From the NCBI RefSeq assembly GCF_002952775.1, contig NZ_CP025066.1:2232001-2296000 (forward strand): a stretch of 64,000 nt of DNA, given 5' to 3'. Position 1 is the stretch's first letter; the number at the start of each line of letters is the position of its first letter. The DNA is from Halalkaliarchaeum desulfuricum (lineage in GTDB: Archaea; Halobacteriota; Halobacteria; Halobacteriales; Haloferacaceae). This document shows positions 1 to 64,000 of this stretch, in pieces. The notes beneath the pieces are model-generated. The model searched no databases. It had not been told where the DNA came from and worked only from the letters and a program-made list of their open reading frames with translations. The translations under genes were made by a program, and so were the position numbers.

Positions 1-1044
1 GCTTACGAGCAACTTGCAAAAGATCATCCTGACAATAAACCCGGGAAAACGTTCCACGTATACGATACGTGGTCGATTCCCGAATCGCTTCATTACAATC
101 GTTGGATTGGGGATCGAACTATAGATTTCATCGAAGGAAGAGAAGAAGACGAAGACCCGTTCTTCGCGTGGTGTTCATTCCCGGATCCTCACAATCCGTA
201 TGCTGCACCGGAACCATGGGGATCGATGTACGATCCGGACGATGTTTCTCTGCCGGTTAGACGTGATGGGGAATTTGAGGAACTTCCGCCTTTTTACGAG
301 GACGTCTATAATGGTGATTTCAAACAATTGCAGGGGCTCTACAGTTGTCCTGAACCCGAAGTTCAGGAGGACGAAATTAGAGAGATTATTGCCAAAAGCT
401 ATGGGATGGTCAGCTATTTGGATCAAGAAGTGGGGCGTGTTATAGACGCGCTCGAAGAACACGATCTCCGAGAGGACACGATAGTGGTGTTCATTTCCGA
501 TCACGGTGAAATGATGGGAGACCACTGGATGATTCGGAAGGGGCCCTTCCAATTCGATGGATTGGTTCGGATACCCATGATTTGGAGCTTCCCAGGTACA
601 TTCGAAGAAGGAAAACGGGTGGCATCCCCCACAAGTCACATTGACTTCAGCCAGACCCTGCTGGACCTCTGTGACGTACCCGATCCGCATTCATCATTTA
701 CACCATCGTATCGGCATGACCCCTCAAGTTTGCCCGGAAAATCGTTGCGACCGGTGCTAGAGGGAGAAGAGGACGAGTTCCCGAACAGTAGTGTCGTTAT
801 CGAAAACGACGAGGACTACCTTGGATTACGGGTACGGACGTTGGTCACGGATCAATATAAACTCACTATTTATCCCGGCAAAGACTACGGGGAGCTTTAC
901 GATCTAAAAAACGATCCCGACGAACTCCAGAACCGGTGGAATGATCCCGAGTACGCCGACGTAAAGCAGGACCTATATCGGGAGCTGGCAGAACAGATGG
1001 TGCTCCAAGAAGGAGCACAGGAAGATCGGATCACGATCGCTTAA
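1..1044 (+). CDS. Sulfatase, C-terminal part (5' end outside window)
   Basis: The reading frame is open from base 1, so the N-terminus with the formylglycine-forming Cys/Ser site lies outside the window. The visible 347 residues have the alkaline-phosphatase-like fold of sulfatases: PFFAWCSFPDPHNPY early on, then the metal-binding SDHGEMMGDHWMIRKG block, then IPMIWSFPG. These match the arylsulfatase/choline-sulfatase family, which hydrolyses sulfate esters. The ELYDLKNDPDELQN stretch near the end is also typical. A radical-SAM enzyme of the sulfatase-maturase type lies 3.7 kb downstream and could convert its active-site residue; that link is inference. The substrate cannot be told from this part. 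Confidence 0.9.
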   Translation, partial: AYEQLAKDHPDNKPGKTFHVYDTWSIPESLHYNRWIGDRTIDFIEGREEDEDPFFAWCSFPDPHNPYAAPEPWGSMYDPDDVSLPVRRDGEFEELPPFYEDVYNGDFKQLQGLYSCPEPEVQEDEIREIIAKSYGMVSYLDQEVGRVIDALEEHDLREDTIVVFISDHGEMMGDHWMIRKGPFQFDGLVRIPMIWSFPGTFEEGKRVASPTSHIDFSQTLLDLCDVPDPHSSFTPSYRHDPSSLPGKSLRPVLEGEEDEFPNSSVVIENDEDYLGLRVRTLVTDQYKLTIYPGKDYGELYDLKNDPDELQNRWNDPEYADVKQDLYRELAEQMVLQEGAQEDRITIA

Positions 1045-1208
1045 CCGGCTGCGATCTATACCCGATTCCGAATACATAGTTCCAATAAATATGGACCGAT
1101 TTATGCTTTGAACTTGTATAGTATCTGAAGACGTTTCGAGAGCTGAGAGTACACAGGCGGCTCCTCTCCTTCCAACTCATTTGTGAAAATTTTCTCTGAG
1201 CCGTCCAG

Positions 1209-2408
1209 TTAGTACGCGTCGCGGGCGATTTCAAGCAGGTCCTCGGCGTCGGCGTCCCGAGGATTGTCGTGGATTTCGATCGTGTACAGCGCGTTTTCTG
1301 CGATCTCGGGGAGGTCCTCTTCAGCGACACCGAGTTCCGCGAGGCTCTCCGGCAGATCGACCGCGGAAATCAGCTCCTCGACGGCCGTGACCGCCTCGCG
1401 GGCGGCCTCCTCTTCAGTGAGCCCGGAGACGTCGACTCCCATCGCCTGTGCGACCTCGGCGTACCGATCGGGCACTTCCTCGAGGTTGTACCGCATCACC
1501 GCCGGCGTGTAGGCGGCGATCGCCTCCCCGTGGGGGATCTCGGGGTACATCCCGCCGGTCACCTCCGCAAGCGAGTGGATCGCACCGAACCCGGCGAAGT
1601 TCTCGCAGATCCCCGCCACGTTGGAGGCGAACATCATCCGCTCCCGGGAGGCCATCGTCCCCTCCTCGTAGGCCTCCACCAGGTTCGCAGAAACCAGTTC
1701 CATCACGTTGTACGTAAGCGGCTCTACCACCGGCGGCCGGGCCGAGGAGACGTGGTTCTCCAGGGCGTGTGAGAACGCGTCGAACCCGGTCGCGGCCGTC
1801 TGGCGGGGCGGCAGCGAGGCCGTCAGTTCGGGATCCACGAGTGCGATCTCCGCGCCGAGGTACGGCCCGCCCGGATACAGCGGCGGCTGCCCCATCGCCA
1901 TCTTGAAGTCGCGTTCCTCGTCGGTGATGACCGCCCAGTAGTCGACTTCGCTGCCGGTGCCGGCCGTTGTGGGAACCGTAACCAGCGGCAGCGGCTCCGT
2001 CCGGATCGGCGCCTCCATCACGTCGTCGGCGGACTTGACCTCGTAGTCGGTGATGTCTCCGGGATTAGTCGTCATCAGCGACGCGCCCTTGCCGACGTCC
2101 ATCACGCTGCCGCCGCCGACGGCGACGACCGCGTCACAGCCCTCGGATTCGAGCACGCCGGTCGCCTCCTCGACCATCGACGCTGTCGGGTTGGGTTCGA
2201 CCCCGTCGTAGACGACGTACTCGATTCCCGCCCCGTCGAGCGACTCCTCGATCCCGTCGAGCAGACCGACCTCCCGAATGCCCTCGTCGGTGACGACCAG
2301 TACTGACTCCCACTCCTGGGAGTCGACGAGCGGGCCGACGCGGTCGCTTTTGCCGTTGCCGAACTCCACCCAGATGGGGAACGACAGCGTGTACTCGCCG
2401 AAACTCAT
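1209..2408 (-). CDS. Iron-containing alcohol dehydrogenase
   Basis: A 399-residue protein of the group III (Fe-dependent) alcohol dehydrogenase family, which interconverts alcohols and aldehydes or ketones using NAD(P). The nucleotide-binding GGGSVMDVGKG and PTTAGTGSE motifs are intact. Metal ligands are visible in ATGFDAFSHALE, FGAIHSLAE and PHGEAIA. Length is normal for the family. It is divergent from the aldehyde dehydrogenase starting at 2611, with about 200 bases of shared promoter region. Together the two could oxidise an alcohol to an acid; the substrate is unknown. Confidence 0.93.
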   Translation of the reverse strand: MSFGEYTLSFPIWVEFGNGKSDRVGPLVDSQEWESVLVVTDEGIREVGLLDGIEESLDGAGIEYVVYDGVEPNPTASMVEEATGVLESEGCDAVVAVGGGSVMDVGKGASLMTTNPGDITDYEVKSADDVMEAPIRTEPLPLVTVPTTAGTGSEVDYWAVITDEERDFKMAMGQPPLYPGGPYLGAEIALVDPELTASLPPRQTAATGFDAFSHALENHVSSARPPVVEPLTYNVMELVSANLVEAYEEGTMASRERMMFASNVAGICENFAGFGAIHSLAEVTGGMYPEIPHGEAIAAYTPAVMRYNLEEVPDRYAEVAQAMGVDVSGLTEEEAAREAVTAVEELISAVDLPESLAELGVAEEDLPEIAENALYTIEIHDNPRDADAEDLLEIARDAY

Positions 2409-2576
2409 GTTCGACCCTCCATCGTCGCGGCTGCTGTCGCGTTCGGGACGTTCGAGACGTTCGATCGACGATCGACGGACTCTCCTCTCCGTTTACGTAG
2501 GGCTTGCCTTCGCATCTCGTGTTGGAGATTTTCCCCGCAGTTCATAAAAGTATCCGTACGGAGAGTGATAGGAGAA

Positions 2577-2586
2577 TAGATTTAAG
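2577..2586 (+). promoter_or_regulatory. Probable TATA box of aldehyde dehydrogenase
   Basis: An AT-rich gatttaag element lies about 30 bases before the ATG at 2611. That is the spacing expected for a leaderless haloarchaeal transcript, and it supports this start over the in-frame ATG nine codons later. Confidence 0.5.
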
Positions 2587-2610
2587 AACACCTGCATCGA
2601 TACCCGAACC

Positions 2611-4122
2611 ATGGCAGAGCCACACGGAGAGACAGCCATGCGCGAGCGACATCTATCGGCACACGAGGATGCAACCGACGGAATCGAGTTTTCCGCCTGG
2701 ATCGGCGGGGACCACTACCGGACGGAAGAGGGCGTCGAAACCCGCGACCCCGCGATCGACGAACCGATTCTCGCGGTCCCGCGGTGTGACGCCAGAGACG
2801 TCGACGCCGCCGTCGAGGCCGCCTGGGACGCCTTCGACCGGGAGTGGAAGTCGACGACCCCGCGCGAGCGCTCCGGGGTGATGTTCGAGTGGATCGACGT
2901 CCTTACCGACCACGTCGAGGAACTGGCACTGCTGGAGTGTCTCGATACGGGCAAGCCGATGGCCCAGGCCCACGGCGAGGTCGAAGGCGCGATCGACACC
3001 CTCGAGTACTACGCGTCGGTGTGTCGTGCCCAGCGGGCCGAGCAGATCCCCGCCGGCGAGGACCTCCACCTGTACACGAAACACGAGCCCTACGGCGTCG
3101 TCGGGCAGATCGTTCCGTGGAACTTCCCGATGTGGGCGGCCGCCTGGAAGCTGGGCCCGGCGCTTGCGGCCGGCAACGCCACCGTACTCAAACCCTCGAC
3201 TGATAGCCCGCTTACGACGATCCGGATCGCACAGCTCTCGGAGGGCATCCTCCCGGACGGCGTGCTCAACGTCGTGACCGGAAAGGGTAGCGAAGCGGGC
3301 GGGGCGATCACCGAACACGAGGAGATCAGGAAGGTGTCCTTCACGGGCAGTACTGCCGTCGGTGCCGGCGTGATGCACGCGGCCGCAGACCGCGTTGCGC
3401 CCGTGACACTGGAACTGGGCGGAAAGTCGCCGTTCGTCGTCTTCCCCGACGCCGACCTCGACCGGGTCGTCGACGCGGTGGCCGACGGCATCTTCTACAG
3501 CACCGGCGAGATCTGTGACGCCTTCTCCCGGGCGCTGGTCCACGAGGACATACTCGAGGAGTTCACCGACCGGTTCGTCGAGAAAGCCGAGTCGTACGTC
3601 CTCGGGGATCCCCTCGACGAGGAGACGACGATGGGGCCGCTCACCTCCCAGAGCCAGTTCGATACCGTGACCGAGTACATCGAGACCGGCAACGGGGAAG
3701 CCGAGCTGCTGTGTGGGGGCGGACGTCCGGACGATCCGAAACTCGAGGACGGCTGGTACGTCGAGCCGACCGTTTTCGGAGACGTGAAAAACAGCGACAC
3801 GATCGCACAGGAGGAGATCTTCGGGCCGGTACAGACGATCATCCCGTTTTCGAGCTACGAGGAGGCGATCGAGATCGCAAACGACACCCGGTACGGGCTC
3901 GCAGCCGGGATCGGGACGGAGTCGACGTCGCTGGTCCACAACGCCGCAGCCGACATCGACGCGGGGTTGATCTACGTCAACGAGTACGGGCCGATCCTGC
4001 CGGAGGCACCCTACGGCGGGTTCAAGGAGTCAGGGGCCGGCAAGGACCTCGGGCTCGAGGCGCTGGATCACTACCGCAAAACGAAATCCGTCTACGTCAA
4101 CCTCTCGGAACCGTCGGTGTAG
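2611..4122 (+). CDS. Aldehyde dehydrogenase (betaine-aldehyde type)
   Basis: A 503-residue NAD(P)-dependent aldehyde dehydrogenase. It has the substrate channel motif IVPWNFPMW, the FTGSTAVG nucleotide-binding turn, the catalytic Glu in LELGGKSP and the nucleophile Cys in STGEICDAFSR. EEIFGPV and YGGFKESG near the C-terminus are further family signatures. Closest recognisable relatives are betaine-aldehyde dehydrogenases, but specificity cannot be set from sequence alone. The residues after the catalytic Cys (DAFSR) differ from the common TAGSR/SATSR forms. It is divergent from the Fe-alcohol dehydrogenase and convergent with the EamA gene. Confidence 0.93.
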   Translation: MAEPHGETAMRERHLSAHEDATDGIEFSAWIGGDHYRTEEGVETRDPAIDEPILAVPRCDARDVDAAVEAAWDAFDREWKSTTPRERSGVMFEWIDVLTDHVEELALLECLDTGKPMAQAHGEVEGAIDTLEYYASVCRAQRAEQIPAGEDLHLYTKHEPYGVVGQIVPWNFPMWAAAWKLGPALAAGNATVLKPSTDSPLTTIRIAQLSEGILPDGVLNVVTGKGSEAGGAITEHEEIRKVSFTGSTAVGAGVMHAAADRVAPVTLELGGKSPFVVFPDADLDRVVDAVADGIFYSTGEICDAFSRALVHEDILEEFTDRFVEKAESYVLGDPLDEETTMGPLTSQSQFDTVTEYIETGNGEAELLCGGGRPDDPKLEDGWYVEPTVFGDVKNSDTIAQEEIFGPVQTIIPFSSYEEAIEIANDTRYGLAAGIGTESTSLVHNAAADIDAGLIYVNEYGPILPEAPYGGFKESGAGKDLGLEALDHYRKTKSVYVNLSEPSV

Positions 4123-4193
4123 TCCATACCAGCACGAAACAATTCATGTGAGCGAACAGATCTATTTCGTTCCGTTCGGATGAGATCGGCTGA

Positions 4194-4613
4194 TTACGAG
4201 GATATCAGGATAATTGCTAAGATTGCGAATACAATCCCCAAAAAGTCGCGAACCGTAATGCTTTCACCGAGAAATAGTACTCCGGCTATGGCTGCAACGA
4301 CGAAGTAGAGAGCGCTAATTGTGGTAACGATCGCTGCGTCCCCCTTACCGAGCCCGGCGTAAAGCGTGAGCCCACCGATCGCTGACACGATCCCCGCGAG
4401 GATAGCGAACTCCGTACCCGCCGGCACCGAAAGGAGGTCAACCCTGATTCCGCGTGTAACTACGTACGCTAATGTAACCGCCGTCCCAGCAGCGTAGGAT
4501 AACACTATCGCGATCGCTGGTGGTAACGATTGCGTGGAAAGAGTGGCGAATATCGCCCAACCACCCCACGCAAACATTGTTACGATTGCTAATACTATCG
4601 GCTGGTTGATCAT
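4194..4613 (-). CDS. EamA-family small membrane transporter (half-size)
   Basis: About 139 residues with five predicted membrane helices and a single EamA repeat, as in small drug/metabolite transporter superfamily proteins. Full-size members have two repeats and ten helices, so this one probably acts as a dimer. I start it at the ATG at 4613 (MINQPIVLAIV) rather than the upstream TTG at 4628. The family signature near the C-terminus, GVLFLGESITVRDFLGI, is clear. It is divergent from the radical-SAM gene across an AT-rich spacer. The substrate is unknown. Confidence 0.82.
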   Translation of the reverse strand: MINQPIVLAIVTMFAWGGWAIFATLSTQSLPPAIAIVLSYAAGTAVTLAYVVTRGIRVDLLSVPAGTEFAILAGIVSAIGGLTLYAGLGKGDAAIVTTISALYFVVAAIAGVLFLGESITVRDFLGIVFAILAIILISS

Positions 4614-4755
4614 GTCATACTGAAACAATCGGAGGAAAAAAGATGTTTTGATACAAAATTAATTGGCTTCAGAGTCAAATATTCCTAGGCTATAACCACT
4701 TGTCATGGAAACCCTGGGACTTTTCGCTGTATCAGGGATATCAACCCAATAGAAA

Positions 4756-4767
4756 CTTTTATTTCTA
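4756..4767 (+). promoter_or_regulatory. Probable TATA box of radical-SAM gene
   Basis: The AT-rich element cttttatttct is centred about 26 bases before the ATG at 4787. It favours this ATG over the earlier in-frame TTG at 4769 and suggests a leaderless transcript. Confidence 0.5.
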
Positions 4768-4786
4768 ATTGATTGTGTCCTTGAGT

Positions 4787-6166
4787 ATGGCCGATAGACC
4801 AACTGAAACTGGAGTGGCTGATCTTCCTTATAACGTAATGGCGATGCCTACCGGTCCATCATGTAACCTTGAGTGCGAGTACTGTTATTACCTAGAAAAA
4901 TCAGAGTTATATCCTGAGCGGGCTGAATTTGCAATGTCCGAGAATACGCTTGAGGAATTCATTCGTCAGTACATAGAATCCCAGCCAACACAACGGGTGA
5001 CCTTCGCGTGGCAAGGGGGAGAGCCGACACTGCGGGGTCTTGACTTCTATCGAAAGGTTGTCCGACTTCAAGAAAAGTACGCTCCTCCTGACAAACAAAT
5101 CATGAACAGCATTCAAACGAATGGAACTCGACTGAATGAAGAGTGGTGCAAGTTCTTTAAAGAAAATGAATTTCTTGTTGGTATCAGTATAGACGGTCCA
5201 AAAGAGCTTCACAATAAGTATCGAAGGACACGGAGCGGACACGGAACGTTTGAGGAAGTTATTGATGGTCTTTCACTACTAAAAAAGCACGGTATAAAAT
5301 ATAACGTATTATGTGTAGTTAACAATTATAATAGTAAATATCCACTCCGTGTGTACAACTTTTTAAAGAACAAAAATGTAAATTGGGTTCAATTTATCCC
5401 GTTGATTGAGGAATTTGACAAAAAAGAAGAAAATACATCTACGTCACGGTCTATTGATCCAATATCGGATATTGATCATGAAAATAAAGGAGAATTAAAA
5501 CGGTGCGACTACAGGTGGGTGAATGAAATGGTCAATTATCCGGATAATAACGATACGGAGTATAAAGAACTAATAAAATTGGCAAGGAAGGCGCCAGTCT
5601 CTGAGCGAAGTGTCGACCCTGAACAATATGGGATATTTATGACAGAAATATTTGATGAATGGGTCCGAAACGATGTTGGGGAGATATCTGTACGGTTATT
5701 TGATCAGAGTCTCGAAGTTGCTATTCAGGGGAATCCTAGTTATTGTATTTTTAAAGAAACGTGTGGGGAGCAAGTCGCAATGGAACACAATGGTGACATT
5801 TATTCTTGTGATCATTTCGTCAACAAAGGTTTCAAACTTGGAAACATTCATGATGAGAATATTGTGACAATGATCGAGAGCAACGAACAACAACAGTTTG
5901 GAGAATACAAACGTGAGGGATTGCCAAAATTGTGTGAAAATTGTAACGTTAGAAATTTCTGTAATGGGGGGTGTCCCAAAAATCGGTGTGCTAAAACAAC
6001 ATCCGGAGATTTTGGACTCAATTATCTTTGTGCGAGCTACCGATACTTCTTCAACTACATTCAACCATACCTGTCGCTCCTACGTAAACAGTACAACAAA
6101 AACAAGCCACTTACTAATGTAATGAAACAAATTAAATCTCTTGATAACCACTATTCCATTCAATAA
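4787..6166 (+). CDS. Radical SAM/SPASM enzyme, anaerobic sulfatase-maturase type
   Basis: A 459-residue protein with the radical-SAM cluster motif C26-x3-C30-x2-C33 (CNLECEYC), the GGEPTL motif, and a C-terminal SPASM domain whose Cys cluster includes CENCNVRNFCNGGCPKNRC. This layout is that of anaerobic sulfatase-maturating enzymes, which oxidise a Cys or Ser of a sulfatase to formylglycine. Related SPASM proteins modify peptides, so the exact role is open. The gene is clearly more AT-rich than its neighbours and uses Lys, Asn and Ile freely, which suggests recent transfer. The sulfatase at 1-1044 is a plausible partner. An IS element begins about 25 bases after its stop. Confidence 0.85.
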   Translation: MADRPTETGVADLPYNVMAMPTGPSCNLECEYCYYLEKSELYPERAEFAMSENTLEEFIRQYIESQPTQRVTFAWQGGEPTLRGLDFYRKVVRLQEKYAPPDKQIMNSIQTNGTRLNEEWCKFFKENEFLVGISIDGPKELHNKYRRTRSGHGTFEEVIDGLSLLKKHGIKYNVLCVVNNYNSKYPLRVYNFLKNKNVNWVQFIPLIEEFDKKEENTSTSRSIDPISDIDHENKGELKRCDYRWVNEMVNYPDNNDTEYKELIKLARKAPVSERSVDPEQYGIFMTEIFDEWVRNDVGEISVRLFDQSLEVAIQGNPSYCIFKETCGEQVAMEHNGDIYSCDHFVNKGFKLGNIHDENIVTMIESNEQQQFGEYKREGLPKLCENCNVRNFCNGGCPKNRCAKTTSGDFGLNYLCASYRYFFNYIQPYLSLLRKQYNKNKPLTNVMKQIKSLDNHYSIQ

Positions 6167-6191
6167 CAGTACGCGTGCACCTCAAGTTCGC

Positions 6192-7150
6192 GTTAAGTTG
6201 GCCGTGTTTAATCTCTGGACAGCACGGGATCAAGTCGCCAGAGTAAGGGAGTTGAAGCGGAAGAGTGCGAAATGTGCCAACGCAAATCTTCCGCTTCACC
6301 GAACGTGTGGTCTTCGCAGTCAAAAGAGTTGCCGATGATTGGGACGAACCTGCCGCCCCAGAAGGGAGCGGCGGGTTCACCGATGCCGCGATGATATCCA
6401 TCCACTGTCTCCGGATTTCCCTCGATACAACCTATCGAATGACGATCGACCTCCTGAAGGAAATGCCACGAATATCCCGGGAGATCGGCCTTGAACCGGC
6501 CGATCTCCCACATCCATCCACGTTATGTCTCGCGTTCGATAGAATTGAGATGGCAGTCTGCCGGACGCTTCTCCACCAGTCTGCACAGCTTCACAACACC
6601 GGACCAATCGCAGCGATTGACGCGACGTACTTCGAGCGCTCGCCTGCGAGCCGCTCGTACTGCTCCAAGACGAAATACGAAGTACAGGACCTCAAAGCCA
6701 CGAAACTCGTCGATACAGAGACAAACGCGATCCTCGATTTGCACTGCACAACCACCAGAGAGGGAAGTGACGCCGACATCTGCAAGCAACTCGCCCGCCG
6801 GCAGGCGGACGAGTTGCAGATCCTTACTGCAGACAAGGGTTATGACTGTACGTGGCTGCGTGAGTACCTCCGTGAGGAACTTGATCTTCGGCCATTGATC
6901 AAACACTGCATCAACAAGCCCTACGATCACGCCCACAACGCCCGGATTGACGACGATCTCTACCACCAGAGATCCATGTCAGAAACTGTCTTCTCGTCAG
7001 TCAAGCGCTCGCTGGGCGTCGCCCTGCGAGCGCGTACCTGGTACCGAGAATTTCGTGAACTTGCACTGATGTGTGCCGTCTATAACATCAAGATGGCTGC
7101 AGAACAAGAGATCCCACTCCCTTCAGGCGATTAAACACGGCCATTTGAAC
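6192..7150 (+). mobile_element. IS5-type insertion sequence, about 0.96 kb
   Basis: One transposase gene is flanked by imperfect terminal inverted repeats of about 22 bases, near 6192-6213 and 7129-7150. The inner 15 bases (tggccgtgtttaatc and its complement) match exactly. The transposase stop codon lies inside the right repeat. I could not identify a convincing target-site duplication. The right end directly abuts a truncated ATPase gene, so insertion or IS-mediated deletion removed that gene's 5' half. Confidence 0.85.
6265..7134 (+). CDS. IS5-family DDE transposase
   Basis: A 289-residue transposase with the three catalytic acidic residues in recognisable contexts: Asp in AAIDATYFE, Asp in LTADKGYD and Glu in SETVFSSVKRSLG. 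The GTG start and full length are consistent with an intact haloarchaeal IS5-group (ISH) transposase. It is the only gene of the element. No frameshift or internal stop is seen, so it may be active. Confidence 0.88.
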   Translation: MRNVPTQIFRFTERVVFAVKRVADDWDEPAAPEGSGGFTDAAMISIHCLRISLDTTYRMTIDLLKEMPRISREIGLEPADLPHPSTLCLAFDRIEMAVCRTLLHQSAQLHNTGPIAAIDATYFERSPASRSYCSKTKYEVQDLKATKLVDTETNAILDLHCTTTREGSDADICKQLARRQADELQILTADKGYDCTWLREYLREELDLRPLIKHCINKPYDHAHNARIDDDLYHQRSMSETVFSSVKRSLGVALRARTWYREFRELALMCAVYNIKMAAEQEIPLPSGD

Positions 7151-8122
7151 AAGCTCTCCAGTGGAACACGAGTACAGGTTCTGTTAGCAGTCCGGGTCGC
7201 CTTCGTTGAACACAGAGAACAGGAGACCGCGCCCCCGTTGTTGCTTGACGAGACGCTGGCACCATTCGACGACCAACGGGCCGAAACGGTCCTCGACACC
7301 GTGATTGATTTGGCCCGAGAAGGGCGACAGGTGTTCTACTTCACGGCCCGACACGATGAACGCACACGCTGGGAGAACCGCCTCGAAGAAGCGGACATTG
7401 AATACAGTCTCCAGCAACTAACCGCGGGCGACGGGCATGACCCGATCTCGGAGCCGCCGACAATCGAGACACCCGGTGCAATCGACGTGCCAGCCCCGGA
7501 AGGCGGCGATCACTGGCAATACCGTGAGCGACTGGACGTGCCGACGTTCGACCCACGGCAGGGAGCGGCTTCGGCGCCGCTCTGGTACGTGACCGAGGAT
7601 CCAGAGGTACTGTACCGACTCCGTACTGCTGGCATCGAGCGCTGGGGACATCTCAAATCGTTATTGGAGGTTGGTGCTGTTGACGGCCTCCTGTCAGAGA
7701 CATCCAGAGAACAGGTTCGGCAGCATGGCGCGGCATTGGAAGCATTCGTTGAGGCGTATACAGTTGGACGCGGGAAAGCCGTTGACCGTGACGTGTTAGA
7801 AGCCATCGACGCCGTCAGCGACAACTTTATTGACGAAGTTAGTGCGGTGGCCGACCAGGTTGATGGCGATCCAGACGCGCTTCTGGAGAAGGTACCAGAC
7901 ATTCATCGATTCGGGTCGCGCAAAACCGAAAAACTCCGGAAGTGTCTCCGCGACGAGGGGTACCTTGATCCGCGCCCAAAGCGGCCTGACGAACAAATCC
8001 GGTCAGCAGTGGTTGATACCTACTGTCAGCACGGACTGGAACCAGCCACCGCGGCAACAGCCGCAGACAGACTCATTCATCGGATTTCAGGGGATTCGGA
8101 GTCGAGTGAGACAACGGACTGA
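7151..8122 (+). pseudogene. Rad50/YhaN-like ABC ATPase, C-terminal half, cut by IS
   Basis: The frame continues unbroken out of the IS right end but homology starts only after it. LSSGTRVQVLLAVR is an ABC signature motif and PLLLDETLAPFDD is Walker B plus D-loop, the order found at the C-terminal lobe of SMC/Rad50/SbcC/YhaN-type ATPases. About 200 further residues form a helical tail of unknown role. The Walker A half and any coiled coil are absent, and nothing resembling them is seen left of the IS. It cannot hydrolyse ATP as it stands. Such ATPases often sit in defence or DNA-repair loci, which fits the neighbours. Confidence 0.8.
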
Positions 8123-8185
8123 GTGGGCCTCGATTCAAAACCTTTCCAGTGACGTTGCGCACCAAGATAGCGATGTGAATCGAAT

Positions 8186-8923
8186 TCAGGCGATATCGGC
8201 GGCAGTCCGTCGGTAGGTGTCGTCGAGGCGGGGACCTCCGAGTGCTGTGTAGAGGTCGATGAGGTCCGCGACGTCGCTGAGACAGTAGTCTTTGAGGAGT
8301 TGTGTAAGTTCGTTGTGAACGCTGGTGTGTTCGATACCGGCTTCGATGTTTTGCACGTATGTGTCGCCGAGGATTTGCCCGATGTGCTTGCCTTGGACGG
8401 CTTTCTCGTCGATCTCAGAGAGATAGGTGTCGGGGAAGTCGTAGTCGTCGTACCAGACGCTGTCGTTATCGATGCCGACGAGGTCGTAGACTTTCCAGTC
8501 AGGAAGGATGTGCTGGTCGTCCCAGAGTTCGGCTTCATACTTATCGGCAGCCGCGAGCGCGACATCAACGTGGTTTTCGAACAGGGCCTCTGTGCGTGTC
8601 AAGAAGTCTCGGTCAGCACTATCGTCGATGTTGCGGGCCCAGTTCAGCAAGTGCGTGCCGTCGAACCAAGTTCCGTTGTAGGTGAGGAGACGATCGATGC
8701 TGCGATGGTCACACCACTCGAAGAGACGCTCGTAAAGATCGATCGTGTACTGGTCGTCCCAGTCGCCGCGTCGGAACAACACCTCAGTTTCTGGACTGTT
8801 GTTCAGGTCGTCAGCGTATGCGAGGCTGACGGCGAAGAATTCGAAGTACTGGGTGTCATTCGAGCTCTCTGGCGGCTCTTCGTGCGGGCTCGCGGTTTCA
8901 ATATCGAGGACAAGTGTACCCAT
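8186..8923 (-). CDS. Stand-alone DEDDy 3'-5' exonuclease (PolB-like)
   Basis: A 245-residue RNase H-fold nuclease. Exo I is D7-I-E9 (VLDIET), Exo II is the YNGTWFDG block with D88, and Exo III is Y213-x3-D217 (YCLSD). These are the four acidic residues and Tyr of the DEDDy family, as in the proofreading domain of family B DNA polymerases, but no polymerase domain is attached. It probably degrades DNA or RNA 3'-5'. The gene is convergent with the truncated ATPase and stands between it and the MNT/HEPN pair. Confidence 0.8.
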   Translation of the reverse strand: MGTLVLDIETASPHEEPPESSNDTQYFEFFAVSLAYADDLNNSPETEVLFRRGDWDDQYTIDLYERLFEWCDHRSIDRLLTYNGTWFDGTHLLNWARNIDDSADRDFLTRTEALFENHVDVALAAADKYEAELWDDQHILPDWKVYDLVGIDNDSVWYDDYDFPDTYLSEIDEKAVQGKHIGQILGDTYVQNIEAGIEHTSVHNELTQLLKDYCLSDVADLIDLYTALGGPRLDDTYRRTAADIA

Positions 8924-9154
8924 CTAAACGGACCTCCTAAACGTAACGCGCGTCGGACAGTAGCATGTTTGTTGTGGATGCCGCTCCGGAGTCCAATACT
9001 TCAGGAAGGAACGATTCCATGGTGATTCCATGTGAACAACGACGGTACGTGAAAGATTTACACGTCCAACTTAGCAGTCGCGGGGACTGTGGAGATCTTC
9101 ACGGTTCACCGCGGGGAGGACGTCGATCGAGTACTGACACGTCACACCCGGTTG

Positions 9155-9193
9155 TTTTAAGTTGAGTTGAACCGTTTAGCTGTTCATGAACAG
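9155..9193 (+). promoter_or_regulatory. TATA box and palindromic operator over MNT start codon
   Basis: A ttttaag TATA-like element at 9155-9161 precedes the ATG at 9186 by about 28 bases. The 14-base perfect palindrome ctgttcatgaacag (9180-9193) spans the start codon. Partly matching arms (gaaccgttt on the left, aaacagttcgg on the right) extend it outward. A repressor bound here would block transcription start. The HTH domain of the encoded protein makes self-regulation likely, though this is inference. Confidence 0.6.
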
Positions 9194-9875
9194 TGAAACA
9201 GTTCGGTTAAATCCTCCGTGCGACGGGACGCACATCTGCATCCCTGTCCCGGTCGGTGATCGTGACGCGTTCGCTCACAACGCAATCCCGGATCTCTTAC
9301 AGATACTCACGGATAACCCGGGTGAAACGTTCACGAACAGGGAACTCCGCCGTCTCACGGGAAAAGGCATGGGGAATGTGAATGCGGCTGTCGTGTCGCT
9401 TGAAGAACTCGGTGTGGTGACAGTTGACCGTGACGGTCGCGCGAATGCCGTTCAAATTAACGCGTCGAAACTCGTTCGTGGTGATGACCGCGTTACGTCA
9501 ATCCCGCAGTCTGAGTACCATGCCCCGGTTCGAGCGATTCGAGACCAGGTCCTCGAACGAATCGGCGATGATGCAGGCGTGGTGGTGTTCGGGAGTGTTG
9601 CACGCGGTGATGCGGACCGGGCGAGCGATATTGATGTGTTCGTTATCGTGCCTGGTGACCGCATGGAAGCGCAGCGGCGCGCACACGGGATCGAAGATGA
9701 AATCGCGTCCGAACGGTTCGCCGGCGATCGGTACGAACCGCACATCGTGGTGGAAACACGAGAGTCTGCTGCGCGTCACGACCGTATCCGTGACGTGTTC
9801 ACGGAAGGCATCACGATTCACGACACCGCTGCATTACAAGCGGTGAAGAGTGAGGTGTTCGAGAATGGGGCTTGA
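9186..9875 (+). CDS. MNT-family nucleotidyltransferase antitoxin with winged HTH
   Basis: A 229-residue protein. Residues about 30-95 look like a winged helix-turn-helix (TNRELRRLTGKGMGNVNAAVVSLEELG). Residues about 115-200 form a minimal nucleotidyltransferase with G136-S137 and D148-x-D150 (VFGSVARGDADRASDIDVFVI). In characterised HEPN/MNT modules the MNT protein neutralises the HEPN toxin, in some cases by adding nucleotides to it. The stop overlaps the next gene's start region by 11 bases, so the two are translationally coupled. The HTH probably binds the palindrome at the gene's own start. Confidence 0.87.
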   Translation: MNSETVRLNPPCDGTHICIPVPVGDRDAFAHNAIPDLLQILTDNPGETFTNRELRRLTGKGMGNVNAAVVSLEELGVVTVDRDGRANAVQINASKLVRGDDRVTSIPQSEYHAPVRAIRDQVLERIGDDAGVVVFGSVARGDADRASDIDVFVIVPGDRMEAQRRAHGIEDEIASERFAGDRYEPHIVVETRESAARHDRIRDVFTEGITIHDTAALQAVKSEVFENGA

Positions 9876-10368
9876 AGACGTCGTCGATGCAGTTGATCGC
9901 GTTGAGACGCTGTTAGCCGACGGTGAGACTGGTCCGGTGCAGGACTCGTTGTCCTGGCAGCGAACGGATGGGGACGTGCAACTCGGGAAGGCGTGTGCGA
10001 TGCTGGGGACGTGCCGGGAATTACGTCACGGAACGAACAATTATGTCAGTATCGTGGAGTTGTCGTTCAACGCGATTGAACGATCGTTCCAATTCTACTT
10101 GGTGGATCAGACTGCGGCGGAGTCGTCGGATTTCCGAACGCACGAGCAAGTGTTCGAGGACATCGAAGGACGCAGTGTGTTCTCTGACACGGGTGTTCCT
10201 GGCCGGATTGACGCGTTCCGATCGGAGCATCGCGCCCGAATTTACTACGATATCGACCGTCCGGGTCGGGATTTGGCGTCCGGGATGCATGACTTGGCCG
10301 AGGAGGTTCACGCGTACGTCGTGGAGTTCGCGGACGCTCACTCGCGGTGTAGTTGCGATACTGAGTAA
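9865..10368 (+). CDS. HEPN-domain toxin-like partner of MNT protein
   Basis: About 167 residues, helical, starting at the ATG at 9865 inside the end of the MNT gene. Size, helix-rich composition and coupling to an MNT gene fit a HEPN toxin, a family of RNases or tRNA-targeting proteins. The usual R-x4-6-H active site is not clearly present: the likely equivalent, RSEHRARIYYD, ends in Tyr. The nuclease activity is therefore uncertain and this may be a variant or inactive HEPN. The assignment rests partly on context. Confidence 0.7.
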   Translation: MGLEDVVDAVDRVETLLADGETGPVQDSLSWQRTDGDVQLGKACAMLGTCRELRHGTNNYVSIVELSFNAIERSFQFYLVDQTAAESSDFRTHEQVFEDIEGRSVFSDTGVPGRIDAFRSEHRARIYYDIDRPGRDLASGMHDLAEEVHAYVVEFADAHSRCSCDTE

Positions 10369-10725
10369 CTCGCCCCTGGGTTACATGAAGTCATGAAAAA
10401 TAATTGGATAGAAATACTACTAGTTATTTAAATGGATTTCTTCACAGAGTTCACGGAGTCCCTACTGAAATCCAGACGGCAGAGTAATTGCTAGGAGTCC
10501 TGTCCACCCCTATGACTTTTCTCCTGACCGGGGAGTTATTCACTTATAGCAGAGAAAAAGTTAATTCACTATTGTAACCCCCCAAAAAGTATATAAATCT
10601 GAAGTTGAGAATACTACACATACGAGAAGGACAGTCGCAAAGAACGCTACAGCGCCCGACGCCGGGATCTAACGGTCACAGGTCCCCCTAGATAGCCGGG
10701 TCCAACTCGACAAACACGATCACAC
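10369..10725. other. Intergenic, AT-rich, with probable promoter for next gene
   Basis: No coding sequence is supported here. A good TATA-like element, tatataaat, lies near 10590-10598, about 130 bases before the ATG at 10726. If used, it would give a 5' leader of roughly 100 bases, which is unusual in haloarchaea, where leaderless mRNAs dominate. Confidence 0.45.
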
Positions 10726-12231
10726 ATGAGTGACAAAACAACCTCGGGAGAATTCTACTGCCCTTACGATTCCTGTACGTATAGCGCGCCAACAGAACGA
10801 CAAGTACGCACCCATATCACCTGCGCCACGCACGGCCCTCACGACGGCGTGAACGGCTACACCATCGGCGTCAACGTCCATGCAAGCAACGGCCAGACGC
10901 ACTCTTACGAGAACACAAACAAAGTACAACTTGAGGAGACTCGGTTAGAACACATCACTGACGAAATCTCATTCAGTAAACAAATCATCTTGCTGAAAGC
11001 GTACAACAATCCTGAGGCCTCCTATACCAAGATCCATGAACTAATTCGTGACGAGCGGATCGACTATTCGAATTCAGTCGTCCGAAGAACAATTAAAAAA
11101 TACGTCGAAAAGGCCCCCTCTTGGTCGGATTCGAACGATGCCCAACGATCCGGTCCTAGTGAGTCGACCGAAGAGTCCGTTGAACCTGACTGGGTTGACT
11201 TTGATAAAGTGGATCCCACCCCCCTGAGTGCCTCGCCATATGACGATCCAGTCAGCGAACCGGTCCAAAATGAGGGTTCTGCAACCGGAGAGACGACTTC
11301 AGAATCAGCAGCGCCGAAACAATCGTCACGCATTACTGATGGATCAAATCAAGTAACACCTGACGACCATTCCTTGCAGAATTCGACAGAGGCAGGACCA
11401 AACTTTCCGTATGACGTCGAGGCGGTTCCGGACTGCTGGAGCCCTACGGCAACAAAGATCATCGCAGCATACGAAGCGCTTGGTGACAAAACCCGGGCTG
11501 AGGTTCACGAAATTCTCACGCAGGAACACGGCATGGAGATTTCGAAGTCACTCGTGTACAAGGTATTGTACGGGTGGGAAAAACAGAACCTGGACGATTT
11601 AACGGCAAAGGAACAACGCGCCATCAAAGCAATAGTCAACAAAGACGACAACGAAACGCTGGCTGATATAGCTAACCGGCTGGACTGCAACAAGGGCTGG
11701 CTGACATTCTTGAAGTACATTTACCCACACATTCTCGTCGCAGAAGGCGGGCACGTCTCCGAAATGAGGAACGAGTTAAACCTGTCAAACGCCCCATTCG
11801 ACATCGACACGACCCTCGACGCAGATTCATGGACGAAGACGCAACGTACCATAATTAGTGCACACGAGGCAATCGACCATTCCACCGATCGAGAACTACA
11901 GAACAAACTTACTGCCATCGGGATCCACATCTCAAGGAGTACGATTCGACAAACACTTTCGGAGTATATCGGAATCGACCGTCGCAGCAATCGACTGAAA
12001 GCAAAGGAAAAGACGTACGAAGATCTCAATGACCGGCAGCAAGACGCTGTCGATATCCTCGCCAACGCTCCACCAGCGGCCAACATCACAAAGCTCTCTG
12101 ACACGGTCCCTGAAACGAGAGGATACCTCTACGACATCAACGACCGATTCCACCACGTCATAGAGAATCAACGAGAAGAAAACCCTGATACCGATACTTC
12201 ATCCCACGAAAAACAGCACATCACTAGTTGA
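10726..12231 (+). CDS. Zinc-finger protein with repeated HTH-like segments
   Basis: A 501-residue protein of unknown function. The N-terminus carries a C2H2-like zinc finger (C12, C17, H30, H36). At least three later segments look like helix-turn-helix units with similar wording: SYTKIHELIRDERIDYSNSV, TRAEVHEILTQEHGMEISKS and STDRELQNKLTAIGIHISRS. A polar low-complexity linker (about 140-225) separates the first from the rest. It is probably a DNA-binding regulator or nucleoid protein. It converges with the AAA ATPase at only 16 bases and lies just before the Argonaute cluster, so it may regulate or belong to it; this is not shown. Confidence 0.7.
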   Translation: MSDKTTSGEFYCPYDSCTYSAPTERQVRTHITCATHGPHDGVNGYTIGVNVHASNGQTHSYENTNKVQLEETRLEHITDEISFSKQIILLKAYNNPEASYTKIHELIRDERIDYSNSVVRRTIKKYVEKAPSWSDSNDAQRSGPSESTEESVEPDWVDFDKVDPTPLSASPYDDPVSEPVQNEGSATGETTSESAAPKQSSRITDGSNQVTPDDHSLQNSTEAGPNFPYDVEAVPDCWSPTATKIIAAYEALGDKTRAEVHEILTQEHGMEISKSLVYKVLYGWEKQNLDDLTAKEQRAIKAIVNKDDNETLADIANRLDCNKGWLTFLKYIYPHILVAEGGHVSEMRNELNLSNAPFDIDTTLDADSWTKTQRTIISAHEAIDHSTDRELQNKLTAIGIHISRSTIRQTLSEYIGIDRRSNRLKAKEKTYEDLNDRQQDAVDILANAPPAANITKLSDTVPETRGYLYDINDRFHHVIENQREENPDTDTSSHEKQHITS

Positions 12232-12247
12232 CAGTACCCGTTTGAAC

Positions 12248-13927
12248 TCAGCAGATGAGTAAGAACAGCCAGTACGGCAGATAACAAACGCTGACGGCAT
12301 CTTTTTCGATAATCAACGTTTCATTTTCTCTGACTTCCTTTGGCAGGCTGTCAGTGATGATGAATCGGTACGGCGCTTTGTAGTCTATGTCTCGAAGTTC
12401 TTCACTGTCTGATTTCGTATGCTGCCCGGCCTCTGGGTCGAATTCTTCGGCGATTGTTTCGGCGTTGTCAGTATACGGGTGGTAGGAGAGGACGAATGGG
12501 AGGACGTGTCCGTTGCGGTGGAGGATGTAGTCAACGAGGCCGGATTCGGTTTCGGTGTATTCGACGTCGTATGCTCCGACGTTGAAGGCGAGTCGTTTGG
12601 CGTGGTCGAAGGCGACGGTGCGGGCGAGTTTGTATTCGAATTCGTGGTTGAGGGTGTCTTGTCGTTCGTACGCCTCGAAGCCGTGGTGTTCCTGGCGTTG
12701 AGAGAGGAGAACGAGGTGCCGTGGGTTGCGGAGGTACAAGCGGGTCCGGCGGTAGCGTCGCAGGGAGTAGTCGTGAGATTCGGTGACGGCGATTCCTTCG
12801 TCGAGTACGTCGAGGTAGTTGTCGACGGTTCGCCTGTCGACGCCGATTTGATCGCTGAGGTCGGTGTACTGGAGTTCGTCACCGGCGTTGGTGGCGGCGA
12901 TGGAACTGAGTCGGTGGAGATTTTCGGGTTGTTGGATGGATCGGTATTTGGCGAGTTCTTTGTAGAGGAATAGGAGGAAGTGGGATTTTGCGAGGTCGTT
13001 ACGGATCGATGCGTCGTCTGTTTGGTGGAGGGTACCACCTGTTCGGAGGTATGCGCGCGCAGCGTCGTGGAGGTTGTTTCGGTCGTCCGTGTCGAAGATG
13101 TCGAAGCAGAGTTCCGAGAGTGTCTCAACCGCTGTGTCGAGACTGGTTTCCGAATTCGTTCCGGAAAGCCCGGTTCGAATTGTTTTGATTGGCGACGGAC
13201 CGTCTAAGTCGGACGATTGGAATTGTTCGAGTCTGTTTCGGAATTCCTTATTGAATTCGACACCGAGACCCTCGCCGGTTTGGACGGTGTCGATGAATTT
13301 CATCGGGAGGATGGGCCATGGGCCTTCGAATTCATCGACGGTGTCAGCGGTTCCGACGTTTGAGAAGGAGACCTGTGCGTGGACGTTGCCGGTTAGGAAT
13401 ACGTACGTATTGTCGTCGATGAGATCAAGTAGCTCTGCTTTGCGGTTCTCGTCGAGATCAAGGGCTTGGACATCGTCGAGAAGAATGAATTTTTGTCCTT
13501 GACGGGGGGCGACGTGTGTCTGGAAATAGTCGATAACCTGGTTGAGGCGTTTGATGTCGTTGCCTGGGCGTTCCAGCTGATACAGCGAGTCTTCTAAAGG
13601 AAGGTAAAGGATTTGTCTGGGGGAAAACGCGGAGGTGAGTTCGAGGTCTTGGTTTTGGTGTGGGAATTCAGTTGTGTTGAGGAGTGCTGCGATGAGTTGG
13701 TGGAGAAGCGTGGTTTTGCCGATGCCGGTTTGTCCGTGAATTGCGTAGACGAGACTCTTGACATCGTCAGTATAGTGAGTGTTTGTGCTCTTGAGGACGC
13801 TGTGGAAATCAGAGCGAGGGGTGAGTTTTGTTGCCTGCGATAGTTCTGGGGAAGCGCCGTCACTCCACCACTGGTTGTGGTGTTCCGCGTCATCGATGAA
13901 CTCTTCTGCGTTCCCTGTATCAAGCAT
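12248..13927 (-). CDS. AAA ATPase with C-terminal DUF4143-like domain
   Basis: A 559-residue P-loop ATPase. Walker A is GQTGIGKTTLL (about 67-77) and Walker B is FILLDDVQALD, followed by the sensor-like FLTGN. The C-terminal third resembles DUF4143, a winged-helix and nuclease-like region with E-x(n)-VDYIL and a following basic stretch, common in archaeal ATPases of the DUF4143 group. These often sit in variable islands; their role is poorly known. It is divergent from the Argonaute gene across about 260 AT-rich bases. A link to the Argonaute system is only positional. Confidence 0.78.
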   Translation of the reverse strand: MLDTGNAEEFIDDAEHHNQWWSDGASPELSQATKLTPRSDFHSVLKSTNTHYTDDVKSLVYAIHGQTGIGKTTLLHQLIAALLNTTEFPHQNQDLELTSAFSPRQILYLPLEDSLYQLERPGNDIKRLNQVIDYFQTHVAPRQGQKFILLDDVQALDLDENRKAELLDLIDDNTYVFLTGNVHAQVSFSNVGTADTVDEFEGPWPILPMKFIDTVQTGEGLGVEFNKEFRNRLEQFQSSDLDGPSPIKTIRTGLSGTNSETSLDTAVETLSELCFDIFDTDDRNNLHDAARAYLRTGGTLHQTDDASIRNDLAKSHFLLFLYKELAKYRSIQQPENLHRLSSIAATNAGDELQYTDLSDQIGVDRRTVDNYLDVLDEGIAVTESHDYSLRRYRRTRLYLRNPRHLVLLSQRQEHHGFEAYERQDTLNHEFEYKLARTVAFDHAKRLAFNVGAYDVEYTETESGLVDYILHRNGHVLPFVLSYHPYTDNAETIAEEFDPEAGQHTKSDSEELRDIDYKAPYRFIITDSLPKEVRENETLIIEKDAVSVCYLPYWLFLLIC

Positions 13928-14149
13928 AGAACCGATTATTCTGCGCTAGTACAAATATTCACGTATCCTGATGTCCCTATTTTAATTCTATCTGAAGATC
14001 TCTGTTCTCCGCGGTTTTTGAGGACTATTCACGGCCTCGTCGTTGTCTGGTGCTGTCTCCGCAGCGTCCGCCGAACCGTATTTAGAAGAGTTACGTTATT
14101 GTAATTCATCTAAAATTCAGTTTTCGTGTTTTAGATTCGCCTAGTGGAA

Positions 14150-14160
14150 AAATATTTATT
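14150..14160 (+). promoter_or_regulatory. Probable TATA box of the Argonaute operon
   Basis: The element aatatttatt lies about 29 bases before the ATG at 14185. No other gene start with comparable spacing to such a box is seen between here and 25452, so one promoter may drive all five genes, although a second one before 16918 cannot be excluded. Confidence 0.55.
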
Positions 14161-14184
14161 CTGGGCGTCCGTTGGTCGGTGTAG

Positions 14185-16854
14185 ATGGCAGTGAAGGCCG
14201 ACATCGAGGATGGGGAACAGATCGATATCTCACTGCGCGTCACAGGGACTGACGAGTGGGATCACGACGATATCGCTCGAAAAGTCCAGTTTGAGGACGT
14301 CGAAGGAACACCAGTGGAACTGACTGTGTTCCACAATAACGAGGCCTCGGATTTCGAGTGGGGCGTTGGGCGCTGGTACGAACTGGAGAACGCGGTCGGG
14401 AACGAATTCCGCGGTGAGATGCAACTCAACGCAGGGTATGACCTGACCGTCACGCCACTAGATGAGCCGCCGGCTGCGGCCCAGAGTGGCGAGTCTGAGA
14501 ACTCTCCGGCTGAGCGATCCAGTGGGAGTGATCATAGCCGGTCCGCAAAAGAGGCAGAACCGAACGAAGAGACGGAGTTCGTGCGGGGGAGTGAAGTAAC
14601 GAGCGAGCCACGCCCGACGACAGATGGGGGTGGTGAGCTCTTACACCAGCAACCGTTGTCGGAGGGGAACTACCTGTTGCAGTTCGAACTCGGGGAACTT
14701 CCGGAGCTCACGGTCCACGAGTATGAACTCCGCGCGACCGGGAGAGGAGGGATCGATCCAGACGATTTCACGAACGGGATCGAGGGGTTCACAGCGAAAG
14801 CGGCGAACTACTACCAGTCACGAATCGGGAGTCCTGTGATCACAGCCGATGCGTCCCAGCGATGCATCTACGCGACCGAGAAACTCCACGGCACGATTTC
14901 GATCCACGGGTACACGGTCGAGCCTGTACATCAGGGAGAGACGGCGCTGGAGGCGCGCTCGTACACGAACGATGGGCCACTTCAAGAGTTCGTCAAGCAA
15001 GATGTGAAGCGCGCGGTCACGGGTCGTTTCGAGGTGTCGGGGATCGATTCGATTATTGAACCCACGCCGCAGCGAACAGCGAGCAGCGGGTTGTTCGAAG
15101 CCTATCGGAAGTACAAATGCCGGATTCGCGTCGATGCTGATGGAACCGTGATCTGCGGTGTGAATGTCGCCTATCATCTTGAATCGACGTTCTCCGCCGC
15201 CGAGTGGGTGCAGCGCGGGCACGATATTGCCGGCGTGAATGTCGAGCACGACACTGACCTGTACGACAGTGCTCGCACGGCGACGGTCGAGGAGATCGTC
15301 GACATGGACTACGATGACGTGCTGGACGGGCCGGGTGTTCCAATGTCGGAGTACCACGAGAGGTACGTCGAGCAGGACGTCATCGATTCGATGCGGGAGA
15401 GTGACCCGATCATCGCGGATCTGCAGTACGGGAGCGGCGAGGATTCGATCTTCCCGCAACTCCTGGAATACTGTAAGGTTATCCCGACGTTTGACCAGTT
15501 GGGCAGGGTTGATGAGACGTTCCTGAACGTTATCCACAACGAGAGCCGGATGAAACCGGAGAAGCGGTTCAACGTCGTCACGTCGTTCGTTGACTTGCTT
15601 GGCCCGACGCCATACTTCGGCTTCGACCCTATCCCGCAGCCCACGAACGCGGGGTACCGTGAGCACAAGACGCCGAATATCCCGAACCTTCGATTTGGCG
15701 ATGGGAAAACGGGATATTACGGGGCCGGCGGGCTGGAACGGAAGGGATACGGGATCTACAAGGCACCCGAGTCGTTCGACGTCATCGCGCTGTACCCGAA
15801 AGAAGAGGAGGATGACGCACGGCCGTACGTGCTCTCGCTGCTCAACAAGCTCGCGGACTACGATGCGAGTCCGACTAAGTTCGACCGCGACACCTACGAA
15901 CTCGGTTCGGAGTTCCACTACTCCCAGCACGCACAGAAAGCGAGCGACTACGATGCGGCACTGATCGTGGTACCGGAGAAAGAAGAGGCTAGGACAGCGG
16001 ACTACGATGACCCGTATCCCGAGTTTAAGCGTCAGCTCGGACAACTCGGCGTGCCGAGTCAGATGATCTCTGTCGACAGTCTCGGCAACAGCAACTACCG
16101 CGGGAACATTTGCTCGTCCCTTATTGGGAAAGCGGGCGGGGTGCCGTGGCGTATCGACGAAGTTCCTGGGGACGTTGATGCGTTCGTCGGGCTCGACGTG
16201 ACGTACGACCACGCGACCAAGCAACACCTCGGCGCGGCCGCGAACGTCATCATGGCTGACGGAACGATCCTCGCGTCCGAGGCGGTCACGAAACAGGCTG
16301 GCGAGACGTTCGACGAGGATGACGTAGCGAACGTCATCAAGCACGTTCTAGAAATCTTCGCAGAGGAAGAGGGGCGGCCACCACGACACGTCGTCATCCA
16401 TCGGGACGGGAAGTTCTACCTCGACGTCGAGAGCCTCATCAACCGTCTCGACAAAGCCCGCGATCTCATCCAACGGTTCGACCTCGTCGAGATTCGGAAA
16501 TCCGGGAACCCCCGTATCGCCGAGTACGACGAATCGAACTCACAGTTCGTTATCGCGGACAAAGGCGTCGCCTTCCATGTCCACAACGGCGAGCACTCCT
16601 ACCTGACCACGACCGGCGGAAAGGAGGGCAGCCCTGGCACGCCGCGACCGCTACAGATCGTGAAACGGCACGGATCGACAGATCTCGACACGCTCGCGGA
16701 GCAAACCTACTGGCTCTCGGAAGCACATGTCGGGTCGCTGAGCCGGTCCACGCGACTCCCCATCACCACGTACTACGCCGACAAATGCGCCGACTTCGCC
16801 ATGAATGGATACCTCACCAAAGGCAGCGTCATCCGCGGCGTCCCGTACATCTGA
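14185..16854 (+). CDS. Long prokaryotic Argonaute, N. gregoryi Ago type
   Basis: An 889-residue Argonaute, the guide-directed nuclease family. Residues 1-95 look like an OB-fold domain, followed by a polar linker to about 150, as in Natronobacterium gregoryi Ago; N, PAZ-like, MID and PIWI regions follow. MID carries the 5'-phosphate pocket residues of the Y-K-Q-K pattern: Y611, K615, Q626 and K649 (the last in GKAGGVPW). PIWI has the full catalytic set: D671 (GLDVTYD), E707 (QAGETFD), D741 (IHRDGKF) and D866 (YADKCAD). It should therefore cleave targets. Guide type is unknown. It heads a five-gene cluster with nucleases and helicases, 63 bases before the next gene. Confidence 0.95.
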   Translation: MAVKADIEDGEQIDISLRVTGTDEWDHDDIARKVQFEDVEGTPVELTVFHNNEASDFEWGVGRWYELENAVGNEFRGEMQLNAGYDLTVTPLDEPPAAAQSGESENSPAERSSGSDHSRSAKEAEPNEETEFVRGSEVTSEPRPTTDGGGELLHQQPLSEGNYLLQFELGELPELTVHEYELRATGRGGIDPDDFTNGIEGFTAKAANYYQSRIGSPVITADASQRCIYATEKLHGTISIHGYTVEPVHQGETALEARSYTNDGPLQEFVKQDVKRAVTGRFEVSGIDSIIEPTPQRTASSGLFEAYRKYKCRIRVDADGTVICGVNVAYHLESTFSAAEWVQRGHDIAGVNVEHDTDLYDSARTATVEEIVDMDYDDVLDGPGVPMSEYHERYVEQDVIDSMRESDPIIADLQYGSGEDSIFPQLLEYCKVIPTFDQLGRVDETFLNVIHNESRMKPEKRFNVVTSFVDLLGPTPYFGFDPIPQPTNAGYREHKTPNIPNLRFGDGKTGYYGAGGLERKGYGIYKAPESFDVIALYPKEEEDDARPYVLSLLNKLADYDASPTKFDRDTYELGSEFHYSQHAQKASDYDAALIVVPEKEEARTADYDDPYPEFKRQLGQLGVPSQMISVDSLGNSNYRGNICSSLIGKAGGVPWRIDEVPGDVDAFVGLDVTYDHATKQHLGAAANVIMADGTILASEAVTKQAGETFDEDDVANVIKHVLEIFAEEEGRPPRHVVIHRDGKFYLDVESLINRLDKARDLIQRFDLVEIRKSGNPRIAEYDESNSQFVIADKGVAFHVHNGEHSYLTTTGGKEGSPGTPRPLQIVKRHGSTDLDTLAEQTYWLSEAHVGSLSRSTRLPITTYYADKCADFAMNGYLTKGSVIRGVPYI

Positions 16855-16917
16855 CCATGCACCATCACAGGCCCACACAACCACCCACGTACCCGTCGAC
16901 ACACCGATAACCCTCGC

Positions 16918-19038
16918 ATGACTAAGACAGAATTCGAAGCCACAGTCGAGTTCGACGACGGCAGCACCGCCGAACTGGAGATGGCTGCCGACAAATCATG
17001 GGATAGCTTCCTGAACTACTTCGGTGACGCCCAGCACGTTTACTGCGTCACGTACAGTCAGTCCCCCGCGTTCATCTACAAAATGTTTCAGAACCAGGAC
17101 CTCGCAGTAGATTCACTGGAGGTCATCGTCGGGGACAACCAGCACGACGACTACCGGCGCTCGCTGAAAAACACGAGCAACGCAAAGAAAATCGCCGCGC
17201 AACTGGAATCGCTGCGCCAAGACGGTGATCTGCTCATCCACACCGTCGATTCCGCCCGCGTCCTACTTCACACGAAACTCTACATCGTCGAGAACCAGGA
17301 CGGGTCACGTACACTCATTTGTGGGTCGGCGAACCTCTCCAAGCAGGCCTGGCAGGGGAGCAAGCAAACTAACGTCAACATCGCTTGGCGTACCGATGGA
17401 GACACGCCCGTTGACGAGTGGTTCGAACGGCTCTACGCGTTCCATAAGGAGTACGCGACGCCGTTCATGGAGGACCTCACCGAGGAGATCGAAGACGCCG
17501 AAACGGCAGAAGAAGAGGCGAAGATCTACGATATTTGGCTGGGTGGCGACGAGTTCAGTGACGACCCGGTCGCCGAGCTGAACGCCCGGCTCGACGAAGC
17601 AGTTGACGATGACCAGGTCAATACGTACAACGTCGTCACCGACGCCGAAGAGGCAGAGAAAGCGGTATTCGCCGCTGAAGAGACGGATACTGATCCGACC
17701 GAGATCAGCCCGGACAAGCGAGTCCGCCTCTCTCCACAGGGACTCGAAGACGCGATCTCGAATCTCGACGACACACTATCTGCCAATAACATTCGGATCA
17801 ACGACGGCGAAATCGTAGCGACACCCGCCGGTATCGCGCGGTACAAAGAAACCTTCACCGGGTATCCAGACCTCAACGTCGATAGAGACGACAAACAGGT
17901 CGGATTGCGGGTTGACGACTCCGTTCTAGAACTCACGGCACCACTACCGGATGACCCGCAGGGAGTCGCTGACGCACTCGACCTGATCGAGCAGTACATC
18001 GAAACTGTCGGCGAGTTCGGCGAAACGCGAACGCCAAAGGAGACACGGGCGCACTTCTACGAGGGGATTATTTACTTCTGCTGGGCTCCGTTCGCTAACT
18101 ACTGTGCCCATCACTACGCCGAATACGAGTCCGCAGAGCTGGATAAGGACCTCCCGTTCCTGTTTCTCCACGGTGACAACGACAGCGGGAAAGGCATGTT
18201 CCTGCGGTTCGGAACGCGGCTCATTTCGAACGGGTACGTACAGGAGGTCACGACCGGGGACGACTTCGTCAAAAACAACATTGAGCGCGCTCGTGCGTCG
18301 GACACTGTTTTCCCGTACATCGTTGACGACGTGGCGAAGTCGAAAATCGACCGGGACATCATCAAGTCGTACTGGGAGGGGAAGTGGGACGGGTCCATCC
18401 AGATGCCGACGTTCATTTTCTCCTCGAACGACTCCACGAAGCCGAAATCCGAACTCCGCACTCGGATGAAGACGCTGGATTTCAACGTCAACTTCTCCGA
18501 ACTGAAGAAGGACGAACGCGAAGCAGCCGCGCAGATCGCGGGGCAAGCAGACAGTTGTAACCTGTTCCCGTGGTTCGCCCATCTGTTCTTACAGCGGGAT
18601 ATCTCGCTTCCAGACCAGTCGGATCGGCTCGCGGATGCTCGGGACGTGTTCGCGGAGTTGTACGCGTACGCCGGGAAGGAACCGCCGGAGTACGTGCCGC
18701 TGGAGACACCCGCCGAGCAGGAGCACGATCCGGGGCGTCGAAAGTGGATCAGTGCCTTATCCGACGGGCTGTGTGAACTCGATTTCAAGGACGACGGGCG
18801 GATTGTTGCTGATTTCTCAGCGAATCTGGATCAGCAGCAATGCTGGGAGTTCCAGAAGGCCACACCAGCCCATATCCGAGCCAATATTTACGGGCCGGCG
18901 GTACAGTTTGAAAGCGCGAACAGGTTCCAAGATTGGATTGATGAGTCCGGTATCATCGAAGCTGCACGACGCGATACCGAGACAGCCGCTGACAACACTG
19001 GTGTTCTGTCTCGGGTTACGCGGCTCGTCCGAGGGTAA
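16918..19038 (+). CDS. PLD-family nuclease fused to P-loop NTPase
   Basis: A 706-residue two-domain protein. Residues about 30-190 form one PLD repeat with H118-x-K120 and GSANLS at 136-141; the acidic position of the HKD motif is Glu125 rather than Asp. One-repeat PLD nucleases work as dimers. Residues about 405-560 form an NTPase: Walker A-like GDNDSGKGM near 419-427, Walker B in YIVDDVA, a sensor in FIFSSND and an Arg-rich stretch after it, resembling SF3/AAA+ proteins. An acidic linker joins them. It may be an ATP-driven DNA nuclease serving the Argonaute. It sits 5 bases before the next gene. Confidence 0.82.
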   Translation: MTKTEFEATVEFDDGSTAELEMAADKSWDSFLNYFGDAQHVYCVTYSQSPAFIYKMFQNQDLAVDSLEVIVGDNQHDDYRRSLKNTSNAKKIAAQLESLRQDGDLLIHTVDSARVLLHTKLYIVENQDGSRTLICGSANLSKQAWQGSKQTNVNIAWRTDGDTPVDEWFERLYAFHKEYATPFMEDLTEEIEDAETAEEEAKIYDIWLGGDEFSDDPVAELNARLDEAVDDDQVNTYNVVTDAEEAEKAVFAAEETDTDPTEISPDKRVRLSPQGLEDAISNLDDTLSANNIRINDGEIVATPAGIARYKETFTGYPDLNVDRDDKQVGLRVDDSVLELTAPLPDDPQGVADALDLIEQYIETVGEFGETRTPKETRAHFYEGIIYFCWAPFANYCAHHYAEYESAELDKDLPFLFLHGDNDSGKGMFLRFGTRLISNGYVQEVTTGDDFVKNNIERARASDTVFPYIVDDVAKSKIDRDIIKSYWEGKWDGSIQMPTFIFSSNDSTKPKSELRTRMKTLDFNVNFSELKKDEREAAAQIAGQADSCNLFPWFAHLFLQRDISLPDQSDRLADARDVFAELYAYAGKEPPEYVPLETPAEQEHDPGRRKWISALSDGLCELDFKDDGRIVADFSANLDQQQCWEFQKATPAHIRANIYGPAVQFESANRFQDWIDESGIIEAARRDTETAADNTGVLSRVTRLVRG

Positions 19039-19043
19039 TAGAC

Positions 19044-21101
19044 ATGTCTGATCACTCATCTCACCGGCGGTTCGACGGGACGTTAGTCACGGTACCGTTC
19101 GGTGCCGAGAACGTCGAACGGACAGCACGAGACGAATACCGGATGCTCCTCGACGAGTACGATTCTGAGGACGTGCTCGTCATCACGGGTGCGCCGACGA
19201 GTACGGACACGTTTCGGGAGACGATAGGTGAGGAACTGCCGGGCGCAGCGATCCCGTACGTGACGTCGCCGGTGGTGCACGCAACCGATGTCCTCAACCA
19301 GACTGATGACCGCGTCATTCTCTCTGATGCGCTGCGGCGTGAACTCCTCCATCGATTCCTGGCAGACTACGAATGGGAAACCGAATACCTCCAACGGGCG
19401 TCTGAACAGCCGTCGTTCATCGAGGACGTAGACGCTGTGATGAGTACGATCACCTGGCAGGTGGTCACGCCTGATGAAACCCCGGAACTCTGTGACATCG
19501 CGGCTGCGCTCGACGCGTTTCACGAGTGGCTCGCCGAGCACGATCATATGGAGCGCGGGCAACTCATCTCGGAAGCGCTCGATGTCCTCACCGGGGAAGC
19601 CCGCGATGACGTCGTCGATTTCGATACGGTGCTTGCAGTCGAGTTTGAGGAATTCTTCCCGCTTGACCGCGCGTATCTCGACGCACTCGCTGGAGACTGC
19701 GATCTCGTCTGTGTCGCTGAAGAGAACGCGAGTGTGCGCCGTTCGTGGGTCGAGACAGGGCCGGTCACGGACTACGTCTCGTTCAGCGAGTCCCGACGTG
19801 GTGCGTCGGGGCCACCGTCGACGCGACCAGCTGCGACGGCAGCCTATTTCGCCGAAGCAACGGTTCCGGAGGATCCGGGAGTCGGGTCGGTCTCCGTTCT
19901 CGCTACGGACTCTAGCGACGAACAACTCGCCGAGATTGCGAACGAAATCGAGGAGCTCGTCGCGCAGCCGGACTGGAGTTACGACGATATCGCGGTCGCC
20001 ACGAAGCAAAGCGGCAGCACTGTTACGGACATTATCGAAGCGTTCGAAGGCACCGGGATTCCAACGGAATCGACAACCGTCACCGGGTTCGGTGACGATC
20101 CAGCGATCCGGGTAATCCTCGCGGCGGTTCGGTATCTCGCCGCCGATGGAGATAATGTACCCGACCACGGTCCGGAGCTCGATACAGAGCGCTTGGACCG
20201 TGTCAGTGAGATGGATAGCCTCGAAGACGGGATTCGCTGGTGGACGACGGACTCCGGGTTGAAAGAGCGGATCGCGGAGCGGGCGGCTCCGTTGGATGCG
20301 CGGGCGCAGTTCGGGAACGTCAAGCGAGCGTTCCGGATGGCCGAGTTCGTCGAAGAGACCGAGTTCGTGGATGCGACGTGGGAGTCTTTCAAGGAGATGC
20401 TCGAACGCGCTCACGAGTACGCATCGCAGCAGAATCAGACGAGTGCGACGGATCTAGACGGCGGCGTCCGCGTCGATCACTTGCAAGCGGTTAAGAACGA
20501 GTCCTTCCGCGCGGTGTTTCTCGTGAATCTCGTCGACAGTGAGTACCCAGGTGACCCGCTTCTGACACGGTTGTTCCCGAGTGAGCGAGTCGCGTCGATG
20601 CCGGACTACCCTGGTGTGACGGAACTCGATGGAGCGGATGTGGATGCGACGTTCCCGACTGAATCGACGGCATCCGGGCGAGCGTTCACACGGTACCACA
20701 CGGAGCACGCACGGCGAGGCCTGGCTATCGGCGCAGAGACAGCGACAGAGCGGCTGTACTGCTGTCTCTACGAGTACAAAGACACGGCGCTTGAAGAGCG
20801 GGCGCAGGCATCACGGTTCCTGACCGCGGCGTACGACGATCTGTCGTGGGTCACCGAAGCCGCCGACCCACACATCACCAGTGAGCAGGCGGCGGAAGAC
20901 TATCTTCTGTCGCGGGTTGATGACGCGCTCGCGGAGGTGCGGCGCGCGAACAGCCAGGACGTGACAGTGTCACTTGACGAAGTAGAAGCTGAACTCGGGG
21001 AGATTCAGGACGTACTCGATAAAAGCGGGGCGCGTGGGGAGGAGCTTCGCAAGGCGTTGCGTGCGCGTGTCGAGTTTGCCAACGGGGAGGTGCAGCGATG
21101 A
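19044..21101 (+). CDS. AddB/RecC-like degenerate UvrD-family protein
   Basis: A 685-residue protein that resembles a UvrD-type helicase which has lost its ATPase. There is no Walker A motif in the N-terminal region. VLAVEFEEFFPLDRAYLDAL occupies the position of the Walker B/DEXX region, and VRVDHLQAVKNESFRAVFLVNL followed by DSEYPGDPL matches helicase motif V as it appears in AddB/RecC subunits. No C-terminal nuclease is attached; the next gene supplies one. I infer a scaffold subunit of an AddAB-like complex. It overlaps the next gene by 4 bases. Confidence 0.72.
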   Translation: MSDHSSHRRFDGTLVTVPFGAENVERTARDEYRMLLDEYDSEDVLVITGAPTSTDTFRETIGEELPGAAIPYVTSPVVHATDVLNQTDDRVILSDALRRELLHRFLADYEWETEYLQRASEQPSFIEDVDAVMSTITWQVVTPDETPELCDIAAALDAFHEWLAEHDHMERGQLISEALDVLTGEARDDVVDFDTVLAVEFEEFFPLDRAYLDALAGDCDLVCVAEENASVRRSWVETGPVTDYVSFSESRRGASGPPSTRPAATAAYFAEATVPEDPGVGSVSVLATDSSDEQLAEIANEIEELVAQPDWSYDDIAVATKQSGSTVTDIIEAFEGTGIPTESTTVTGFGDDPAIRVILAAVRYLAADGDNVPDHGPELDTERLDRVSEMDSLEDGIRWWTTDSGLKERIAERAAPLDARAQFGNVKRAFRMAEFVEETEFVDATWESFKEMLERAHEYASQQNQTSATDLDGGVRVDHLQAVKNESFRAVFLVNLVDSEYPGDPLLTRLFPSERVASMPDYPGVTELDGADVDATFPTESTASGRAFTRYHTEHARRGLAIGAETATERLYCCLYEYKDTALEERAQASRFLTAAYDDLSWVTEAADPHITSEQAAEDYLLSRVDDALAEVRRANSQDVTVSLDEVEAELGEIQDVLDKSGARGEELRKALRARVEFANGEVQR

Positions 21102-22003
21102 GTTCTGAATCGCTCTCCCCGTCGCGGCTGGCAAATTACGCCACGTGTCCGCGACTGTACGATTACAGGTACGTCCAGGATGTGAACACGCCGGACAGGA
21201 CAGAACTCTACCTCAATCAGGGAACGATCTATCACGAGACCATCGAGGACGTGTGTGATGCGACCGAGCGTGACGATGCTGCAGAGACAATTCACGACCG
21301 CGCGATGGATATCTTCGCGGCGAAGTGGGCGGAACACAGCAACTCGGACGACTACGAATCTGACGCCCATCAGGAATACCAGCGGCGTGAGAACCGGGCT
21401 GCCGTCGAGTCGTTCTTCGACCCGGATGGCGGTGACGGCATCGAGCACGCACGTCACTCGGTCGCCACGGAGTGCTGGGTGGAATGCGAACGCGATGGCC
21501 GCGGCCTCCACGGGAAAGCTGACAACGTCATTCGGACGGACGAAGGACTGCACATCTTCGATTACAAGCGGAACACGCGCGGTGTCCTTTCTTCCAGGAC
21601 AGCCGAGTATCTCGGCGAGCACCGCGACGGTGAGGCGCACGAGCCAAAGCGTGTGCGAAACGCGTTCCAGACGGCGACCTACATTGAGGGCGTGAAGAAC
21701 GAACCGTTCTACGAGGGCGGGATGACGGTTCGGTTCAGTTTCTACGGCCTGCTCAACAGCACGTCGTTCGAGAGCACACCAACCGGGTACGAGGTGTCTG
21801 CCCGTGGCTATCCACGAGAAACCACGGACATCTACGCGGAGCACCACGACACGATCTGGGCGCTCATCCGCGCCGCGCACGACGGCATCACGGGAGAAGC
21901 CTACGAGCCGGAGCCGTTCGACCTCATCAACGAGGAGGCGTGCCCGGACTGTGACTATCGAGAGATGTGTGCTGACCGCCTGTCGACGGAGGTGCGACGA
22001 TGA
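21098..22003 (+). CDS. Cas4/AddB-type Fe-S PD-(D/E)XK nuclease
   Basis: A 301-residue nuclease of the RecB/Cas4 group. Motif I contains H46, motif II is D142 (GKADNV), and motif III is D155-Y-K157 (FDYKRN). Four Cys, C17 near the N-terminus and C282, C285 and C291 at the C-terminus, match the 4Fe-4S cluster of AddB and Cas4. In AddB this domain is the C-terminal part of the helicase-like subunit; here it is encoded separately, directly after the AddB-like protein. Its ATGA overlaps on both sides indicate translational coupling within a complex. Polarity of cutting cannot be told. Confidence 0.88.
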   Translation: MSSESLSPSRLANYATCPRLYDYRYVQDVNTPDRTELYLNQGTIYHETIEDVCDATERDDAAETIHDRAMDIFAAKWAEHSNSDDYESDAHQEYQRRENRAAVESFFDPDGGDGIEHARHSVATECWVECERDGRGLHGKADNVIRTDEGLHIFDYKRNTRGVLSSRTAEYLGEHRDGEAHEPKRVRNAFQTATYIEGVKNEPFYEGGMTVRFSFYGLLNSTSFESTPTGYEVSARGYPRETTDIYAEHHDTIWALIRAAHDGITGEAYEPEPFDLINEEACPDCDYREMCADRLSTEVRR

Positions 22004-25000
22004 GCAACGATACTGACGAGTACCCCTCGTGGTTCCCCGTTCCGGAAGAAGACGTTTCCCCGGAGCCCCAACAGCAGAGGATCATCAACTCCGACGCCTA
22101 CCCGATGCGTGTACTCGCCGGGGCAGGGACCGGGAAGACCTTCACGATGGTGCGGAAGATCGAGCACCTCATCGACGAGGAGGACGTGTCTCCGGATCGA
22201 ATTCTCGCGTTGACGTTCACGAACAACGCCGCGAACTCGATGCAGGAGAAACTCAACGCAAAACTCGGAGTTGCTGGGTACGACATCGACGCGTACACGT
22301 ATCACTCGATTTGTAACGAGATTCTCTCTGACTACGCCTACGAAGCCGGCCTTGACCCCGACTTCGAGGTTGCCACGGACGCCGAGAAGTACGCCATCGT
22401 GCTGGACGTGCTTGACGAGATCGAGTACCGGGCAGTCAAACCGAACGTGTACGGAGATAACGGGTACGCGTCCGGAGCGGCATCGAAACTCCTCAATTTC
22501 ATCGGGTCGATGAAACGAAACGGCATCACGCCCGAAGACATCGACGAATTCCTCGGTCCTGCTGCCCGCGTCTACGAACTCGTCGACGTTCGGGAGCGAA
22601 TCGAGGCGATTGCCAGCGACCACCTGGGTGGCCGTTCGGTTTCGAGCGTGCTGGACTCGCTCCCAGATGCACGCGCAGAGCTCGTTACGGAACGTGACGC
22701 GCTAGGGAGGGACGGCATGGAAGCTAGCGTGCGCGATTTCCTCGACCGACTCGTTGACCTCTGTGAGGCGCTGGAAGCCGCGTTCGAGGCCCATGAAGCG
22801 GGCGAGCGAGAACTACCAGACAACGCGTATAAACTCCCGAAATACATGCTCGGCGGGTACGCAAGCGGCGCGCCGACAGGGATTCCAGGGAACCTCGATC
22901 TTGAACTCACAGATCACCTCGATTCGTTCCTCTCTGACTGTCTCACTGCCCGTGACCTGACGGCAGGGTATGCGGCGTACGAGCGAGAACTCGACGAGCG
23001 GAATCTCATCGACTTCGACGGCCTGGTCGTCGAGACAGCTGCACTGATGGATTCGCCGGTCGGTGAGGAAATCGCCGACCGGTGGGACTACGTGTTCTGT
23101 GACGAGTTCCAGGACACGGACCGCCTCCAGTTCGACCTCGTTACGTCACTCGTCACGGACGACAACCTGTTCGTCGTCGGTGACGACGACCAGGCGATCT
23201 ACGAGTGGCGCGGCGCACACGTCGCCAACATCACCGACGAACTCGACCGAGCATTCACGGCACTCACTGACGAACCGCTGGAGGAGAACTTCCGCTCCCG
23301 ACAACCGATCCTCGATCTGGCGAACGAGGCGATTCAGAAACTCGACCACCGCGAACGACACAAGACACTGAAACGCGTCGACGAACCCGCGTATGACGGG
23401 GACAGTGTCGCTACCGTCGAACTCCAAGACGAGGACGACGCAGACGGCGCGGCCCAACTTCGTACCGTCGTCCAGAATCTATTGAGCGGTGCAGCAGAAA
23501 ACCTCGACGAGGCGTACGATCCAGGTGACATCGCCCTCCTCGTCCGGAAAAACGACCACGCGACACCCGTCATTGAGGAATTCGACGATGCTGGCATCCC
23601 GTACCAAGTTGCTGGCAATTTGGCCACCGAATCAGTCGGCGTCAGGACTGTCACCGCCTATCTGAAAGCGCTCGCTCGACCCGAAGACGAGGTGAGTTGG
23701 AATCGCGTCCTCCTGATGCGGTACCGGCTCTGTGACGCAGACCTCCGCACGCTCAACGTCGGCGACGACCCGCTCGTCGACACGCTCCGTACCACACCGC
23801 TCGACGAGTTTGAGGAACCCGACCGCGTCGCAGAAGCCCGTGAGCACGCCACGGAACTGCTCAACCTCCGTGACTCGGCATCACTCAGTCACCTGTACCG
23901 CGAACTCACGGATCTCACGAACATCGAGTGGTATCTCAGCGAGCAGGAGCGCCGCGATCTCACCCAGCTTGAGAACGTCATCGAACAGTACGGGGACAGT
24001 GCCGTCCAACCACCGCTCACCCCGGAGTTCATCGACTCGCTCGAACACTACGACTCCCTGTTCGACGAAAGTGGCACCACACCCACGAGCCAACCGGACG
24101 TCGCAGACGACGCGGTCAACGTGATGACCATCCACAAGAGCAAGGGGCTGGACTTCCCCGTCGCCCTCATCCCGCAAGTTACTGCCGACGAGTGGGCACC
24201 GAGCTCACGCACGTACGACGCGCTCGAAACGGGACTCTCGGACGGTGCAGACGCGGCGTTCGCCGAGGACTTTGTTGAGCGTGATTCCCGTGAGACACGC
24301 CGTGTATTCCACGTCGGGATTACACGCGCCGAAGACATCCTCGTCCTACAGGGTGGAAGCGAGGAAGATGACGACGCGGACTTACATCCGGTTTCAGAGA
24401 CGGTCGACGAGATTCTGCCACCCCGAATCCCGTGGCAGGCAGAGCGAGGACAGCTCCCACTCTGGGACGACGTTCAGGAGTGTCTCCTGGACAAGGCAGT
24501 AGACTGGACCAACACGCTGGCCAGCGAGACTGTCGGAAACATCGGCGGTGCCGTCACTCACGATGGGGAAGATCTCAGCGTTGAGGCTGCGCGCGACCGC
24601 GTGCTAACCCTTGCTACGGCCACCCTTGACGGGAGTCTCTCACCGAGAACCGAGCGGGAGATCCTTCGGGTTGCGTCGCTGACTGGCCCGGCGACTCATT
24701 CACCATCGCTCTCTCACAGCTACACGTCGTTAGCGGCCTACGAGGAGTGCCCACGGAATCACTACTTGGAGTACGTCGTCAACGCCTTCTCCGATTACCA
24801 GGAGACCACGAGTGGTCCCGGGGGTGGTGTGTCACAACGCGAAATTGGATTACTGTTTCACGACACCGCAGAGCAAGCCGCGAATCAAGAGATAGAACAC
24901 CGTGAGGAGTGGTACGAGATCTGCGAGCGACTCGCCAGCCAGCGTCGCGCCGAGGACGCGCTCCCGGCGGCGAAACAGTGCATCGACCGGTACTTCGAGT

Positions 25001-25452
25001 TAGCGCTCTCCAGTTACGAAGTCGTCGACGCAGAACGGAAATTCGAACTCGATATTAATGGGCACGAGCTCGTCGGCTACATCGACGCAGTCTACCGAAC
25101 ACCGGACGACGAGCTCCTCGTCATCGATTACAAAGCAACGGAGCGCCACCGTGACCTGCAAGACGACAAGCAACTGCCGATCTATCTATTAGCGTGCCGC
25201 GACCTGTACGACGAGCCAGTGGCACGCGCGGGATACGCTTATGTCGGAGAAATTGGCCCGAAGATCGAGTCCCGACCGTTCAGCGACGCTGAGCTAGAAA
25301 CAGTCAGAAACGATGTAACGGAGGCAATGGACCGCATTGCTGAGTTCTCATTCAGTCGGTACAGTGCTGGCGACCACTGTCAGTGGTGTCAACACAACCA
25401 ACTGCCTTGTGCACCGGACTCGTTCACCGTCGGGCCTGGATTCGAAGAGTAG
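22000..25452 (+). CDS. AddA-like UvrD helicase with C-terminal Fe-S nuclease
   Basis: An 1150-residue SF1A helicase-nuclease. Walker A is GAGTGKT at 41-47, motif II is DEFQD near 368, motif III is GDDDQAIYEWRG, motif IV is ENFRSRQPI, motif V is TIHKSKGLDFPVALI and motif VI is HVGITRAED. The C-terminal 240 residues form a PD-(D/E)XK nuclease with D1029, D1043 and K1045, and Cys at 917, 1127, 1130 and 1137 that would bind 4Fe-4S. AddA of bacteria has a nuclease but no such Cys set, so this tail is closer to the AddB/Cas4 type. It closes the Argonaute cluster and should unwind and trim DNA ends. Confidence 0.92.
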   Translation: MSNDTDEYPSWFPVPEEDVSPEPQQQRIINSDAYPMRVLAGAGTGKTFTMVRKIEHLIDEEDVSPDRILALTFTNNAANSMQEKLNAKLGVAGYDIDAYTYHSICNEILSDYAYEAGLDPDFEVATDAEKYAIVLDVLDEIEYRAVKPNVYGDNGYASGAASKLLNFIGSMKRNGITPEDIDEFLGPAARVYELVDVRERIEAIASDHLGGRSVSSVLDSLPDARAELVTERDALGRDGMEASVRDFLDRLVDLCEALEAAFEAHEAGERELPDNAYKLPKYMLGGYASGAPTGIPGNLDLELTDHLDSFLSDCLTARDLTAGYAAYERELDERNLIDFDGLVVETAALMDSPVGEEIADRWDYVFCDEFQDTDRLQFDLVTSLVTDDNLFVVGDDDQAIYEWRGAHVANITDELDRAFTALTDEPLEENFRSRQPILDLANEAIQKLDHRERHKTLKRVDEPAYDGDSVATVELQDEDDADGAAQLRTVVQNLLSGAAENLDEAYDPGDIALLVRKNDHATPVIEEFDDAGIPYQVAGNLATESVGVRTVTAYLKALARPEDEVSWNRVLLMRYRLCDADLRTLNVGDDPLVDTLRTTPLDEFEEPDRVAEAREHATELLNLRDSASLSHLYRELTDLTNIEWYLSEQERRDLTQLENVIEQYGDSAVQPPLTPEFIDSLEHYDSLFDESGTTPTSQPDVADDAVNVMTIHKSKGLDFPVALIPQVTADEWAPSSRTYDALETGLSDGADAAFAEDFVERDSRETRRVFHVGITRAEDILVLQGGSEEDDDADLHPVSETVDEILPPRIPWQAERGQLPLWDDVQECLLDKAVDWTNTLASETVGNIGGAVTHDGEDLSVEAARDRVLTLATATLDGSLSPRTEREILRVASLTGPATHSPSLSHSYTSLAAYEECPRNHYLEYVVNAFSDYQETTSGPGGGVSQREIGLLFHDTAEQAANQEIEHREEWYEICERLASQRRAEDALPAAKQCIDRYFELALSSYEVVDAERKFELDINGHELVGYIDAVYRTPDDELLVIDYKATERHRDLQDDKQLPIYLLACRDLYDEPVARAGYAYVGEIGPKIESRPFSDAELETVRNDVTEAMDRIAEFSFSRYSAGDHCQWCQHNQLPCAPDSFTVGPGFEE

Positions 25453-25770
25453 TTCACTCCCCGTGGGGATGGAGCCAAGATCAGTACCGACTTTACGAAG
25501 GATTCAGCGATACTTGAGGTGGTAGCAGTCGGCCTAGACGCCTTCCCCCGCTAAAGTTCGGGGTCGGACGGCCTAAGACAGTTTTTGCGAGTTGTGCACA
25601 GATCCGTTTGAAGCGGGTGATCTGGGCTGACATTACTAACACCACCGCTTCGTTCCTGTCAAAGACGCATCTCAATTCTGGTTATCGCTATTAGGGTTCA
25701 CTCTGGCTGTTCCTGTTTCAGGTTAGCAATACACATTTAACCGCAGGGGGTTGAGTTTTATCCAGGGGAA
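25453..25770. other. Intergenic with short GC hairpin
   Basis: No gene is supported. A short stem, ccccg/cgggg with an 8-base loop near 25547-25565, could be a terminator remnant or the end of an IS200/IS605-type element; no transposase fragment is recognised nearby. It separates the Argonaute cluster from the HNH gene. Confidence 0.35.
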
Positions 25771-26406
25771 ATGGCTGATCGTTACCCCGACGATTGGAAC
25801 AGGCGCCGACGAGAAGTGTATCGCAGAGACGGATATCGCTGTCAGAATTGTGGCGCGCGAGGCGGTCGGATCGGCAATACGGAGCTTCATGCCCATCATA
25901 TTGTCCCGATAAGCCAGGGCGGCCGACACAAGAAAACGAATTTGGTGACGGTCTGTAAAGCGTGTCACAACGCCATTCACGGAGAGGGAATCGCTCCGGT
26001 TTCATTCCATGCCGGGGATTTCTCCGATCGAGTAACGAACGCCATCGAACGGTACTATCGAACTGACGACCACGAGGATGGATACGTTCGCCTCGGAAAA
26101 TCCGACAACACAAAAGATGAGGCCCAGCGTCAGGTTGATCGTGGTCGGAACGAGGAATACGGTGGCTGCCCGAACTGTGGGTCATTCACACTAACCGTCA
26201 GTTGGGTAGGGTTGAAACCAGGATCAAAAGTCAAGCTCGTCGAGTGCGAATCGTGTTCGACGCAATACGACGAGTCGATCGAAACCCAAGACGGAACCAC
26301 AAACCGGACGCTGCACGAAATCGATGACCCGTCGGACTCGGAACCCGCCAGATCCGCATTTCTCGAAGAGTTAAAAACTCAGATCCGGTTGCTGTTGAAC
26401 CGATAA
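25771..26406 (+). CDS. HNH endonuclease with zinc ribbon
   Basis: A 211-residue protein. The N-terminal half is an HNH nuclease: CxxC zinc pair (CQNCGARGG), the LHAHHIVPISQGG core with catalytic His, an Asn in KKTNLVTVC, and the CKACHNAIHG zinc loop. The C-terminal half has CPNCGS and CESCST pairs, a likely zinc ribbon for nucleic-acid binding. HNH proteins of this size occur as restriction or homing-type nucleases and as defence effectors. It has its own spacer after the Argonaute cluster, so membership in that system is doubtful. Confidence 0.82.
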   Translation: MADRYPDDWNRRRREVYRRDGYRCQNCGARGGRIGNTELHAHHIVPISQGGRHKKTNLVTVCKACHNAIHGEGIAPVSFHAGDFSDRVTNAIERYYRTDDHEDGYVRLGKSDNTKDEAQRQVDRGRNEEYGGCPNCGSFTLTVSWVGLKPGSKVKLVECESCSTQYDESIETQDGTTNRTLHEIDDPSDSEPARSAFLEELKTQIRLLLNR

Positions 26407-26746
26407 CTGGGGCCTTTCACGAACACCGGCGAGGGGTGGCGACGCGAAGAGTCAACCACCACGATATACCATTCATACTGCCCGCCGCCAGCGACCAAAT
26501 GAGACGACCGTGTTTCAATCACGCGACCACAGCAGTGGGTGGGGACGCTCGTGCTTTTAGATCGGTGATCATGACATTCTGGGCAGAAATAGCCAGTGGC
26601 GCCGGTTCGACTGGTACTTAGCGGCGTGTTTCAACACGACCAGATTGTCTGTTTGAACAACAGTACCGGTGAATTCGGCTTTGTTGAGATCACTTGAACT
26701 AACTGAGGTTATTTCCCGACTTTGTGGTGCTGAAACTGATATGTAG
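26407..26746. other. Intergenic; no supported gene
   Basis: A minus-strand frame here (26569-26799) overlaps the next gene's end and shows no family match. The stretch contains one copy of a 28-base imperfect direct repeat. Base composition shifts from GC-rich to AT-rich toward 26700. Confidence 0.4.
26628..26655 (+). repeat. 28-base imperfect direct repeat, copy 1
   Basis: Begins gtttcaacacgac and matches the copy at 31625-31652 at about 23 of 28 positions. The first 13 bases are identical. The two copies bracket a 5-kb block with the SWIM-HNH gene, the HerA relic and the UvrD helicase. Confidence 0.5.
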
Positions 26747-27517
26747 TCAGATCTTTTTTTGAGATAAACCTTTATACCTAGTCTTTGATCTGAAGTCACT
26801 CCGAGATGTGTTGTAAAGATTAGCTAAGGCTACAAAATGCCACCATTCCTGAGATGATCCAGTCCATACTATCTCTTCAGTCAGATTTCGGGGACCTGTT
26901 TTTGAAACCGATGGTCCATTGAGTTCATTCGCTTCCTGAGAGCTATTACAAGATGAAAAGTCTCTGTCTTTTGCCAATTTTTGGGTTTCTAATGTAGTTT
27001 TTTGATTGGAACGGTCCATTTTACCGGTAGGAATTGTATGGCCATGTTCCTTCTCATGGCAACTATGACATAGTGTTATCAAATTATTAATTCGATCTTC
27101 CCCACCTTTTGATTTCGGTACGATGTGATGAACATCAACTCTTTCATTACCATATGGACCACCTCTCTTACCGCACTTTTGACACTCCCATTTGTCCTGT
27201 TTTAATGTTCGAATTCTAAGTTCATCCCAATTTTCTGCATAATTTCCGGGAGAGCGGGATTCCGGTGTTCCAAAATTTGTTTTCGCACTGGGTAATGGTT
27301 CTATGATATTTTCCTTTAGTTTTACTTTAAGAATATGTTTGCACCCACCGCCTGGTTGATTTTTCTTCCAATCTGGACATTCACATACTGGAATTGAGAT
27401 ATCAACCTCATAGTTGATTCCCCTATTACCATTTACTATGTACGTATTTTTCCCGGCCTTCGATCTGACAAATATATCTTGATTTTCGGCCCGCCATTGC
27501 CGGCGACGGTCAACCAT
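26747..27517 (-). CDS. SWIM zinc-finger and HNH endonuclease protein
   Basis: A 256-residue protein. Residues about 40-70 carry a SWIM finger of the C-x-C-x(n)-C-x-H form (CECPDWKKNQPGGGCKH). Residues about 105-165 are an HNH nuclease with CQKCGKRGG, VHHIVPKSKGG, INNLITLC and CHSCHEKEHG. The last 90 residues are unassigned. The gene is strongly AT-rich and Lys/Asn-rich compared with its neighbours, which points to recent transfer from another lineage. The SWIM finger suggests nucleic-acid or protein binding that targets the nuclease. Confidence 0.83.
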   Translation of the reverse strand: MVDRRRQWRAENQDIFVRSKAGKNTYIVNGNRGINYEVDISIPVCECPDWKKNQPGGGCKHILKVKLKENIIEPLPSAKTNFGTPESRSPGNYAENWDELRIRTLKQDKWECQKCGKRGGPYGNERVDVHHIVPKSKGGEDRINNLITLCHSCHEKEHGHTIPTGKMDRSNQKTTLETQKLAKDRDFSSCNSSQEANELNGPSVSKTGPRNLTEEIVWTGSSQEWWHFVALANLYNTSRSDFRSKTRYKGLSQKKI

Positions 27518-27899
27518 GCTAAATGTCTTTGTGTAGTGTTGTTATAAAAATAACTTCGCTTTATGCTAGCTAAAACGGTTGAAGATTGCAAGATTACTAA
27601 TTGTAATGTTGCTGGATACGGGACCTCAAGATTCCTGTCGATGGATCGCTTTCAAGAGTAAAGAAACAGAATCAGGACCTCAAAAGCGTATGCAGCTAAC
27701 CATTCTTAGTCGCTCAATCTTTCCTGCTGAGTTGCAACCAGGCGAGCAATGTCACGATGAAAGGAAATGTCGGCAACGGTCAACCGTCGACGCGACAGCG
27801 TTGTCGATCTCGCTACAGGCTTTAACGGTCGGTAGTTAGTAGTGGAACCCGTCCTCAGATGGCCGGTACGCGGGGGCGGCCCGACGCACCGGGAGGTCC
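27518..27899. other. Intergenic; no supported gene
   Basis: Nothing convincing is seen. A plus-strand frame at 27579-27839 has no family features. Composition changes from AT-rich to GC-rich near 27770, consistent with a junction between the AT-rich HNH gene and older haloarchaeal sequence. Confidence 0.35.
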
Positions 27900-28182
27900 G
27901 TCCACGCAGCCCGTCTAACCATATTGATGAACATTTTCTCTCGCAGTGCGGGGCGCAGATTTCAATGAAAATCCGAACGATCAGGACGCAATAAAGACGT
28001 CCGTCGAAGCTGCAGGCGAAGATGTACTCCGTGAACTGCCGGGGTTAACGCCTGGACAAGCAATCGTATCAGGTGATTCGATGAATACGCCAGAGCTAAT
28101 CCAAGTTCGTCGGCGGCGCACTGAACATGGAGCTGAAAGTTGGTCAGTAGTCGAAGAGTGGAAGAAAGCGTACGAACAGTGA
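27900..28182 (+). pseudogene. HerA-type (DUF87) ATPase, C-terminal remnant with frameshift
   Basis: Two frames together give the end of a HerA-like DNA translocase. The first (around 27914-27960) reads NHIDEHFLSQCGAQISMKI, the part after Walker B that carries the conserved SQC. The second (to 28182) reads NPNDQDAIKTSVEAAGEDVL, followed by LPGLTPGQAIVSGDSMNTP. A small deletion of about 7 bases near 27960-27970 would explain the shift. The ATPase core is missing. HerA normally partners NurA-type or other nucleases in DNA end processing and in several defence systems. Confidence 0.8.
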
Positions 28183-28410
28183 CAGCGTGAACCGTCACAG
28201 TCAGAATCTGCTGATTTCGGAGAAGGCGATTCAACTGGCGTTCAGAGTCTCGATTAACCCCCCTATCCACCAGAGGGCTAATCTTGTGACGGGATCTTCA
28301 AGCAACAGGACAGGCCACCATCGTTTTTATACTGCCCGGGTGTTCGTTCGGACAGATGTTATCGGTTCTACAGCCGCAGTCTCCTGGATCCGGGAAACTA
28401 TTCATGTCGT

Positions 28411-31400
28411 ATGTCTGAGCAGGAATCGTGGGAAACGCTGGTTCAGTGTCTAGAGCAATCGGAACAGCGATGGTGGCGTCGGTTCCTGCCTCGATGGCTC
28501 CAGATCCGGCTGATTGGTGACCCGGAAGAGCAGAAGCAGGAATACGAGGCGATTCGAGCGCAGGTACGAGAGCGATACGTAGAGTTGGTGCGTGCGATCG
28601 ATCCGGTTCTCGATGACGTGGCTGAGGAGCTTTCGCCCATGATGGACTCCGGTGAGCGACTGCCGTCGGGAGCCGAGTATGAGTCACGGCTTGCTGACGT
28701 TCGTCAAGACATTGAGTCGTTCGAGACGGACCTTCGAACCCTGGTTACTGTCGATGAGTCACCCGATGCGTTCCTTCGGGAAACAGAGCACACCGGACTC
28801 TCGAATCGCAAGGAACGCGTTGATGACTTCGAAAGGTTCGTCGAAGCGAAATCGACGTTCGATACTCGGATTCTTGCGATCGAGGAAACGGTGGTACACC
28901 TCGGAGACATCATAGCTCCGTACCGCTCATATGACCAGTACCTTACCTCGCCGGATCAAGCGAAGATTGAAACAACGTGTGCGGAGCTTTCAGACGAACT
29001 GGCGATGCTTACCCGGGAGTGTCCGCTTGAACGGCTCGCAGAATCTGATCAACAGTACGTCGCTGACATCTCCGATGCGCATGATAGTATCCAACGGTAC
29101 ATTGACGGGTACAATGATACGTTCATTGAGCGACAGTGTGCAGCGTACGAGGAGTTGTTCTCAAACATCGACGACGATGGGAACGATCTGAATCAGGCAC
29201 AGCGGAAGGCGATCGTGACGAATGACGTGCGGAACCTCGTTGTCGCGGCCGCCGGTACCGGGAAGACCTTAGCGTTGACGTATCGAATCGCGTATCTCGT
29301 GGCGGAGGGCACGGACCCATCACGAGTCGCTGCACTCACGTTCACCCGGCAAGCAGCCCGCGAAATGGAAACACGACTTACCGAGCGTTTCGATATCGAC
29401 GGTGTCGATGTGCGGACGATTCACTCGTTCGCCTACGAGATCGCCCGTGACGCTGCGGATGAATACCTCGATGTCGTCGATACCCAGGATCTGTATAATC
29501 TCATCGATAGGGTGATCCGAGAAGCACGAAACGGTGAGCGTGAGCAGTTCCAGCAGTACTATACACAGTTTCTGTTTCACTACGATCACACGCACCTCAC
29601 CGAGACGGATTTCGACTCCCGGGCGGAATACGTCGCCGAGCGCAACGCTGAGACGTACGAGACACTCGCCGGTGAAACCGTCGCCTCACGTGCCGAGCGT
29701 GTAATTGCTGATTTTCTATTCACGCATAACGTCGAGTATCAGTACGAAGCCGTTGCAACGTGGGCTGAGAGCGCTGCCGAGAAAGGGGAATACCGCCCGG
29801 ATTTCTACCTACCGGAGTACGATATCTACATCGAACACTGGGGAATCGACGAAAACGCCGAGGTCGCCCCGTGGTTTTCCTGGACGAGTGCAGAGTATCT
29901 GCAGAAACTCCGCTGGGCCCGCTCGCAGTTCAGCGACTCCGAGTATACACTGCTGGAAACATTCGAGTTCGAATACGAAGCCGGGTGGCTCGAACCAGCG
30001 CTGCAGCACCGCCTCGAACACGCGGGTGTTGAGCTTGACCAACTGTCGTTTACGGCATTCGTCAACGAGGCGTTCGAATACAACGAGAAAGAACGCGATA
30101 TCAAGGAGTCACTTGCCTCGTTCGTCCACAACGCGAAAACGTTCAACATCGACGCCGAGAAAGCACGGACCCGGTTGTCGCGGAGGCGGCCACGGCAGTA
30201 CTACTTCGGGCTGTGTGGCGCTCTCGTGTTAGAAGCCTACAACGAGTACCTGGAGCGATCCGGTCTCGTTGATTTCGATGATATGATCAACGACGCCACA
30301 GCCGCCGTGCAGGCGAATCCGGAGCCGTACCGGCACCAGTACGACCACGTCCTCGTCGATGAATTCCAGGATGTGTCGAGGCATCAGATCGAACTCATCC
30401 GAGCGCTGGCAGGACAGGATACAGGGCCGCGTCTGTTCTGTGTTGGCGATGACTGGCAGAGTATCTACGCGTTCCAAGGCGCAGACATCCAGCAATTCAT
30501 CGCGTTTGAAGACCACTTCGGCCCGACAGCCGAAACACAACTCACGAGGAACTACCGCTCACCGCAAACGGTGCTTGAGGCGGGGAACGACTTGATCCAC
30601 AATAACAACCATCAGATACAAAAAACGGTGACGGCTGCCCGCGACCACGACTGGCACCCGAAACTCCACGTCCTCGACGGGTACACGTCGTCGAAGTACG
30701 AACAACGTGTCGGGAGGTACGCTGTCGAACTCGTCGAGACGTTTCTCGCTGACGGACACGACCCTGAAGACGTGATGGTGCTGTGCCGGTACGACGAGGG
30801 CGCGGAGTTCACTACCCGTGTCAAATCAGCGCTTGAACGCCGGGAACTGCCGTACGATGGCAAAGACGACCACTACCGTCCAGCCGGAATGCCGGGTGAG
30901 TACGATGCAGCGTTCAACCCGGACGCTGGCGTAGCCGTGTACTCCGTCCACCAGGCGAAAGGCCGGCAAGCCAAGCAAGTTATCGTCCTGAACGTCACGG
31001 CTGGCAAACACGGATTCCCAGCCGACCAACGGGAGAACTCCCTCGTTGCACCCGTCCAAGACATCGATACCGCGACGATCGAAGAGGAACGCCGGCTCTT
31101 CTACGTGGCGATCACTCGAACCGAAAAGCAACTGCATCTCTTGACGCGTGCTGGGAAGTGGTCGCCGTTCATCGATGAAATCGAACCGTATCTCGACGTA
31201 GAAGAGTCACTCGCCCATCTTTCTCCAGAGCGAGACAATCGAACCGAACTCACTGCGAAGGTCAAACTCATCTGGGATGATCTGCACGAAACACAGCACC
31301 AAGCCGGGGTGCTGGAAGATGCGACCGGGACGATCCGTTTCGTCTCGTGGGCGAACGAATCACCACCAACTGTTGAGGAAGATGTATGGTATCACTTCGA

Positions 31401-31497
31401 AGATGTTGAGATCAACGAATTTGACGGCGACCCACAAGCCGTCCTCCGATCAGCGACGACAGCAACGCCACTCCGTCAAGTTGGAGCGGACTCCTGA
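28411..31497 (+). CDS. UvrD-family helicase with inserted endonuclease domain
   Basis: A 1028-residue SF1A helicase. A helical N-terminal region of about 270 residues precedes Walker A (AAGTGKT, about 279-285). Motif II is DEFQD near 650, motif III is GDDWQSIYAFQG, motif IV is RNYRSPQTV, motif V is SVHQAKGRQAKQVIV and motif VI is YVAITRTEKQ. Between motifs Ic and II lies an inserted nuclease-like domain with YRPDFYLPEYDIYIEHWGI, where D464 and E475 are the likely catalytic residues. This architecture is known in archaeal and bacterial UvrD/HelD-like proteins found near defence genes. It stands alone here, 230 bases after the HerA relic. Confidence 0.88.
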   Translation: MSEQESWETLVQCLEQSEQRWWRRFLPRWLQIRLIGDPEEQKQEYEAIRAQVRERYVELVRAIDPVLDDVAEELSPMMDSGERLPSGAEYESRLADVRQDIESFETDLRTLVTVDESPDAFLRETEHTGLSNRKERVDDFERFVEAKSTFDTRILAIEETVVHLGDIIAPYRSYDQYLTSPDQAKIETTCAELSDELAMLTRECPLERLAESDQQYVADISDAHDSIQRYIDGYNDTFIERQCAAYEELFSNIDDDGNDLNQAQRKAIVTNDVRNLVVAAAGTGKTLALTYRIAYLVAEGTDPSRVAALTFTRQAAREMETRLTERFDIDGVDVRTIHSFAYEIARDAADEYLDVVDTQDLYNLIDRVIREARNGEREQFQQYYTQFLFHYDHTHLTETDFDSRAEYVAERNAETYETLAGETVASRAERVIADFLFTHNVEYQYEAVATWAESAAEKGEYRPDFYLPEYDIYIEHWGIDENAEVAPWFSWTSAEYLQKLRWARSQFSDSEYTLLETFEFEYEAGWLEPALQHRLEHAGVELDQLSFTAFVNEAFEYNEKERDIKESLASFVHNAKTFNIDAEKARTRLSRRRPRQYYFGLCGALVLEAYNEYLERSGLVDFDDMINDATAAVQANPEPYRHQYDHVLVDEFQDVSRHQIELIRALAGQDTGPRLFCVGDDWQSIYAFQGADIQQFIAFEDHFGPTAETQLTRNYRSPQTVLEAGNDLIHNNNHQIQKTVTAARDHDWHPKLHVLDGYTSSKYEQRVGRYAVELVETFLADGHDPEDVMVLCRYDEGAEFTTRVKSALERRELPYDGKDDHYRPAGMPGEYDAAFNPDAGVAVYSVHQAKGRQAKQVIVLNVTAGKHGFPADQRENSLVAPVQDIDTATIEEERRLFYVAITRTEKQLHLLTRAGKWSPFIDEIEPYLDVEESLAHLSPERDNRTELTAKVKLIWDDLHETQHQAGVLEDATGTIRFVSWANESPPTVEEDVWYHFEDVEINEFDGDPQAVLRSATTATPLRQVGADS

Positions 31498-31624
31498 TTT
31501 AATGAGAAACACACAGCCAAAGATGACGTGTGGTGAAGATCGCGGTGAGGTATTCTCGACCGCAGATGTAGCAGACGACGACGTTCGTGACTTGGCCCGG
31601 GGATAGCGACGTTCAACCTCGTTC

Positions 31625-31652
31625 GTTTCAACACGACACTATTGTCAGTCTG
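31625..31652 (+). repeat. 28-base imperfect direct repeat, copy 2
   Basis: Partner of 26628-26655, lying at the 3' end of the EVE-like gene on the opposite strand. Its first 13 bases are identical to copy 1. Confidence 0.5.
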
Positions 31653-32124
31653 ATACTTTTTCGAGGGCGAGTTTTATCGCGGCGAGTCGATTGGTGACGC
31701 GGTGGTCTGCAACGCGGGTCAGCCCTTGTGGGTAGTAATCCGTTTTGTAGTCGAAAAGCTGGTTGACTTTGGATCGTGGAACAGAAATGGAACTGAAGTT
31801 GTTAATCGTATAGATCAGGGTTGACGGGGCGTTTTTCCAGAACGTGGTTCGAACCCACCCTTCCTCATCTTCGAAGGTGGTTCCAATGACACCGGCGCCG
31901 ATATACTGTGACTCCTGATAGAACAAGACGAGATCACCAGGTTCCATCTTCTCAAAATAAGATTGGTTGCCTTCGCCGTCTCGTGCCCCCCAGAAGCGAG
32001 CTTCAGTCATATTCTGTAGTGGCTCGGGACGGTCGGGATACTCGTCGAGATCGACTGGTGACCCGACAGTTCGATCATAGTTTCCTGGGTCACACGGGAC
32101 CAAGAAGACATTCGTTCCGGGCAT
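31645..32124 (-). CDS. EVE/PUA-like domain protein
   Basis: A 159-residue single-domain protein. FWGARDG followed by YFEKMEPGDLVLFYQESQY and IGAGVIGTTF resembles the EVE/YTH/PUA-like fold, which reads modified bases in DNA or RNA; aromatic cage candidates (Trp, Tyr, Phe) are present. EVE domains are common in restriction and other defence islands. No nuclease is fused to it. It is transcribed away from the ADP-ribosylglycohydrolase side and toward the UvrD gene. The fold assignment is from motif pattern only. Confidence 0.65.
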   Translation of the reverse strand: MPGTNVFLVPCDPGNYDRTVGSPVDLDEYPDRPEPLQNMTEARFWGARDGEGNQSYFEKMEPGDLVLFYQESQYIGAGVIGTTFEDEEGWVRTTFWKNAPSTLIYTINNFSSISVPRSKVNQLFDYKTDYYPQGLTRVADHRVTNRLAAIKLALEKVSD

Positions 32125-32365
32125 AATCTGGGGTAAATTGCACTCACGTATAATTCTACGCCTTGTAATTTTAATAAAGAATGCGAGTAGTGATATTCAT
32201 CAAACTACTACTCACCCGGTTCTACTTCTTTGATTCACCGGCCGACCTTGACGCTGCCCACTGATTCAATAGAGTTGAATGGAGAATCCTACCGCAAGTC
32301 GCACAGTCGTTGAATACGACGCGACAGTTCCTGACTACATCAAGATGAGGAGCGCCGAGAGAGTA

Positions 32366-32600
32366 TTAGTATTCGTCTCCGTCCTGCTCGACGAGCGCGT
32401 CTGTGTGGCTATCACGCCGTCGAATCGACTCTACCGTGCCCGGAATGGCTGCTTCCTTGACGAGATTCTGGTTTCCGATCGCCCAGACTTTATGATCTGT
32501 CTCGTGCGCCCAGTATCGTATCCACTCAAGTGAAACTGCTTCACGCTGCGAGGGGATTCACGTCCACCGTCCAGTCCCAGTCAAGCGCGAGTACAAACAT
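32366..32600 (-). pseudogene. HAD-like small protein, frameshifted
   Basis: The minus strand starts with an ATG whose first base is the last base of the ADP-ribosylglycohydrolase stop (TGATG overlap). The first frame reads MFVLALDWDWTVDVNP, with a D-x-D-x-T HAD motif I, and soon hits a stop. A second frame then reads REAVSLEWIRYWAHETDHKV, WAIGNQNLVKEAAIPGTVES and so on to a stop at 32366. The parts join if one base is lost or gained near 32545. From memory, haloarchaea have intact proteins of this type. Its coupling suggests it once worked with the glycohydrolase. Confidence 0.7.
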
Positions 32601-33508
32601 CACGGTAACTCCACAAGTTGCGCTGCCAACGCTTCGAGTTCGTCAGCCTCGTCAATAGCAGTAAGCCATCGATCTGGAAGCTGTGAGGCCCCGAACCGCG
32701 CACCGGCGACCGCACCCGCAATCGCACCGATCGTGTCCGTATCACCGCCGCGATTCACGGCCGTTACAATCGCGTCCTCGGCGCTCTCGGCGAATAGGCC
32801 GTCGTGAAGTGCCGTCTGCAGCGAATGGACGACATACCCTGACGTCTCCAGCGTGTCTGGCGAATCACCACGAGCGAGCGGTTGGAGCGCCGTCACGAGT
32901 TCGTCAGGTGCGTTCGAGCCAACGTAATCGAGAGCCTCTTGCAACGGGGAATCCGTATCTTCGAGGAGGCCCGCAATCGTGAGATTCAAAATCACACAGC
33001 CCTCCGTACACCGCGGATCAGCATGCGTGATCTGGGAGGACTGGCGACTGACCTCGGCGAGTCTGTCGTGATCGTTTGGGTACGCGATAGCGAGCGGTGG
33101 ACACCGCATCACGCTCCCGTTCCCGGCGTTGCTCCCTTCGGAACTCGCTTTCCACACCCTCTGGCCGGCCTCCTCCCAGGAGTCGCCCGAGGCAAGCCGC
33201 TGGAGTGCCTGTCGCGTCATGTTTCCGATATCGAACGGCCCGGATTCATACCACTGGACGAATCTGGCAGCGACGTCTTCAGGATCGAACTCACCATGGT
33301 CGGCGAGACTTCGCGCGATACACAGCGCCTGGTCGGTGTCGTCGGTGATCGTCCCGGCGGGTTGCCCCCACGTCCCGTTCCCAACCATATCGGTGAGAGT
33401 GCCATGTTCGGCCCTGATCTGGCGGGCAGACCGGAACTCGACAGGCCGGCCAAGCGCATCCCCGCACGCGAGTCCGAGCATGACGCCCGCGGCGTTGTCG
33501 GTGACCAT
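32600..33508 (-). CDS. ADP-ribosylglycohydrolase (DraG/ARH family)
   Basis: A 302-residue hydrolase that removes ADP-ribose from proteins or nucleic acids. GLACGDALGRPVEF near the N-terminus, TITDDTDQAL and the C-terminal NRGGDTDTIGAIAGAVAGA supply the acidic residues that bind two Mg ions. Length is typical. No ADP-ribosyltransferase or DarT-like toxin is seen nearby, so its substrate is unknown. It is translationally coupled to the broken HAD-like gene downstream. Confidence 0.9.
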   Translation of the reverse strand: MVTDNAAGVMLGLACGDALGRPVEFRSARQIRAEHGTLTDMVGNGTWGQPAGTITDDTDQALCIARSLADHGEFDPEDVAARFVQWYESGPFDIGNMTRQALQRLASGDSWEEAGQRVWKASSEGSNAGNGSVMRCPPLAIAYPNDHDRLAEVSRQSSQITHADPRCTEGCVILNLTIAGLLEDTDSPLQEALDYVGSNAPDELVTALQPLARGDSPDTLETSGYVVHSLQTALHDGLFAESAEDAIVTAVNRGGDTDTIGAIAGAVAGARFGASQLPDRWLTAIDEADELEALAAQLVELP

Positions 33509-34016
33509 ATGTGAGTCTCAGCGGGCAGCGGCAAAAGTGTGGGTCCAGACAGATTGCAACGCTCAACTGAGCGAAATCGCAACCGGCTCACTCCTGATAT
33601 CTGCGTCGAATCGGACGCCAGCGAAGGAAAGCACGTCATCGAGATCAAACGTACACCGGCGAATCTCAACGGGACGAAACCGGGGGGCAATAACAAAGAT
33701 ATCATCGCGCGATCGAGCATGATCGAACGAGTACCCGTGAACTGATATGTCTCTGTATTGTCGGCGAGGACGAAAACGTGAGTACCATCGACAGTTCACG
33801 GAAAGCACGACCGCTGTCCGTGTACATGGATGTGCTACCGACTGTGGATAAATTGAAGAAAGGGATGCGATTGCCGTTCGTACAACATGTAGTGGAGAAC
33901 TCTCGCTTAACCAGTATACTGCTGGCGATTACTGTCATAAGTGGCAACACCAGCAATTACCTTGCGCACCTGAATCGTGGACTGTTGGCCCGAGATTCAG
34001 AGACTGACGCCGCTCT
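33509..34016. other. Intergenic; possible degraded coding sequence
   Basis: No gene can be supported. A minus-strand frame around 33563-33808 has plausible haloarchaeal composition but no recognisable motif and no clear start. This may be a decayed gene between the glycohydrolase and the nuclease operon. Confidence 0.35.
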
Positions 34017-35399
34017 TCAACGTTCGGAAAGCTCGCCGGGGAACTCGCCTTCAGGCTCTTTGCTGAACACTTCCTGATATGTCTCTTCGAACACCTTGTT
34101 GATGATTCGGGACAAGTCGGTTCGATCGGTGCAGAAGTCAGACACTGCGGTATCCAACTGTTCGAAATACGACTCAGTGAGGTTTTGTGGGTCAAGTTGG
34201 TAATTTTTCACGACAAGTGCCGACGCACTTCCCAGGCGAAGTTCATCAACATCTGTCTCCTCCAGCGAATCTTCTAAACTCTCCGCGTACTCTGAGGTGC
34301 ATTTTTCAGTAAAGATGTCGTTGAATGACTGTCCCTCGTGTCGCTTGTCCGTATGTACGTTTCGTTGTGGGGGGAGTCGCAGTCTGAAACTGAGGATCCG
34401 GTCCCGGAGGTGCGTGGTCGTCGGTGAATGCCGGTAATACAGTTGGATGGTGCTTCTCCTATCGAGCGGGTCTTGATCCCAGTATTCGGGCAGAATCTTC
34501 TGCCACTTCGGGTTGTTCGCGCTCGACGTTTTCCATCCTGAGGTCTCGAAATCGTATTTTTTGGTGAGCTTGGTCTCCCAGTTGTCTTTCAGGTAGGTGC
34601 TGACATCTTCGAAGTCACTTTCGAACTGGCTGTTCGCTTGTTCGACCTGCTCGATCAGATCGCTGTATTCGAAATACAGGTCTAGGCGCTCGTTGAGTTC
34701 GTCTTCTTCGATGGATGAGTCCATATCCTCGGTCTCCTTTAGTGACTGAATGAAGTCTGTAAATTGAATAACACTACGGTTGGGGTACTCGAAGAGCGAA
34801 TCCTGCGTTTCCGCTTCGAAACTCTCCACGAGATCAGCCCAAGACACTGACTCGAAAGTCCCAGTTTCGTCATCCGGCGGATCGGCAACGTCCCGTTTCA
34901 CGTATGCGTATTTCGTAACGTCCAGTTCCTCGACCGCTATCGTGTCCGTACCGAACCAGTCGAACCGCCACGTGTCTGCGGTGGCGTACGTAGTCGTTTG
35001 GTGTGTTCCTTCCTCTGCACCGACTTTCAGTTCCAGGAACACCGCCCACCGTGGGTGATCGTCCAATGCACGCCCACCACAGATGATCAAGTCGATCCGG
35101 CCGTCTGAACCGGTGTCCGCTATCTGAACTTCGTCCTCGATTTCGATGTGCTGGCGCGAGAGATTGAATTCGTGCACGTCGAGACAATCCAAGAATTGTG
35201 TGAGGAGGGCGTCTCCGAAGCCGTGTGATTTCCGTGGATCCAGGAAGTATTTGAGCGAATACTGGTACTTGCGCTCCCGTGGCCCGCGAAGTATCGAATA
35301 GATGTCTTTCGGACGCTGCACCCGGCGGTCGAGCTCCATGTACTCCTTCAGGAATTGCTCCAGTTCACCGCGGTCGAACGCGAGTGAATTGTCAGTCAT
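34017..35399 (-). CDS. PD-(D/E)XK nuclease superfamily protein
   Basis: A 460-residue protein started at the ATG at 35399, whose codon follows an upstream in-frame alternative. D103 (GRIDLII) and E123-L-K125 (FLELKVG), followed by Q134, form the PD-(D/E)XK active-site pattern of the PDDEXK_4-like group. A long helical region follows, ending with a second conserved-looking block. Such proteins are frequent in archaeal islands and often accompany defence genes. It lies about 50 bases after the PIN-like gene on the same strand, so it is probably the third gene of that operon. Confidence 0.75.
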   Translation of the reverse strand: MTDNSLAFDRGELEQFLKEYMELDRRVQRPKDIYSILRGPRERKYQYSLKYFLDPRKSHGFGDALLTQFLDCLDVHEFNLSRQHIEIEDEVQIADTGSDGRIDLIICGGRALDDHPRWAVFLELKVGAEEGTHQTTTYATADTWRFDWFGTDTIAVEELDVTKYAYVKRDVADPPDDETGTFESVSWADLVESFEAETQDSLFEYPNRSVIQFTDFIQSLKETEDMDSSIEEDELNERLDLYFEYSDLIEQVEQANSQFESDFEDVSTYLKDNWETKLTKKYDFETSGWKTSSANNPKWQKILPEYWDQDPLDRRSTIQLYYRHSPTTTHLRDRILSFRLRLPPQRNVHTDKRHEGQSFNDIFTEKCTSEYAESLEDSLEETDVDELRLGSASALVVKNYQLDPQNLTESYFEQLDTAVSDFCTDRTDLSRIINKVFEETYQEVFSKEPEGEFPGELSER

Positions 35400-35450
35400 A
35401 CGTCGTCTAGGTTTCACCCGCTTTTCAAATTAATTCACGTGCGGAGTCGA

Positions 35451-36482
35451 TTACCCACTCAGTTCTTCGTATGACTCGACGATCGATAGATCGCCCTCCA
35501 ATTTCGCTTCGAGCTTTGGACTCCGGGCGTCGAGTTTGATGCGCTCGTGTTGCCAGTCGAGTTCGTCCTTGCCACGCCAGACTCCGTAGACGGTGGTGTT
35601 CGGCACTTCGACGATCCCGAATACGATAGCGAGCATGTACAGAAGCGTCTCGATCGCCTGCCAGCTGGCGGTCGCCTCGTCCGGGAACGAATTGGGAAAG
35701 TCGACGCGCTGACCAAGCATGCGGTGAGAGCGGGCGCGTTCGACGAAGTTGCGGTCGTTGCTGAAGAGGAGAATATCGCTGCGATACGCCTGGTCGTATT
35801 CGTCGTAGGCGTCGATAATCGCCTCATCGCCCTCGTCACTCTGAATTTCGACCGCCTGTTCGATGTCGCGGATTCGCCGGTAGGTGAGCAGTCCGAGGCG
35901 ACCGACGCGTGCAGACCCGAGTGGCTGGTTCCAGTATTCCTCGAAGGCGTTGCCAAAGGCATCGACGAACGGGTCGGTATCGTGGCACTTGTAATCCCAG
36001 TCGAGTTCGTCACGGATACCAGTCGCAAGAACGAATCCGTTGACGTATCCGATCCCGTTGTCTGGGTCGTGTAGACCGAGAACGCGGTCGATTCGCCACG
36101 GCAAGAGATTCGTGTCGAAGCCAGCGAAGACAGGAGCGTGTCCGGCCATCAGGTCGGGATCACCGTATCGATCGAGGAAGGCTTCAATGTCCGCCTGATT
36201 CGCAGGGTTCAGGATTCCACTTGCAAGCAGCGTATTGCGGAAGTTGTCCGCTGTCGGCAGGTCCTCGAAAACCCGATCAGGGTACTGACGACCCAGGTCC
36301 TGGCGAACTGTGGCGTACGAATCGAGGTCGGTCGTGAAGTGCACGGTACAGGCGCCCTCGTCGAGTTCGACGCGGAGTAACTCGCCGATATCCGCCGAGG
36401 GATGTTCGACGGCGAACTCCTCGTTGCCGCGGTCGTACAACCGATTCAACAGAACCGTCAGGTGCTCGCGTTTGACCCGCAT
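35451..36482 (-). CDS. PIN-like nuclease, partner of CARF-like protein
   Basis: A 343-residue protein. The middle and C-terminal parts show a PIN-like order of acidic residues: D123 in FAGFDTNLL, E219/E220 in the middle, D236 and D243 in DILLFSNDRNFVERA. The N-terminal 110 residues are a separate domain of unknown fold. PIN domains are metal-dependent RNases. It starts 4 bases after the CARF-like gene ends, so the two are co-transcribed. I infer an effector switched by the CARF-like sensor. Confidence 0.68.
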   Translation of the reverse strand: MRVKREHLTVLLNRLYDRGNEEFAVEHPSADIGELLRVELDEGACTVHFTTDLDSYATVRQDLGRQYPDRVFEDLPTADNFRNTLLASGILNPANQADIEAFLDRYGDPDLMAGHAPVFAGFDTNLLPWRIDRVLGLHDPDNGIGYVNGFVLATGIRDELDWDYKCHDTDPFVDAFGNAFEEYWNQPLGSARVGRLGLLTYRRIRDIEQAVEIQSDEGDEAIIDAYDEYDQAYRSDILLFSNDRNFVERARSHRMLGQRVDFPNSFPDEATASWQAIETLLYMLAIVFGIVEVPNTTVYGVWRGKDELDWQHERIKLDARSPKLEAKLEGDLSIVESYEELSG

Positions 36483-36486
36483 CGCG

Positions 36487-36960
36487 TCAGAGCACCTCCG
36501 TAAAATCGATGAGATCGATGGCTGTCCGCGGAATCGTTGGATAAGACTTCCCGAAGTGCGTCTCGGTTTTGACGTGTGAGTAGAAGAGGTGTTCGACGTC
36601 GTGTTTGACGCCAGCCTGGAAGCTGATGACCGACCAGAACCGTCGTCCTGGCGTGATGTCTACAGCGATGTCAGCATCGGCCTCATGAGCCGTTTCGATT
36701 GCTGACTGCACGTACGCGATGATCGCGTCGAAGTCGGTTTCTTCGTCGATGGTTTCGACTGTGATTTCAGGCTCGTCGCCGCCGTGTGCGGTGACGACCG
36801 TCTTCATCAGTGACGTTGCTCCATCCGTGATGTCTTCGATGATCGGGTTGTTCAGGACGTAAATATCGGTCGGGACGTAGCCGTCGTGACACGCCGCAGT
36901 CAACGGATTGACGACCGGAGCGATGCTCGTCGAGCCGTTCGTAATCCAGACTCGCTCCAT
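36487..36960 (-). CDS. Stand-alone CARF-like sensor protein
   Basis: A 157-residue Rossmann-like protein, started at the ATG at 36960 rather than the TTG two codons earlier. The first strand VWITNGSTS and the block DIAVDITPGRRFWSVISFQA (D101 to about 115), then HLFYSHV, match the ligand-binding loops of CARF domains, where an Asp/Asn-x-Thr-x-Gly-x-Lys/Arg segment holds cyclic oligoadenylate. No effector is fused; the PIN-like gene follows directly. CARF proteins usually serve type III CRISPR, but no cas gene or array is in this window. Confidence 0.7.
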   Translation of the reverse strand: MERVWITNGSTSIAPVVNPLTAACHDGYVPTDIYVLNNPIIEDITDGATSLMKTVVTAHGGDEPEITVETIDEETDFDAIIAYVQSAIETAHEADADIAVDITPGRRFWSVISFQAGVKHDVEHLFYSHVKTETHFGKSYPTIPRTAIDLIDFTEVL

Positions 36961-37209
36961 ACCCAAGTCACTCGGGGGACGTGTGTATGAACATATCGGG
37001 AGAACCGGGTCGGAGTTCTCGACGAGTTACTCGTACCGGCAGGACGAGAAACAGGGCGTCACAACTTTCCAACTCTTTATTAGGATTCTCGATCATCGCC
37101 TGTATGAAGCGTTACACTGCCCGAGACTATTCAGGTGGAACAACGTACGGTAGTGCTGCCGTATCGTCACTGTGTCGAACCCGTTCACGCCGTCACGGAG
37201 GGTCTAGCG

Positions 37210-37908
37210 ATGAGTGAGCAGAAACGGGCCATCCGGGAAACCGGATTCACGAACTGCGATGTTGCTGCCCAGGTCGGGGGCGTTCACGTACTTGGTGGAT
37301 TACACGGCCATCCACTGACGATCGCTCGGCTGACAGGGTCGATAACGCGGTACGAACCGGATGTCGTCGCTGTCGAAGCCTGTGCTGAAGCGATTTCACA
37401 GTACCACCCGGACGTACAGGACGCTCGGTGGCCGCCGCGCGATGAACTGGAGGCCGCCGCGTACGCGACCGACCGGCTCTACGATCTGCTCCTCGCTGGT
37501 ATCGATACCCGAGAGTCGGAGCATTCGGCTGATTTTGAACGGTTCGACAGGGAGATTTTCACTGAACTCGGAATCATCGGCTCCCCTGACGAATTGACGA
37601 GGGCGACGTACTACGAGTTGGATTTGGAGACTATCCGGGAGTGGCGAGCATTGACGGAAGTCCGAGCACCCGATGCGTTCACCACCGTGCTGGCCGAACG
37701 GGATGCCGTGATGGCAGGGCACTTACACGCACTTGTTAGTGACGAAGACATCGACACGATCGTTGCAATGGTCGGTGTACAGCATCTCACTGGTGTCGTT
37801 GACTTGTTGCGTACGCCATCGGAGATTCCCGACGATTTCGTGGAGATACCTCCACTCGCACATTATCGTCTGTTCCCGCGGGATTCGCCGTGGTCAAGTG
37901 CGAAGTAG
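37210..37908 (+). CDS. TraB-domain protein
   Basis: A 232-residue protein started at the ATG at 37210 (MSEQKRAIRE). VHVLGGLHGHPLTIARL with the following DVVAVEAC, and later ERDAVMAGHL with MVGVQHLTGVVDLL, are the conserved blocks of the TraB/PrgY family. The fold is related to the erythromycin esterase/TIKI metalloprotease-like group; function in archaea is unknown. There are no predicted membrane helices, unlike longer TraB homologues. It is divergent from the CARF operon. Confidence 0.78.
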   Translation: MSEQKRAIRETGFTNCDVAAQVGGVHVLGGLHGHPLTIARLTGSITRYEPDVVAVEACAEAISQYHPDVQDARWPPRDELEAAAYATDRLYDLLLAGIDTRESEHSADFERFDREIFTELGIIGSPDELTRATYYELDLETIREWRALTEVRAPDAFTTVLAERDAVMAGHLHALVSDEDIDTIVAMVGVQHLTGVVDLLRTPSEIPDDFVEIPPLAHYRLFPRDSPWSSAK

Positions 37909-37937
37909 AGGCATCCTACTCTGACGGGCTAAAACCC

Positions 37938-37970
37938 ACTAAGTGGTGCTTCAACCGTGGATTTGTGAGT
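37938..37970 (+). repeat. Solo IS630-type terminal repeat
   Basis: ctaagtggtgcttcaaccgtgg resembles the IS630 end at 44104 (ctaagtgtagcttcaaccgtg) and the one at 38142 (cttagtgtagcttcaactctg). It is probably a relic of a lost element. Confidence 0.5.
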
Positions 37971-38059
37971 TTCAGATCACTACTCTACTTATCACACATT
38001 AGAAATTTCTCAATGGCCGTGCAACATACAGAGAATTGATGTTGCAGACGAAGTTATTC

Positions 38060-38110
38060 ATAGCAATAACCTATCACGAACCGTTTGATGCGTAGAAGGG
38101 GCATACACAT
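38060..38110 (-). repeat. Dispersed repeat, inverted copy of 41125-41175
   Basis: Read on the minus strand, tgtatgccccttctacgcatcaaacggttc resembles tgcatacgccccttccatacatcaaacagttc near 41125, with similarity continuing for some 50 bases. Confidence 0.45.
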
Positions 38111-38141
38111 CATCGGAAAGTTTTCAACCGAGAGTTCCTGC

Positions 38142-38342
38142 CTTAGTGTAGCTTCAACTCTGAATTTGTAGATCTGATTCAAGCTCAACTGGATACAGCT
38201 GGCGGAGCTTAATCCGGGCATCGTCGGTGGTAAATTGCCAGTCGATGGGACGATTTGTTTCGTTTCGACGCTGTTGCCACGCAGCGACCTCCGAATGGAG
38301 GGTCGCTGCGTGATAGATACGCCCGATGTATTCATCACTCAC
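38142..38342 (-). mobile_element. IS630 family remnant, transposase C-terminus
   Basis: The minus strand encodes EVAAWQQRRNETNRPIDWQF followed by TTDDARIKLRQLYPVE, the typical C-terminal end of IS630-family transposases. The stop near 38154 is followed at 38142 by an IS630-type terminal repeat. The remaining transposase is absent; the first twenty codons of the frame (SDEYIGRIYH) do not look like transposase and overlap a repeat family. The relic is inactive. Confidence 0.75.
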
Positions 38343-38405
38343 TTCGTGATGATTCGCTTAGGGTATTTCAGAGGAGCGACCATATAGAAAATGTTGTGAC
38401 CACCT
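38314..38405 (+). repeat. Dispersed repeat upstream of CPBP gene, copy A
   Basis: About 88 bases starting gatagatacgcccgatg match 42347-42437 at roughly three quarters of positions, including tgtattcatcactc. It lies about 100 bases before the CPBP gene at 38509. Confidence 0.5.
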
Positions 38406-38508
38406 GATCACGTTAGTCAGGATGTTTTTTTTTACTCACGAGAGCGAATTTTTCCCAGCCTGTTAGAATCAACGATACGGCTAAGTCGATTTTCAGGAGA
38501 GCTTACAT

Positions 38509-39402
38509 ATGGGTCAGTCTGGGTCCCAGCAGTTCGTAACACGTGCTTCCGGGCTCGTGCGAACCACTGTCCCTTGGGGATTCCCGCTTCTGTATCTTGG
38601 TTGGGCGTACCTGTTTTGGCTCCCAGTGGTTGCGTCGGACGCATCGGTCTGGACATACCCGAACATGGTTTTGTTCCTGATTGGCGGGTCGAGTCCCCTC
38701 CTGGCTGGGCTCGTGCTATTGTGGGCGAACCACGGGCGATCTGGGTTCGTGGACCTCCGTAAGCAACTGTTTGAACTCGGTCGCATCACTGGCGGATGGT
38801 GGATCATCATCGTGCTGTTCTATCCGGTGTACAATCTTATTGTGGCTGCCGTTGCCCTCCTCACCGGATTCACGGCCGAACCACTGGCGTTCATCGACTC
38901 CGCCCGGCTGTTTGATCCCGGAGCGGTATTCTTTTTGCTGGCGGTCGTGCTGCTGTTCCCGTCAATCGAAGAGATTGGGCTTCGTGGCTACTGGTTCGAT
39001 CAGCTCCAGACACGCTGGAGCGCACTCGTGAGTAGTTTGATCTTGGGAACTGTGTGGGCCCTGTGGCACGTTCCGCTCCTCTACATGTCCGGCTACTACG
39101 AGGGGACGACATTCCAACCGGAACTGTGGTGGTTTCTGCCGAGTATCGTCCTGACTGCGATTATCGGAACGTGGGTCTACAACAATACTTCACGGAGCGT
39201 TCTCGCAGTCATCCTCTTTCACTTCTTCGGAAACTTCACCGGCGAGACGATGGGATTTGCCCCCGAGATGTATCCGTCCGTCACTATCGGGACTGTAATT
39301 GTCGCTTTCGTGCTCGTGATCTGGTTCGGTCCGGGTTCACTCCGCGGTCGGGATGTGCCACGACCGTTGCCAGACTGGGCAACTGTCCGCTCAACTCCGT
39401 AA
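38509..39402 (+). CDS. CPBP-family intramembrane metalloprotease
   Basis: A 297-residue membrane protein with about eight helices. The ABI/CPBP motifs are intact: the EExxxR motif in [10 protein letters not shown], FxxxH-like [10 protein letters not shown] and the HxxxN motif in FHFFGNF. The family includes the Rce1 CAAX proteases and bacteriocin self-immunity proteins. Two other CPBP genes in this window (41362-42320 and 47262-47409) are broken, so this is the only intact copy. The substrate is unknown. Confidence 0.88.
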
Positions 39403-39570
39403 CCCAAACTCGCTGCTTGTCTTGCACTGTCGAGATGTCTTGTCTGATTCCATCACAAACCCAGTAAGACATCGGGGCTGAAGTCGGGATGCTGTCTGGA
39501 AGCTATAGGGGTAACCAGTCAATATGAGTTACTCGTTGGAGAGCGTCGGAATCACGACCCAGCCACAGAT

Positions 39571-41058
39571 TCACTCCTCGGTTATTTTGGGGAAGACTGC
39601 CATCAGGAACAGGAGTACAGCAAAGAGAGATAGCGAACCGCCGACCCAATCGGCAAGGTTCGGCAAGAAGAGGTCAGCAATTGGATAGGCCACCATCCAC
39701 CAGACGACGAGCGATACAACCGCGACGCTGGCAGCGATCCCTCGTTTCAGACGGGAGTGGTCTGCGAGCGGGGCGAACGTTCTTCTTCCACTATGACTGT
39801 CGCGCCCGAGTCTCCATGCTAGCCCCAGACCAACTATCCCGAGACCACCTGCCACAACTCGACCGGTAGTTACCACACGGGAATATGTTCGAGCGAGAGA
39901 GACTGACCCAAGTCCGCGGCTATCGGTCCATTCTGTGAGTATGGCAGCAATCAATCGGAGGCTCCGCTCGCTGTTGGTGAGAATCACGATACCGTCTCCA
40001 GTTTCCGGGACGCTATGATACCAGGCCCACGTGCCGGTTCCCTGTCCCCCATGTGAGACTGCTCGATACCCATCAGGTAGCGTCTCGACGAGGTGACCAA
40101 GCCCATATCCATCCGATGCGTATCCGTAGAATCCGGTCGTTTCCACTTCCTCCGAGTGCAGTTCCGCAACACGCTCGGAAGTCAACACATCTCGACCAGG
40201 TTCCCGTCCGTCGACTGTCGGCATCCCTGCTGCAACGAAGGTAGCGATGTCTTCAACTGTCGCAAACAGCATCCCGTGGGCCAGCGCTGCTTCACGATAC
40301 GGCTCGACTACCTCACCGGACCGCTCGTGACTGGTCGCAAGCCCTGACTGCAGTGCCTCATCGAGATCGAACGTCGATGTGTCCATTCCGAGCGGTTCGA
40401 ACACAGCGGTTTGCATGTACGCTGGGTACGGTTGTCCGGTGACCTCCTCGATAAGCAGTTCGAGCAGCACATAGCCGGGATTCGAATATTGGAACGTCGT
40501 TCCGGGAGGGTCCTCCGGTCGCGCTGGCGCCGCGCCTGCGTTCCCCCGGACTGCTTCCTCCAAAGAGGGAATCGACGCGCCGGGTGCATAGTTCGTGTAT
40601 ATTCCCTCTGGAAGTCCTGCCGTGTGACTAAGGAGTCGTCGGACGGTTACCTCATCCCAGGCATCTGAATCGGGAAGTTTCGCGTCCGGAATACACTCAC
40701 GGATCGACGTATCAAGACTGATCTGTTCTCGCTCGATGAGTGTCATCGCGCCCCATGCAGTGAGTGACTTCGTGATTGACTGTGGACGGCAGAGTGTGTC
40801 TGGCTTCATCGGGCGGTTGGTGTCCCGATCAGCGTCGCCGTATGCGCCGGTCCAAGATACCTCCCCATCGGTCACGACTGCAATGGCCGCCCCGGGAACA
40901 TCGTATCGGTCAAGCAGTGTCGGGACGCGGTCCTCCAGAATGGATGGAAGCTCGTCGCCTTCACCAGCACTTCGCTTCGAGAGAAGAGAAACACCAGCAA
41001 ATCCCATTATCGCGGTGATAGAAGACTGACGGAGATAGCCTCGGCGTGAGTACTCCAT
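39571..41058 (-). CDS. Membrane-anchored serine hydrolase, beta-lactamase class C fold
   Basis: A 495-residue protein. A twin-arginine-like N-terminus (SRRGYLRQ followed by a hydrophobic stretch) suggests export. The beta-lactamase/penicillin-binding fold is shown by the nucleophile motif S94-I-T-K97, the YSN motif in FQYSNPGY and the HGG block in SHGGQGTGTW, equivalent to KTG. After about 370 residues come three to four membrane helices, which would anchor the catalytic domain on the outer face. Relatives are esterases or D-aminopeptidases as well as lactamases. No resistance role should be assumed, since archaea lack murein. Confidence 0.88.
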   Translation of the reverse strand: MEYSRRGYLRQSSITAIMGFAGVSLLSKRSAGEGDELPSILEDRVPTLLDRYDVPGAAIAVVTDGEVSWTGAYGDADRDTNRPMKPDTLCRPQSITKSLTAWGAMTLIEREQISLDTSIRECIPDAKLPDSDAWDEVTVRRLLSHTAGLPEGIYTNYAPGASIPSLEEAVRGNAGAAPARPEDPPGTTFQYSNPGYVLLELLIEEVTGQPYPAYMQTAVFEPLGMDTSTFDLDEALQSGLATSHERSGEVVEPYREAALAHGMLFATVEDIATFVAAGMPTVDGREPGRDVLTSERVAELHSEEVETTGFYGYASDGYGLGHLVETLPDGYRAVSHGGQGTGTWAWYHSVPETGDGIVILTNSERSLRLIAAILTEWTDSRGLGSVSLARTYSRVVTTGRVVAGGLGIVGLGLAWRLGRDSHSGRRTFAPLADHSRLKRGIAASVAVVSLVVWWMVAYPIADLFLPNLADWVGGSLSLFAVLLFLMAVFPKITEE

Positions 41059-41124
41059 GGGTTTTGGTTGCGGATGAAGGATGAAAATCCTGTTTTGAAT
41101 TCTCGATCAGTGGAATGTGATGCA

Positions 41125-41175
41125 TACGCCCCTTCCATACATCAAACAGTTCCTGACTGATTGCAAATAGAAAGG
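41125..41175 (+). repeat. Dispersed repeat, copy C
   Basis: tgcatacgccccttccatacatcaaac is shared in inverted form with 38060-38110 and, over its first bases, with copies A and B. It lies upstream of the broken CPBP gene. Confidence 0.45.
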
Positions 41176-41361
41176 AATTGATCGGCTGTATTCAGAGCGT
41201 GTCTATAGCAATTGATCCGTCTGTTCCTCTCTGCCGACGAGATCTGGTGAGGAGTAAACTCAATACCAATTTTCAGCTTATTGTTCTTTTATATGGATTG
41301 CCCGGTTAGTTGGTATCGACCCAAAATCGAGTTTACTCATTCAAACCCGGAGGCCACCTAG

Positions 41362-42320
41362 ATGCAAAAGAGGATTTATCGAAGACTACTCACAGTCGTT
41401 TCCGTTATTTTCTGGAATGACTCAGAAGATCGAGCCCGGGCTCTCTGGCGGATTGTACTTCCGCTGATCCCGCTACTCGTTTTGGGTGCCGCTGTCGCAG
41501 CCCTCCTTGTTGAGCGGTCACTACCAATTCCGGCGCGTATTTTCAGCACCCAACTGACGCTCGCACTCACTGCGTTCGTCGTCTTCGCAGTGAGTACACG
41601 ATACCTTGATCGGGGACGGTCGATCTGGGATTACGGGCTGATCGCCGCTGGAGCAAGGATCTACTCGCGGGATTCGTGATCGGCATGCTCGCAGTCACGA
41701 TCCCAACACTGGTCGGTATCGCCACCGGATGGTATGCTGTTTCAACGACGTTCACCACGAATTCGATGGCGCTTTGGACCGGACTCGCCGTGATCGTCAT
41801 GGCGTATCTCTGCACCGGTTTCTGGGAAGAACTCGTTTTTCGTGGCGTCCTGATGTCGAACGCAGCTGAAGGAATCCGTGGCTGGTTTTCGAGACGAAAC
41901 GTGATCATCGTCGTGTTGATCCTACAGGCCGTCATTTTCGGTGTCATTCACGTTGATCAGTGGACGACACAGGCTCCGCATCCGACATTCGTAGTCACAT
42001 GGATCCTCGGCGGGTTCATGTATGGATTGCTCTACCTGTTGGGGAACGATCTGGCGCTTCCAATCGGCGTTCATGCGGCGATCAATACCGCAGAAGCCGG
42101 ATTGTTTTCGCAAACGGCACCGGCAGAGGGGGGCATCCCGGTAATCGTGCTGATCGAACCGATTAGCCAATCGATCCTTGCTGGTCACGGTGGTATCTTG
42201 ATGATGAGTCGGACTGTGTTAGCTGCCATCCTCGGAATCCTATGGCTCTGGTATATCCGAGAAGGTTCTCTCGATCTGTGGACGCACTCTGCCATGCGCG
42301 TCTCTGATTCGACCTCATAA
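41362..42320 (+). pseudogene. CPBP-family protease, frameshifted
   Basis: The N-terminal part (41362-41679) reads three helices up to WDYGLI, then runs to a stop. The remainder continues in the next frame: RRWSKDLLAGFVIGMLAVTI bridges the gap from about 41640, and the second part ends at 42320. It carries all active-site motifs, WEELVFRGVL, FGVIHVDQW and GVHAAINTAE. A single base loss near 41640 explains the break. The downstream half alone has an ATG (41676) but lacks the first helices, so activity is doubtful. A sequencing error cannot be excluded. Confidence 0.85.
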
Positions 42321-42814
42321 GAACCGTACCTAAACCATTTCCGACATGAAAGATACGCCCCTTGTATTCATCACTCTTCTCCTGATGGTTCCTTAGAGGA
42401 TTTCAGGGAAGCGCCCGATACAGACAATCTAGTGATCAGCTTCTGGAGGTGATCCCGCTACAGGCCCGTCTAATTTGCGAGTTCTACAACCGTTGTCCCT
42501 GGCGCTAAGGGATTCAAAAACTCACAGTGATTCTTCAAGACCACGAAGAGTTGGTTCCACGAGATAGGAATATACCGTGATAGTTGATACATTCGTACAT
42601 TTGCGAATCAAACCCAACAATGTTACTAGCAAGGAAAGACAGGTTGCCGTTATTGAGGACACGTTCCGCCACTCGGGCTTGAATGCCATCCTCACCGTTG
42701 AGATGACACCACCGACGGTGACTAGTGGACTCTGCACCAAAAGAAGCGTTCGGCAAAGAGCGACCAACCAGTTGGATACACATAGTGGCGCATCCTCTGA
42801 AGGGATACTGAGTG
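42321..42814. other. Intergenic with a dispersed repeat
   Basis: No gene is supported. The first hundred bases hold copy B of the repeat near 38314. The rest, up to the MFS gene, has short frames only on both strands and no clear TATA element close to the start. Confidence 0.4.
42347..42437 (+). repeat. Dispersed repeat, copy B
   Basis: gaaagatacgccccttg followed by tgtattcatcactc matches copy A at 38314-38405 over about 88 bases with scattered substitutions and one gap. Confidence 0.5.
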
Positions 42815-44023
42815 ATGGTACGTGAACGGCTGGTCGGGATCGCTGGTCGCATGTGGGCCGATGGGATGGGCTGGATCCTCATCGTCATCTCGGTTGGTTG
42901 GTTTCTCTCGCTCGGAACTCGCCTAATTTATCCAGTTCTCATTCCAGAAATCGCGCTCGAATTCGGTATAGATTATACGAGTGCCGGGATCACGCTGAGC
43001 GTCCTCTGGCTCGGATACGCTCTGATGAGCCTCCCAGGTGGAGTGTTGGCCGACCGGTTGGGCGAGCGGTGGGTCCTGACAGGTTCGCTCCTCGTCGGCA
43101 TCCTTGGTATCGGACTCGTTGTGACCGCGCCGGCCTTCGGGATCTTCGTCGTCGCGTCCTTCATTCTTGGATCCGGCCTCGGATTCTTCGGGACCACCGG
43201 GACGACGATTCTGGCGGACGTATATGATGATGGGGCGACAACCGCAATCGGCCTCTCTCAGGTAGTCGGCAATGTCGGTACGATTCTCCTGCCTGTTATC
43301 GCTGGCTTGCTTGTCGCTGTCGCCGGGTGGCGACTCGGCCTGGCATACGTCCTTCCAATATTCGTGATCGTCGTTGTCGGCATCTGGGTGATAGTCCCCA
43401 GGCGGACATCTCCACAGGCTGGCAGTGATGACCAGTCGTGGAGACGAACCGTTGCACGTATCGGTAGAACCTTCATAGATCGAACGTTGGTCCTGATAAT
43501 CGTCGCTATGTCAAGCCTGGCGTTCGTCTACCAGGGGCTGTCCGGTTTTCTCCCGGCATATCTCATCGACGTAAAGGCCCTGGATCACACGCTCGCTTCC
43601 TTGCTCTTTGGACTCATGTTTGTCGGGATGATGATCGGAATGATAGCGAGCGGGCCGGTGTCCGATCATATCGGCGAACGTAACGCCATGATCGGGTTTT
43701 CGATCATGAGCATGCCACCTGTTCTCGCATTGCCGTATGTGGAGAATTTGGGGGTGATCATTTTCCTCGTGGTGTGTGCGGGTCTGATGGGTGGGTTCTT
43801 CCCGGTCTCGATGACTTACGTGATCCGCTTTATTCCAGACGATATCCAGGGGAGCGTCTTCGGCGTCGTACGCACGCTGTTCAACGGCATCGGGGTGCTT
43901 GGACCACCAACCGTGGGAGTCCTCGCGGATGCCGGATTCTTCGACATGGGTATTCTTGTCCTTGGTGGGATCGGTATCTTGGCCGTAGGCGCGAGTCTGC
44001 TTCTTCCTCAGATCTCCCGATAA
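42815..44023 (+). CDS. Major facilitator superfamily transporter
   Basis: A 402-residue protein with twelve predicted helices, started at the ATG at 42815, one codon after a GTG. The MFS signature between helices 2 and 3, GGVLADRLGERWVL, is clear, with an echo between helices 8 and 9 (GPVSDHIGERNAMI). N-terminal LGTRLIYPVLIPEIALEFG is typical of oxalate/formate- and nitrate-type MFS groups. The substrate cannot be told. It is followed by an IS630 relic. Confidence 0.9.
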   Translation: MVRERLVGIAGRMWADGMGWILIVISVGWFLSLGTRLIYPVLIPEIALEFGIDYTSAGITLSVLWLGYALMSLPGGVLADRLGERWVLTGSLLVGILGIGLVVTAPAFGIFVVASFILGSGLGFFGTTGTTILADVYDDGATTAIGLSQVVGNVGTILLPVIAGLLVAVAGWRLGLAYVLPIFVIVVVGIWVIVPRRTSPQAGSDDQSWRRTVARIGRTFIDRTLVLIIVAMSSLAFVYQGLSGFLPAYLIDVKALDHTLASLLFGLMFVGMMIGMIASGPVSDHIGERNAMIGFSIMSMPPVLALPYVENLGVIIFLVVCAGLMGGFFPVSMTYVIRFIPDDIQGSVFGVVRTLFNGIGVLGPPTVGVLADAGFFDMGILVLGGIGILAVGASLLLPQISR

Positions 44024-44103
44024 CTGGCCGGCGACCCAATATCGCTTGACCCCGAGCGGGCACACCGTGGATCGCCTCCGATCTCAAATCAACTGTAGTT
44101 ATC

Positions 44104-45240
44104 TAAGTGTAGCTTCAACCGTGACAGTGTAACGTTATCTCCTCTGAGCGCGTAGCTTACAGAATGGGAGGAAAGAAATATCTCGTCGACCTTTCCGAGG
44201 AAGACCGCAAGACGCTCGACTGGTTCGTTTCTACAGGTGAACGGAGAGCTCAAGACAACACACGCGCACGTATCCTTCTGAAAGCTGACGACGGGCTCAC
44301 TGATGCGACAATCAGTGAGCACGTCGGCTGTCACCCACAGACCGTCCACAACGTCCGGAAAGACTACACCGAACGAGGGCTCGCGGCGATGCATCGCCGC
44401 AAGCCCGACCGTGAGTACGAACGCAAACTCGACGGCAACGCCGAAGCCCACCTCATCAAACTCGCGTGCAGCGAACCGCCAGAAGGACACTCTCGCTGGA
44501 CGCTCCACCTCCTTGCCGACGAACTCGTCACCCTCGACGAGATCGACTTCGAGTCGATCTCTCACGAAGCTGTTCGACAGCGGCTAAAAAAAACGCCCTG
44601 AAACCTCATCTCTCCAATTATTGGGAGATACCACCCGAACAGGACGCTGACTTCGTCTACTACATGGAGGATGTTCTCGATCTCTACCACGAACCCTACG
44701 ACGAAACGCGTCCAGTCATCTGTTTTGACGAATCCAGTAAGGCACTCCGTGGGCACGAACGCGACCCGCTCCCGGCCGAACCGGGAGCGGTCGCTCGTGT
44801 CGATCACCGCTACACACGCAACGGGAAGCAGCGACTCCATATCTCGACTGAACCGTTGACTGGCTGGGTGAATGTTGAAATCACCGAGAAGAGACGGACG
44901 TCAGAGTGGATTGACCGCATGGTCGAACTCGCAGACGTTCACTACCCGGATGCGAATCGCATCCGGGTTGTGATGGATCAGCTCAACACGCACAAACCAG
45001 CCGCGTTCTACCAGTTCTTTCCGCCAGATCAAGCTCAAACATATCTTGATCGGTTCGAGTTCCACTACACGCCCAAGCGTGGGGGTTGGCTGAACATGGC
45101 TGAGATTGAGATCGGCGTCCTCAAACGACAGTGTCTTGATCGGCGAACCCATCAAAATCAAAACGAGGGCGGTAACGGATTACAGTTGGATTGAACTCCT
45201 TCTGTGCTCTTGGCCGAAACGTGTTAAAGTAAAACTGTAA
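44104..45240 (+). mobile_element. IS630-type element, decayed at its 3' end
   Basis: The left end, ctaagtgtagcttcaaccgtg, resembles IS630 ends at 37938 and 38142. The transposase follows in two frames. The expected end of the transposase (IDWQFTTDDARIKL-like) is missing, and no clear right inverted repeat is seen, so the right boundary is approximate. Confidence 0.65.
44164..45194 (+). pseudogene. IS630-family transposase, two frames
   Basis: Frame 1 (44164-44601) is the HTH half (DATISEHVGCHPQTVHNVRK) and ends at RQRLKKTP. Frame 2 continues with NALKPHLSNYWEIPPEQDAD through the DDE core: Asp in VICFDESSKAL, Asp in RVVMDQLNTH and Glu in NMAEIEIGVLKRQC. The frames meet at a run of eight A (44586-44593), a possible -1 slippery site as used by some IS630 elements. 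After RRTHQNQN the sequence is again out of frame and the tail is lost, so the gene is probably dead even if the first shift is programmed. Confidence 0.75.
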
Positions 45241-45293
45241 CCAGCATTTAAGTGTTCAACAGGAATATGAGTTATTGACTGTAGTTTCCAGTC

Positions 45294-46496
45294 ATGAAGC
45301 GGCGCGGGTTCCTTGCGGTCTGTGGAGGGGTCACAACGAGTCTTAGCGGTTGTCAAGAGGATCAAGCAGATATCGGACCGGGCGAAGAGGTGTGGCGGTT
45401 CGAAACCGGTGATTGGCTGTATTCATCTCCGACGGTCGTTGATGGGGTTGTCTACGTCGGGTCGCACGACTGGCAGTTGCACGCGATCAACGCGGGAACC
45501 GGCGAAGCAGTCTGGAATCAACCATACGATATTGGATGGATTATTTGGGCATCAGCCTCAGTGATGGATGGTGTCGCGTACATCACTGCCGAAGACGCAA
45601 ATCTCCATGCGGTAGACGCTGAAACGGGTGAGGCTGTTTGGGACGAACCGTTCGAAACAAACGGCTACATATGGTCTTCGCCAACGGTCGCTGATGGTGT
45701 TGTGTATTTTGGATCACGTGACCAACATCTGTACGCAGTTGACGCAGAAACCGGTGAGTTAGCTTGGAACGTACCGAAAGAGACAACGGACAACGTGGAT
45801 ACATCGCCAACAGTGGTTGATGGGACTGTTTATGCCGCCTCGTACGATGGCACAGTCTACGCCGTGGATGCAGCTTCCGGAGATCTCGTATGGAACGAGC
45901 CATTCGAAACAGAGGATGACATCTTTTCTTCACCGACGGTAGCTAATGGAAGCGTCTACATCGGCTCGTTCGATAACAATCTGTATGCGATAGATTGTGA
46001 GTCCGGCGAGCTTGCATGGAACCAGCCCTTCGAGACCGGACACGAAATTCGTTCCTCGCCGACAGTTGCTGACGGCACAGTCTATTTGGGCTCGCGCGAT
46101 CACAATCTATACGCTGTGGATGCCGATTCGGGACAGATGGTGTGGGATCAACCGTTCGAAACCGATGGGAGCGTTAATTCGTCGCCAACCGTTGTCGGCG
46201 GGGTGGTTTTCGTTGGTTCACGTGACAACCATGTCTATGCTATCGACACAGAGACAGGCGAGGGAGTTTGGGATCAATCCTTTGAGACGGGTGATATGAT
46301 TGCGGCATCCTCGCCAACAGTCGTTGATGGCATCCTTTTCATCGCCTCTTGGGACAATAACCTGTATGCGATTAATACGGGTATTGAGGGATCCAGCGAA
46401 GGATCACGGGTTCGTTTGGGAACGTTAGGACACCATCATGAATGGGCGGGCACAGAATCTCAGACGATAGAAACACCTCCACTTGAATCGATATGA
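45294..46496 (+). CDS. Tat lipoprotein with PQQ-like beta-propeller
   Basis: A 400-residue exported protein. MKRRGFLAVCGGVTTSLSGC is a twin-arginine signal with a lipobox ending at Cys20. The rest is eight or nine repeats of about 40 residues with the pattern SSPTVVDGVVYVGSxDxxLYAVDAETGExxW, the PQQ-enzyme-type propeller also found in BamB-like scaffold proteins. PQQ-binding residues of true dehydrogenases are not evident, so it is probably a binding scaffold on the cell surface. Confidence 0.9.
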   Translation: MKRRGFLAVCGGVTTSLSGCQEDQADIGPGEEVWRFETGDWLYSSPTVVDGVVYVGSHDWQLHAINAGTGEAVWNQPYDIGWIIWASASVMDGVAYITAEDANLHAVDAETGEAVWDEPFETNGYIWSSPTVADGVVYFGSRDQHLYAVDAETGELAWNVPKETTDNVDTSPTVVDGTVYAASYDGTVYAVDAASGDLVWNEPFETEDDIFSSPTVANGSVYIGSFDNNLYAIDCESGELAWNQPFETGHEIRSSPTVADGTVYLGSRDHNLYAVDADSGQMVWDQPFETDGSVNSSPTVVGGVVFVGSRDNHVYAIDTETGEGVWDQSFETGDMIAASSPTVVDGILFIASWDNNLYAINTGIEGSSEGSRVRLGTLGHHHEWAGTESQTIETPPLESI

Positions 46497-46573
46497 TTAT
46501 CTCCCGGATCGATAGGTACAAGGTCTGTATGCCTCAGTCGATTCGATTCATAATTCTTCGGTGACATCCAGGG

Positions 46574-47262
46574 GTCGCGTTAAGTTAGAGGATGAGGCGT
46601 TCGTTCGCTGAGTGTCCATGCCTGAGATCGAACGCCTCAGCAATGCTATCACGTGGATAGATTTGTCGTTTGTGGAACGGGAGCGGACTCCCGAGTGGGC
46701 GATTCAAGCGGGCATCCGGTGTCATCTTGCCGGTATATCATTGAGGGATGCCAGTCAGTATCTCGATGAGTTGGGAGTCCAGCGGAGCCATGTTGCTATC
46801 CATGAGTGGGTTCACAAGGCCGATCTACAGCCGATCTCGACAGTTACTGCGGATCAACTCGCGGTTGACGAGAAGATGATCCGCCTGCACGGCCAAGAGT
46901 TCTGGCTGTACGGGGCTGTCGATCCGCAAACGAACGAAATCCTTCACGTCAGCCTGTTTCCGACCACAACGAAACAGACAACGCAGTGGTTTCTGGCCGA
47001 ACTTCATCGTCGCTACCAGCTTGATGACGTGATATTTCTTGTCGATGACGCCGACTACCTCGCTCCAGTACTGGCTGAAGATGGTTATCGATTTCGGATA
47101 CTCGCACACGGAAATCGGAATGCCATTGAACGTGTCTTTTGGGAGGTAGAACGAAGAACATCATCGTTTGCAAATAGTTTCAGCCATGTCGAGCTCAAGA
47201 CAGCTCAAAACTGGTTCGAAGCCTTCGCCGTCTACCACAACTCACGCCAAAGTTAACGCGAT
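46574..47262 (+). mobile_element. IS6-family insertion sequence, about 0.69 kb
   Basis: Short inverted ends, tcgcgttaagtt on the left near 46575 and its near-complement aagttaacgcga on the right near 47250-47261, flank one transposase. No 8-base target duplication was found by eye. The right end cuts the CPBP gene read from 47409 on the minus strand. Confidence 0.8.
46618..47256 (+). CDS. IS6-family DDE transposase
   Basis: About 212 residues, started at the ATG at 46618, two codons after a GTG. Catalytic residues are Asp in LAVDEKMIR, Asp in LVDDADYL and Glu in RNAIERVFWEVERRTSSF, spaced as in IS6-family (ISH14/ISH15-like) transposases. The gene is full length without stops and may be active. 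Confidence 0.88.
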   Translation: MPEIERLSNAITWIDLSFVERERTPEWAIQAGIRCHLAGISLRDASQYLDELGVQRSHVAIHEWVHKADLQPISTVTADQLAVDEKMIRLHGQEFWLYGAVDPQTNEILHVSLFPTTTKQTTQWFLAELHRRYQLDDVIFLVDDADYLAPVLAEDGYRFRILAHGNRNAIERVFWEVERRTSSFANSFSHVELKTAQNWFEAFAVYHNSRQS

Positions 47263-47409
47263 GACCCAGATCAGCATATCTGATTCCCCGGGGGCGACCT
47301 CCATCGGGATCGACAGCATCGGTGCCCAAATCAGCCAGCTATACACGTAGGTGAGGGCGAAAAACGAGAGAACCGGGCGGTTCCGGATTACATTACGAAT
47401 TCTGTTCAT
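47262..47409 (-). pseudogene. CPBP-family protease, N-terminus only, cut by IS6
   Basis: From the ATG at 47409, whose codon overlaps the previous gene's stop (ATGA), the minus strand reads RNRPVLSFFALTYVYSWLIW and then APMLSIPMEVAPG, the first helix of a CPBP protease. The frame is broken at the IS6 end near 47262. No remainder is seen beyond the IS, so the rest was deleted. Confidence 0.75.
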
Positions 47410-47882
47410 GTTCGATCACCGTCTTCTCGAATGAGCATTAATCCCAGGGCAACCAGCGTCGCAAGCGGTCCACTGACGATGAGGACAGCTACTACTATCA
47501 CGAGTACGGAGATCACTGGCGCTACGAGCGGTGGAAGGAGCGTCGCTCCAACAGGGATAGTAAGAACGGTCACGATGGGAGCGACTACGCCGTAGGCGAG
47601 GAGTTTCCGCTGCTGCGCCGAAAATTGAATGCCGCTACCGTCACGCTGTGGAATCAAGAGCCCGACTGACAAGACGACGAACCCGCCGAGGACGTACACA
47701 CCGTAGAAGAGTATCGCTAGTCCCTCGGCGAACCCGCTTTCGCCACGCGGCATCGAGGGGATGGTTGTAAACCCGTATAGTCCCCAGAGGATCACGATCG
47801 TCCCGAGTGTAGCGACGCCGAGCTGGAGGTAGGCTCGTACTGAACGACCAGTACGCTCCTTCGAGAGGATAGATGTGCTCAT
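47406..47882 (-). CDS. Small four-helix membrane protein
   Basis: A 158-residue hydrophobic protein with about four membrane helices and no recognised family. It is translationally coupled to the truncated CPBP gene through an ATGA overlap, which suggests the two once worked together. It is divergent from the chimeric gene at 48005. Confidence 0.65.
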   Translation of the reverse strand: MSTSILSKERTGRSVRAYLQLGVATLGTIVILWGLYGFTTIPSMPRGESGFAEGLAILFYGVYVLGGFVVLSVGLLIPQRDGSGIQFSAQQRKLLAYGVVAPIVTVLTIPVGATLLPPLVAPVISVLVIVVAVLIVSGPLATLVALGLMLIREDGDRT

Positions 47883-48004
47883 GGTACTGAACTAATCGAG
47901 GCGAGATCAGAAATATCAGTGAGATGATTCTCTGTCCCCGAGAATCACACGATCGGTTTTCATCTAATCAGGTCTATCAGCTACCAGCGGCGGAGTCGAT
48001 ACAT

Positions 48005-49429
48005 ATGATCAAAACTACGCTACCGAGTGACCGGCGGATTTCTCGCCTCGTGGGTGGCACACTCGTTGTATCACTCGCCTACGTTCTCGGGCAACTTCTG
48101 GGTGGCTCCGCGGCAGGAGCAGTTGGATTTCAGCTTCCTCCCGTGGACGACGCTACCGGGGCGTTCTGGTCGTTAGGCGCGTCTGCAATACTTATCGGAC
48201 TCACGATCACGCTGGCTTCCTGGTGGTTCATCGGCACACGGCTGTGGCATCTGCTCACGTGGTTTGCGCTGGTCTTCTTCGGGACGGTCGGCATCATCCT
48301 CGAAGGAATGTTTTTCTTTCCCGGCGCACTTCCAGCAGAGACGGTTCCAGGCGTTGTGCTCGCCCAATTCGTCGCTGCCATCGTTACTGCAACCGTCGCT
48401 GCAGTCGTCCTCGGACCAACGGGTGACCGACAGACGTCACCGACGCTTGCAATGCCATACACGTCCGCTCTCTTGCTGTTGAGCGGGCTGCACGAAGCAA
48501 ACGAGGAGCAAGAATCTGGACTGAAAGCAGGCAAGCCGCCAGCTGAGGCAAAACACCGCACGGATTGGCTCCAACCGCTCCTGTTAGCGGACGATAGCCT
48601 GCTTGAAGACCTCTCGACATCGTCGTCAGTGCAGCGGTCCCTGGGGACCGCAGACTATACTGTCCATCGTCCACCGGCGGGGGCGGCATGGCGGTCGGTT
48701 ACGTCACCGCAGCGGCCACCCACAGATATTGAGATCGATGAGCCACCATCAACGCAACCGAAGGTTCGGCTTACAGCAACCGAATTTCGGGACTACGTCT
48801 ATGAGGTGCGGCATGATGGGGCCTCGAAGCCGGCGACGCCGGATTCAAGCGACGCAGACGAGACTACGGAGGCCGAGAACCAGCAAACGGGCATGTCTCT
48901 TGATCCAAGAGTGTTCGGCGATATCGTACACAAACTCTGTGAGCTTCGGCTGCCAGAGGGGGACTGGCCCGATACAATCAGACGACTTGCGCCGGATCCT
49001 GCTGCCATTACGGATGAGACTGTCGCTCTGATTGCACAGCACGTCCACGCTGGCCTCGCAGAATTCGAGCAGCTCCAATCGACGTATCCAGTCGACCAGC
49101 GATTCGATGAGGTACAGGTAACCGCTCGGTTCTCAGCGGGTCGCGTTATTGGAGATATCGATCACCTCTCGATTACACCGACCGGCTATCACGTGGTTGA
49201 CTACAAGACGAGCGACCTCGCCGGACGGGCGGTAGAGACGTTGACAGAGTATTATCTACCGCAATTGCGAGTGTACGCCTGCGCACTCTATCAGGCAGAT
49301 CCAGGTCTCGAGAGCGTTGATCTCCGATTGGTGTTCACTGACGAAGGAATAACAGAGCGCGTCCAACTGGGGCCATCCGAAATCGAAGCCGACATCGATC
49401 GCTACGACTCGCTTCTGCAGCAGCGATGA
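48005..49429 (+). CDS. Chimera: membrane domain joined to RecB-type nuclease tail
   Basis: A 474-residue frame started at the ATG at 48005. Residues 1-140 have four membrane helices (for example RLVGGTLVVSLAYVLGQLLG). From about 165 the sequence is soluble and reads as the end of a haloarchaeal UvrD/RecB-type helicase, from EEQESGLKAGKPPAEAKHRT through FGDIVHKLCELRLP to the nuclease motifs D386 (IGDIDHLS) and D399-Y-K401 (VVDYKTSD). The helicase motifs are absent. A deletion that fused two genes in frame is the simplest reading. Whether the fusion protein is made or folds is unknown. Confidence 0.7.
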   Translation: MIKTTLPSDRRISRLVGGTLVVSLAYVLGQLLGGSAAGAVGFQLPPVDDATGAFWSLGASAILIGLTITLASWWFIGTRLWHLLTWFALVFFGTVGIILEGMFFFPGALPAETVPGVVLAQFVAAIVTATVAAVVLGPTGDRQTSPTLAMPYTSALLLLSGLHEANEEQESGLKAGKPPAEAKHRTDWLQPLLLADDSLLEDLSTSSSVQRSLGTADYTVHRPPAGAAWRSVTSPQRPPTDIEIDEPPSTQPKVRLTATEFRDYVYEVRHDGASKPATPDSSDADETTEAENQQTGMSLDPRVFGDIVHKLCELRLPEGDWPDTIRRLAPDPAAITDETVALIAQHVHAGLAEFEQLQSTYPVDQRFDEVQVTARFSAGRVIGDIDHLSITPTGYHVVDYKTSDLAGRAVETLTEYYLPQLRVYACALYQADPGLESVDLRLVFTDEGITERVQLGPSEIEADIDRYDSLLQQR

Positions 49430-49581
49430 CACAGGGGTTTACACATGCGATCGCGTCTTCATCATAACTGCCGATGAGACCGACCCGTTCGTGTCACCTC
49501 AAAAATTGTTGCTGTCGACGACGGCTCCTACAGTGGTAGCACCACCAATTCGTCATCGACCCCGTCCCTGCACTGCGCTGT

Positions 49582-50457
49582 TCAGTAGTCGCCGAGCACG
49601 CCGAGCCGTCGCGCCCGCCGCGTCGCGTAGTGGAACACGACGTACCCACCGAGAAGGTATCCGACAGCGACCCCGACGAGCAGTGCGAGATCTCCGAGCC
49701 CGAACTCCCACAGTCGGACGCCATCAACCATCGCTCGCTGGAGGAGTGCACTTCCGTGGGCTAACGGCAGGAAGCGTGTCCAGGGCATGTCCAACACCGG
49801 CGCGGAGATCAGCACGATAAAACCGAACTGCAGGAGATTGAGCCAGTTGCCGATTCGCTTGTACAAAACCGTGATCCCGCCAGCAGCGAATCCGAGGCCG
49901 AGTACGGAGGTGATCGCCAATCCCGCTACGACGACGACCGTGATCGGATCAATGCTAAGCCATGTGCCGGTCACCACCAGCATTACCGCCAGCACGATCG
50001 CCGAGGTGAGAAACGTCCGGATGACCTTTGCGACGCCTTTCAGCAGGGCGACCGGCGCAAACCCGAAGGGCGTAGTGATGTGTCGCTCCAAGGTTCCCCA
50101 CTGCACTTCGCTGCCGATGTCGTTCGACACCGACGAGTACGCACCGATCGACAGCGTCCACAGGAAGTAGCCGACGATGATCCCCTCGAGTGAGTCGGTC
50201 AGCGCCTGCCCGGCGAGTAGCTGCCCGCCGTAAAAGAGTACGCCGAAAAAGAACAGCGCGACGACGATCCCGCCGATGGCGTTCGCAGGATACCGAACGA
50301 AGATCAGGTACTCTCGATAGAAGACGGCTCTGGCGAGGTGATAGTAGGTGGCCGGTCGAGGGTCATCGTCGGATCGTGACACGGTGGTGGCCGCCGAGTC
50401 ACCTCGATTCGCGGTCGTTCGATGGGTGCTGGGCGCCCGATCAGCTCCGTTGGTCAC
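49582..50457 (-). CDS. ABC-2 type transporter permease
   Basis: A 291-residue membrane protein with six predicted helices of the ABC-2 permease fold, including SLEGIIVGYFLWTLSIGAYS and WLNLLQFGFIVLISAPVLDMP. Such permeases export drugs, lipids or polysaccharides. The start overlaps the stop of the ATPase gene by 4 bases, so the two form an exporter operon. The substrate is unknown. Confidence 0.88.
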   Translation of the reverse strand: MTNGADRAPSTHRTTANRGDSAATTVSRSDDDPRPATYYHLARAVFYREYLIFVRYPANAIGGIVVALFFFGVLFYGGQLLAGQALTDSLEGIIVGYFLWTLSIGAYSSVSNDIGSEVQWGTLERHITTPFGFAPVALLKGVAKVIRTFLTSAIVLAVMLVVTGTWLSIDPITVVVVAGLAITSVLGLGFAAGGITVLYKRIGNWLNLLQFGFIVLISAPVLDMPWTRFLPLAHGSALLQRAMVDGVRLWEFGLGDLALLVGVAVGYLLGGYVVFHYATRRARRLGVLGDY

Positions 50458-51632
50458 GGTGATCGCCCCCGTCCGTCGATCGCTCCGGCCTCCATGCCGG
50501 TTACGTCGACGAATACCTCTTCGAGATCCGGCCGAACGGTATCGATCGTTTCGATCGTGACTCCCGCCTCGCGGAGCGTCTCCATCAGGTCATACAGCGC
50601 GTCACCGGCGACATCCACCTCGAGGACGGTCCGTCGCTCTTCCACCAGGTTTTGGTCTCGATCCACGCCTCCGTCCGAGCCGACACCCTCCCCCACGTTG
50701 ACGGCGGCGTCCGCGTCGCGATCGCCGTGGGCGTGATCCCCAGCCAGACTGGTGTCGTGGAGATCTTCGACGTGTCGAACTGCAAACGACTCTCTGAGAG
50801 TTTCGACGACCGCCTCGTCGAGGTCGGGACTCGTAATACGGATCGTCTCTCGAGTGGCGCTCGATAGCAGCGCCTCGACCGTATCGTCAGCGACGATCCG
50901 TCCACCGGCCATCATCACGACCCGATCGCAGACGTCCTCGATGACGTCCATGTCGTGGCTGCTGAGGACGATCGTGAGCCCCTCCTCGTGGGCCAGTCGT
51001 CGGAGTTCGCGCCGGAGCGTCCGAGAGCTTTCGACGTCGAGTCCGAGTGTCGGCTCGTCCAAAAAGACCAGATCCGCACCGCCGGCGAGCACACTCGCGA
51101 GCGACACCTTCTGTTTCATCCCTCGAGAGAGATCTCTGACTGGCGTGTCCGCTTTCTCAGTCAGGTCGAGCCGCTCGAGGAGGCGGTCGTGGCGTGCGGA
51201 AACGGAGTTAGGGTCGACCCCGTGGATCGTGGCGAAGTACCGCAGGTTCTCCCGGACGGTAAGTCGCCAGTAGTCGTTTCGTGCCCCTTCCAGCATCGCG
51301 TCGACGTCAGCATACGCCGCTCGGCGTCCGTCACCGACGTCGACACCGAACACGCGAACCGACCCTGCATCGGGCAGGACGATCCCCAGCGCGCATTTTA
51401 TCAGCGTCGTCTTTCCGGCCCCGTTCGGGCCGAGGAGTCCGACGACCGTTCCTCGCTTGACGTCCAGGCTCACGTCGTCGACTGCCAACACCGACTCGTC
51501 GCCGCTCCCGAACCGCTTCGTGAGACCCGTGATCGAAAGCGCGAGAGTCGACAGGTTGGTTTCGTTGTTGACGTCGTTTGCGTCCTCACGCTCGCGAGGG
51601 CCATCGATCTCGTTCGCCGCACTCCGTGCCAT
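50454..51632 (-). CDS. ABC-2 type transporter ATP-binding protein
   Basis: A 392-residue ATPase. Walker A is GPNGAGKTTL, the signature is LSRGMKQKVSLA, Walker B is LVFLDEPTLGLD, followed by SSHDMDVIEDVCDR. After the nucleotide-binding domain comes a long C-terminal region with an Asp/Gly/His-rich insertion (about 300-345: DHAHGDRDADAA). It pairs with the permease that follows. The 30-residue N-terminal extension before the first strand may mean the true start is further in. Confidence 0.92.
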   Translation of the reverse strand: MARSAANEIDGPREREDANDVNNETNLSTLALSITGLTKRFGSGDESVLAVDDVSLDVKRGTVVGLLGPNGAGKTTLIKCALGIVLPDAGSVRVFGVDVGDGRRAAYADVDAMLEGARNDYWRLTVRENLRYFATIHGVDPNSVSARHDRLLERLDLTEKADTPVRDLSRGMKQKVSLASVLAGGADLVFLDEPTLGLDVESSRTLRRELRRLAHEEGLTIVLSSHDMDVIEDVCDRVVMMAGGRIVADDTVEALLSSATRETIRITSPDLDEAVVETLRESFAVRHVEDLHDTSLAGDHAHGDRDADAAVNVGEGVGSDGGVDRDQNLVEERRTVLEVDVAGDALYDLMETLREAGVTIETIDTVRPDLEEVFVDVTGMEAGAIDGRGRSP

Positions 51633-52278
51633 CGAATACTCCTACGTGCCGAGCGGGGATATATTCACCATCAACGGTATGAGACACATCAGTTACGTCA
51701 AAGGCGAGACCCCGCTGCTACGGCCGCCGCGGTGGCGACTCACGCACTGCCTGATGGAAACTCGGAGTGAGAACACCGGAGACAGAATGTCGCGTATACC
51801 GCCCCACACGCGACGACCACTGTGATTCCAAGCCGCCCCAATCGCGAGCTGGCACCAGTTGATGGGTAGTAGAATTGGGCCAGGGAGTTTCAACCCCGAG
51901 AATCCGTCCGAGTCGTCGACTGCTTTTGTCGCTGGCGTGGGTGTCTCTGATGGCGTCGTTTCCGCAGCTGTCGCTTCCGTCGGGGGCGAGGCGGCTGGTG
52001 ATTGGGTCTGGATTCGGGTACTCGACCGGCGCCGGGACACTCCGCTAGGCTAATCGAAGGCGATCGCCTGTCGCCGGACGCGGTCGGGCTCAAACAGGTG
52101 GTTCAGGCGATGATAAGAGTCGTGGACTGTGACGTGCCACACCTCAACGAACGGTTCGGTTCGTCAGAAGGACAATCCGGTATAAACCCAGCGAGGACAC
52201 GTTGCTCGGTCGGCATGACCTCACGGGACGTATTTTTTGCTCCCGAGCATTCTCTAACACGTCGTCGAGCAGTTCTGA
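51633..52278. other. Degenerate region; no supported gene
   Basis: Two hints of former genes on the minus strand: a Thr/Pro-rich stretch (about 51900-52030; TPSETPTPAT) like the linker before a surface-protein anchor, and an open segment ending at 52050 that reads WHVTVHDSYHRLNHLFEPDR without any family match. Both are broken on either side. Confidence 0.4.
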
Positions 52279-52734
52279 TCACCCAACCAAAACCTGGCTC
52301 AACCACGCTTCGCTCTTGTGGCGCAGATTGTTGGTGAATCATAGCGCCGTTTCGAGGATGATTTTGAGCGCTTCTTTTCCCGGTTTTCTGTACACTTCAC
52401 GGCGGAGCTGAAACGCTCGGAGATATGGTGTGAGTCTGTCCTTAGAGACGCCTCGATGCGGCGAGAGCCCCCGTCGCGCCAGCGACGCGTGGCTCTCATA
52501 GGTGTTCACGTGGACGTCTCCATCGACATATTCGCCGTCACCGTGGACGACGTATTCACGAGTGAATGGGTCGTCCTCGTCAAGCGGTTCGTATGCCCGA
52601 AAGCCGTCGGTATAGACGGTTAACGACTCCTGTTGGCGGTCGGCCAGCAGAGTCGAATCGTCGATTCGGTCGCGTACCTCGCCTGTCAGTACCGACTTAC
52701 GGTACTTCAGACACCAGATGAAGAGATACTGGAG
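52279..52734 (-). pseudogene. IS1595/ISH4-type transposase, C-terminal half, with nonsense codon
   Basis: The minus strand reads LKYRKSVLTGEVRDRIDD, then RQQESLTVYTDGFRAYEPLD and YVDGDVHVNTYESHASLARR, the C-terminal part of ISH4-like IS1595 transposases. The frame then has LETAL-stop-FTNNLRHKSEA, the TGA lying at 52339-52341; one base change from Trp explains it. The N-terminal zinc and catalytic parts are absent. No inverted repeats were identified. Confidence 0.78.
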
Positions 52735-52789
52735 TTTTTAGAACGCGGTCGTTAACGCGAACGCATTTACAAGAAATCTTGTTGAACCA

Positions 52790-53010
52790 CTACTCAGGCG
52801 CCGGATTCAGGAGGGTAATCCACAAGACCCCACCTCCCAAACAGGCAGTGGGATGGCCACCAACGACCTGCCAGTCGATACCGAAACTCTCAGCGAGCGT
52901 CACGAAATCGGGTTCCTGAGTTCCGTGCCGAACGACTCGCCACGGTGGGCGTGCTGCTTATCGGAGATCAGTCTGAAATCGTCATCGACGAAGAGGACGA
53001 ACGTATAGGA
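52790..53010 (-). pseudogene. ThDP-dependent enzyme (acetolactate synthase-like), C-terminal remnant
   Basis: In one frame the minus strand reads FVLFVDDDFRLISDKQHAHR followed by GESFGTELRNP, the thiamine-diphosphate Mg-binding region. In another it continues PDFVTLAESFGIDWQV and ends at 52790 after unrelated codons. The two join by a one-base frameshift near 52912. The gene start is missing. It is a relic sitting between the ISH4 remnant and the toxin-antitoxin pair. Confidence 0.65.
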
Positions 53011-53069
53011 GGTGTCTCAAACCATCTCCTCGTTTTCTCGCTCACTACGACGGCAACGCCAGCAGAGGG

Positions 53070-53076
53070 TTTAAAG
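53070..53076 (+). promoter_or_regulatory. Probable TATA box of DUF433 gene
   Basis: tttaaag lies about 29 bases before the ATG at 53102, consistent with a leaderless message for the two-gene unit. Confidence 0.5.
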
Positions 53077-53101
53077 TCGATGCGGCGACTACTTTTTCTC
53101 A

Positions 53102-53392
53102 ATGGCTACACAGGAGTATCGTATCGTCTCTGGCAAGGAATCGAAAATACACAATGAGCCACACATCGAAGGGAGTCGAGTGACGGTTCGAGACGTGTAT
53201 GTCCGTGTCGAGCAACGTGGACTGAGTCCCGAGCGGATAGCCGAGCGATATAACCTGGACATCGCTGACGTCTATGAGGCACTCGCGTACTACCACAACA
53301 ATCCGGATGAGATGAAGCAGGTTGAGAAACGACACGAACGAGCTGGCGAGGAAGCGAAGCGGCGTTCATCGCTTGAGCCTCCCGAACACTGA
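53102..53392 (+). CDS. DUF433-domain antitoxin-like protein
   Basis: A 96-residue DUF433 protein, a helix-turn-helix-like family. GSRVTVRDVYVRVEQRGLSP and ERIAERYNLDIADVYEALAYY are the diagnostic segments, followed by a charged C-terminal tail. DUF433 proteins commonly precede DUF5615 PIN-like toxins. It ends 3 bases before the next gene, so the pair is one operon. It probably binds its own promoter; this is inference from the family. Confidence 0.9.
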   Translation: MATQEYRIVSGKESKIHNEPHIEGSRVTVRDVYVRVEQRGLSPERIAERYNLDIADVYEALAYYHNNPDEMKQVEKRHERAGEEAKRRSSLEPPEH

Positions 53393-53395
53393 CTG

Positions 53396-53740
53396 ATGGG
53401 GTATCGGCTCATCCTCGACGAGAACGTCGAACATGAAGTCTATCATAGACTCGAAAACTACGGTCATGATGTCGCACATGTGGACTTCGTTTCGGAGCTC
53501 GGGAAAGGAACGGACGATTATTCGATTGCGCAGTATTCCTGCGACACTGAACGAGTAATCGTCACCTACGACGACGATTTTGTCCTCGAAGTTGATGAAT
53601 CAGACTACCGCGCAGTGTTGTATATTCACGACGCAAGGCTCACCGTCAAAGACGTTGCAGACATCGTCCACACGGTCTCTCAACAATACCCCCAAGAGGA
53701 GATCCAGGGGCTGGAGTATATCGGCGATGAGTGGCTGTGA
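53396..53740 (+). CDS. DUF5615 PIN-like toxin
   Basis: A 114-residue protein of the DUF5615 PIN-like group. Acidic residues D8-E9-N10 (LILDENVEH), the DD pair in GTDDYSIAQY and TYDDDFV are positioned like a PIN active site. The family is thought to be RNase toxins paired with DUF433 antitoxins. The pair lies between two broken genes, as expected for a mobile addiction module. Confidence 0.9.
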   Translation: MGYRLILDENVEHEVYHRLENYGHDVAHVDFVSELGKGTDDYSIAQYSCDTERVIVTYDDDFVLEVDESDYRAVLYIHDARLTVKDVADIVHTVSQQYPQEEIQGLEYIGDEWL

Positions 53741-53796
53741 GCATCTTCTCACTACAACCTATCCGATAAATCAGGGTTGCCGGTACGGCAACGTAG

Positions 53797-54270
53797 AGTC
53801 CAGTTATCGGCCCCTCGCTTCTGTTGTTGCTCGTGGTGTTCGGGCTGTTCAGTTGGGGTGGGATCGCCCGCCTGGTACGCAGCGAGACCTTGCAGCGAAG
53901 AGAACGGGGGCACGTACTGGTCGCACGTAGCCTCGGCGCATCTGGGTCGTACCTCGCAAAGCGTCATCTTCTGCCGAACGTAACGAACACTGTCGTGCCG
54001 GCAGTTTTTCATCTCTTTGCGATTCTCGTGCTCGTCGAGGCGGGCCTGGCGTTTCTCGGGTTCCACGAGCTCTGGCTCTACTCGTGGGGATCGACCATAA
54101 GCGAGTCGATCAACGCCCAGATAGGGAGTCGACTACAGCTGCGTGCTGATCGACCGGCGTATCAGATCTGGTGGGTCTCCGGGCTTCCGGCGCTGGCGTT
54201 GACGCTCACGATCACGGCGTTCAAACTGCTGGGAGACGGTCTGCGGGACGCGCTGGATCCGCGTGGGTAG
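53797..54270 (+). pseudogene. Peptide ABC transporter permease (DppC-like), 3' remnant
   Basis: From an in-frame stop at 53794 the sequence reads SPVIGPSLLLLLVVFGLFSW, then RERGHVLVARSLGASGSYLA (the EAA loop that contacts the ATPase) and ends KLLGDGLRDALDPRG, the usual C-terminus of DppC/OppC permeases. Only about 158 of 300 or so residues remain and the first helices are missing. It was probably cut when the toxin-antitoxin module or an IS inserted upstream. Confidence 0.78.
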
Positions 54271-54322
54271 CGATGTCCGGAACTGTACCCAGCTTTATCT
54301 ACGCGGTGTGAGGAGTACCGAC

Positions 54323-54742
54323 ATGGACAAACTATCGGTCCACCACGTCGGCATCGTCGTGAGCGACCTCGAGGCGAGCCTCGAGTTCTACAGGGACACT
54401 CTCGGCCTGTCGGTTGCCGACGAGTTTACGCTCTCGGATGACGGCATTGGGACCGCGATCGGGGTTGACGGCGTCTCCGGAGACTTCGTCCACCTGGAAG
54501 GGAACGGAGCCAGGGTCGAACTCATCGAGTACGACCCCACCGGTGTGGACAGTCGGGCCGACGCGATCAACGGGCTGGGGGCGAAACACGTCGGCTTCGC
54601 AGTCGAGGACCTACAGGAGTTTTACGAGAACCTGCCCGACGACGTCGAACCGCTGAGCAGTCCGCAACCTGTCGAGATCGGAACGTCGATCCTGTTTTTC
54701 CGCGATCCCGACGGGAACTTCCTCGAAGTCGTCGAGGCGTAG
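54323..54742 (+). CDS. VOC-family protein, methylmalonyl-CoA epimerase/glyoxalase-like
   Basis: A 139-residue protein started at the ATG at 54323, which has a TATA-like ctttatc about 27 bases before it. Two beta-alpha-beta repeats of the vicinal oxygen chelate fold are seen: VHHVGIVVSDLEASLEFYRD with VELIEYDP, and AKHVGFAVEDLQEFYENLPD with FFRDPDGNFLEVVE. His and Glu metal ligands are present in both halves. Substrates of the family vary, from methylmalonyl-CoA to methylglyoxal adducts. Confidence 0.83.
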   Translation: MDKLSVHHVGIVVSDLEASLEFYRDTLGLSVADEFTLSDDGIGTAIGVDGVSGDFVHLEGNGARVELIEYDPTGVDSRADAINGLGAKHVGFAVEDLQEFYENLPDDVEPLSSPQPVEIGTSILFFRDPDGNFLEVVEA

Positions 54743-54835
54743 ATACACCTGGTGAGCGTTAAAAGCCCACCTCCGAACCCCGATTGGCTGTATTCCCAGA
54801 TACATTTATCACAATATACGATGATGTTCAACTGT

Positions 54836-55609
54836 ATGACACACCACAGTAGCTTCGACGGCAAGACCGTCGTCGTCACCGGAGCGGGATCGGGTATCGG
54901 CCGGGAAACCGCCATCGCGTTCGGCAACGGGGGAGCGAACGTCGTCGTCGCGGACGTCGATGTCGAGGGCGGCGAGGAGACCGCCGCGACGATCACCGAG
55001 GAGACGGAGGGCCACGCGACGTTCGCCGAGGTAGACGTCACTGTGGACGCCGATGTCGAGCGAATGGTCGAGACGGCCACCGCGGAGTACGGGGGACTCG
55101 ACGTGGCGTTCAACAACGCGGGGGTCGGCGGGACCTTCGACGCGACCGAGGAGATCACCGAGGAGGACTGGCAACGGATCATCGACGTCAACCTCACCGG
55201 CGTCTGGCGCTGCATGCGAACGGAGATTCCGGTACTGCTCGAAGGCGACGGCGGAGCGATCGTGAACACGGCGTCGATCCTGGGCAAGGCCGGTGAGGCG
55301 GGGACACCGGCGTACACCGCCGCAAAACACGGAGTCGTCGGGCTCACGAAGGTCGCAGCGCTGGATCACGCGACCGACGGGATCCGAGTCAACGCGGTGT
55401 GTCCGGGGTACATCGAGACGCAAATGCTCGACGACGCCGGGGTGACGAAAGACGAGGAGCTGCTGGAGCAAACCAAGGAACTCCACCCGATGAAGCGATT
55501 GGGGACGGCCGAGGAGATCGCCGACGCCGTGCTGTGGCTCGCCTCCGAACAGGCGTCGTTCGCGACCGGCGAAACGCTCGTCATCGACGGTGGGTACTTG
55601 AGTCGCTGA
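54836..55609 (+). CDS. Short-chain dehydrogenase/reductase
   Basis: A 257-residue NAD(P)-dependent oxidoreductase, started at the ATG at 54836 because a TATA-like catttatc lies about 30 bases upstream. TGAGSGIG binds the cofactor, NNAG follows, and the catalytic Ser (NTASILG) and Y-x3-K (YTAAKHG) are intact. The Asp in VADVDVEG at the end of strand 2 suggests NAD preference. It ends with the typical FATGETLVIDGG. The substrate is unknown. Confidence 0.93.
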   Translation: MTHHSSFDGKTVVVTGAGSGIGRETAIAFGNGGANVVVADVDVEGGEETAATITEETEGHATFAEVDVTVDADVERMVETATAEYGGLDVAFNNAGVGGTFDATEEITEEDWQRIIDVNLTGVWRCMRTEIPVLLEGDGGAIVNTASILGKAGEAGTPAYTAAKHGVVGLTKVAALDHATDGIRVNAVCPGYIETQMLDDAGVTKDEELLEQTKELHPMKRLGTAEEIADAVLWLASEQASFATGETLVIDGGYLSR

Positions 55610-55890
55610 GTGGTCCCTCAACCGGCGTAGTGAGAATTCAGTTTTTTCAGTCGCGCTTGCTTCGCTGACCTCCCCGGATACCCACGGGATCTGACTCGAA
55701 CAGCCACTTCTCCAGTGGCGGTCACGTACGGGGGTCGCGTTTCCAGAATCCAGCTATCGTGTACATCTTTTATATGTCATCTCCGAGTATCGCATGTCAT
55801 GGTTGACCTTAACAATCAACCCGACAGAGGGGTGCGGAATCGAATGGGTCAGCCGAGCAAACTCGGGGGCGCAGGTTATTCGAACGATAT

Positions 55891-56247
55891 ATGAGTACAG
55901 CAAACACGGGATCGGAGCCAAGCGGGGGTACAGTGGAACCGACTGACGTCGAGGGTACAGTTGACAGGGAACTCGAACTAGAGTTCTCCGAGAGCACACT
56001 GGAGGAAATAGACGCCTACGCGTCCCACGCCGGCGTGTCCCGATCCGACACAGTCAGACGAATCGTTCGGAAACACTTCGAGCAAACCGAGCGACGGACC
56101 ATCCGACTCACGGCGTTTACGGCCGGCCTTGCGTGGGTCGCGGCGATCGGTCTCTTCGGGGCGACGAACGTCGCGAGCATCGTCGGTGCGATCTACATCG
56201 TGGTGACCCTGTTTTGGGCGAGCTATCCGCTCGTGCGGTCCACGTGA
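55891..56247 (+). CDS. Ribbon-helix-helix protein with two membrane helices
   Basis: A 118-residue protein. Residues about 28-65 resemble a ribbon-helix-helix DNA-binding motif (LELEFSESTLEEIDAYASHA and SRSDTVRRIVRKHFEQ). Residues about 72-115 form two hydrophobic segments. A DNA-binding motif joined to a membrane anchor is uncommon and would tether the bound DNA or regulate in response to the membrane. No partner is apparent; the next gene is an exported or membrane metalloprotease. Confidence 0.7.
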   Translation: MSTANTGSEPSGGTVEPTDVEGTVDRELELEFSESTLEEIDAYASHAGVSRSDTVRRIVRKHFEQTERRTIRLTAFTAGLAWVAAIGLFGATNVASIVGAIYIVVTLFWASYPLVRST

Positions 56248-56344
56248 TCGGCCGATTCGATCGGACAGATAGCCGCCTACGTCAGATTCCATCGCCGAAG
56301 GGCCAACGCTTATTCGGACTTGCCGGTAACGGTTCACGAGAGCG

Positions 56345-57490
56345 ATGACGCGAGGGGAGACGACTGTCCCGTCCGAATCAGACGGTGGAGAGCTCCGGGC
56401 ATCCGCCCCTCCGTCACGGATAGTGATTTCGGTCGTCGTTTTCGCCACAGTCGTCGCGATCGTCGCAACCGCGCTTGGCGGCGGTCCGTTCGCGGCAGTC
56501 GAGCCGGGAACCCTCCTCGACGACTCCGAACCCGACTGGCCGAGTCCGACCGTCGAGGCGGGCGACGACGGAACAGTCACCATCGACTATCGGACGGAGT
56601 CGGGCAGTCTCGATCATGTCGTCGTCGACGACGTAGATCCCCGGCTCGTCGACGACAGGGCGGGATGGGTCGTCGTCGACAGACACTACCTGCCGCCGGC
56701 GCTCGAAGCTGCAGCCGACGATCCCGAATCCGGGGTCGTGACCGTCGGCGATCGCGCGTTCGTGGGAAACCTCTCCGTCTCCAGTAGAGACGCCGGAAAC
56801 GCGACCGTGACCGTCGTCGTCCCTGCGGGCATAGACGCCGATCCCGAGCGGAAGTCGTACTTCCTCGCAGAATTCATCTCTCCGTACGATCTGGGACCAC
56901 ACGGCACCGAAACGACGATCGTCCTCGCGCCGGACGCGCTCCCGCACAGGGGAGCGACCTACGAAGACGGCACCGCATACGTGACTGTCCCACAGTTCTG
57001 GGACGGCCAGGTCGGTAGCGTGTGGCTCCACGAGTACGTCCATCTCCGCCAGGGATACGATGCCGAAAGCGAAATGATCTGGTTCACCGAAGCCAGCGCC
57101 GAATACCTCTCGTATCGGATCATGGCCGAGCAGTACGAACAAGTCACGGACGACGACGTCCGCAGTCGACTCGACTCGCTTTCCGAGCATCCGGACGCGA
57201 CCTTGTCGGACCCGGACACCTGGAACGGCGAGAGCGTCGATTACACGAGGGGACCGAGGCTACTGTACGCCGTCGACGCTGCGATCCGAAACGGGAGCGA
57301 CGGGCAACACACCCTGTTCGACGTCTTCCGGGCACTGAACGAACTCGACGAACCCGTAACTGTCGCGGAGTTCCGTCGACTCGTCGAGGACCACTCGGGG
57401 GAAAATGAAGCGTGGATCGTGGACGCGATCACCGAACCCGGGGCGATGGATCAGTACCGGGAGTACGACGAACCATTTTCCGACCAGTGA
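56345..57490 (+). CDS. Membrane-anchored gluzincin-type metalloprotease
   Basis: A 381-residue protein with one membrane helix near residues 25-48 and an extracellular remainder. The zinc motif H229-E-Y-V-H233 is followed by E249 in WFTEASAEYL, the gluzincin pattern (HExxH plus downstream Glu), related to M1-type peptidases. The middle has an immunoglobulin-like beta-rich stretch. The substrate is unknown. It converges with the lipoprotein gene at 57512. Confidence 0.82.
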   Translation: MTRGETTVPSESDGGELRASAPPSRIVISVVVFATVVAIVATALGGGPFAAVEPGTLLDDSEPDWPSPTVEAGDDGTVTIDYRTESGSLDHVVVDDVDPRLVDDRAGWVVVDRHYLPPALEAAADDPESGVVTVGDRAFVGNLSVSSRDAGNATVTVVVPAGIDADPERKSYFLAEFISPYDLGPHGTETTIVLAPDALPHRGATYEDGTAYVTVPQFWDGQVGSVWLHEYVHLRQGYDAESEMIWFTEASAEYLSYRIMAEQYEQVTDDDVRSRLDSLSEHPDATLSDPDTWNGESVDYTRGPRLLYAVDAAIRNGSDGQHTLFDVFRALNELDEPVTVAEFRRLVEDHSGENEAWIVDAITEPGAMDQYREYDEPFSDQ

Positions 57491-57511
57491 GATAGGTGGG
57501 AGAAGTGGGAT

Positions 57512-58879
57512 TCACGCCGATTCGAGCGCGTCTGCAAACCAGTCTGCAGCCCCGGGGAGCGCTCGCGCACGCTCACCCGCAACTGCGTAGTGTCCCATCG
57601 CGTAGACGGCACCGCTGTCGGAACTGTATCGCCCTTCGTCGATGTCCCGATCCGCCAGGCCGATCGGCGCGAGGCTCGCTGAGAGCCGCTCTCGAATCAG
57701 GTATGGATGAGAGTCTCCCTCCAGAGCCGCCTCGATCGCCTCGATTGCCGATCGCTTGGTCTCGGCCACCGCTTCGACGTCGTCGGGACGATCGAGCCCC
57801 CCGTCATCGATCCGATCCCGGAGTCGATCGAACGTCCGCCGTTCGTGTTCGAGTTCGTACAGGGCCACGAGTGCCCGGGCGACGCGATCGTTTTCCATGT
57901 AATCGTCGACCCGCGAGCGGGTCCGGTGAATCACCCGGAGCACGCTGGATCCACCGACGCCATCGACAACGATCTCCCGGGGGGTTCCGGCCACCGGAAC
58001 AGCGAACACCTCCTCGGGATCGGAATCCGCCGGCGGGAGATCCGCCACGTGCGAATCCATCTCTTCGAGCAACTCCGAAGTGGCCCGTTCGAACGCTCCA
58101 TCGAGAGCCGCATCGCCGACCTGCTCCTGTCGTTCGATGAGGTGTTCGGCCATCTCGAGGTTCGCTCTCGACGACTCGAGGCGGCCGGCGGCCTCACCAA
58201 CCGCCTCGACCTCGGAGGTGAGCGGCGACTGGTCGTCGACACGGTCCAGACCGCCGTCGACACTGTCGAGACGCCCCTCTACCGTGTTGTACACGAGCAC
58301 TGCTTCGTGGGGAACATCTCCGATCCGGACGAGTTTGGAGTCTACTTCCCGGCGCCGTCTATCGACGGATTCCACTGCTTCGTAGACGTCCTCGCGGACG
58401 CGGCCGGCGGTGGCGGCAGCGTAGGCACCTTCCGCCTCCGCAGCATCGCGTCTGGACCGCCCGAGCGTGGAAAGCCGGTCGTAGTTGTGATCGACGTCCT
58501 CGAGTTCGACGATTCGCTCCCGGGCGCGCTGCCGATAGTCGACGATATAGTCCCGGACGGCCTCGTTCGGAATTTCCGCCGTGAGGTCCGACGGGATCGG
58601 CTCCAGCAGCGACTCGATCCGATCCCGTCCCGCTTCGACCGGTTCGTCGTCGAGAGACACCGGGAGCCGGGTCGACACCTCCGGGACGTCGATGGCGGCG
58701 ACCTCGTGCAACTCCTCGTCCGTCACGTCGATCGGCGGAGGATCTCCGTCTGGGAACGAAAGACAGCCAGATAACGCTGCGGTAAGCGACGACACACCCG
58801 TTGCGACCCCCGCCAGTATGGCACGTCTCGACGGCGCTCGATCGGACGCACTTTCGGCCGCTCCGGTGGACGGGTTCAT
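57512..58879 (-). CDS. Tat lipoprotein of unknown function
   Basis: A 455-residue exported protein. SRRAILAGVATGVSSLTAAL followed by SGC is a twin-arginine lipoprotein signal. The body is mostly helical and charged, with coiled-coil-like stretches. No family is recognised. It overlaps the upstream lipoprotein gene by 4 bases (ATGA), so the two are co-expressed. Confidence 0.75.
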   Translation of the reverse strand: MNPSTGAAESASDRAPSRRAILAGVATGVSSLTAALSGCLSFPDGDPPPIDVTDEELHEVAAIDVPEVSTRLPVSLDDEPVEAGRDRIESLLEPIPSDLTAEIPNEAVRDYIVDYRQRARERIVELEDVDHNYDRLSTLGRSRRDAAEAEGAYAAATAGRVREDVYEAVESVDRRRREVDSKLVRIGDVPHEAVLVYNTVEGRLDSVDGGLDRVDDQSPLTSEVEAVGEAAGRLESSRANLEMAEHLIERQEQVGDAALDGAFERATSELLEEMDSHVADLPPADSDPEEVFAVPVAGTPREIVVDGVGGSSVLRVIHRTRSRVDDYMENDRVARALVALYELEHERRTFDRLRDRIDDGGLDRPDDVEAVAETKRSAIEAIEAALEGDSHPYLIRERLSASLAPIGLADRDIDEGRYSSDSGAVYAMGHYAVAGERARALPGAADWFADALESA

Positions 58880-59550
58880 TCGCCGCCACCTCCGACTTCG
58901 GTCGGCTCTGCGTCACTGGCGGGATGGTCCGGCGGAAGGTCACAGCGGCTGCTCCAACCGCGACCGGACCCGCTGGGCGGTGACTCGTATGCCACGGGAG
59001 CACGGATGAACGTTATCTGATAATGGTTTACGTCGGTGGAACAGTCCACCGAGGGATCCCTCATGACCGAACAGAACTGTGGTGCCAGTCGGTCCCCGGA
59101 GGGACGACGGTGAACGTACTGGAGGCGGTGGCGGTGACACCCGGATATCGAGGACTCCTCGATCAGAACCGTGGCGTCGTCGTAGTCCGTCTCTCGAAGG
59201 AACTGATCGACCCGCTGGTGGTCAGGTAGTTCTCGATCGAACTCGAGGAGAGGAACGTGTTCCTCGTCGATAACGTACGGGAGTCTGAGGGATCGACGGT
59301 CGGCGTCCTCGTGGGTTTCGTCGTACGTGACAATCTGTTCACTTCGTTCGATATCGACTTCGAGTCGCTGCGAGAGGACGGTCACGTCCGTGATGACGTT
59401 CTCCGGATCAGGGCCAATCTCCGAGGCGGAGTCGGATGATTCGGAATCCCCGAGACAGCCGGCAAGCGGGATCGCAAGGAGGCCCGCAGTACACCGGAGG
59501 ACGTCTCTCCGCTGGAGGCTTCGCGTGGAGGGGACCATATCGGTTCTCAT
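58876..59550 (-). CDS. Tat lipoprotein of unknown function
   Basis: About 224 residues from the ATG at 59550. QRRDVLRCTAGLLAIPLAGC is a twin-arginine signal and lipobox. The mature part is beta-rich and contains two Cys (SGCHRHRLQ and FCSVMRD) that could pair outside the cell. No family is recognised. It is translationally coupled to the lipoprotein that follows. Confidence 0.72.
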   Translation of the reverse strand: MRTDMVPSTRSLQRRDVLRCTAGLLAIPLAGCLGDSESSDSASEIGPDPENVITDVTVLSQRLEVDIERSEQIVTYDETHEDADRRSLRLPYVIDEEHVPLLEFDRELPDHQRVDQFLRETDYDDATVLIEESSISGCHRHRLQYVHRRPSGDRLAPQFCSVMRDPSVDCSTDVNHYQITFIRAPVAYESPPSGSGRGWSSRCDLPPDHPASDAEPTEVGGGGE

Positions 59551-59621
59551 ACGTCCGCTGTCAAGTACCTTTGGGGATCTGAATGATCTCGATTGGGCCC
59601 GGACAAACGACCGGAGTGACC

Positions 59622-61637
59622 TCACGTCTTCCGTTCGATCTCCTCCAGCGCATCCGGGTTCTCGAGACTCGAGAGGTCGCCCAGTTCTTCACCGGTGTAG
59701 GCTGCCTCCATGACCCGACGGATGATCTTCCCTGACTGGGTCTTCGGGAACTCCTCGATGAACAGTATCTCGCGGGGACGGAACGGCTTACCGAGCCCCT
59801 CGCCGACCGCCTCCCTGAGTTCGGCTTTGAGTTCCTCGGTCGGTTCTTCTCCCGGTTCGAGGATTACGTACGCAACCACCGCCGTCCCGGTCGTGTCGTC
59901 GGGGACGCCCACGGCCGCCGCCTGGTTGACCGCGTCGTGTTCGATCAGCGCGCCCTCGATCTCCGCGGGACCGACTTTCCGTCCGGCCACGTTGAGCGCG
60001 TCGTCTGCCCGACCGTGGAGGAACCAGAACCCGTCCTCGTCTTTCCTGGCCCAGTCGCCGTGATCCCACAGGTTCTCCCAGCTCGACCAGTACTCGCGGA
60101 GGTACCGCTCGTCGCCGGACCACAGCGACTTGGTCATCGATGGACAGGAGTCTCGAGCCACCAGGAATCCACGATCGTGAGTGTCGGCGACCGACTCCCC
60201 GGAGGAGTCGACGATGTCGATGTCCATCCCGAGCCCGGGGCCGCCGAGCGTACACGGTTTCAGCGGCTGGATCGGCATCGGCATCAGGAAACAGCCGCAG
60301 ATCTCGGTCCCGCCGGAGATGTTGATGATCGGCGTCTCTCCGCCGCCGATCTCTTCGTAGAACCACTGCCAGGATTCCGGGTCCCACGGCTCGCCGGTCG
60401 ATCCCAGCAAGCGGAGTGACGAGAGGTCGTGTCCCTCGACCCAGTCGTCTCCCGCCTTCCGCAGCGACCGGATCGCCGTCGGGGAAATCCCGAACTGGGT
60501 GATCCCGTGTCGGTCGATCATCTCCCAGAACCGGTCGGGGTCGGGATAGTCCGGGGCGCCTTCGTAGATGAACACCGTTCCGCCGAAGGCGTGGGTCCCG
60601 ATCAGCGTCCACGGCCCCATCATCCACCCGATGTCGCTCACCCAGAAGAACCGATCTGCCGGTTTGAGGTCGAATCCGAAGTACAGTTCCTTTGCACACT
60701 GCACCAGGACTCCGGCGTGTGTGTGGACGATTCCCTTCGGACGCCCGGTCGTTCCGGACGAGTACAGCAGCATCGACTCCTGTCCCGACGGAAGTGACTT
60801 GGTGTCGTACTCGTCGGATCGGGAGCCGACCGCCTCGTCCCACCACCTGTCGCGGTCGTTCCAGGGGATCGTCGGTGTATCCTCCTCCGTGGCTGCCGAT
60901 TCTCTGGACCCCAGACGATCGTAGACAATTACCCGCTCTACGTGTCCGGCGTCCTCGATCGCCCTGTCTGCGGTTTCCTTGAGGTAGATCGGCTCGCCCC
61001 GGCGGTAGAACCCGTCCCCGGTAAACAGGATCCGACACTCGCTGTCCTCGATTCGGGTCGAGACGGCGTCGACCCCGAACCCGGAAAAGATCGGTACCGC
61101 GATCGCGCCCACCTTGAAACAGCCGTACAGGATCGGGATCACCTCCGGAACCATCGGCATGTAGAGGCCGACCGTGTCTCCCGTTTCGATCCCGTATTCC
61201 TCCAGGGTGTTTGCCACCCGGTTCGTCTCGCGATGGAGTTCGTGAAACGTCAGGTTCCGCACCTCGCCGCCCTCGCCCTCCCAGAGACACGCCACCCTGT
61301 TTCGCGTCTCCGAACCGAGGTCTGCGTGGCGGTCGACGACGTTGTGTGCGAGATTCAATTTCCCACCGGGATACCACTCCGAAAATTGAGGGCCGTCACT
61401 GTCGTCCCGGACCTCGTGGTAGGGCTCGTCGAACTCGATTCCGAGGTAGTCGACGAGTTCGTCCCAGAACCAGTCGACGCCGCTTTCCTCGACGCCCGGG
61501 ACGTCAGTGGTGGTTCTCTCGATCAGTTCCTCGTAGTCATCGATGCCGTACTCCTGCATGAAGGCGTACACGTTCGTGGACTCGACGAACTCCTGGTCGG
61601 GTTCGTGAACGATCTCGCCTCCGGGTTCGGTGTCCAT
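59622..61637 (-). CDS. AMP-forming acetyl/acyl-CoA synthetase
   Basis: A 671-residue adenylate-forming enzyme of the acetyl-CoA synthetase group. It activates a carboxylate with ATP, then forms the CoA thioester. The P-loop-like YSSGTTGRPKGIVHTH, the INISGGTEICG region, the YRE-like ADDALNVAGRKVGPAEIE hinge and the catalytic Lys in KTQSGKIIRR are all present. Chain length matches Acs-type enzymes. It stands alone, downstream of SBDS on the same strand. Confidence 0.92.
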   Translation of the reverse strand: MDTEPGGEIVHEPDQEFVESTNVYAFMQEYGIDDYEELIERTTTDVPGVEESGVDWFWDELVDYLGIEFDEPYHEVRDDSDGPQFSEWYPGGKLNLAHNVVDRHADLGSETRNRVACLWEGEGGEVRNLTFHELHRETNRVANTLEEYGIETGDTVGLYMPMVPEVIPILYGCFKVGAIAVPIFSGFGVDAVSTRIEDSECRILFTGDGFYRRGEPIYLKETADRAIEDAGHVERVIVYDRLGSRESAATEEDTPTIPWNDRDRWWDEAVGSRSDEYDTKSLPSGQESMLLYSSGTTGRPKGIVHTHAGVLVQCAKELYFGFDLKPADRFFWVSDIGWMMGPWTLIGTHAFGGTVFIYEGAPDYPDPDRFWEMIDRHGITQFGISPTAIRSLRKAGDDWVEGHDLSSLRLLGSTGEPWDPESWQWFYEEIGGGETPIINISGGTEICGCFLMPMPIQPLKPCTLGGPGLGMDIDIVDSSGESVADTHDRGFLVARDSCPSMTKSLWSGDERYLREYWSSWENLWDHGDWARKDEDGFWFLHGRADDALNVAGRKVGPAEIEGALIEHDAVNQAAAVGVPDDTTGTAVVAYVILEPGEEPTEELKAELREAVGEGLGKPFRPREILFIEEFPKTQSGKIIRRVMEAAYTGEELGDLSSLENPDALEEIERKT

Positions 61638-61740
61638 GACGTCGTCGTACTACCCGCTCGTCTGCGAAGAACGTTATCATTTATCATGTAGTGCGGCGCA
61701 GTTCGCGCCCGCTCCCGGCTCCACTTTTGAGACCGGTCGG

Positions 61741-62466
61741 TCACCTGGTTCCGAGTTCGCCTTTGTCCTTGATGACCCGGGTTTCGGCTTCGCCGCTGGA
61801 CACCTCGTTGACCAGATCGTAGAAGTCGTTTTGCAATCCGGCCGGGAACGTGACGACGCCGACCCACGAGCCGTCGTTTTGCCATTCCTCCCGCTCGAGT
61901 TCGCCGAACTCCCGAACCTTCGCCTGGCCGCTACCGGCGTGTTCGGGCGGGAGCTGCACGGCGATGGTCATCTCCTCGAACCGGATCGGGAGCACGGGTC
62001 GGAGCGCCTCCAGCGCCTCGTCGACCTGACTTTCGACCGTCTCCATTGGATCGACCCGGAAGCCCGCCTCCTCGAGTGCCCGCTCGATCCGTTCGGGCGG
62101 GTGGGGTGCATCGTCCATCTGTGGGTTGACGGCGTTGCGGGCGATCGTGTTTATCAGCTGTTTGCGCTTCTGTTCTTGCATCTCGCGGCGCTGTTCGGCG
62201 GTGATCTGAATCTCGCCGTCTTTGACGACCTGCGGGATGATTTCCATCGGATCGGTCGTCTCGAAGACGGTTTCGAGATCGTCCTCCGCGGGACGGTCCC
62301 CTCGGGAGGCGTCCTCGAAGACGTCATCGGCGGCGATCACGTCCTCGAGATCGCCCTCGAACTCGCCGCGTTTCATCGCAAGCGCCGCGTCCGGATCGAT
62401 CAGCACCTCGAAGCGAGCGCCGTGTGATTCCAGTCTGGCAGTCACGGCCTCGTCCAGCGATATCAT
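61741..62466 (-). CDS. Ribosome assembly factor SBDS
   Basis: A 241-residue archaeal SBDS protein, started at the ATG at 62466 ([14 protein letters not shown]). It has the N-terminal FYSH domain with [17 protein letters not shown] and [15 protein letters not shown], the helical middle domain with [20 protein letters not shown] and [11 protein letters not shown], and the ferredoxin-like C-terminal domain. SBDS helps release the anti-association factor aIF6 from the large subunit. A TATA box lies about 27 bases upstream. Confidence 0.95.
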
Positions 62467-62488
62467 ATACCGGTGGTTTCGTCCGAGA

Positions 62489-62498
62489 TTATAAAAAG
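62489..62498 (-). promoter_or_regulatory. TATA box of SBDS gene
   Basis: On the minus strand ctttttataa is centred about 27 bases before the ATG at 62466, a clean leaderless-promoter spacing. Confidence 0.6.
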
Positions 62499-62556
62499 CC
62501 CCTTCCCGCGGGACCCGGGTTCGATGGCGAGCCGGAATCAACACCGCATGGGACGG

Positions 62557-63678
62557 TCACCGCACCGCGTCAGCTGCTTTTTCCATGATGTCGATCGCCT
62601 CCCGGAGCGTTTCCTCGTCGGTCGCGTAGGAGATCCTGGCGTATCCGGCGCCGTGGGCTCCGAACGCCTCTCCGGGAACGACGATCACTCCGCGGTCGAG
62701 ACACTCCTCGATGAACCCGTCCGGTACGTTCGGCATCGCATAAAAGGCACCCCTGGGAGTCGGACAGTCGATACCCGCCTCGGAAAGCCCCTCGAGCAGA
62801 ACGTCCCGTCGACGCTCGAAGGACTCGGACATCTCGTCGACAACGTCCTGTGGCCCCGTCAGTGCAGCCTCTGCGGCGAACTGCGCAGGTGCGGACGCAC
62901 ACGCCTGAATGTACTGGTGGACCCGGAGCATCCGCTCGATCCGTCGCTTCGAGGCGGTGACCCAGCCGAGTCGCCAGCCGGTCATCGAGTAGAGCTTCGA
63001 GGCCGCGTTTACCAGCACGACGTTGTCCGACTCGGCATACTGGGCGGGCGAGTAGTGTTCGCCGTCGAATATCGTGTACTCGTACACCTCGTCGGAGAGA
63101 CAGAGGACGTCGTGTTCGTCCGCGATCCTGGCGAACTCTTTTACGTCCGTCTCGCTTGCGACAGCGCCGGTCGGGTTGGCCGGCGAGTTCACGACGAACG
63201 CCGCGGTGTCGTCGGTAATCGCCGCTTCGATTGCTGCCGGATCGATGGTGAGATCCTCCCGGAGCGGGACCGGAACAGGCGTCCCGCCGGCGAGTCGGGT
63301 CAACGCGTCGTAGGAGACGAATCCCGGATCCGGAATCAGGACCTCCTCTCCCGGCTCCACGTGCGCCTCGAGTGCCAAATGCAGCGCCTCGCTGCCGCCT
63401 GCGGTCGCGATCACTCGTTCGGGATCGAGGTCGAGCCCCTGATCGCGCTCGTGTTTCGCGACGATCGCCTCCCGCAGCGGTTCGATCCCCTTGTTCGAGG
63501 TGTACGCGTCGGCTCTCCCCGCTCGAATCGCCTCCACGGCCGCCTCCCTGGCGTGGGGCGGCGTCGGGAAGTCGGGCTGTCCCAGCCCCAGGTTGATCGC
63601 GCCTTCGCCGGCCGCCTCGAACACTTCGCGGATCCCGCTTATCGAGATCTCCTCGACTCGCGTCGAAAACTCGGTCAT
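62557..63678 (-). CDS. Class I pyridoxal-phosphate aminotransferase
   Basis: A 373-residue aminotransferase, started at the ATG at 63678 (MTEFSTRVEEIS); an upstream in-frame ATG at 63705 is also possible. LGLGQPDFPTP, the NSPANPTG loop, DEVYEYTIFD and the PLP lysine in NAASKLYSMTGWRLGW are typical of aspartate/aromatic aminotransferases of the I-gamma group. Arg in YARISYATDEE near the C-terminus binds the substrate carboxylate. Exact specificity is open. Confidence 0.93.
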   Translation of the reverse strand: MTEFSTRVEEISISGIREVFEAAGEGAINLGLGQPDFPTPPHAREAAVEAIRAGRADAYTSNKGIEPLREAIVAKHERDQGLDLDPERVIATAGGSEALHLALEAHVEPGEEVLIPDPGFVSYDALTRLAGGTPVPVPLREDLTIDPAAIEAAITDDTAAFVVNSPANPTGAVASETDVKEFARIADEHDVLCLSDEVYEYTIFDGEHYSPAQYAESDNVVLVNAASKLYSMTGWRLGWVTASKRRIERMLRVHQYIQACASAPAQFAAEAALTGPQDVVDEMSESFERRRDVLLEGLSEAGIDCPTPRGAFYAMPNVPDGFIEECLDRGVIVVPGEAFGAHGAGYARISYATDEETLREAIDIMEKAADAVR

Positions 63679-63812
63679 ACCAGCAAGCGCAACCTCCCCG
63701 GCCATAGTTCTGTCGCGTCGATCGACGGATCGGTGAATTCGGGACGACAAGCTGTACTGGGTCGCGGGAATCGCCGAAACCCCTATTAGTTTAGTCCCAC
63801 CTAATCCTTCGT

Positions 63813-63992
63813 ATGAGGACACGCGACGTCCCCGAAGGGGACGCCACCGACGGATCTGAGGGACGGGAACCGACGGAGACGGCGCCAGAAATCTGTACTG
63901 TCAGAACTGCTCCCGGCCGACTCCTCTTTTCGGAAACGGACAACCCCGACGGGTGGATCGCGACGGATTACACGGTCGATCTCGAGCGTTAG
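63813..63992 (+). CDS. Small acidic haloarchaeal protein (NPDxWI motif)
   Basis: A 59-residue protein too short to be noticed by length filters. It ends with LLFSETDNPDGWIATDYTVD, a motif shared by a family of small haloarchaeal proteins of unknown function (I recall it as DUF7331-like). A TATA-like attagttta lies about 29 bases before its ATG, and it is divergent from the aminotransferase. Confidence 0.65.
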   Translation: MRTRDVPEGDATDGSEGREPTETAPEICTVRTAPGRLLFSETDNPDGWIATDYTVDLER

Positions 63993-64000
63993 CCCCGAGC

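What the first reader, a model, noticed from the sequence alone, without database searches (positions are those of the whole stretch)
14185..25452. Catalytic Argonaute clustered with an AddAB-like helicase-nuclease and a PLD-NTPase
Seen: five co-directional genes with gaps of 63 and 5 bases and two 4-base overlaps. Known: bacterial CbAgo relies in part on RecBCD processing of DNA ends for guide generation, but there the helicase-nuclease is a separate housekeeping enzyme. Inference: here the end-processing machine travels with the Argonaute, giving a self-contained DNA-targeting defence unit in which helicase-nuclease products feed the Argonaute or the Argonaute's cuts feed the helicase-nuclease. 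I know of no described system with this exact gene set.
Basis: partly seen in the sequence, partly recalled or inferred. Interest (0 to 1): 0.95.

Follow-up and report, generated by a model that had tools for sequence, protein, structure and literature searches.

The report
Argonaute locus with DNA-end-processing genes
In salt-loving archaea, a DNA-cutting Argonaute and its partner nuclease sit in one conserved gene block with a machine that unwinds and trims DNA ends, a set-up that could test where Argonautes get their guide DNA, although the Argonaute half is already published and the machine also occurs without it.

Summary
The real unit has six genes; a divergent AAA_14/DUF4143 ATPase gene (12248-13927, minus) shares a conserved 257-bp promoter region with ago.

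The block is conserved. In all 13 sampled genomes with an intact close Argonaute (85-100% identity), spread over several families, every gene that the contig covers is present in the same order, and all six genes are under purifying selection. But:
(1) Argonaute+PLD is the APAP system published in 2024 (PMC11442185), which also noted neighbouring helicases.
(2) The AddAB-like trio (AddB-like, Cas4-like, UvrD-nuclease) stands alone. Twenty further haloarchaeal loci with AddB at 75-88% identity lack this Argonaute, and the ago-PLD part has decayed repeatedly beside intact trios.
(3) One close Argonaute (80%) has no partners.

The wider pattern is more novel. Other, distant haloarchaeal Argonautes lie within 7 kb of a second kind of end-processing set (Mre11-Rad50-NurA, some with HerA) in 14 of 40 genomes, with about 0.1 expected at random.

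I read the locus as APAP docked on an exchangeable DNA-end-processing module, probably supplying guides or degrading cut DNA. The direction of flow is untested. New variant of a known kind.

The parts
12248..13927 (-). AAA_14/DUF4143 ATPase (559 aa), divergent from ago; sixth member of the unit
   Evidence: AAA_14 1.6e-8, DUF4143 2.9e-8; 80-90% identical copy at the same place in every intact close Ago locus of the 392-genome sample; dN/dS 0.125; also divergent to Ago-PLD without trio (60-66%) and to the trio without Ago (55%)
13928..14184 (.). shared divergent promoter region between the AAA_14 gene and ago
   Evidence: 255-260 bp in 20 of 21 loci, two conserved blocks; TATTTATT about 35 bp before the ago start kept in the alignment
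14185..16854 (+). long-A Argonaute, 889 aa, N-terminal OB/RPA-like domain, intact DEDX tetrad (D671, E707, D741, D866)
   Evidence: Piwi 7.9e-21; PADLOC pAgo 1066 bits; CpAgo/CbAgo best PDB relatives; tetrad invariant; weak RPA match of residues 6-94
16918..19038 (+). AgaP-type PLD nuclease fused to a P-loop ATPase domain, 706 aa
   Evidence: PLDc_2 2.5e-7; H118, K120, G136, S137, N139 and Walker A GDNDSGKG, D470-D471, R514/R516 invariant or nearly so; model pLDDT 76, Foldseek NgoAVII R-protein, SauUSI, Nuc, weakly SaPI5 primase-helicase
19044..21101 (+). AddB/AdnA-like helicase-like subunit, 685 aa, no Walker A, no nuclease domain
   Evidence: profile of 14 relatives: best PDB hit B. subtilis AddB 3u44_B E 9.8e-9, AdnA 2e-4; no GKT/GKS in 14 aligned sequences
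21098..22003 (+). Cas4-like FeS PD-(D/E)XK nuclease, 301 aa
   Evidence: PDDEXK_1 8.8e-23; C17, H46, D142, D155-Y-K157, C282, C285, C291 invariant in 10 relatives
22000..25452 (+). UvrD-family helicase fused to FeS PD-(D/E)XK nuclease (AddA/AdnB-like), 1150 aa
   Evidence: UvrD-helicase 3.7e-61, UvrD_C 2.2e-28, PDDEXK_1 3.3e-26; PcrA/UvrD, AdnB and AddA relatives in PDB; Walker A G41-T47, DEFQD 368-372, D1029, D1043-Y-K1045, C917/C1127/C1130/C1137 invariant

Best explanation
The locus is a horizontally spread haloarchaeal defence unit. A published-type effector pair (APAP: catalytic long-A Argonaute plus PLD-ATPase) has been docked, in one transcription unit, on an autonomous AddAB/AdnAB-like end-processing module (AddB-like scaffold + separate FeS Cas4-like nuclease + UvrD helicase-FeS nuclease), with an AAA_14/DUF4143 ATPase transcribed divergently from a shared promoter region. 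Proposed working: the module loads on free double-stranded ends of invading or cut DNA, unwinds and clips it; single-stranded fragments are taken up by the Argonaute as guides; the guided Argonaute, with the PLD nuclease, cuts complementary invader DNA, which makes new ends for the module. Shown by sequence: gene content, order, catalytic residues, co-conservation, purifying selection, one-sided dependence (trio without Ago is common, Ago of this clade without trio is rare). Inferred: co-transcription, complex formation, the flow of ends and guides, and the role of the AAA_14 protein (regulator or loader).
For: Anatomy. Linkage: the six genes in the same order in close homologue loci, with a 5-nt PLD-AddB junction in 18 of 20. 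Trio presence in 15 of 15 genomes of this Ago clade against 46 of 392 genomes overall (hypergeometric 1e-15, not corrected for kinship). Flanking window genes are not conserved with the block. Halosimplex aquaticum and H. carlsbadense: Ago 49-52% with the trio upstream, same strand. dN/dS 0.05-0.13 in all six genes with similar dS. Other haloarchaeal Agos sit within 7 kb of an accessory Mre11-Rad50(-NurA) set in 14 of 40 genomes, 0.1 expected; the housekeeping rad50 lies near none; 0 of 20 Ago-less trio loci hold such a set. Literature: plasmid and ssDNA-virus immunity of APAP (PMC11442185); CbAgo cutting works with RecBCD processing (PMC10164581).
Against: The trio lacks this Ago in 20 of 35 loci with AddB >=75%, and Ago/PLD have decayed several times beside an intact trio, so the trio does not need Ago. 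YIM A00013 has an intact 80% identical Ago and no detectable AddB in its genome. No experiment shows defence, guide loading or interaction for this locus. Defence genes cluster anyway, so the random-position null overstates significance.
Confidence: 0.55

Rival explanations
1. Two independent defence modules that happen to share a transcription unit and a mobile island: APAP (Ago-PLD) and an AddAB-like exonuclease. They act in parallel on invading DNA without exchanging DNA intermediates.
For: Each half occurs without the other: trio alone, Ago-PLD alone (PMC11442185). Trio presence is not raised in genomes with other Ago clades (6 of 40, P 0.32).
Against: Fixed order and 5-nt junction across many genera, rearranged but retained association in Halosimplex, and repeated pairing of other Agos with a different end-processing machine are not expected of indifferent neighbours.
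Confidence: 0.25
2. Argonaute cuts feed the helicase-nuclease: Ago/PLD make nicks or breaks and the trio, like RecBCD after CbAgo cutting, degrades the cut invader. The trio does not make guides.
For: CbAgo cleavage triggers RecBCD processing in E. coli (PMC10164581); the trio keeps two intact nuclease sites and a helicase.
Against: Sequence does not separate this from guide supply. The near-obligate need of this Ago clade for a trio fits guide supply at least as well, since any cell exonuclease could degrade cut DNA.
Confidence: 0.15
3. The locus serves DNA repair or recombination (decatenation, break repair) rather than defence: an accessory recombination machine with Argonaute as a cutting subunit.
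For: AddAB and Mre11-Rad50-NurA-HerA are repair machines; Argonautes can aid chromosome separation (PMC10269773).
Against: Patchy presence, transfer between families at 85-90% Ago identity and frequent decay of ago-PLD fit defence better than core repair; an APAP homologue is experimentally anti-plasmid and anti-virus (PMC11442185).
Confidence: 0.05

Closest known systems
APAP (haloarchaeal long-A pAgo + AgaP PLD protein; Cheng et al. 2024, PMC11442185)
   Same: Long-A pAgo with intact DEDX next to a gene with an N-terminal PLD domain, intergenic distance 63 bp (published range 31-64 bp); the authors note a helicase gene beside some ago-agaP operons
   Different: Here the pair is in one unit with three AddAB-like genes and a divergent AAA_14 gene; the PLD motif is compact HxK(x)15GSxN, not the split (x)49 form of N. 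pellirubrum AgaP; the C-terminal ATPase domain is not mentioned in that paper
AddAB / AdnAB / RecBCD helicase-nucleases
   Same: UvrD-type motor fused to a PD-(D/E)XK nuclease plus an inactive helicase-like AddB/AdnA subunit; FeS-type cysteines
   Different: AddB is split: helicase-like part and FeS nuclease are separate genes; the AddB-like subunit lacks Walker A; far below the AddA and AddB equivalog cut-offs; archaeal, accessory and patchy
UvrD-Cas4 fusion proteins (pfam12705 branch; Hudaiberdiev et al. 2017, PMC5704561)
   Same: Cas4-like nuclease fused to UvrD helicase, in defence contexts
   Different: Described contexts are Type III restriction-modification and Dcm/Vsr; that paper does not mention Argonaute
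pAgo-associated orthogroups (Ryazansky et al. 2018, PMC6299218)
   Same: og_6 UvrD-type proteins with PD-(D/E)XK motifs, og_56/og_60 Cas4, og_136 PLD reported in pAgo operons
   Different: Listed one by one over all pAgos; no defined operon composition, no haloarchaeal AddB-Cas4-UvrD trio, no Mre11/Rad50/NurA/HerA mentioned
CbAgo with housekeeping RecBCD (PMC10164581)
   Same: Catalytic pAgo acting together with a helicase-nuclease on DNA ends
   Different: RecBCD is an unlinked host enzyme there

Membership tests
APAP (long-A pAgo-PLD) | long-A pAgo with complete DEDX tetrad | tested here: met
   D671, E707, D741, D866 invariant
APAP (long-A pAgo-PLD) | adjacent gene with N-terminal PLD domain and HxK/GSxN residues, intergenic 31-64 bp | tested here: met
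   PLDc_2 2.5e-7; H118, K120, G136, S137, N139; 63 bp
APAP (long-A pAgo-PLD) | split motif HxK(x)49GSxN reported for AgaPs | tested here: not met
   (x)15 here; Ago-linked relatives show both 15 and 47-49, so I treat this as a sub-type trait and file the gene pair, not the motif type, under APAP
APAP (long-A pAgo-PLD) | plasmid restriction by PLD and ssDNA-virus immunity by Ago | not testable with these tools
   needs experiments
AddAB | AddA: UvrD-type helicase fused to PD-(D/E)XK nuclease | tested here: met
   but AddA equivalog cut-off not reached (125.9 of 707.65 bits)
AddAB | AddB: helicase-like region and FeS nuclease in one chain | tested here: not met
   685-aa chain without nuclease domain plus separate 301-aa FeS nuclease; so AddAB-like, not AddAB
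AddAB | Chi recognition and end resection activity | not testable with these tools
   no biochemistry
Gabija | GajA (ATPase-TOPRIM) next to GajB (UvrD-like) | tested here: not met
   UvrD gene hits GajB models but no GajA model matches any of the ten proteins scanned in and around the block
UvrD-Cas4 fusions (PMC5704561) | Cas4-like pfam12705 domain fused to UvrD helicase | tested here: met
   protein 5
UvrD-Cas4 fusions (PMC5704561) | Type III R-M or Dcm/Vsr neighbourhood | tested here: not met
   no Mod/Res/Dcm among the block or its scanned neighbours

The most novel reading that the evidence does not exclude
Haloarchaeal Argonautes are in general effectors that plug into exchangeable, accessory DNA-end-processing machines. 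Different Argonaute lineages have joined an AddB-Cas4-UvrD trio or one of at least two Mre11-Rad50-NurA types (one with HerA), with the PLD-ATPase and AAA_14 proteins as shared connectors, and the machine supplies the Argonaute's guides from DNA ends.
Probability: 0.4. Interest if true: 0.88.

Novelty: new variant of a known kind. Interest (0 to 1): 0.7.

Why it matters
How DNA-targeting Argonautes obtain guides from invaders rather than from their own chromosome is still open; in E. coli it involves the housekeeping RecBCD. If haloarchaeal Argonautes carry their own accessory end-processing machines, the guide-supply step becomes separable from chromosome repair and can be tested by removing genes from one small locus in a model haloarchaeon. 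The recurrence with two unrelated kinds of machine would make end-processing a general partner of these Argonautes. It also shows that the PLD-ATPase (AgaP) is not Argonaute-specific.

Tried and rejected
Structure prediction of the AddB-like protein failed (pLDDT 37); profile search was used instead. Lead that 'ARMADA' was an Argonaute system: in the library it is a modification-based defence system, unrelated. Gabija considered because of GajB hits: no GajA. Obligate five-gene system: rejected, since the trio is common without Ago. General enrichment of the trio in genomes with any Ago: tested, not seen (6 of 40, P 0.32). Neighbouring genes 10726-12231 (HTH), 25771-26406 (HNH), 26747-27517 (HNH-SWIM), 28411-31497 (UvrD-like helicase) were tested as members: not conserved with the block. 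Enrichment of accessory Mre11-Rad50 sets: they are also common without Ago (20 of 159 and 13 of 159 genomes), so, like the trio, they are separable modules. NgAgo itself was not retrieved, so relation to it was not tested.
Full report
OBSERVATION. Pfam gives Piwi; PLDc_2; a weak UvrD_C; PDDEXK_1; and UvrD helicase + PDDEXK_1. The Argonaute is long-A; its DEDX tetrad (D671, E707, D741, D866) is invariant in 11 haloarchaeal relatives down to 31% identity. Its N-terminus weakly matches replication factor A. The window lies in a 3.31-Mb single-contig haloarchaeal genome.

THE PROTEINS. The 706-aa protein has an N-terminal PLD site (H118, K120, G136, S137, N139, invariant) and a C-terminal P-loop ATPase (GDNDSGKG, IVDD, conserved arginines). 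An AlphaFold model (pLDDT 76) matches PLD nucleases (NgoAVII R-protein, SauUSI, Nuc) and only weakly SF3-type ATPases such as the SaPI5 primase-helicase (E 0.027). The 685-aa protein matches, as a 14-sequence profile, B. subtilis AddB (E 9.8e-9) and AdnA (2e-4); it has no Walker A motif and no nuclease domain. The 301-aa protein is a Cas4-like FeS PD-(D/E)XK nuclease with all catalytic and cysteine residues invariant. The 1150-aa protein is a UvrD helicase with an FeS PD-(D/E)XK domain, related to PcrA/UvrD, AdnB and AddA. Together they resemble AddAB/AdnAB with AddB split into two genes. That they form a complex is inference.

THE UNIT HAS SIX GENES. I searched 392 haloarchaeal genomes and fetched 20-kb neighbourhoods. 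Thirteen genomes have an intact Argonaute at 85-100% identity. Wherever the contig reaches, the order is AAA_14 (divergent), Ago, PLD, AddB, Cas4, UvrD; the Haloferax profundi contig ends inside the PLD gene, and one copy (Halocatena pleomorpha) has an internal deletion in PLD. Window neighbours outside 12248-25452 are not conserved. Named carriers include Halorussus, Halosimplex, Halorubrum, Halogeometricum, Halostella, Halocatena, Natribaculum, Natronosalvus and Natronomonas, so the block has spread across families. The divergent region between AAA_14 and ago keeps its length (255-260 bp in 20 of 21) and has two conserved blocks with a TATA-like TATTTATT about 35 bp before ago; the PLD-AddB gap is 5 nt in 18 of 20 loci. 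Median pairwise dN/dS is 0.05 (PLD) to 0.13 with similar dS for all six genes.

THE TRIO STANDS ON ITS OWN. AddB at >=75% identity was found in 35 of the 392 genomes; 15 are at Ago loci (13 intact, two broken), 20 are not. At all 20 the three genes are in the same order, one copy running off its contig. On a tree of the concatenated trio, Ago presence changes at least 11 times. Intermediate states are visible: ago cut by an insertion element (L044), ago reduced to frameshifted pieces beside intact PLD (L082), PLD remnants upstream of intact trios (L116, L120, L121, L124). Conversely, only one close Argonaute lacks partners (Halobacteriales archaeon YIM A00013, 80%, intact; no AddB in that genome). 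Dependence is therefore one-sided.

REARRANGED ASSOCIATION. Halosimplex aquaticum and H. carlsbadense encode Argonautes at 49-52% identity with the trio (58-68%) upstream on the same strand, then Ago-PLD. Loci with AAA_14 directly next to the trio, and a 31% PLD protein downstream but no Ago, also exist (L156-L161). AAA_14, PLD and trio thus combine freely.

A WIDER PATTERN. I asked whether other haloarchaeal Argonautes have comparable partners. Many lie beside an operon of Mre11, Rad50, NurA and, in one type, HerA (families confirmed; loci; in L056 the genes are contiguous with Ago, in L049 with a PLD gene between). In the 40 genomes with other Argonautes I counted 24 accessory Rad50 genes besides the housekeeping copy; 14 lie within 7 kb of the Argonaute, about 0.1 expected for random placement; no housekeeping Rad50 does. 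None of the 20 Ago-less trio loci holds such a set. Caveats: several of the 14 are related to each other, defence genes cluster, and these sets are common without Ago too (20 of 159 and 13 of 159 genomes). The PLD-ATPase also sits beside Mre11-Rad50-NurA-HerA without Ago (L162-L164). Trio presence is not raised in genomes with other Argonautes (6 of 40).

MECHANISM. Best reading: the end-processing module loads on invader DNA ends, unwinds and clips; fragments load the Argonaute; Ago and PLD cut complementary invader DNA and create new ends. Support from literature: N. pellirubrum Ago-PLD restricts plasmids through PLD and an ssDNA virus through Ago (PMC11442185); CbAgo cleavage engages RecBCD (PMC10164581). 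The opposite flow (Ago cuts feed the nuclease) and plain parallel action remain open. The AAA_14 protein may be a regulator or loader; its position at a shared promoter suggests regulation, by inference only.

NOVELTY. Ago+PLD is APAP, published, and its authors saw helicase genes beside some operons. UvrD with PD-(D/E)XK motifs, Cas4 and PLD orthogroups were listed near pAgos in PMC6299218, and UvrD-Cas4 fusions in defence contexts in PMC5704561. I found no description, in an open-access library searched by words, of the AddB-Cas4-UvrD trio with Argonaute, of the AAA_14 partner, or of Argonaute with Mre11-Rad50-NurA-HerA; subscription papers and preprints are mostly not covered.

Noticed in passing
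L162, L163, L164 (PLD at 8794-10758, 8398-10347, 8114-10081): PLD-ATPase 47-48% identical to the window's, co-directional with Mre11, Rad50, NurA and HerA-like genes and no Argonaute: a possible separate defence system of PLD plus end resection.
   Followed up: partly
L049 5998-18955 and L056 3439-14000: Argonaute (33%) followed by Mre11-Rad50-NurA-226aa-HerA, in L049 with a PLD gene between.
   Followed up: partly
L156-L161: AAA_14 divergent to AddB-Cas4-UvrD, then a 375-aa unknown gene, a PLD protein (31%), MrfA-like DEAD/DEAH helicases and in some a ThiF-JAB protein; no Argonaute.
   Followed up: partly
L044 (Ago at 12612-13997) and L082 (Ago pieces 11376-12030): Argonaute broken (insertion element; frameshifts and deletions) while PLD and trio stay open. 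N. pellirubrum AgaP was reported toxic without Ago, so how these cells tolerate PLD is open.
   Followed up: partly
L187 and L189 9540-9824 minus: A separate small gene resembling the Argonaute's N-terminal OB domain (32%) sits just upstream of the Halosimplex Argonautes.
   Followed up: no
G238 contig C4 (L045): Mre11 at one contig end and Rad50 at the other, with Argonaute at 5.5 kb: probably a circular plasmid carrying Argonaute next to an end-processing set.
   Followed up: no
window 28411-31497 +, 25771-26406 +, 26747-27517 -: A second UvrD-like helicase (1028 aa) and two HNH genes, one with a SWIM zinc finger, lie downstream but are not conserved with the block.
   Followed up: partly
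window 6265-7134 + and 34017-35417 -: DDE transposase upstream of the block and a PDDEXK_4 nuclease gene downstream.
   Followed up: no
L200 (Halarchaeum acidiphilum): Argonaute (33%) divergent from Mre11-Rad50-NurA and with an AddB-Cas4 module (75-82%) 7 kb downstream: both machine types at one Argonaute.
   Followed up: no
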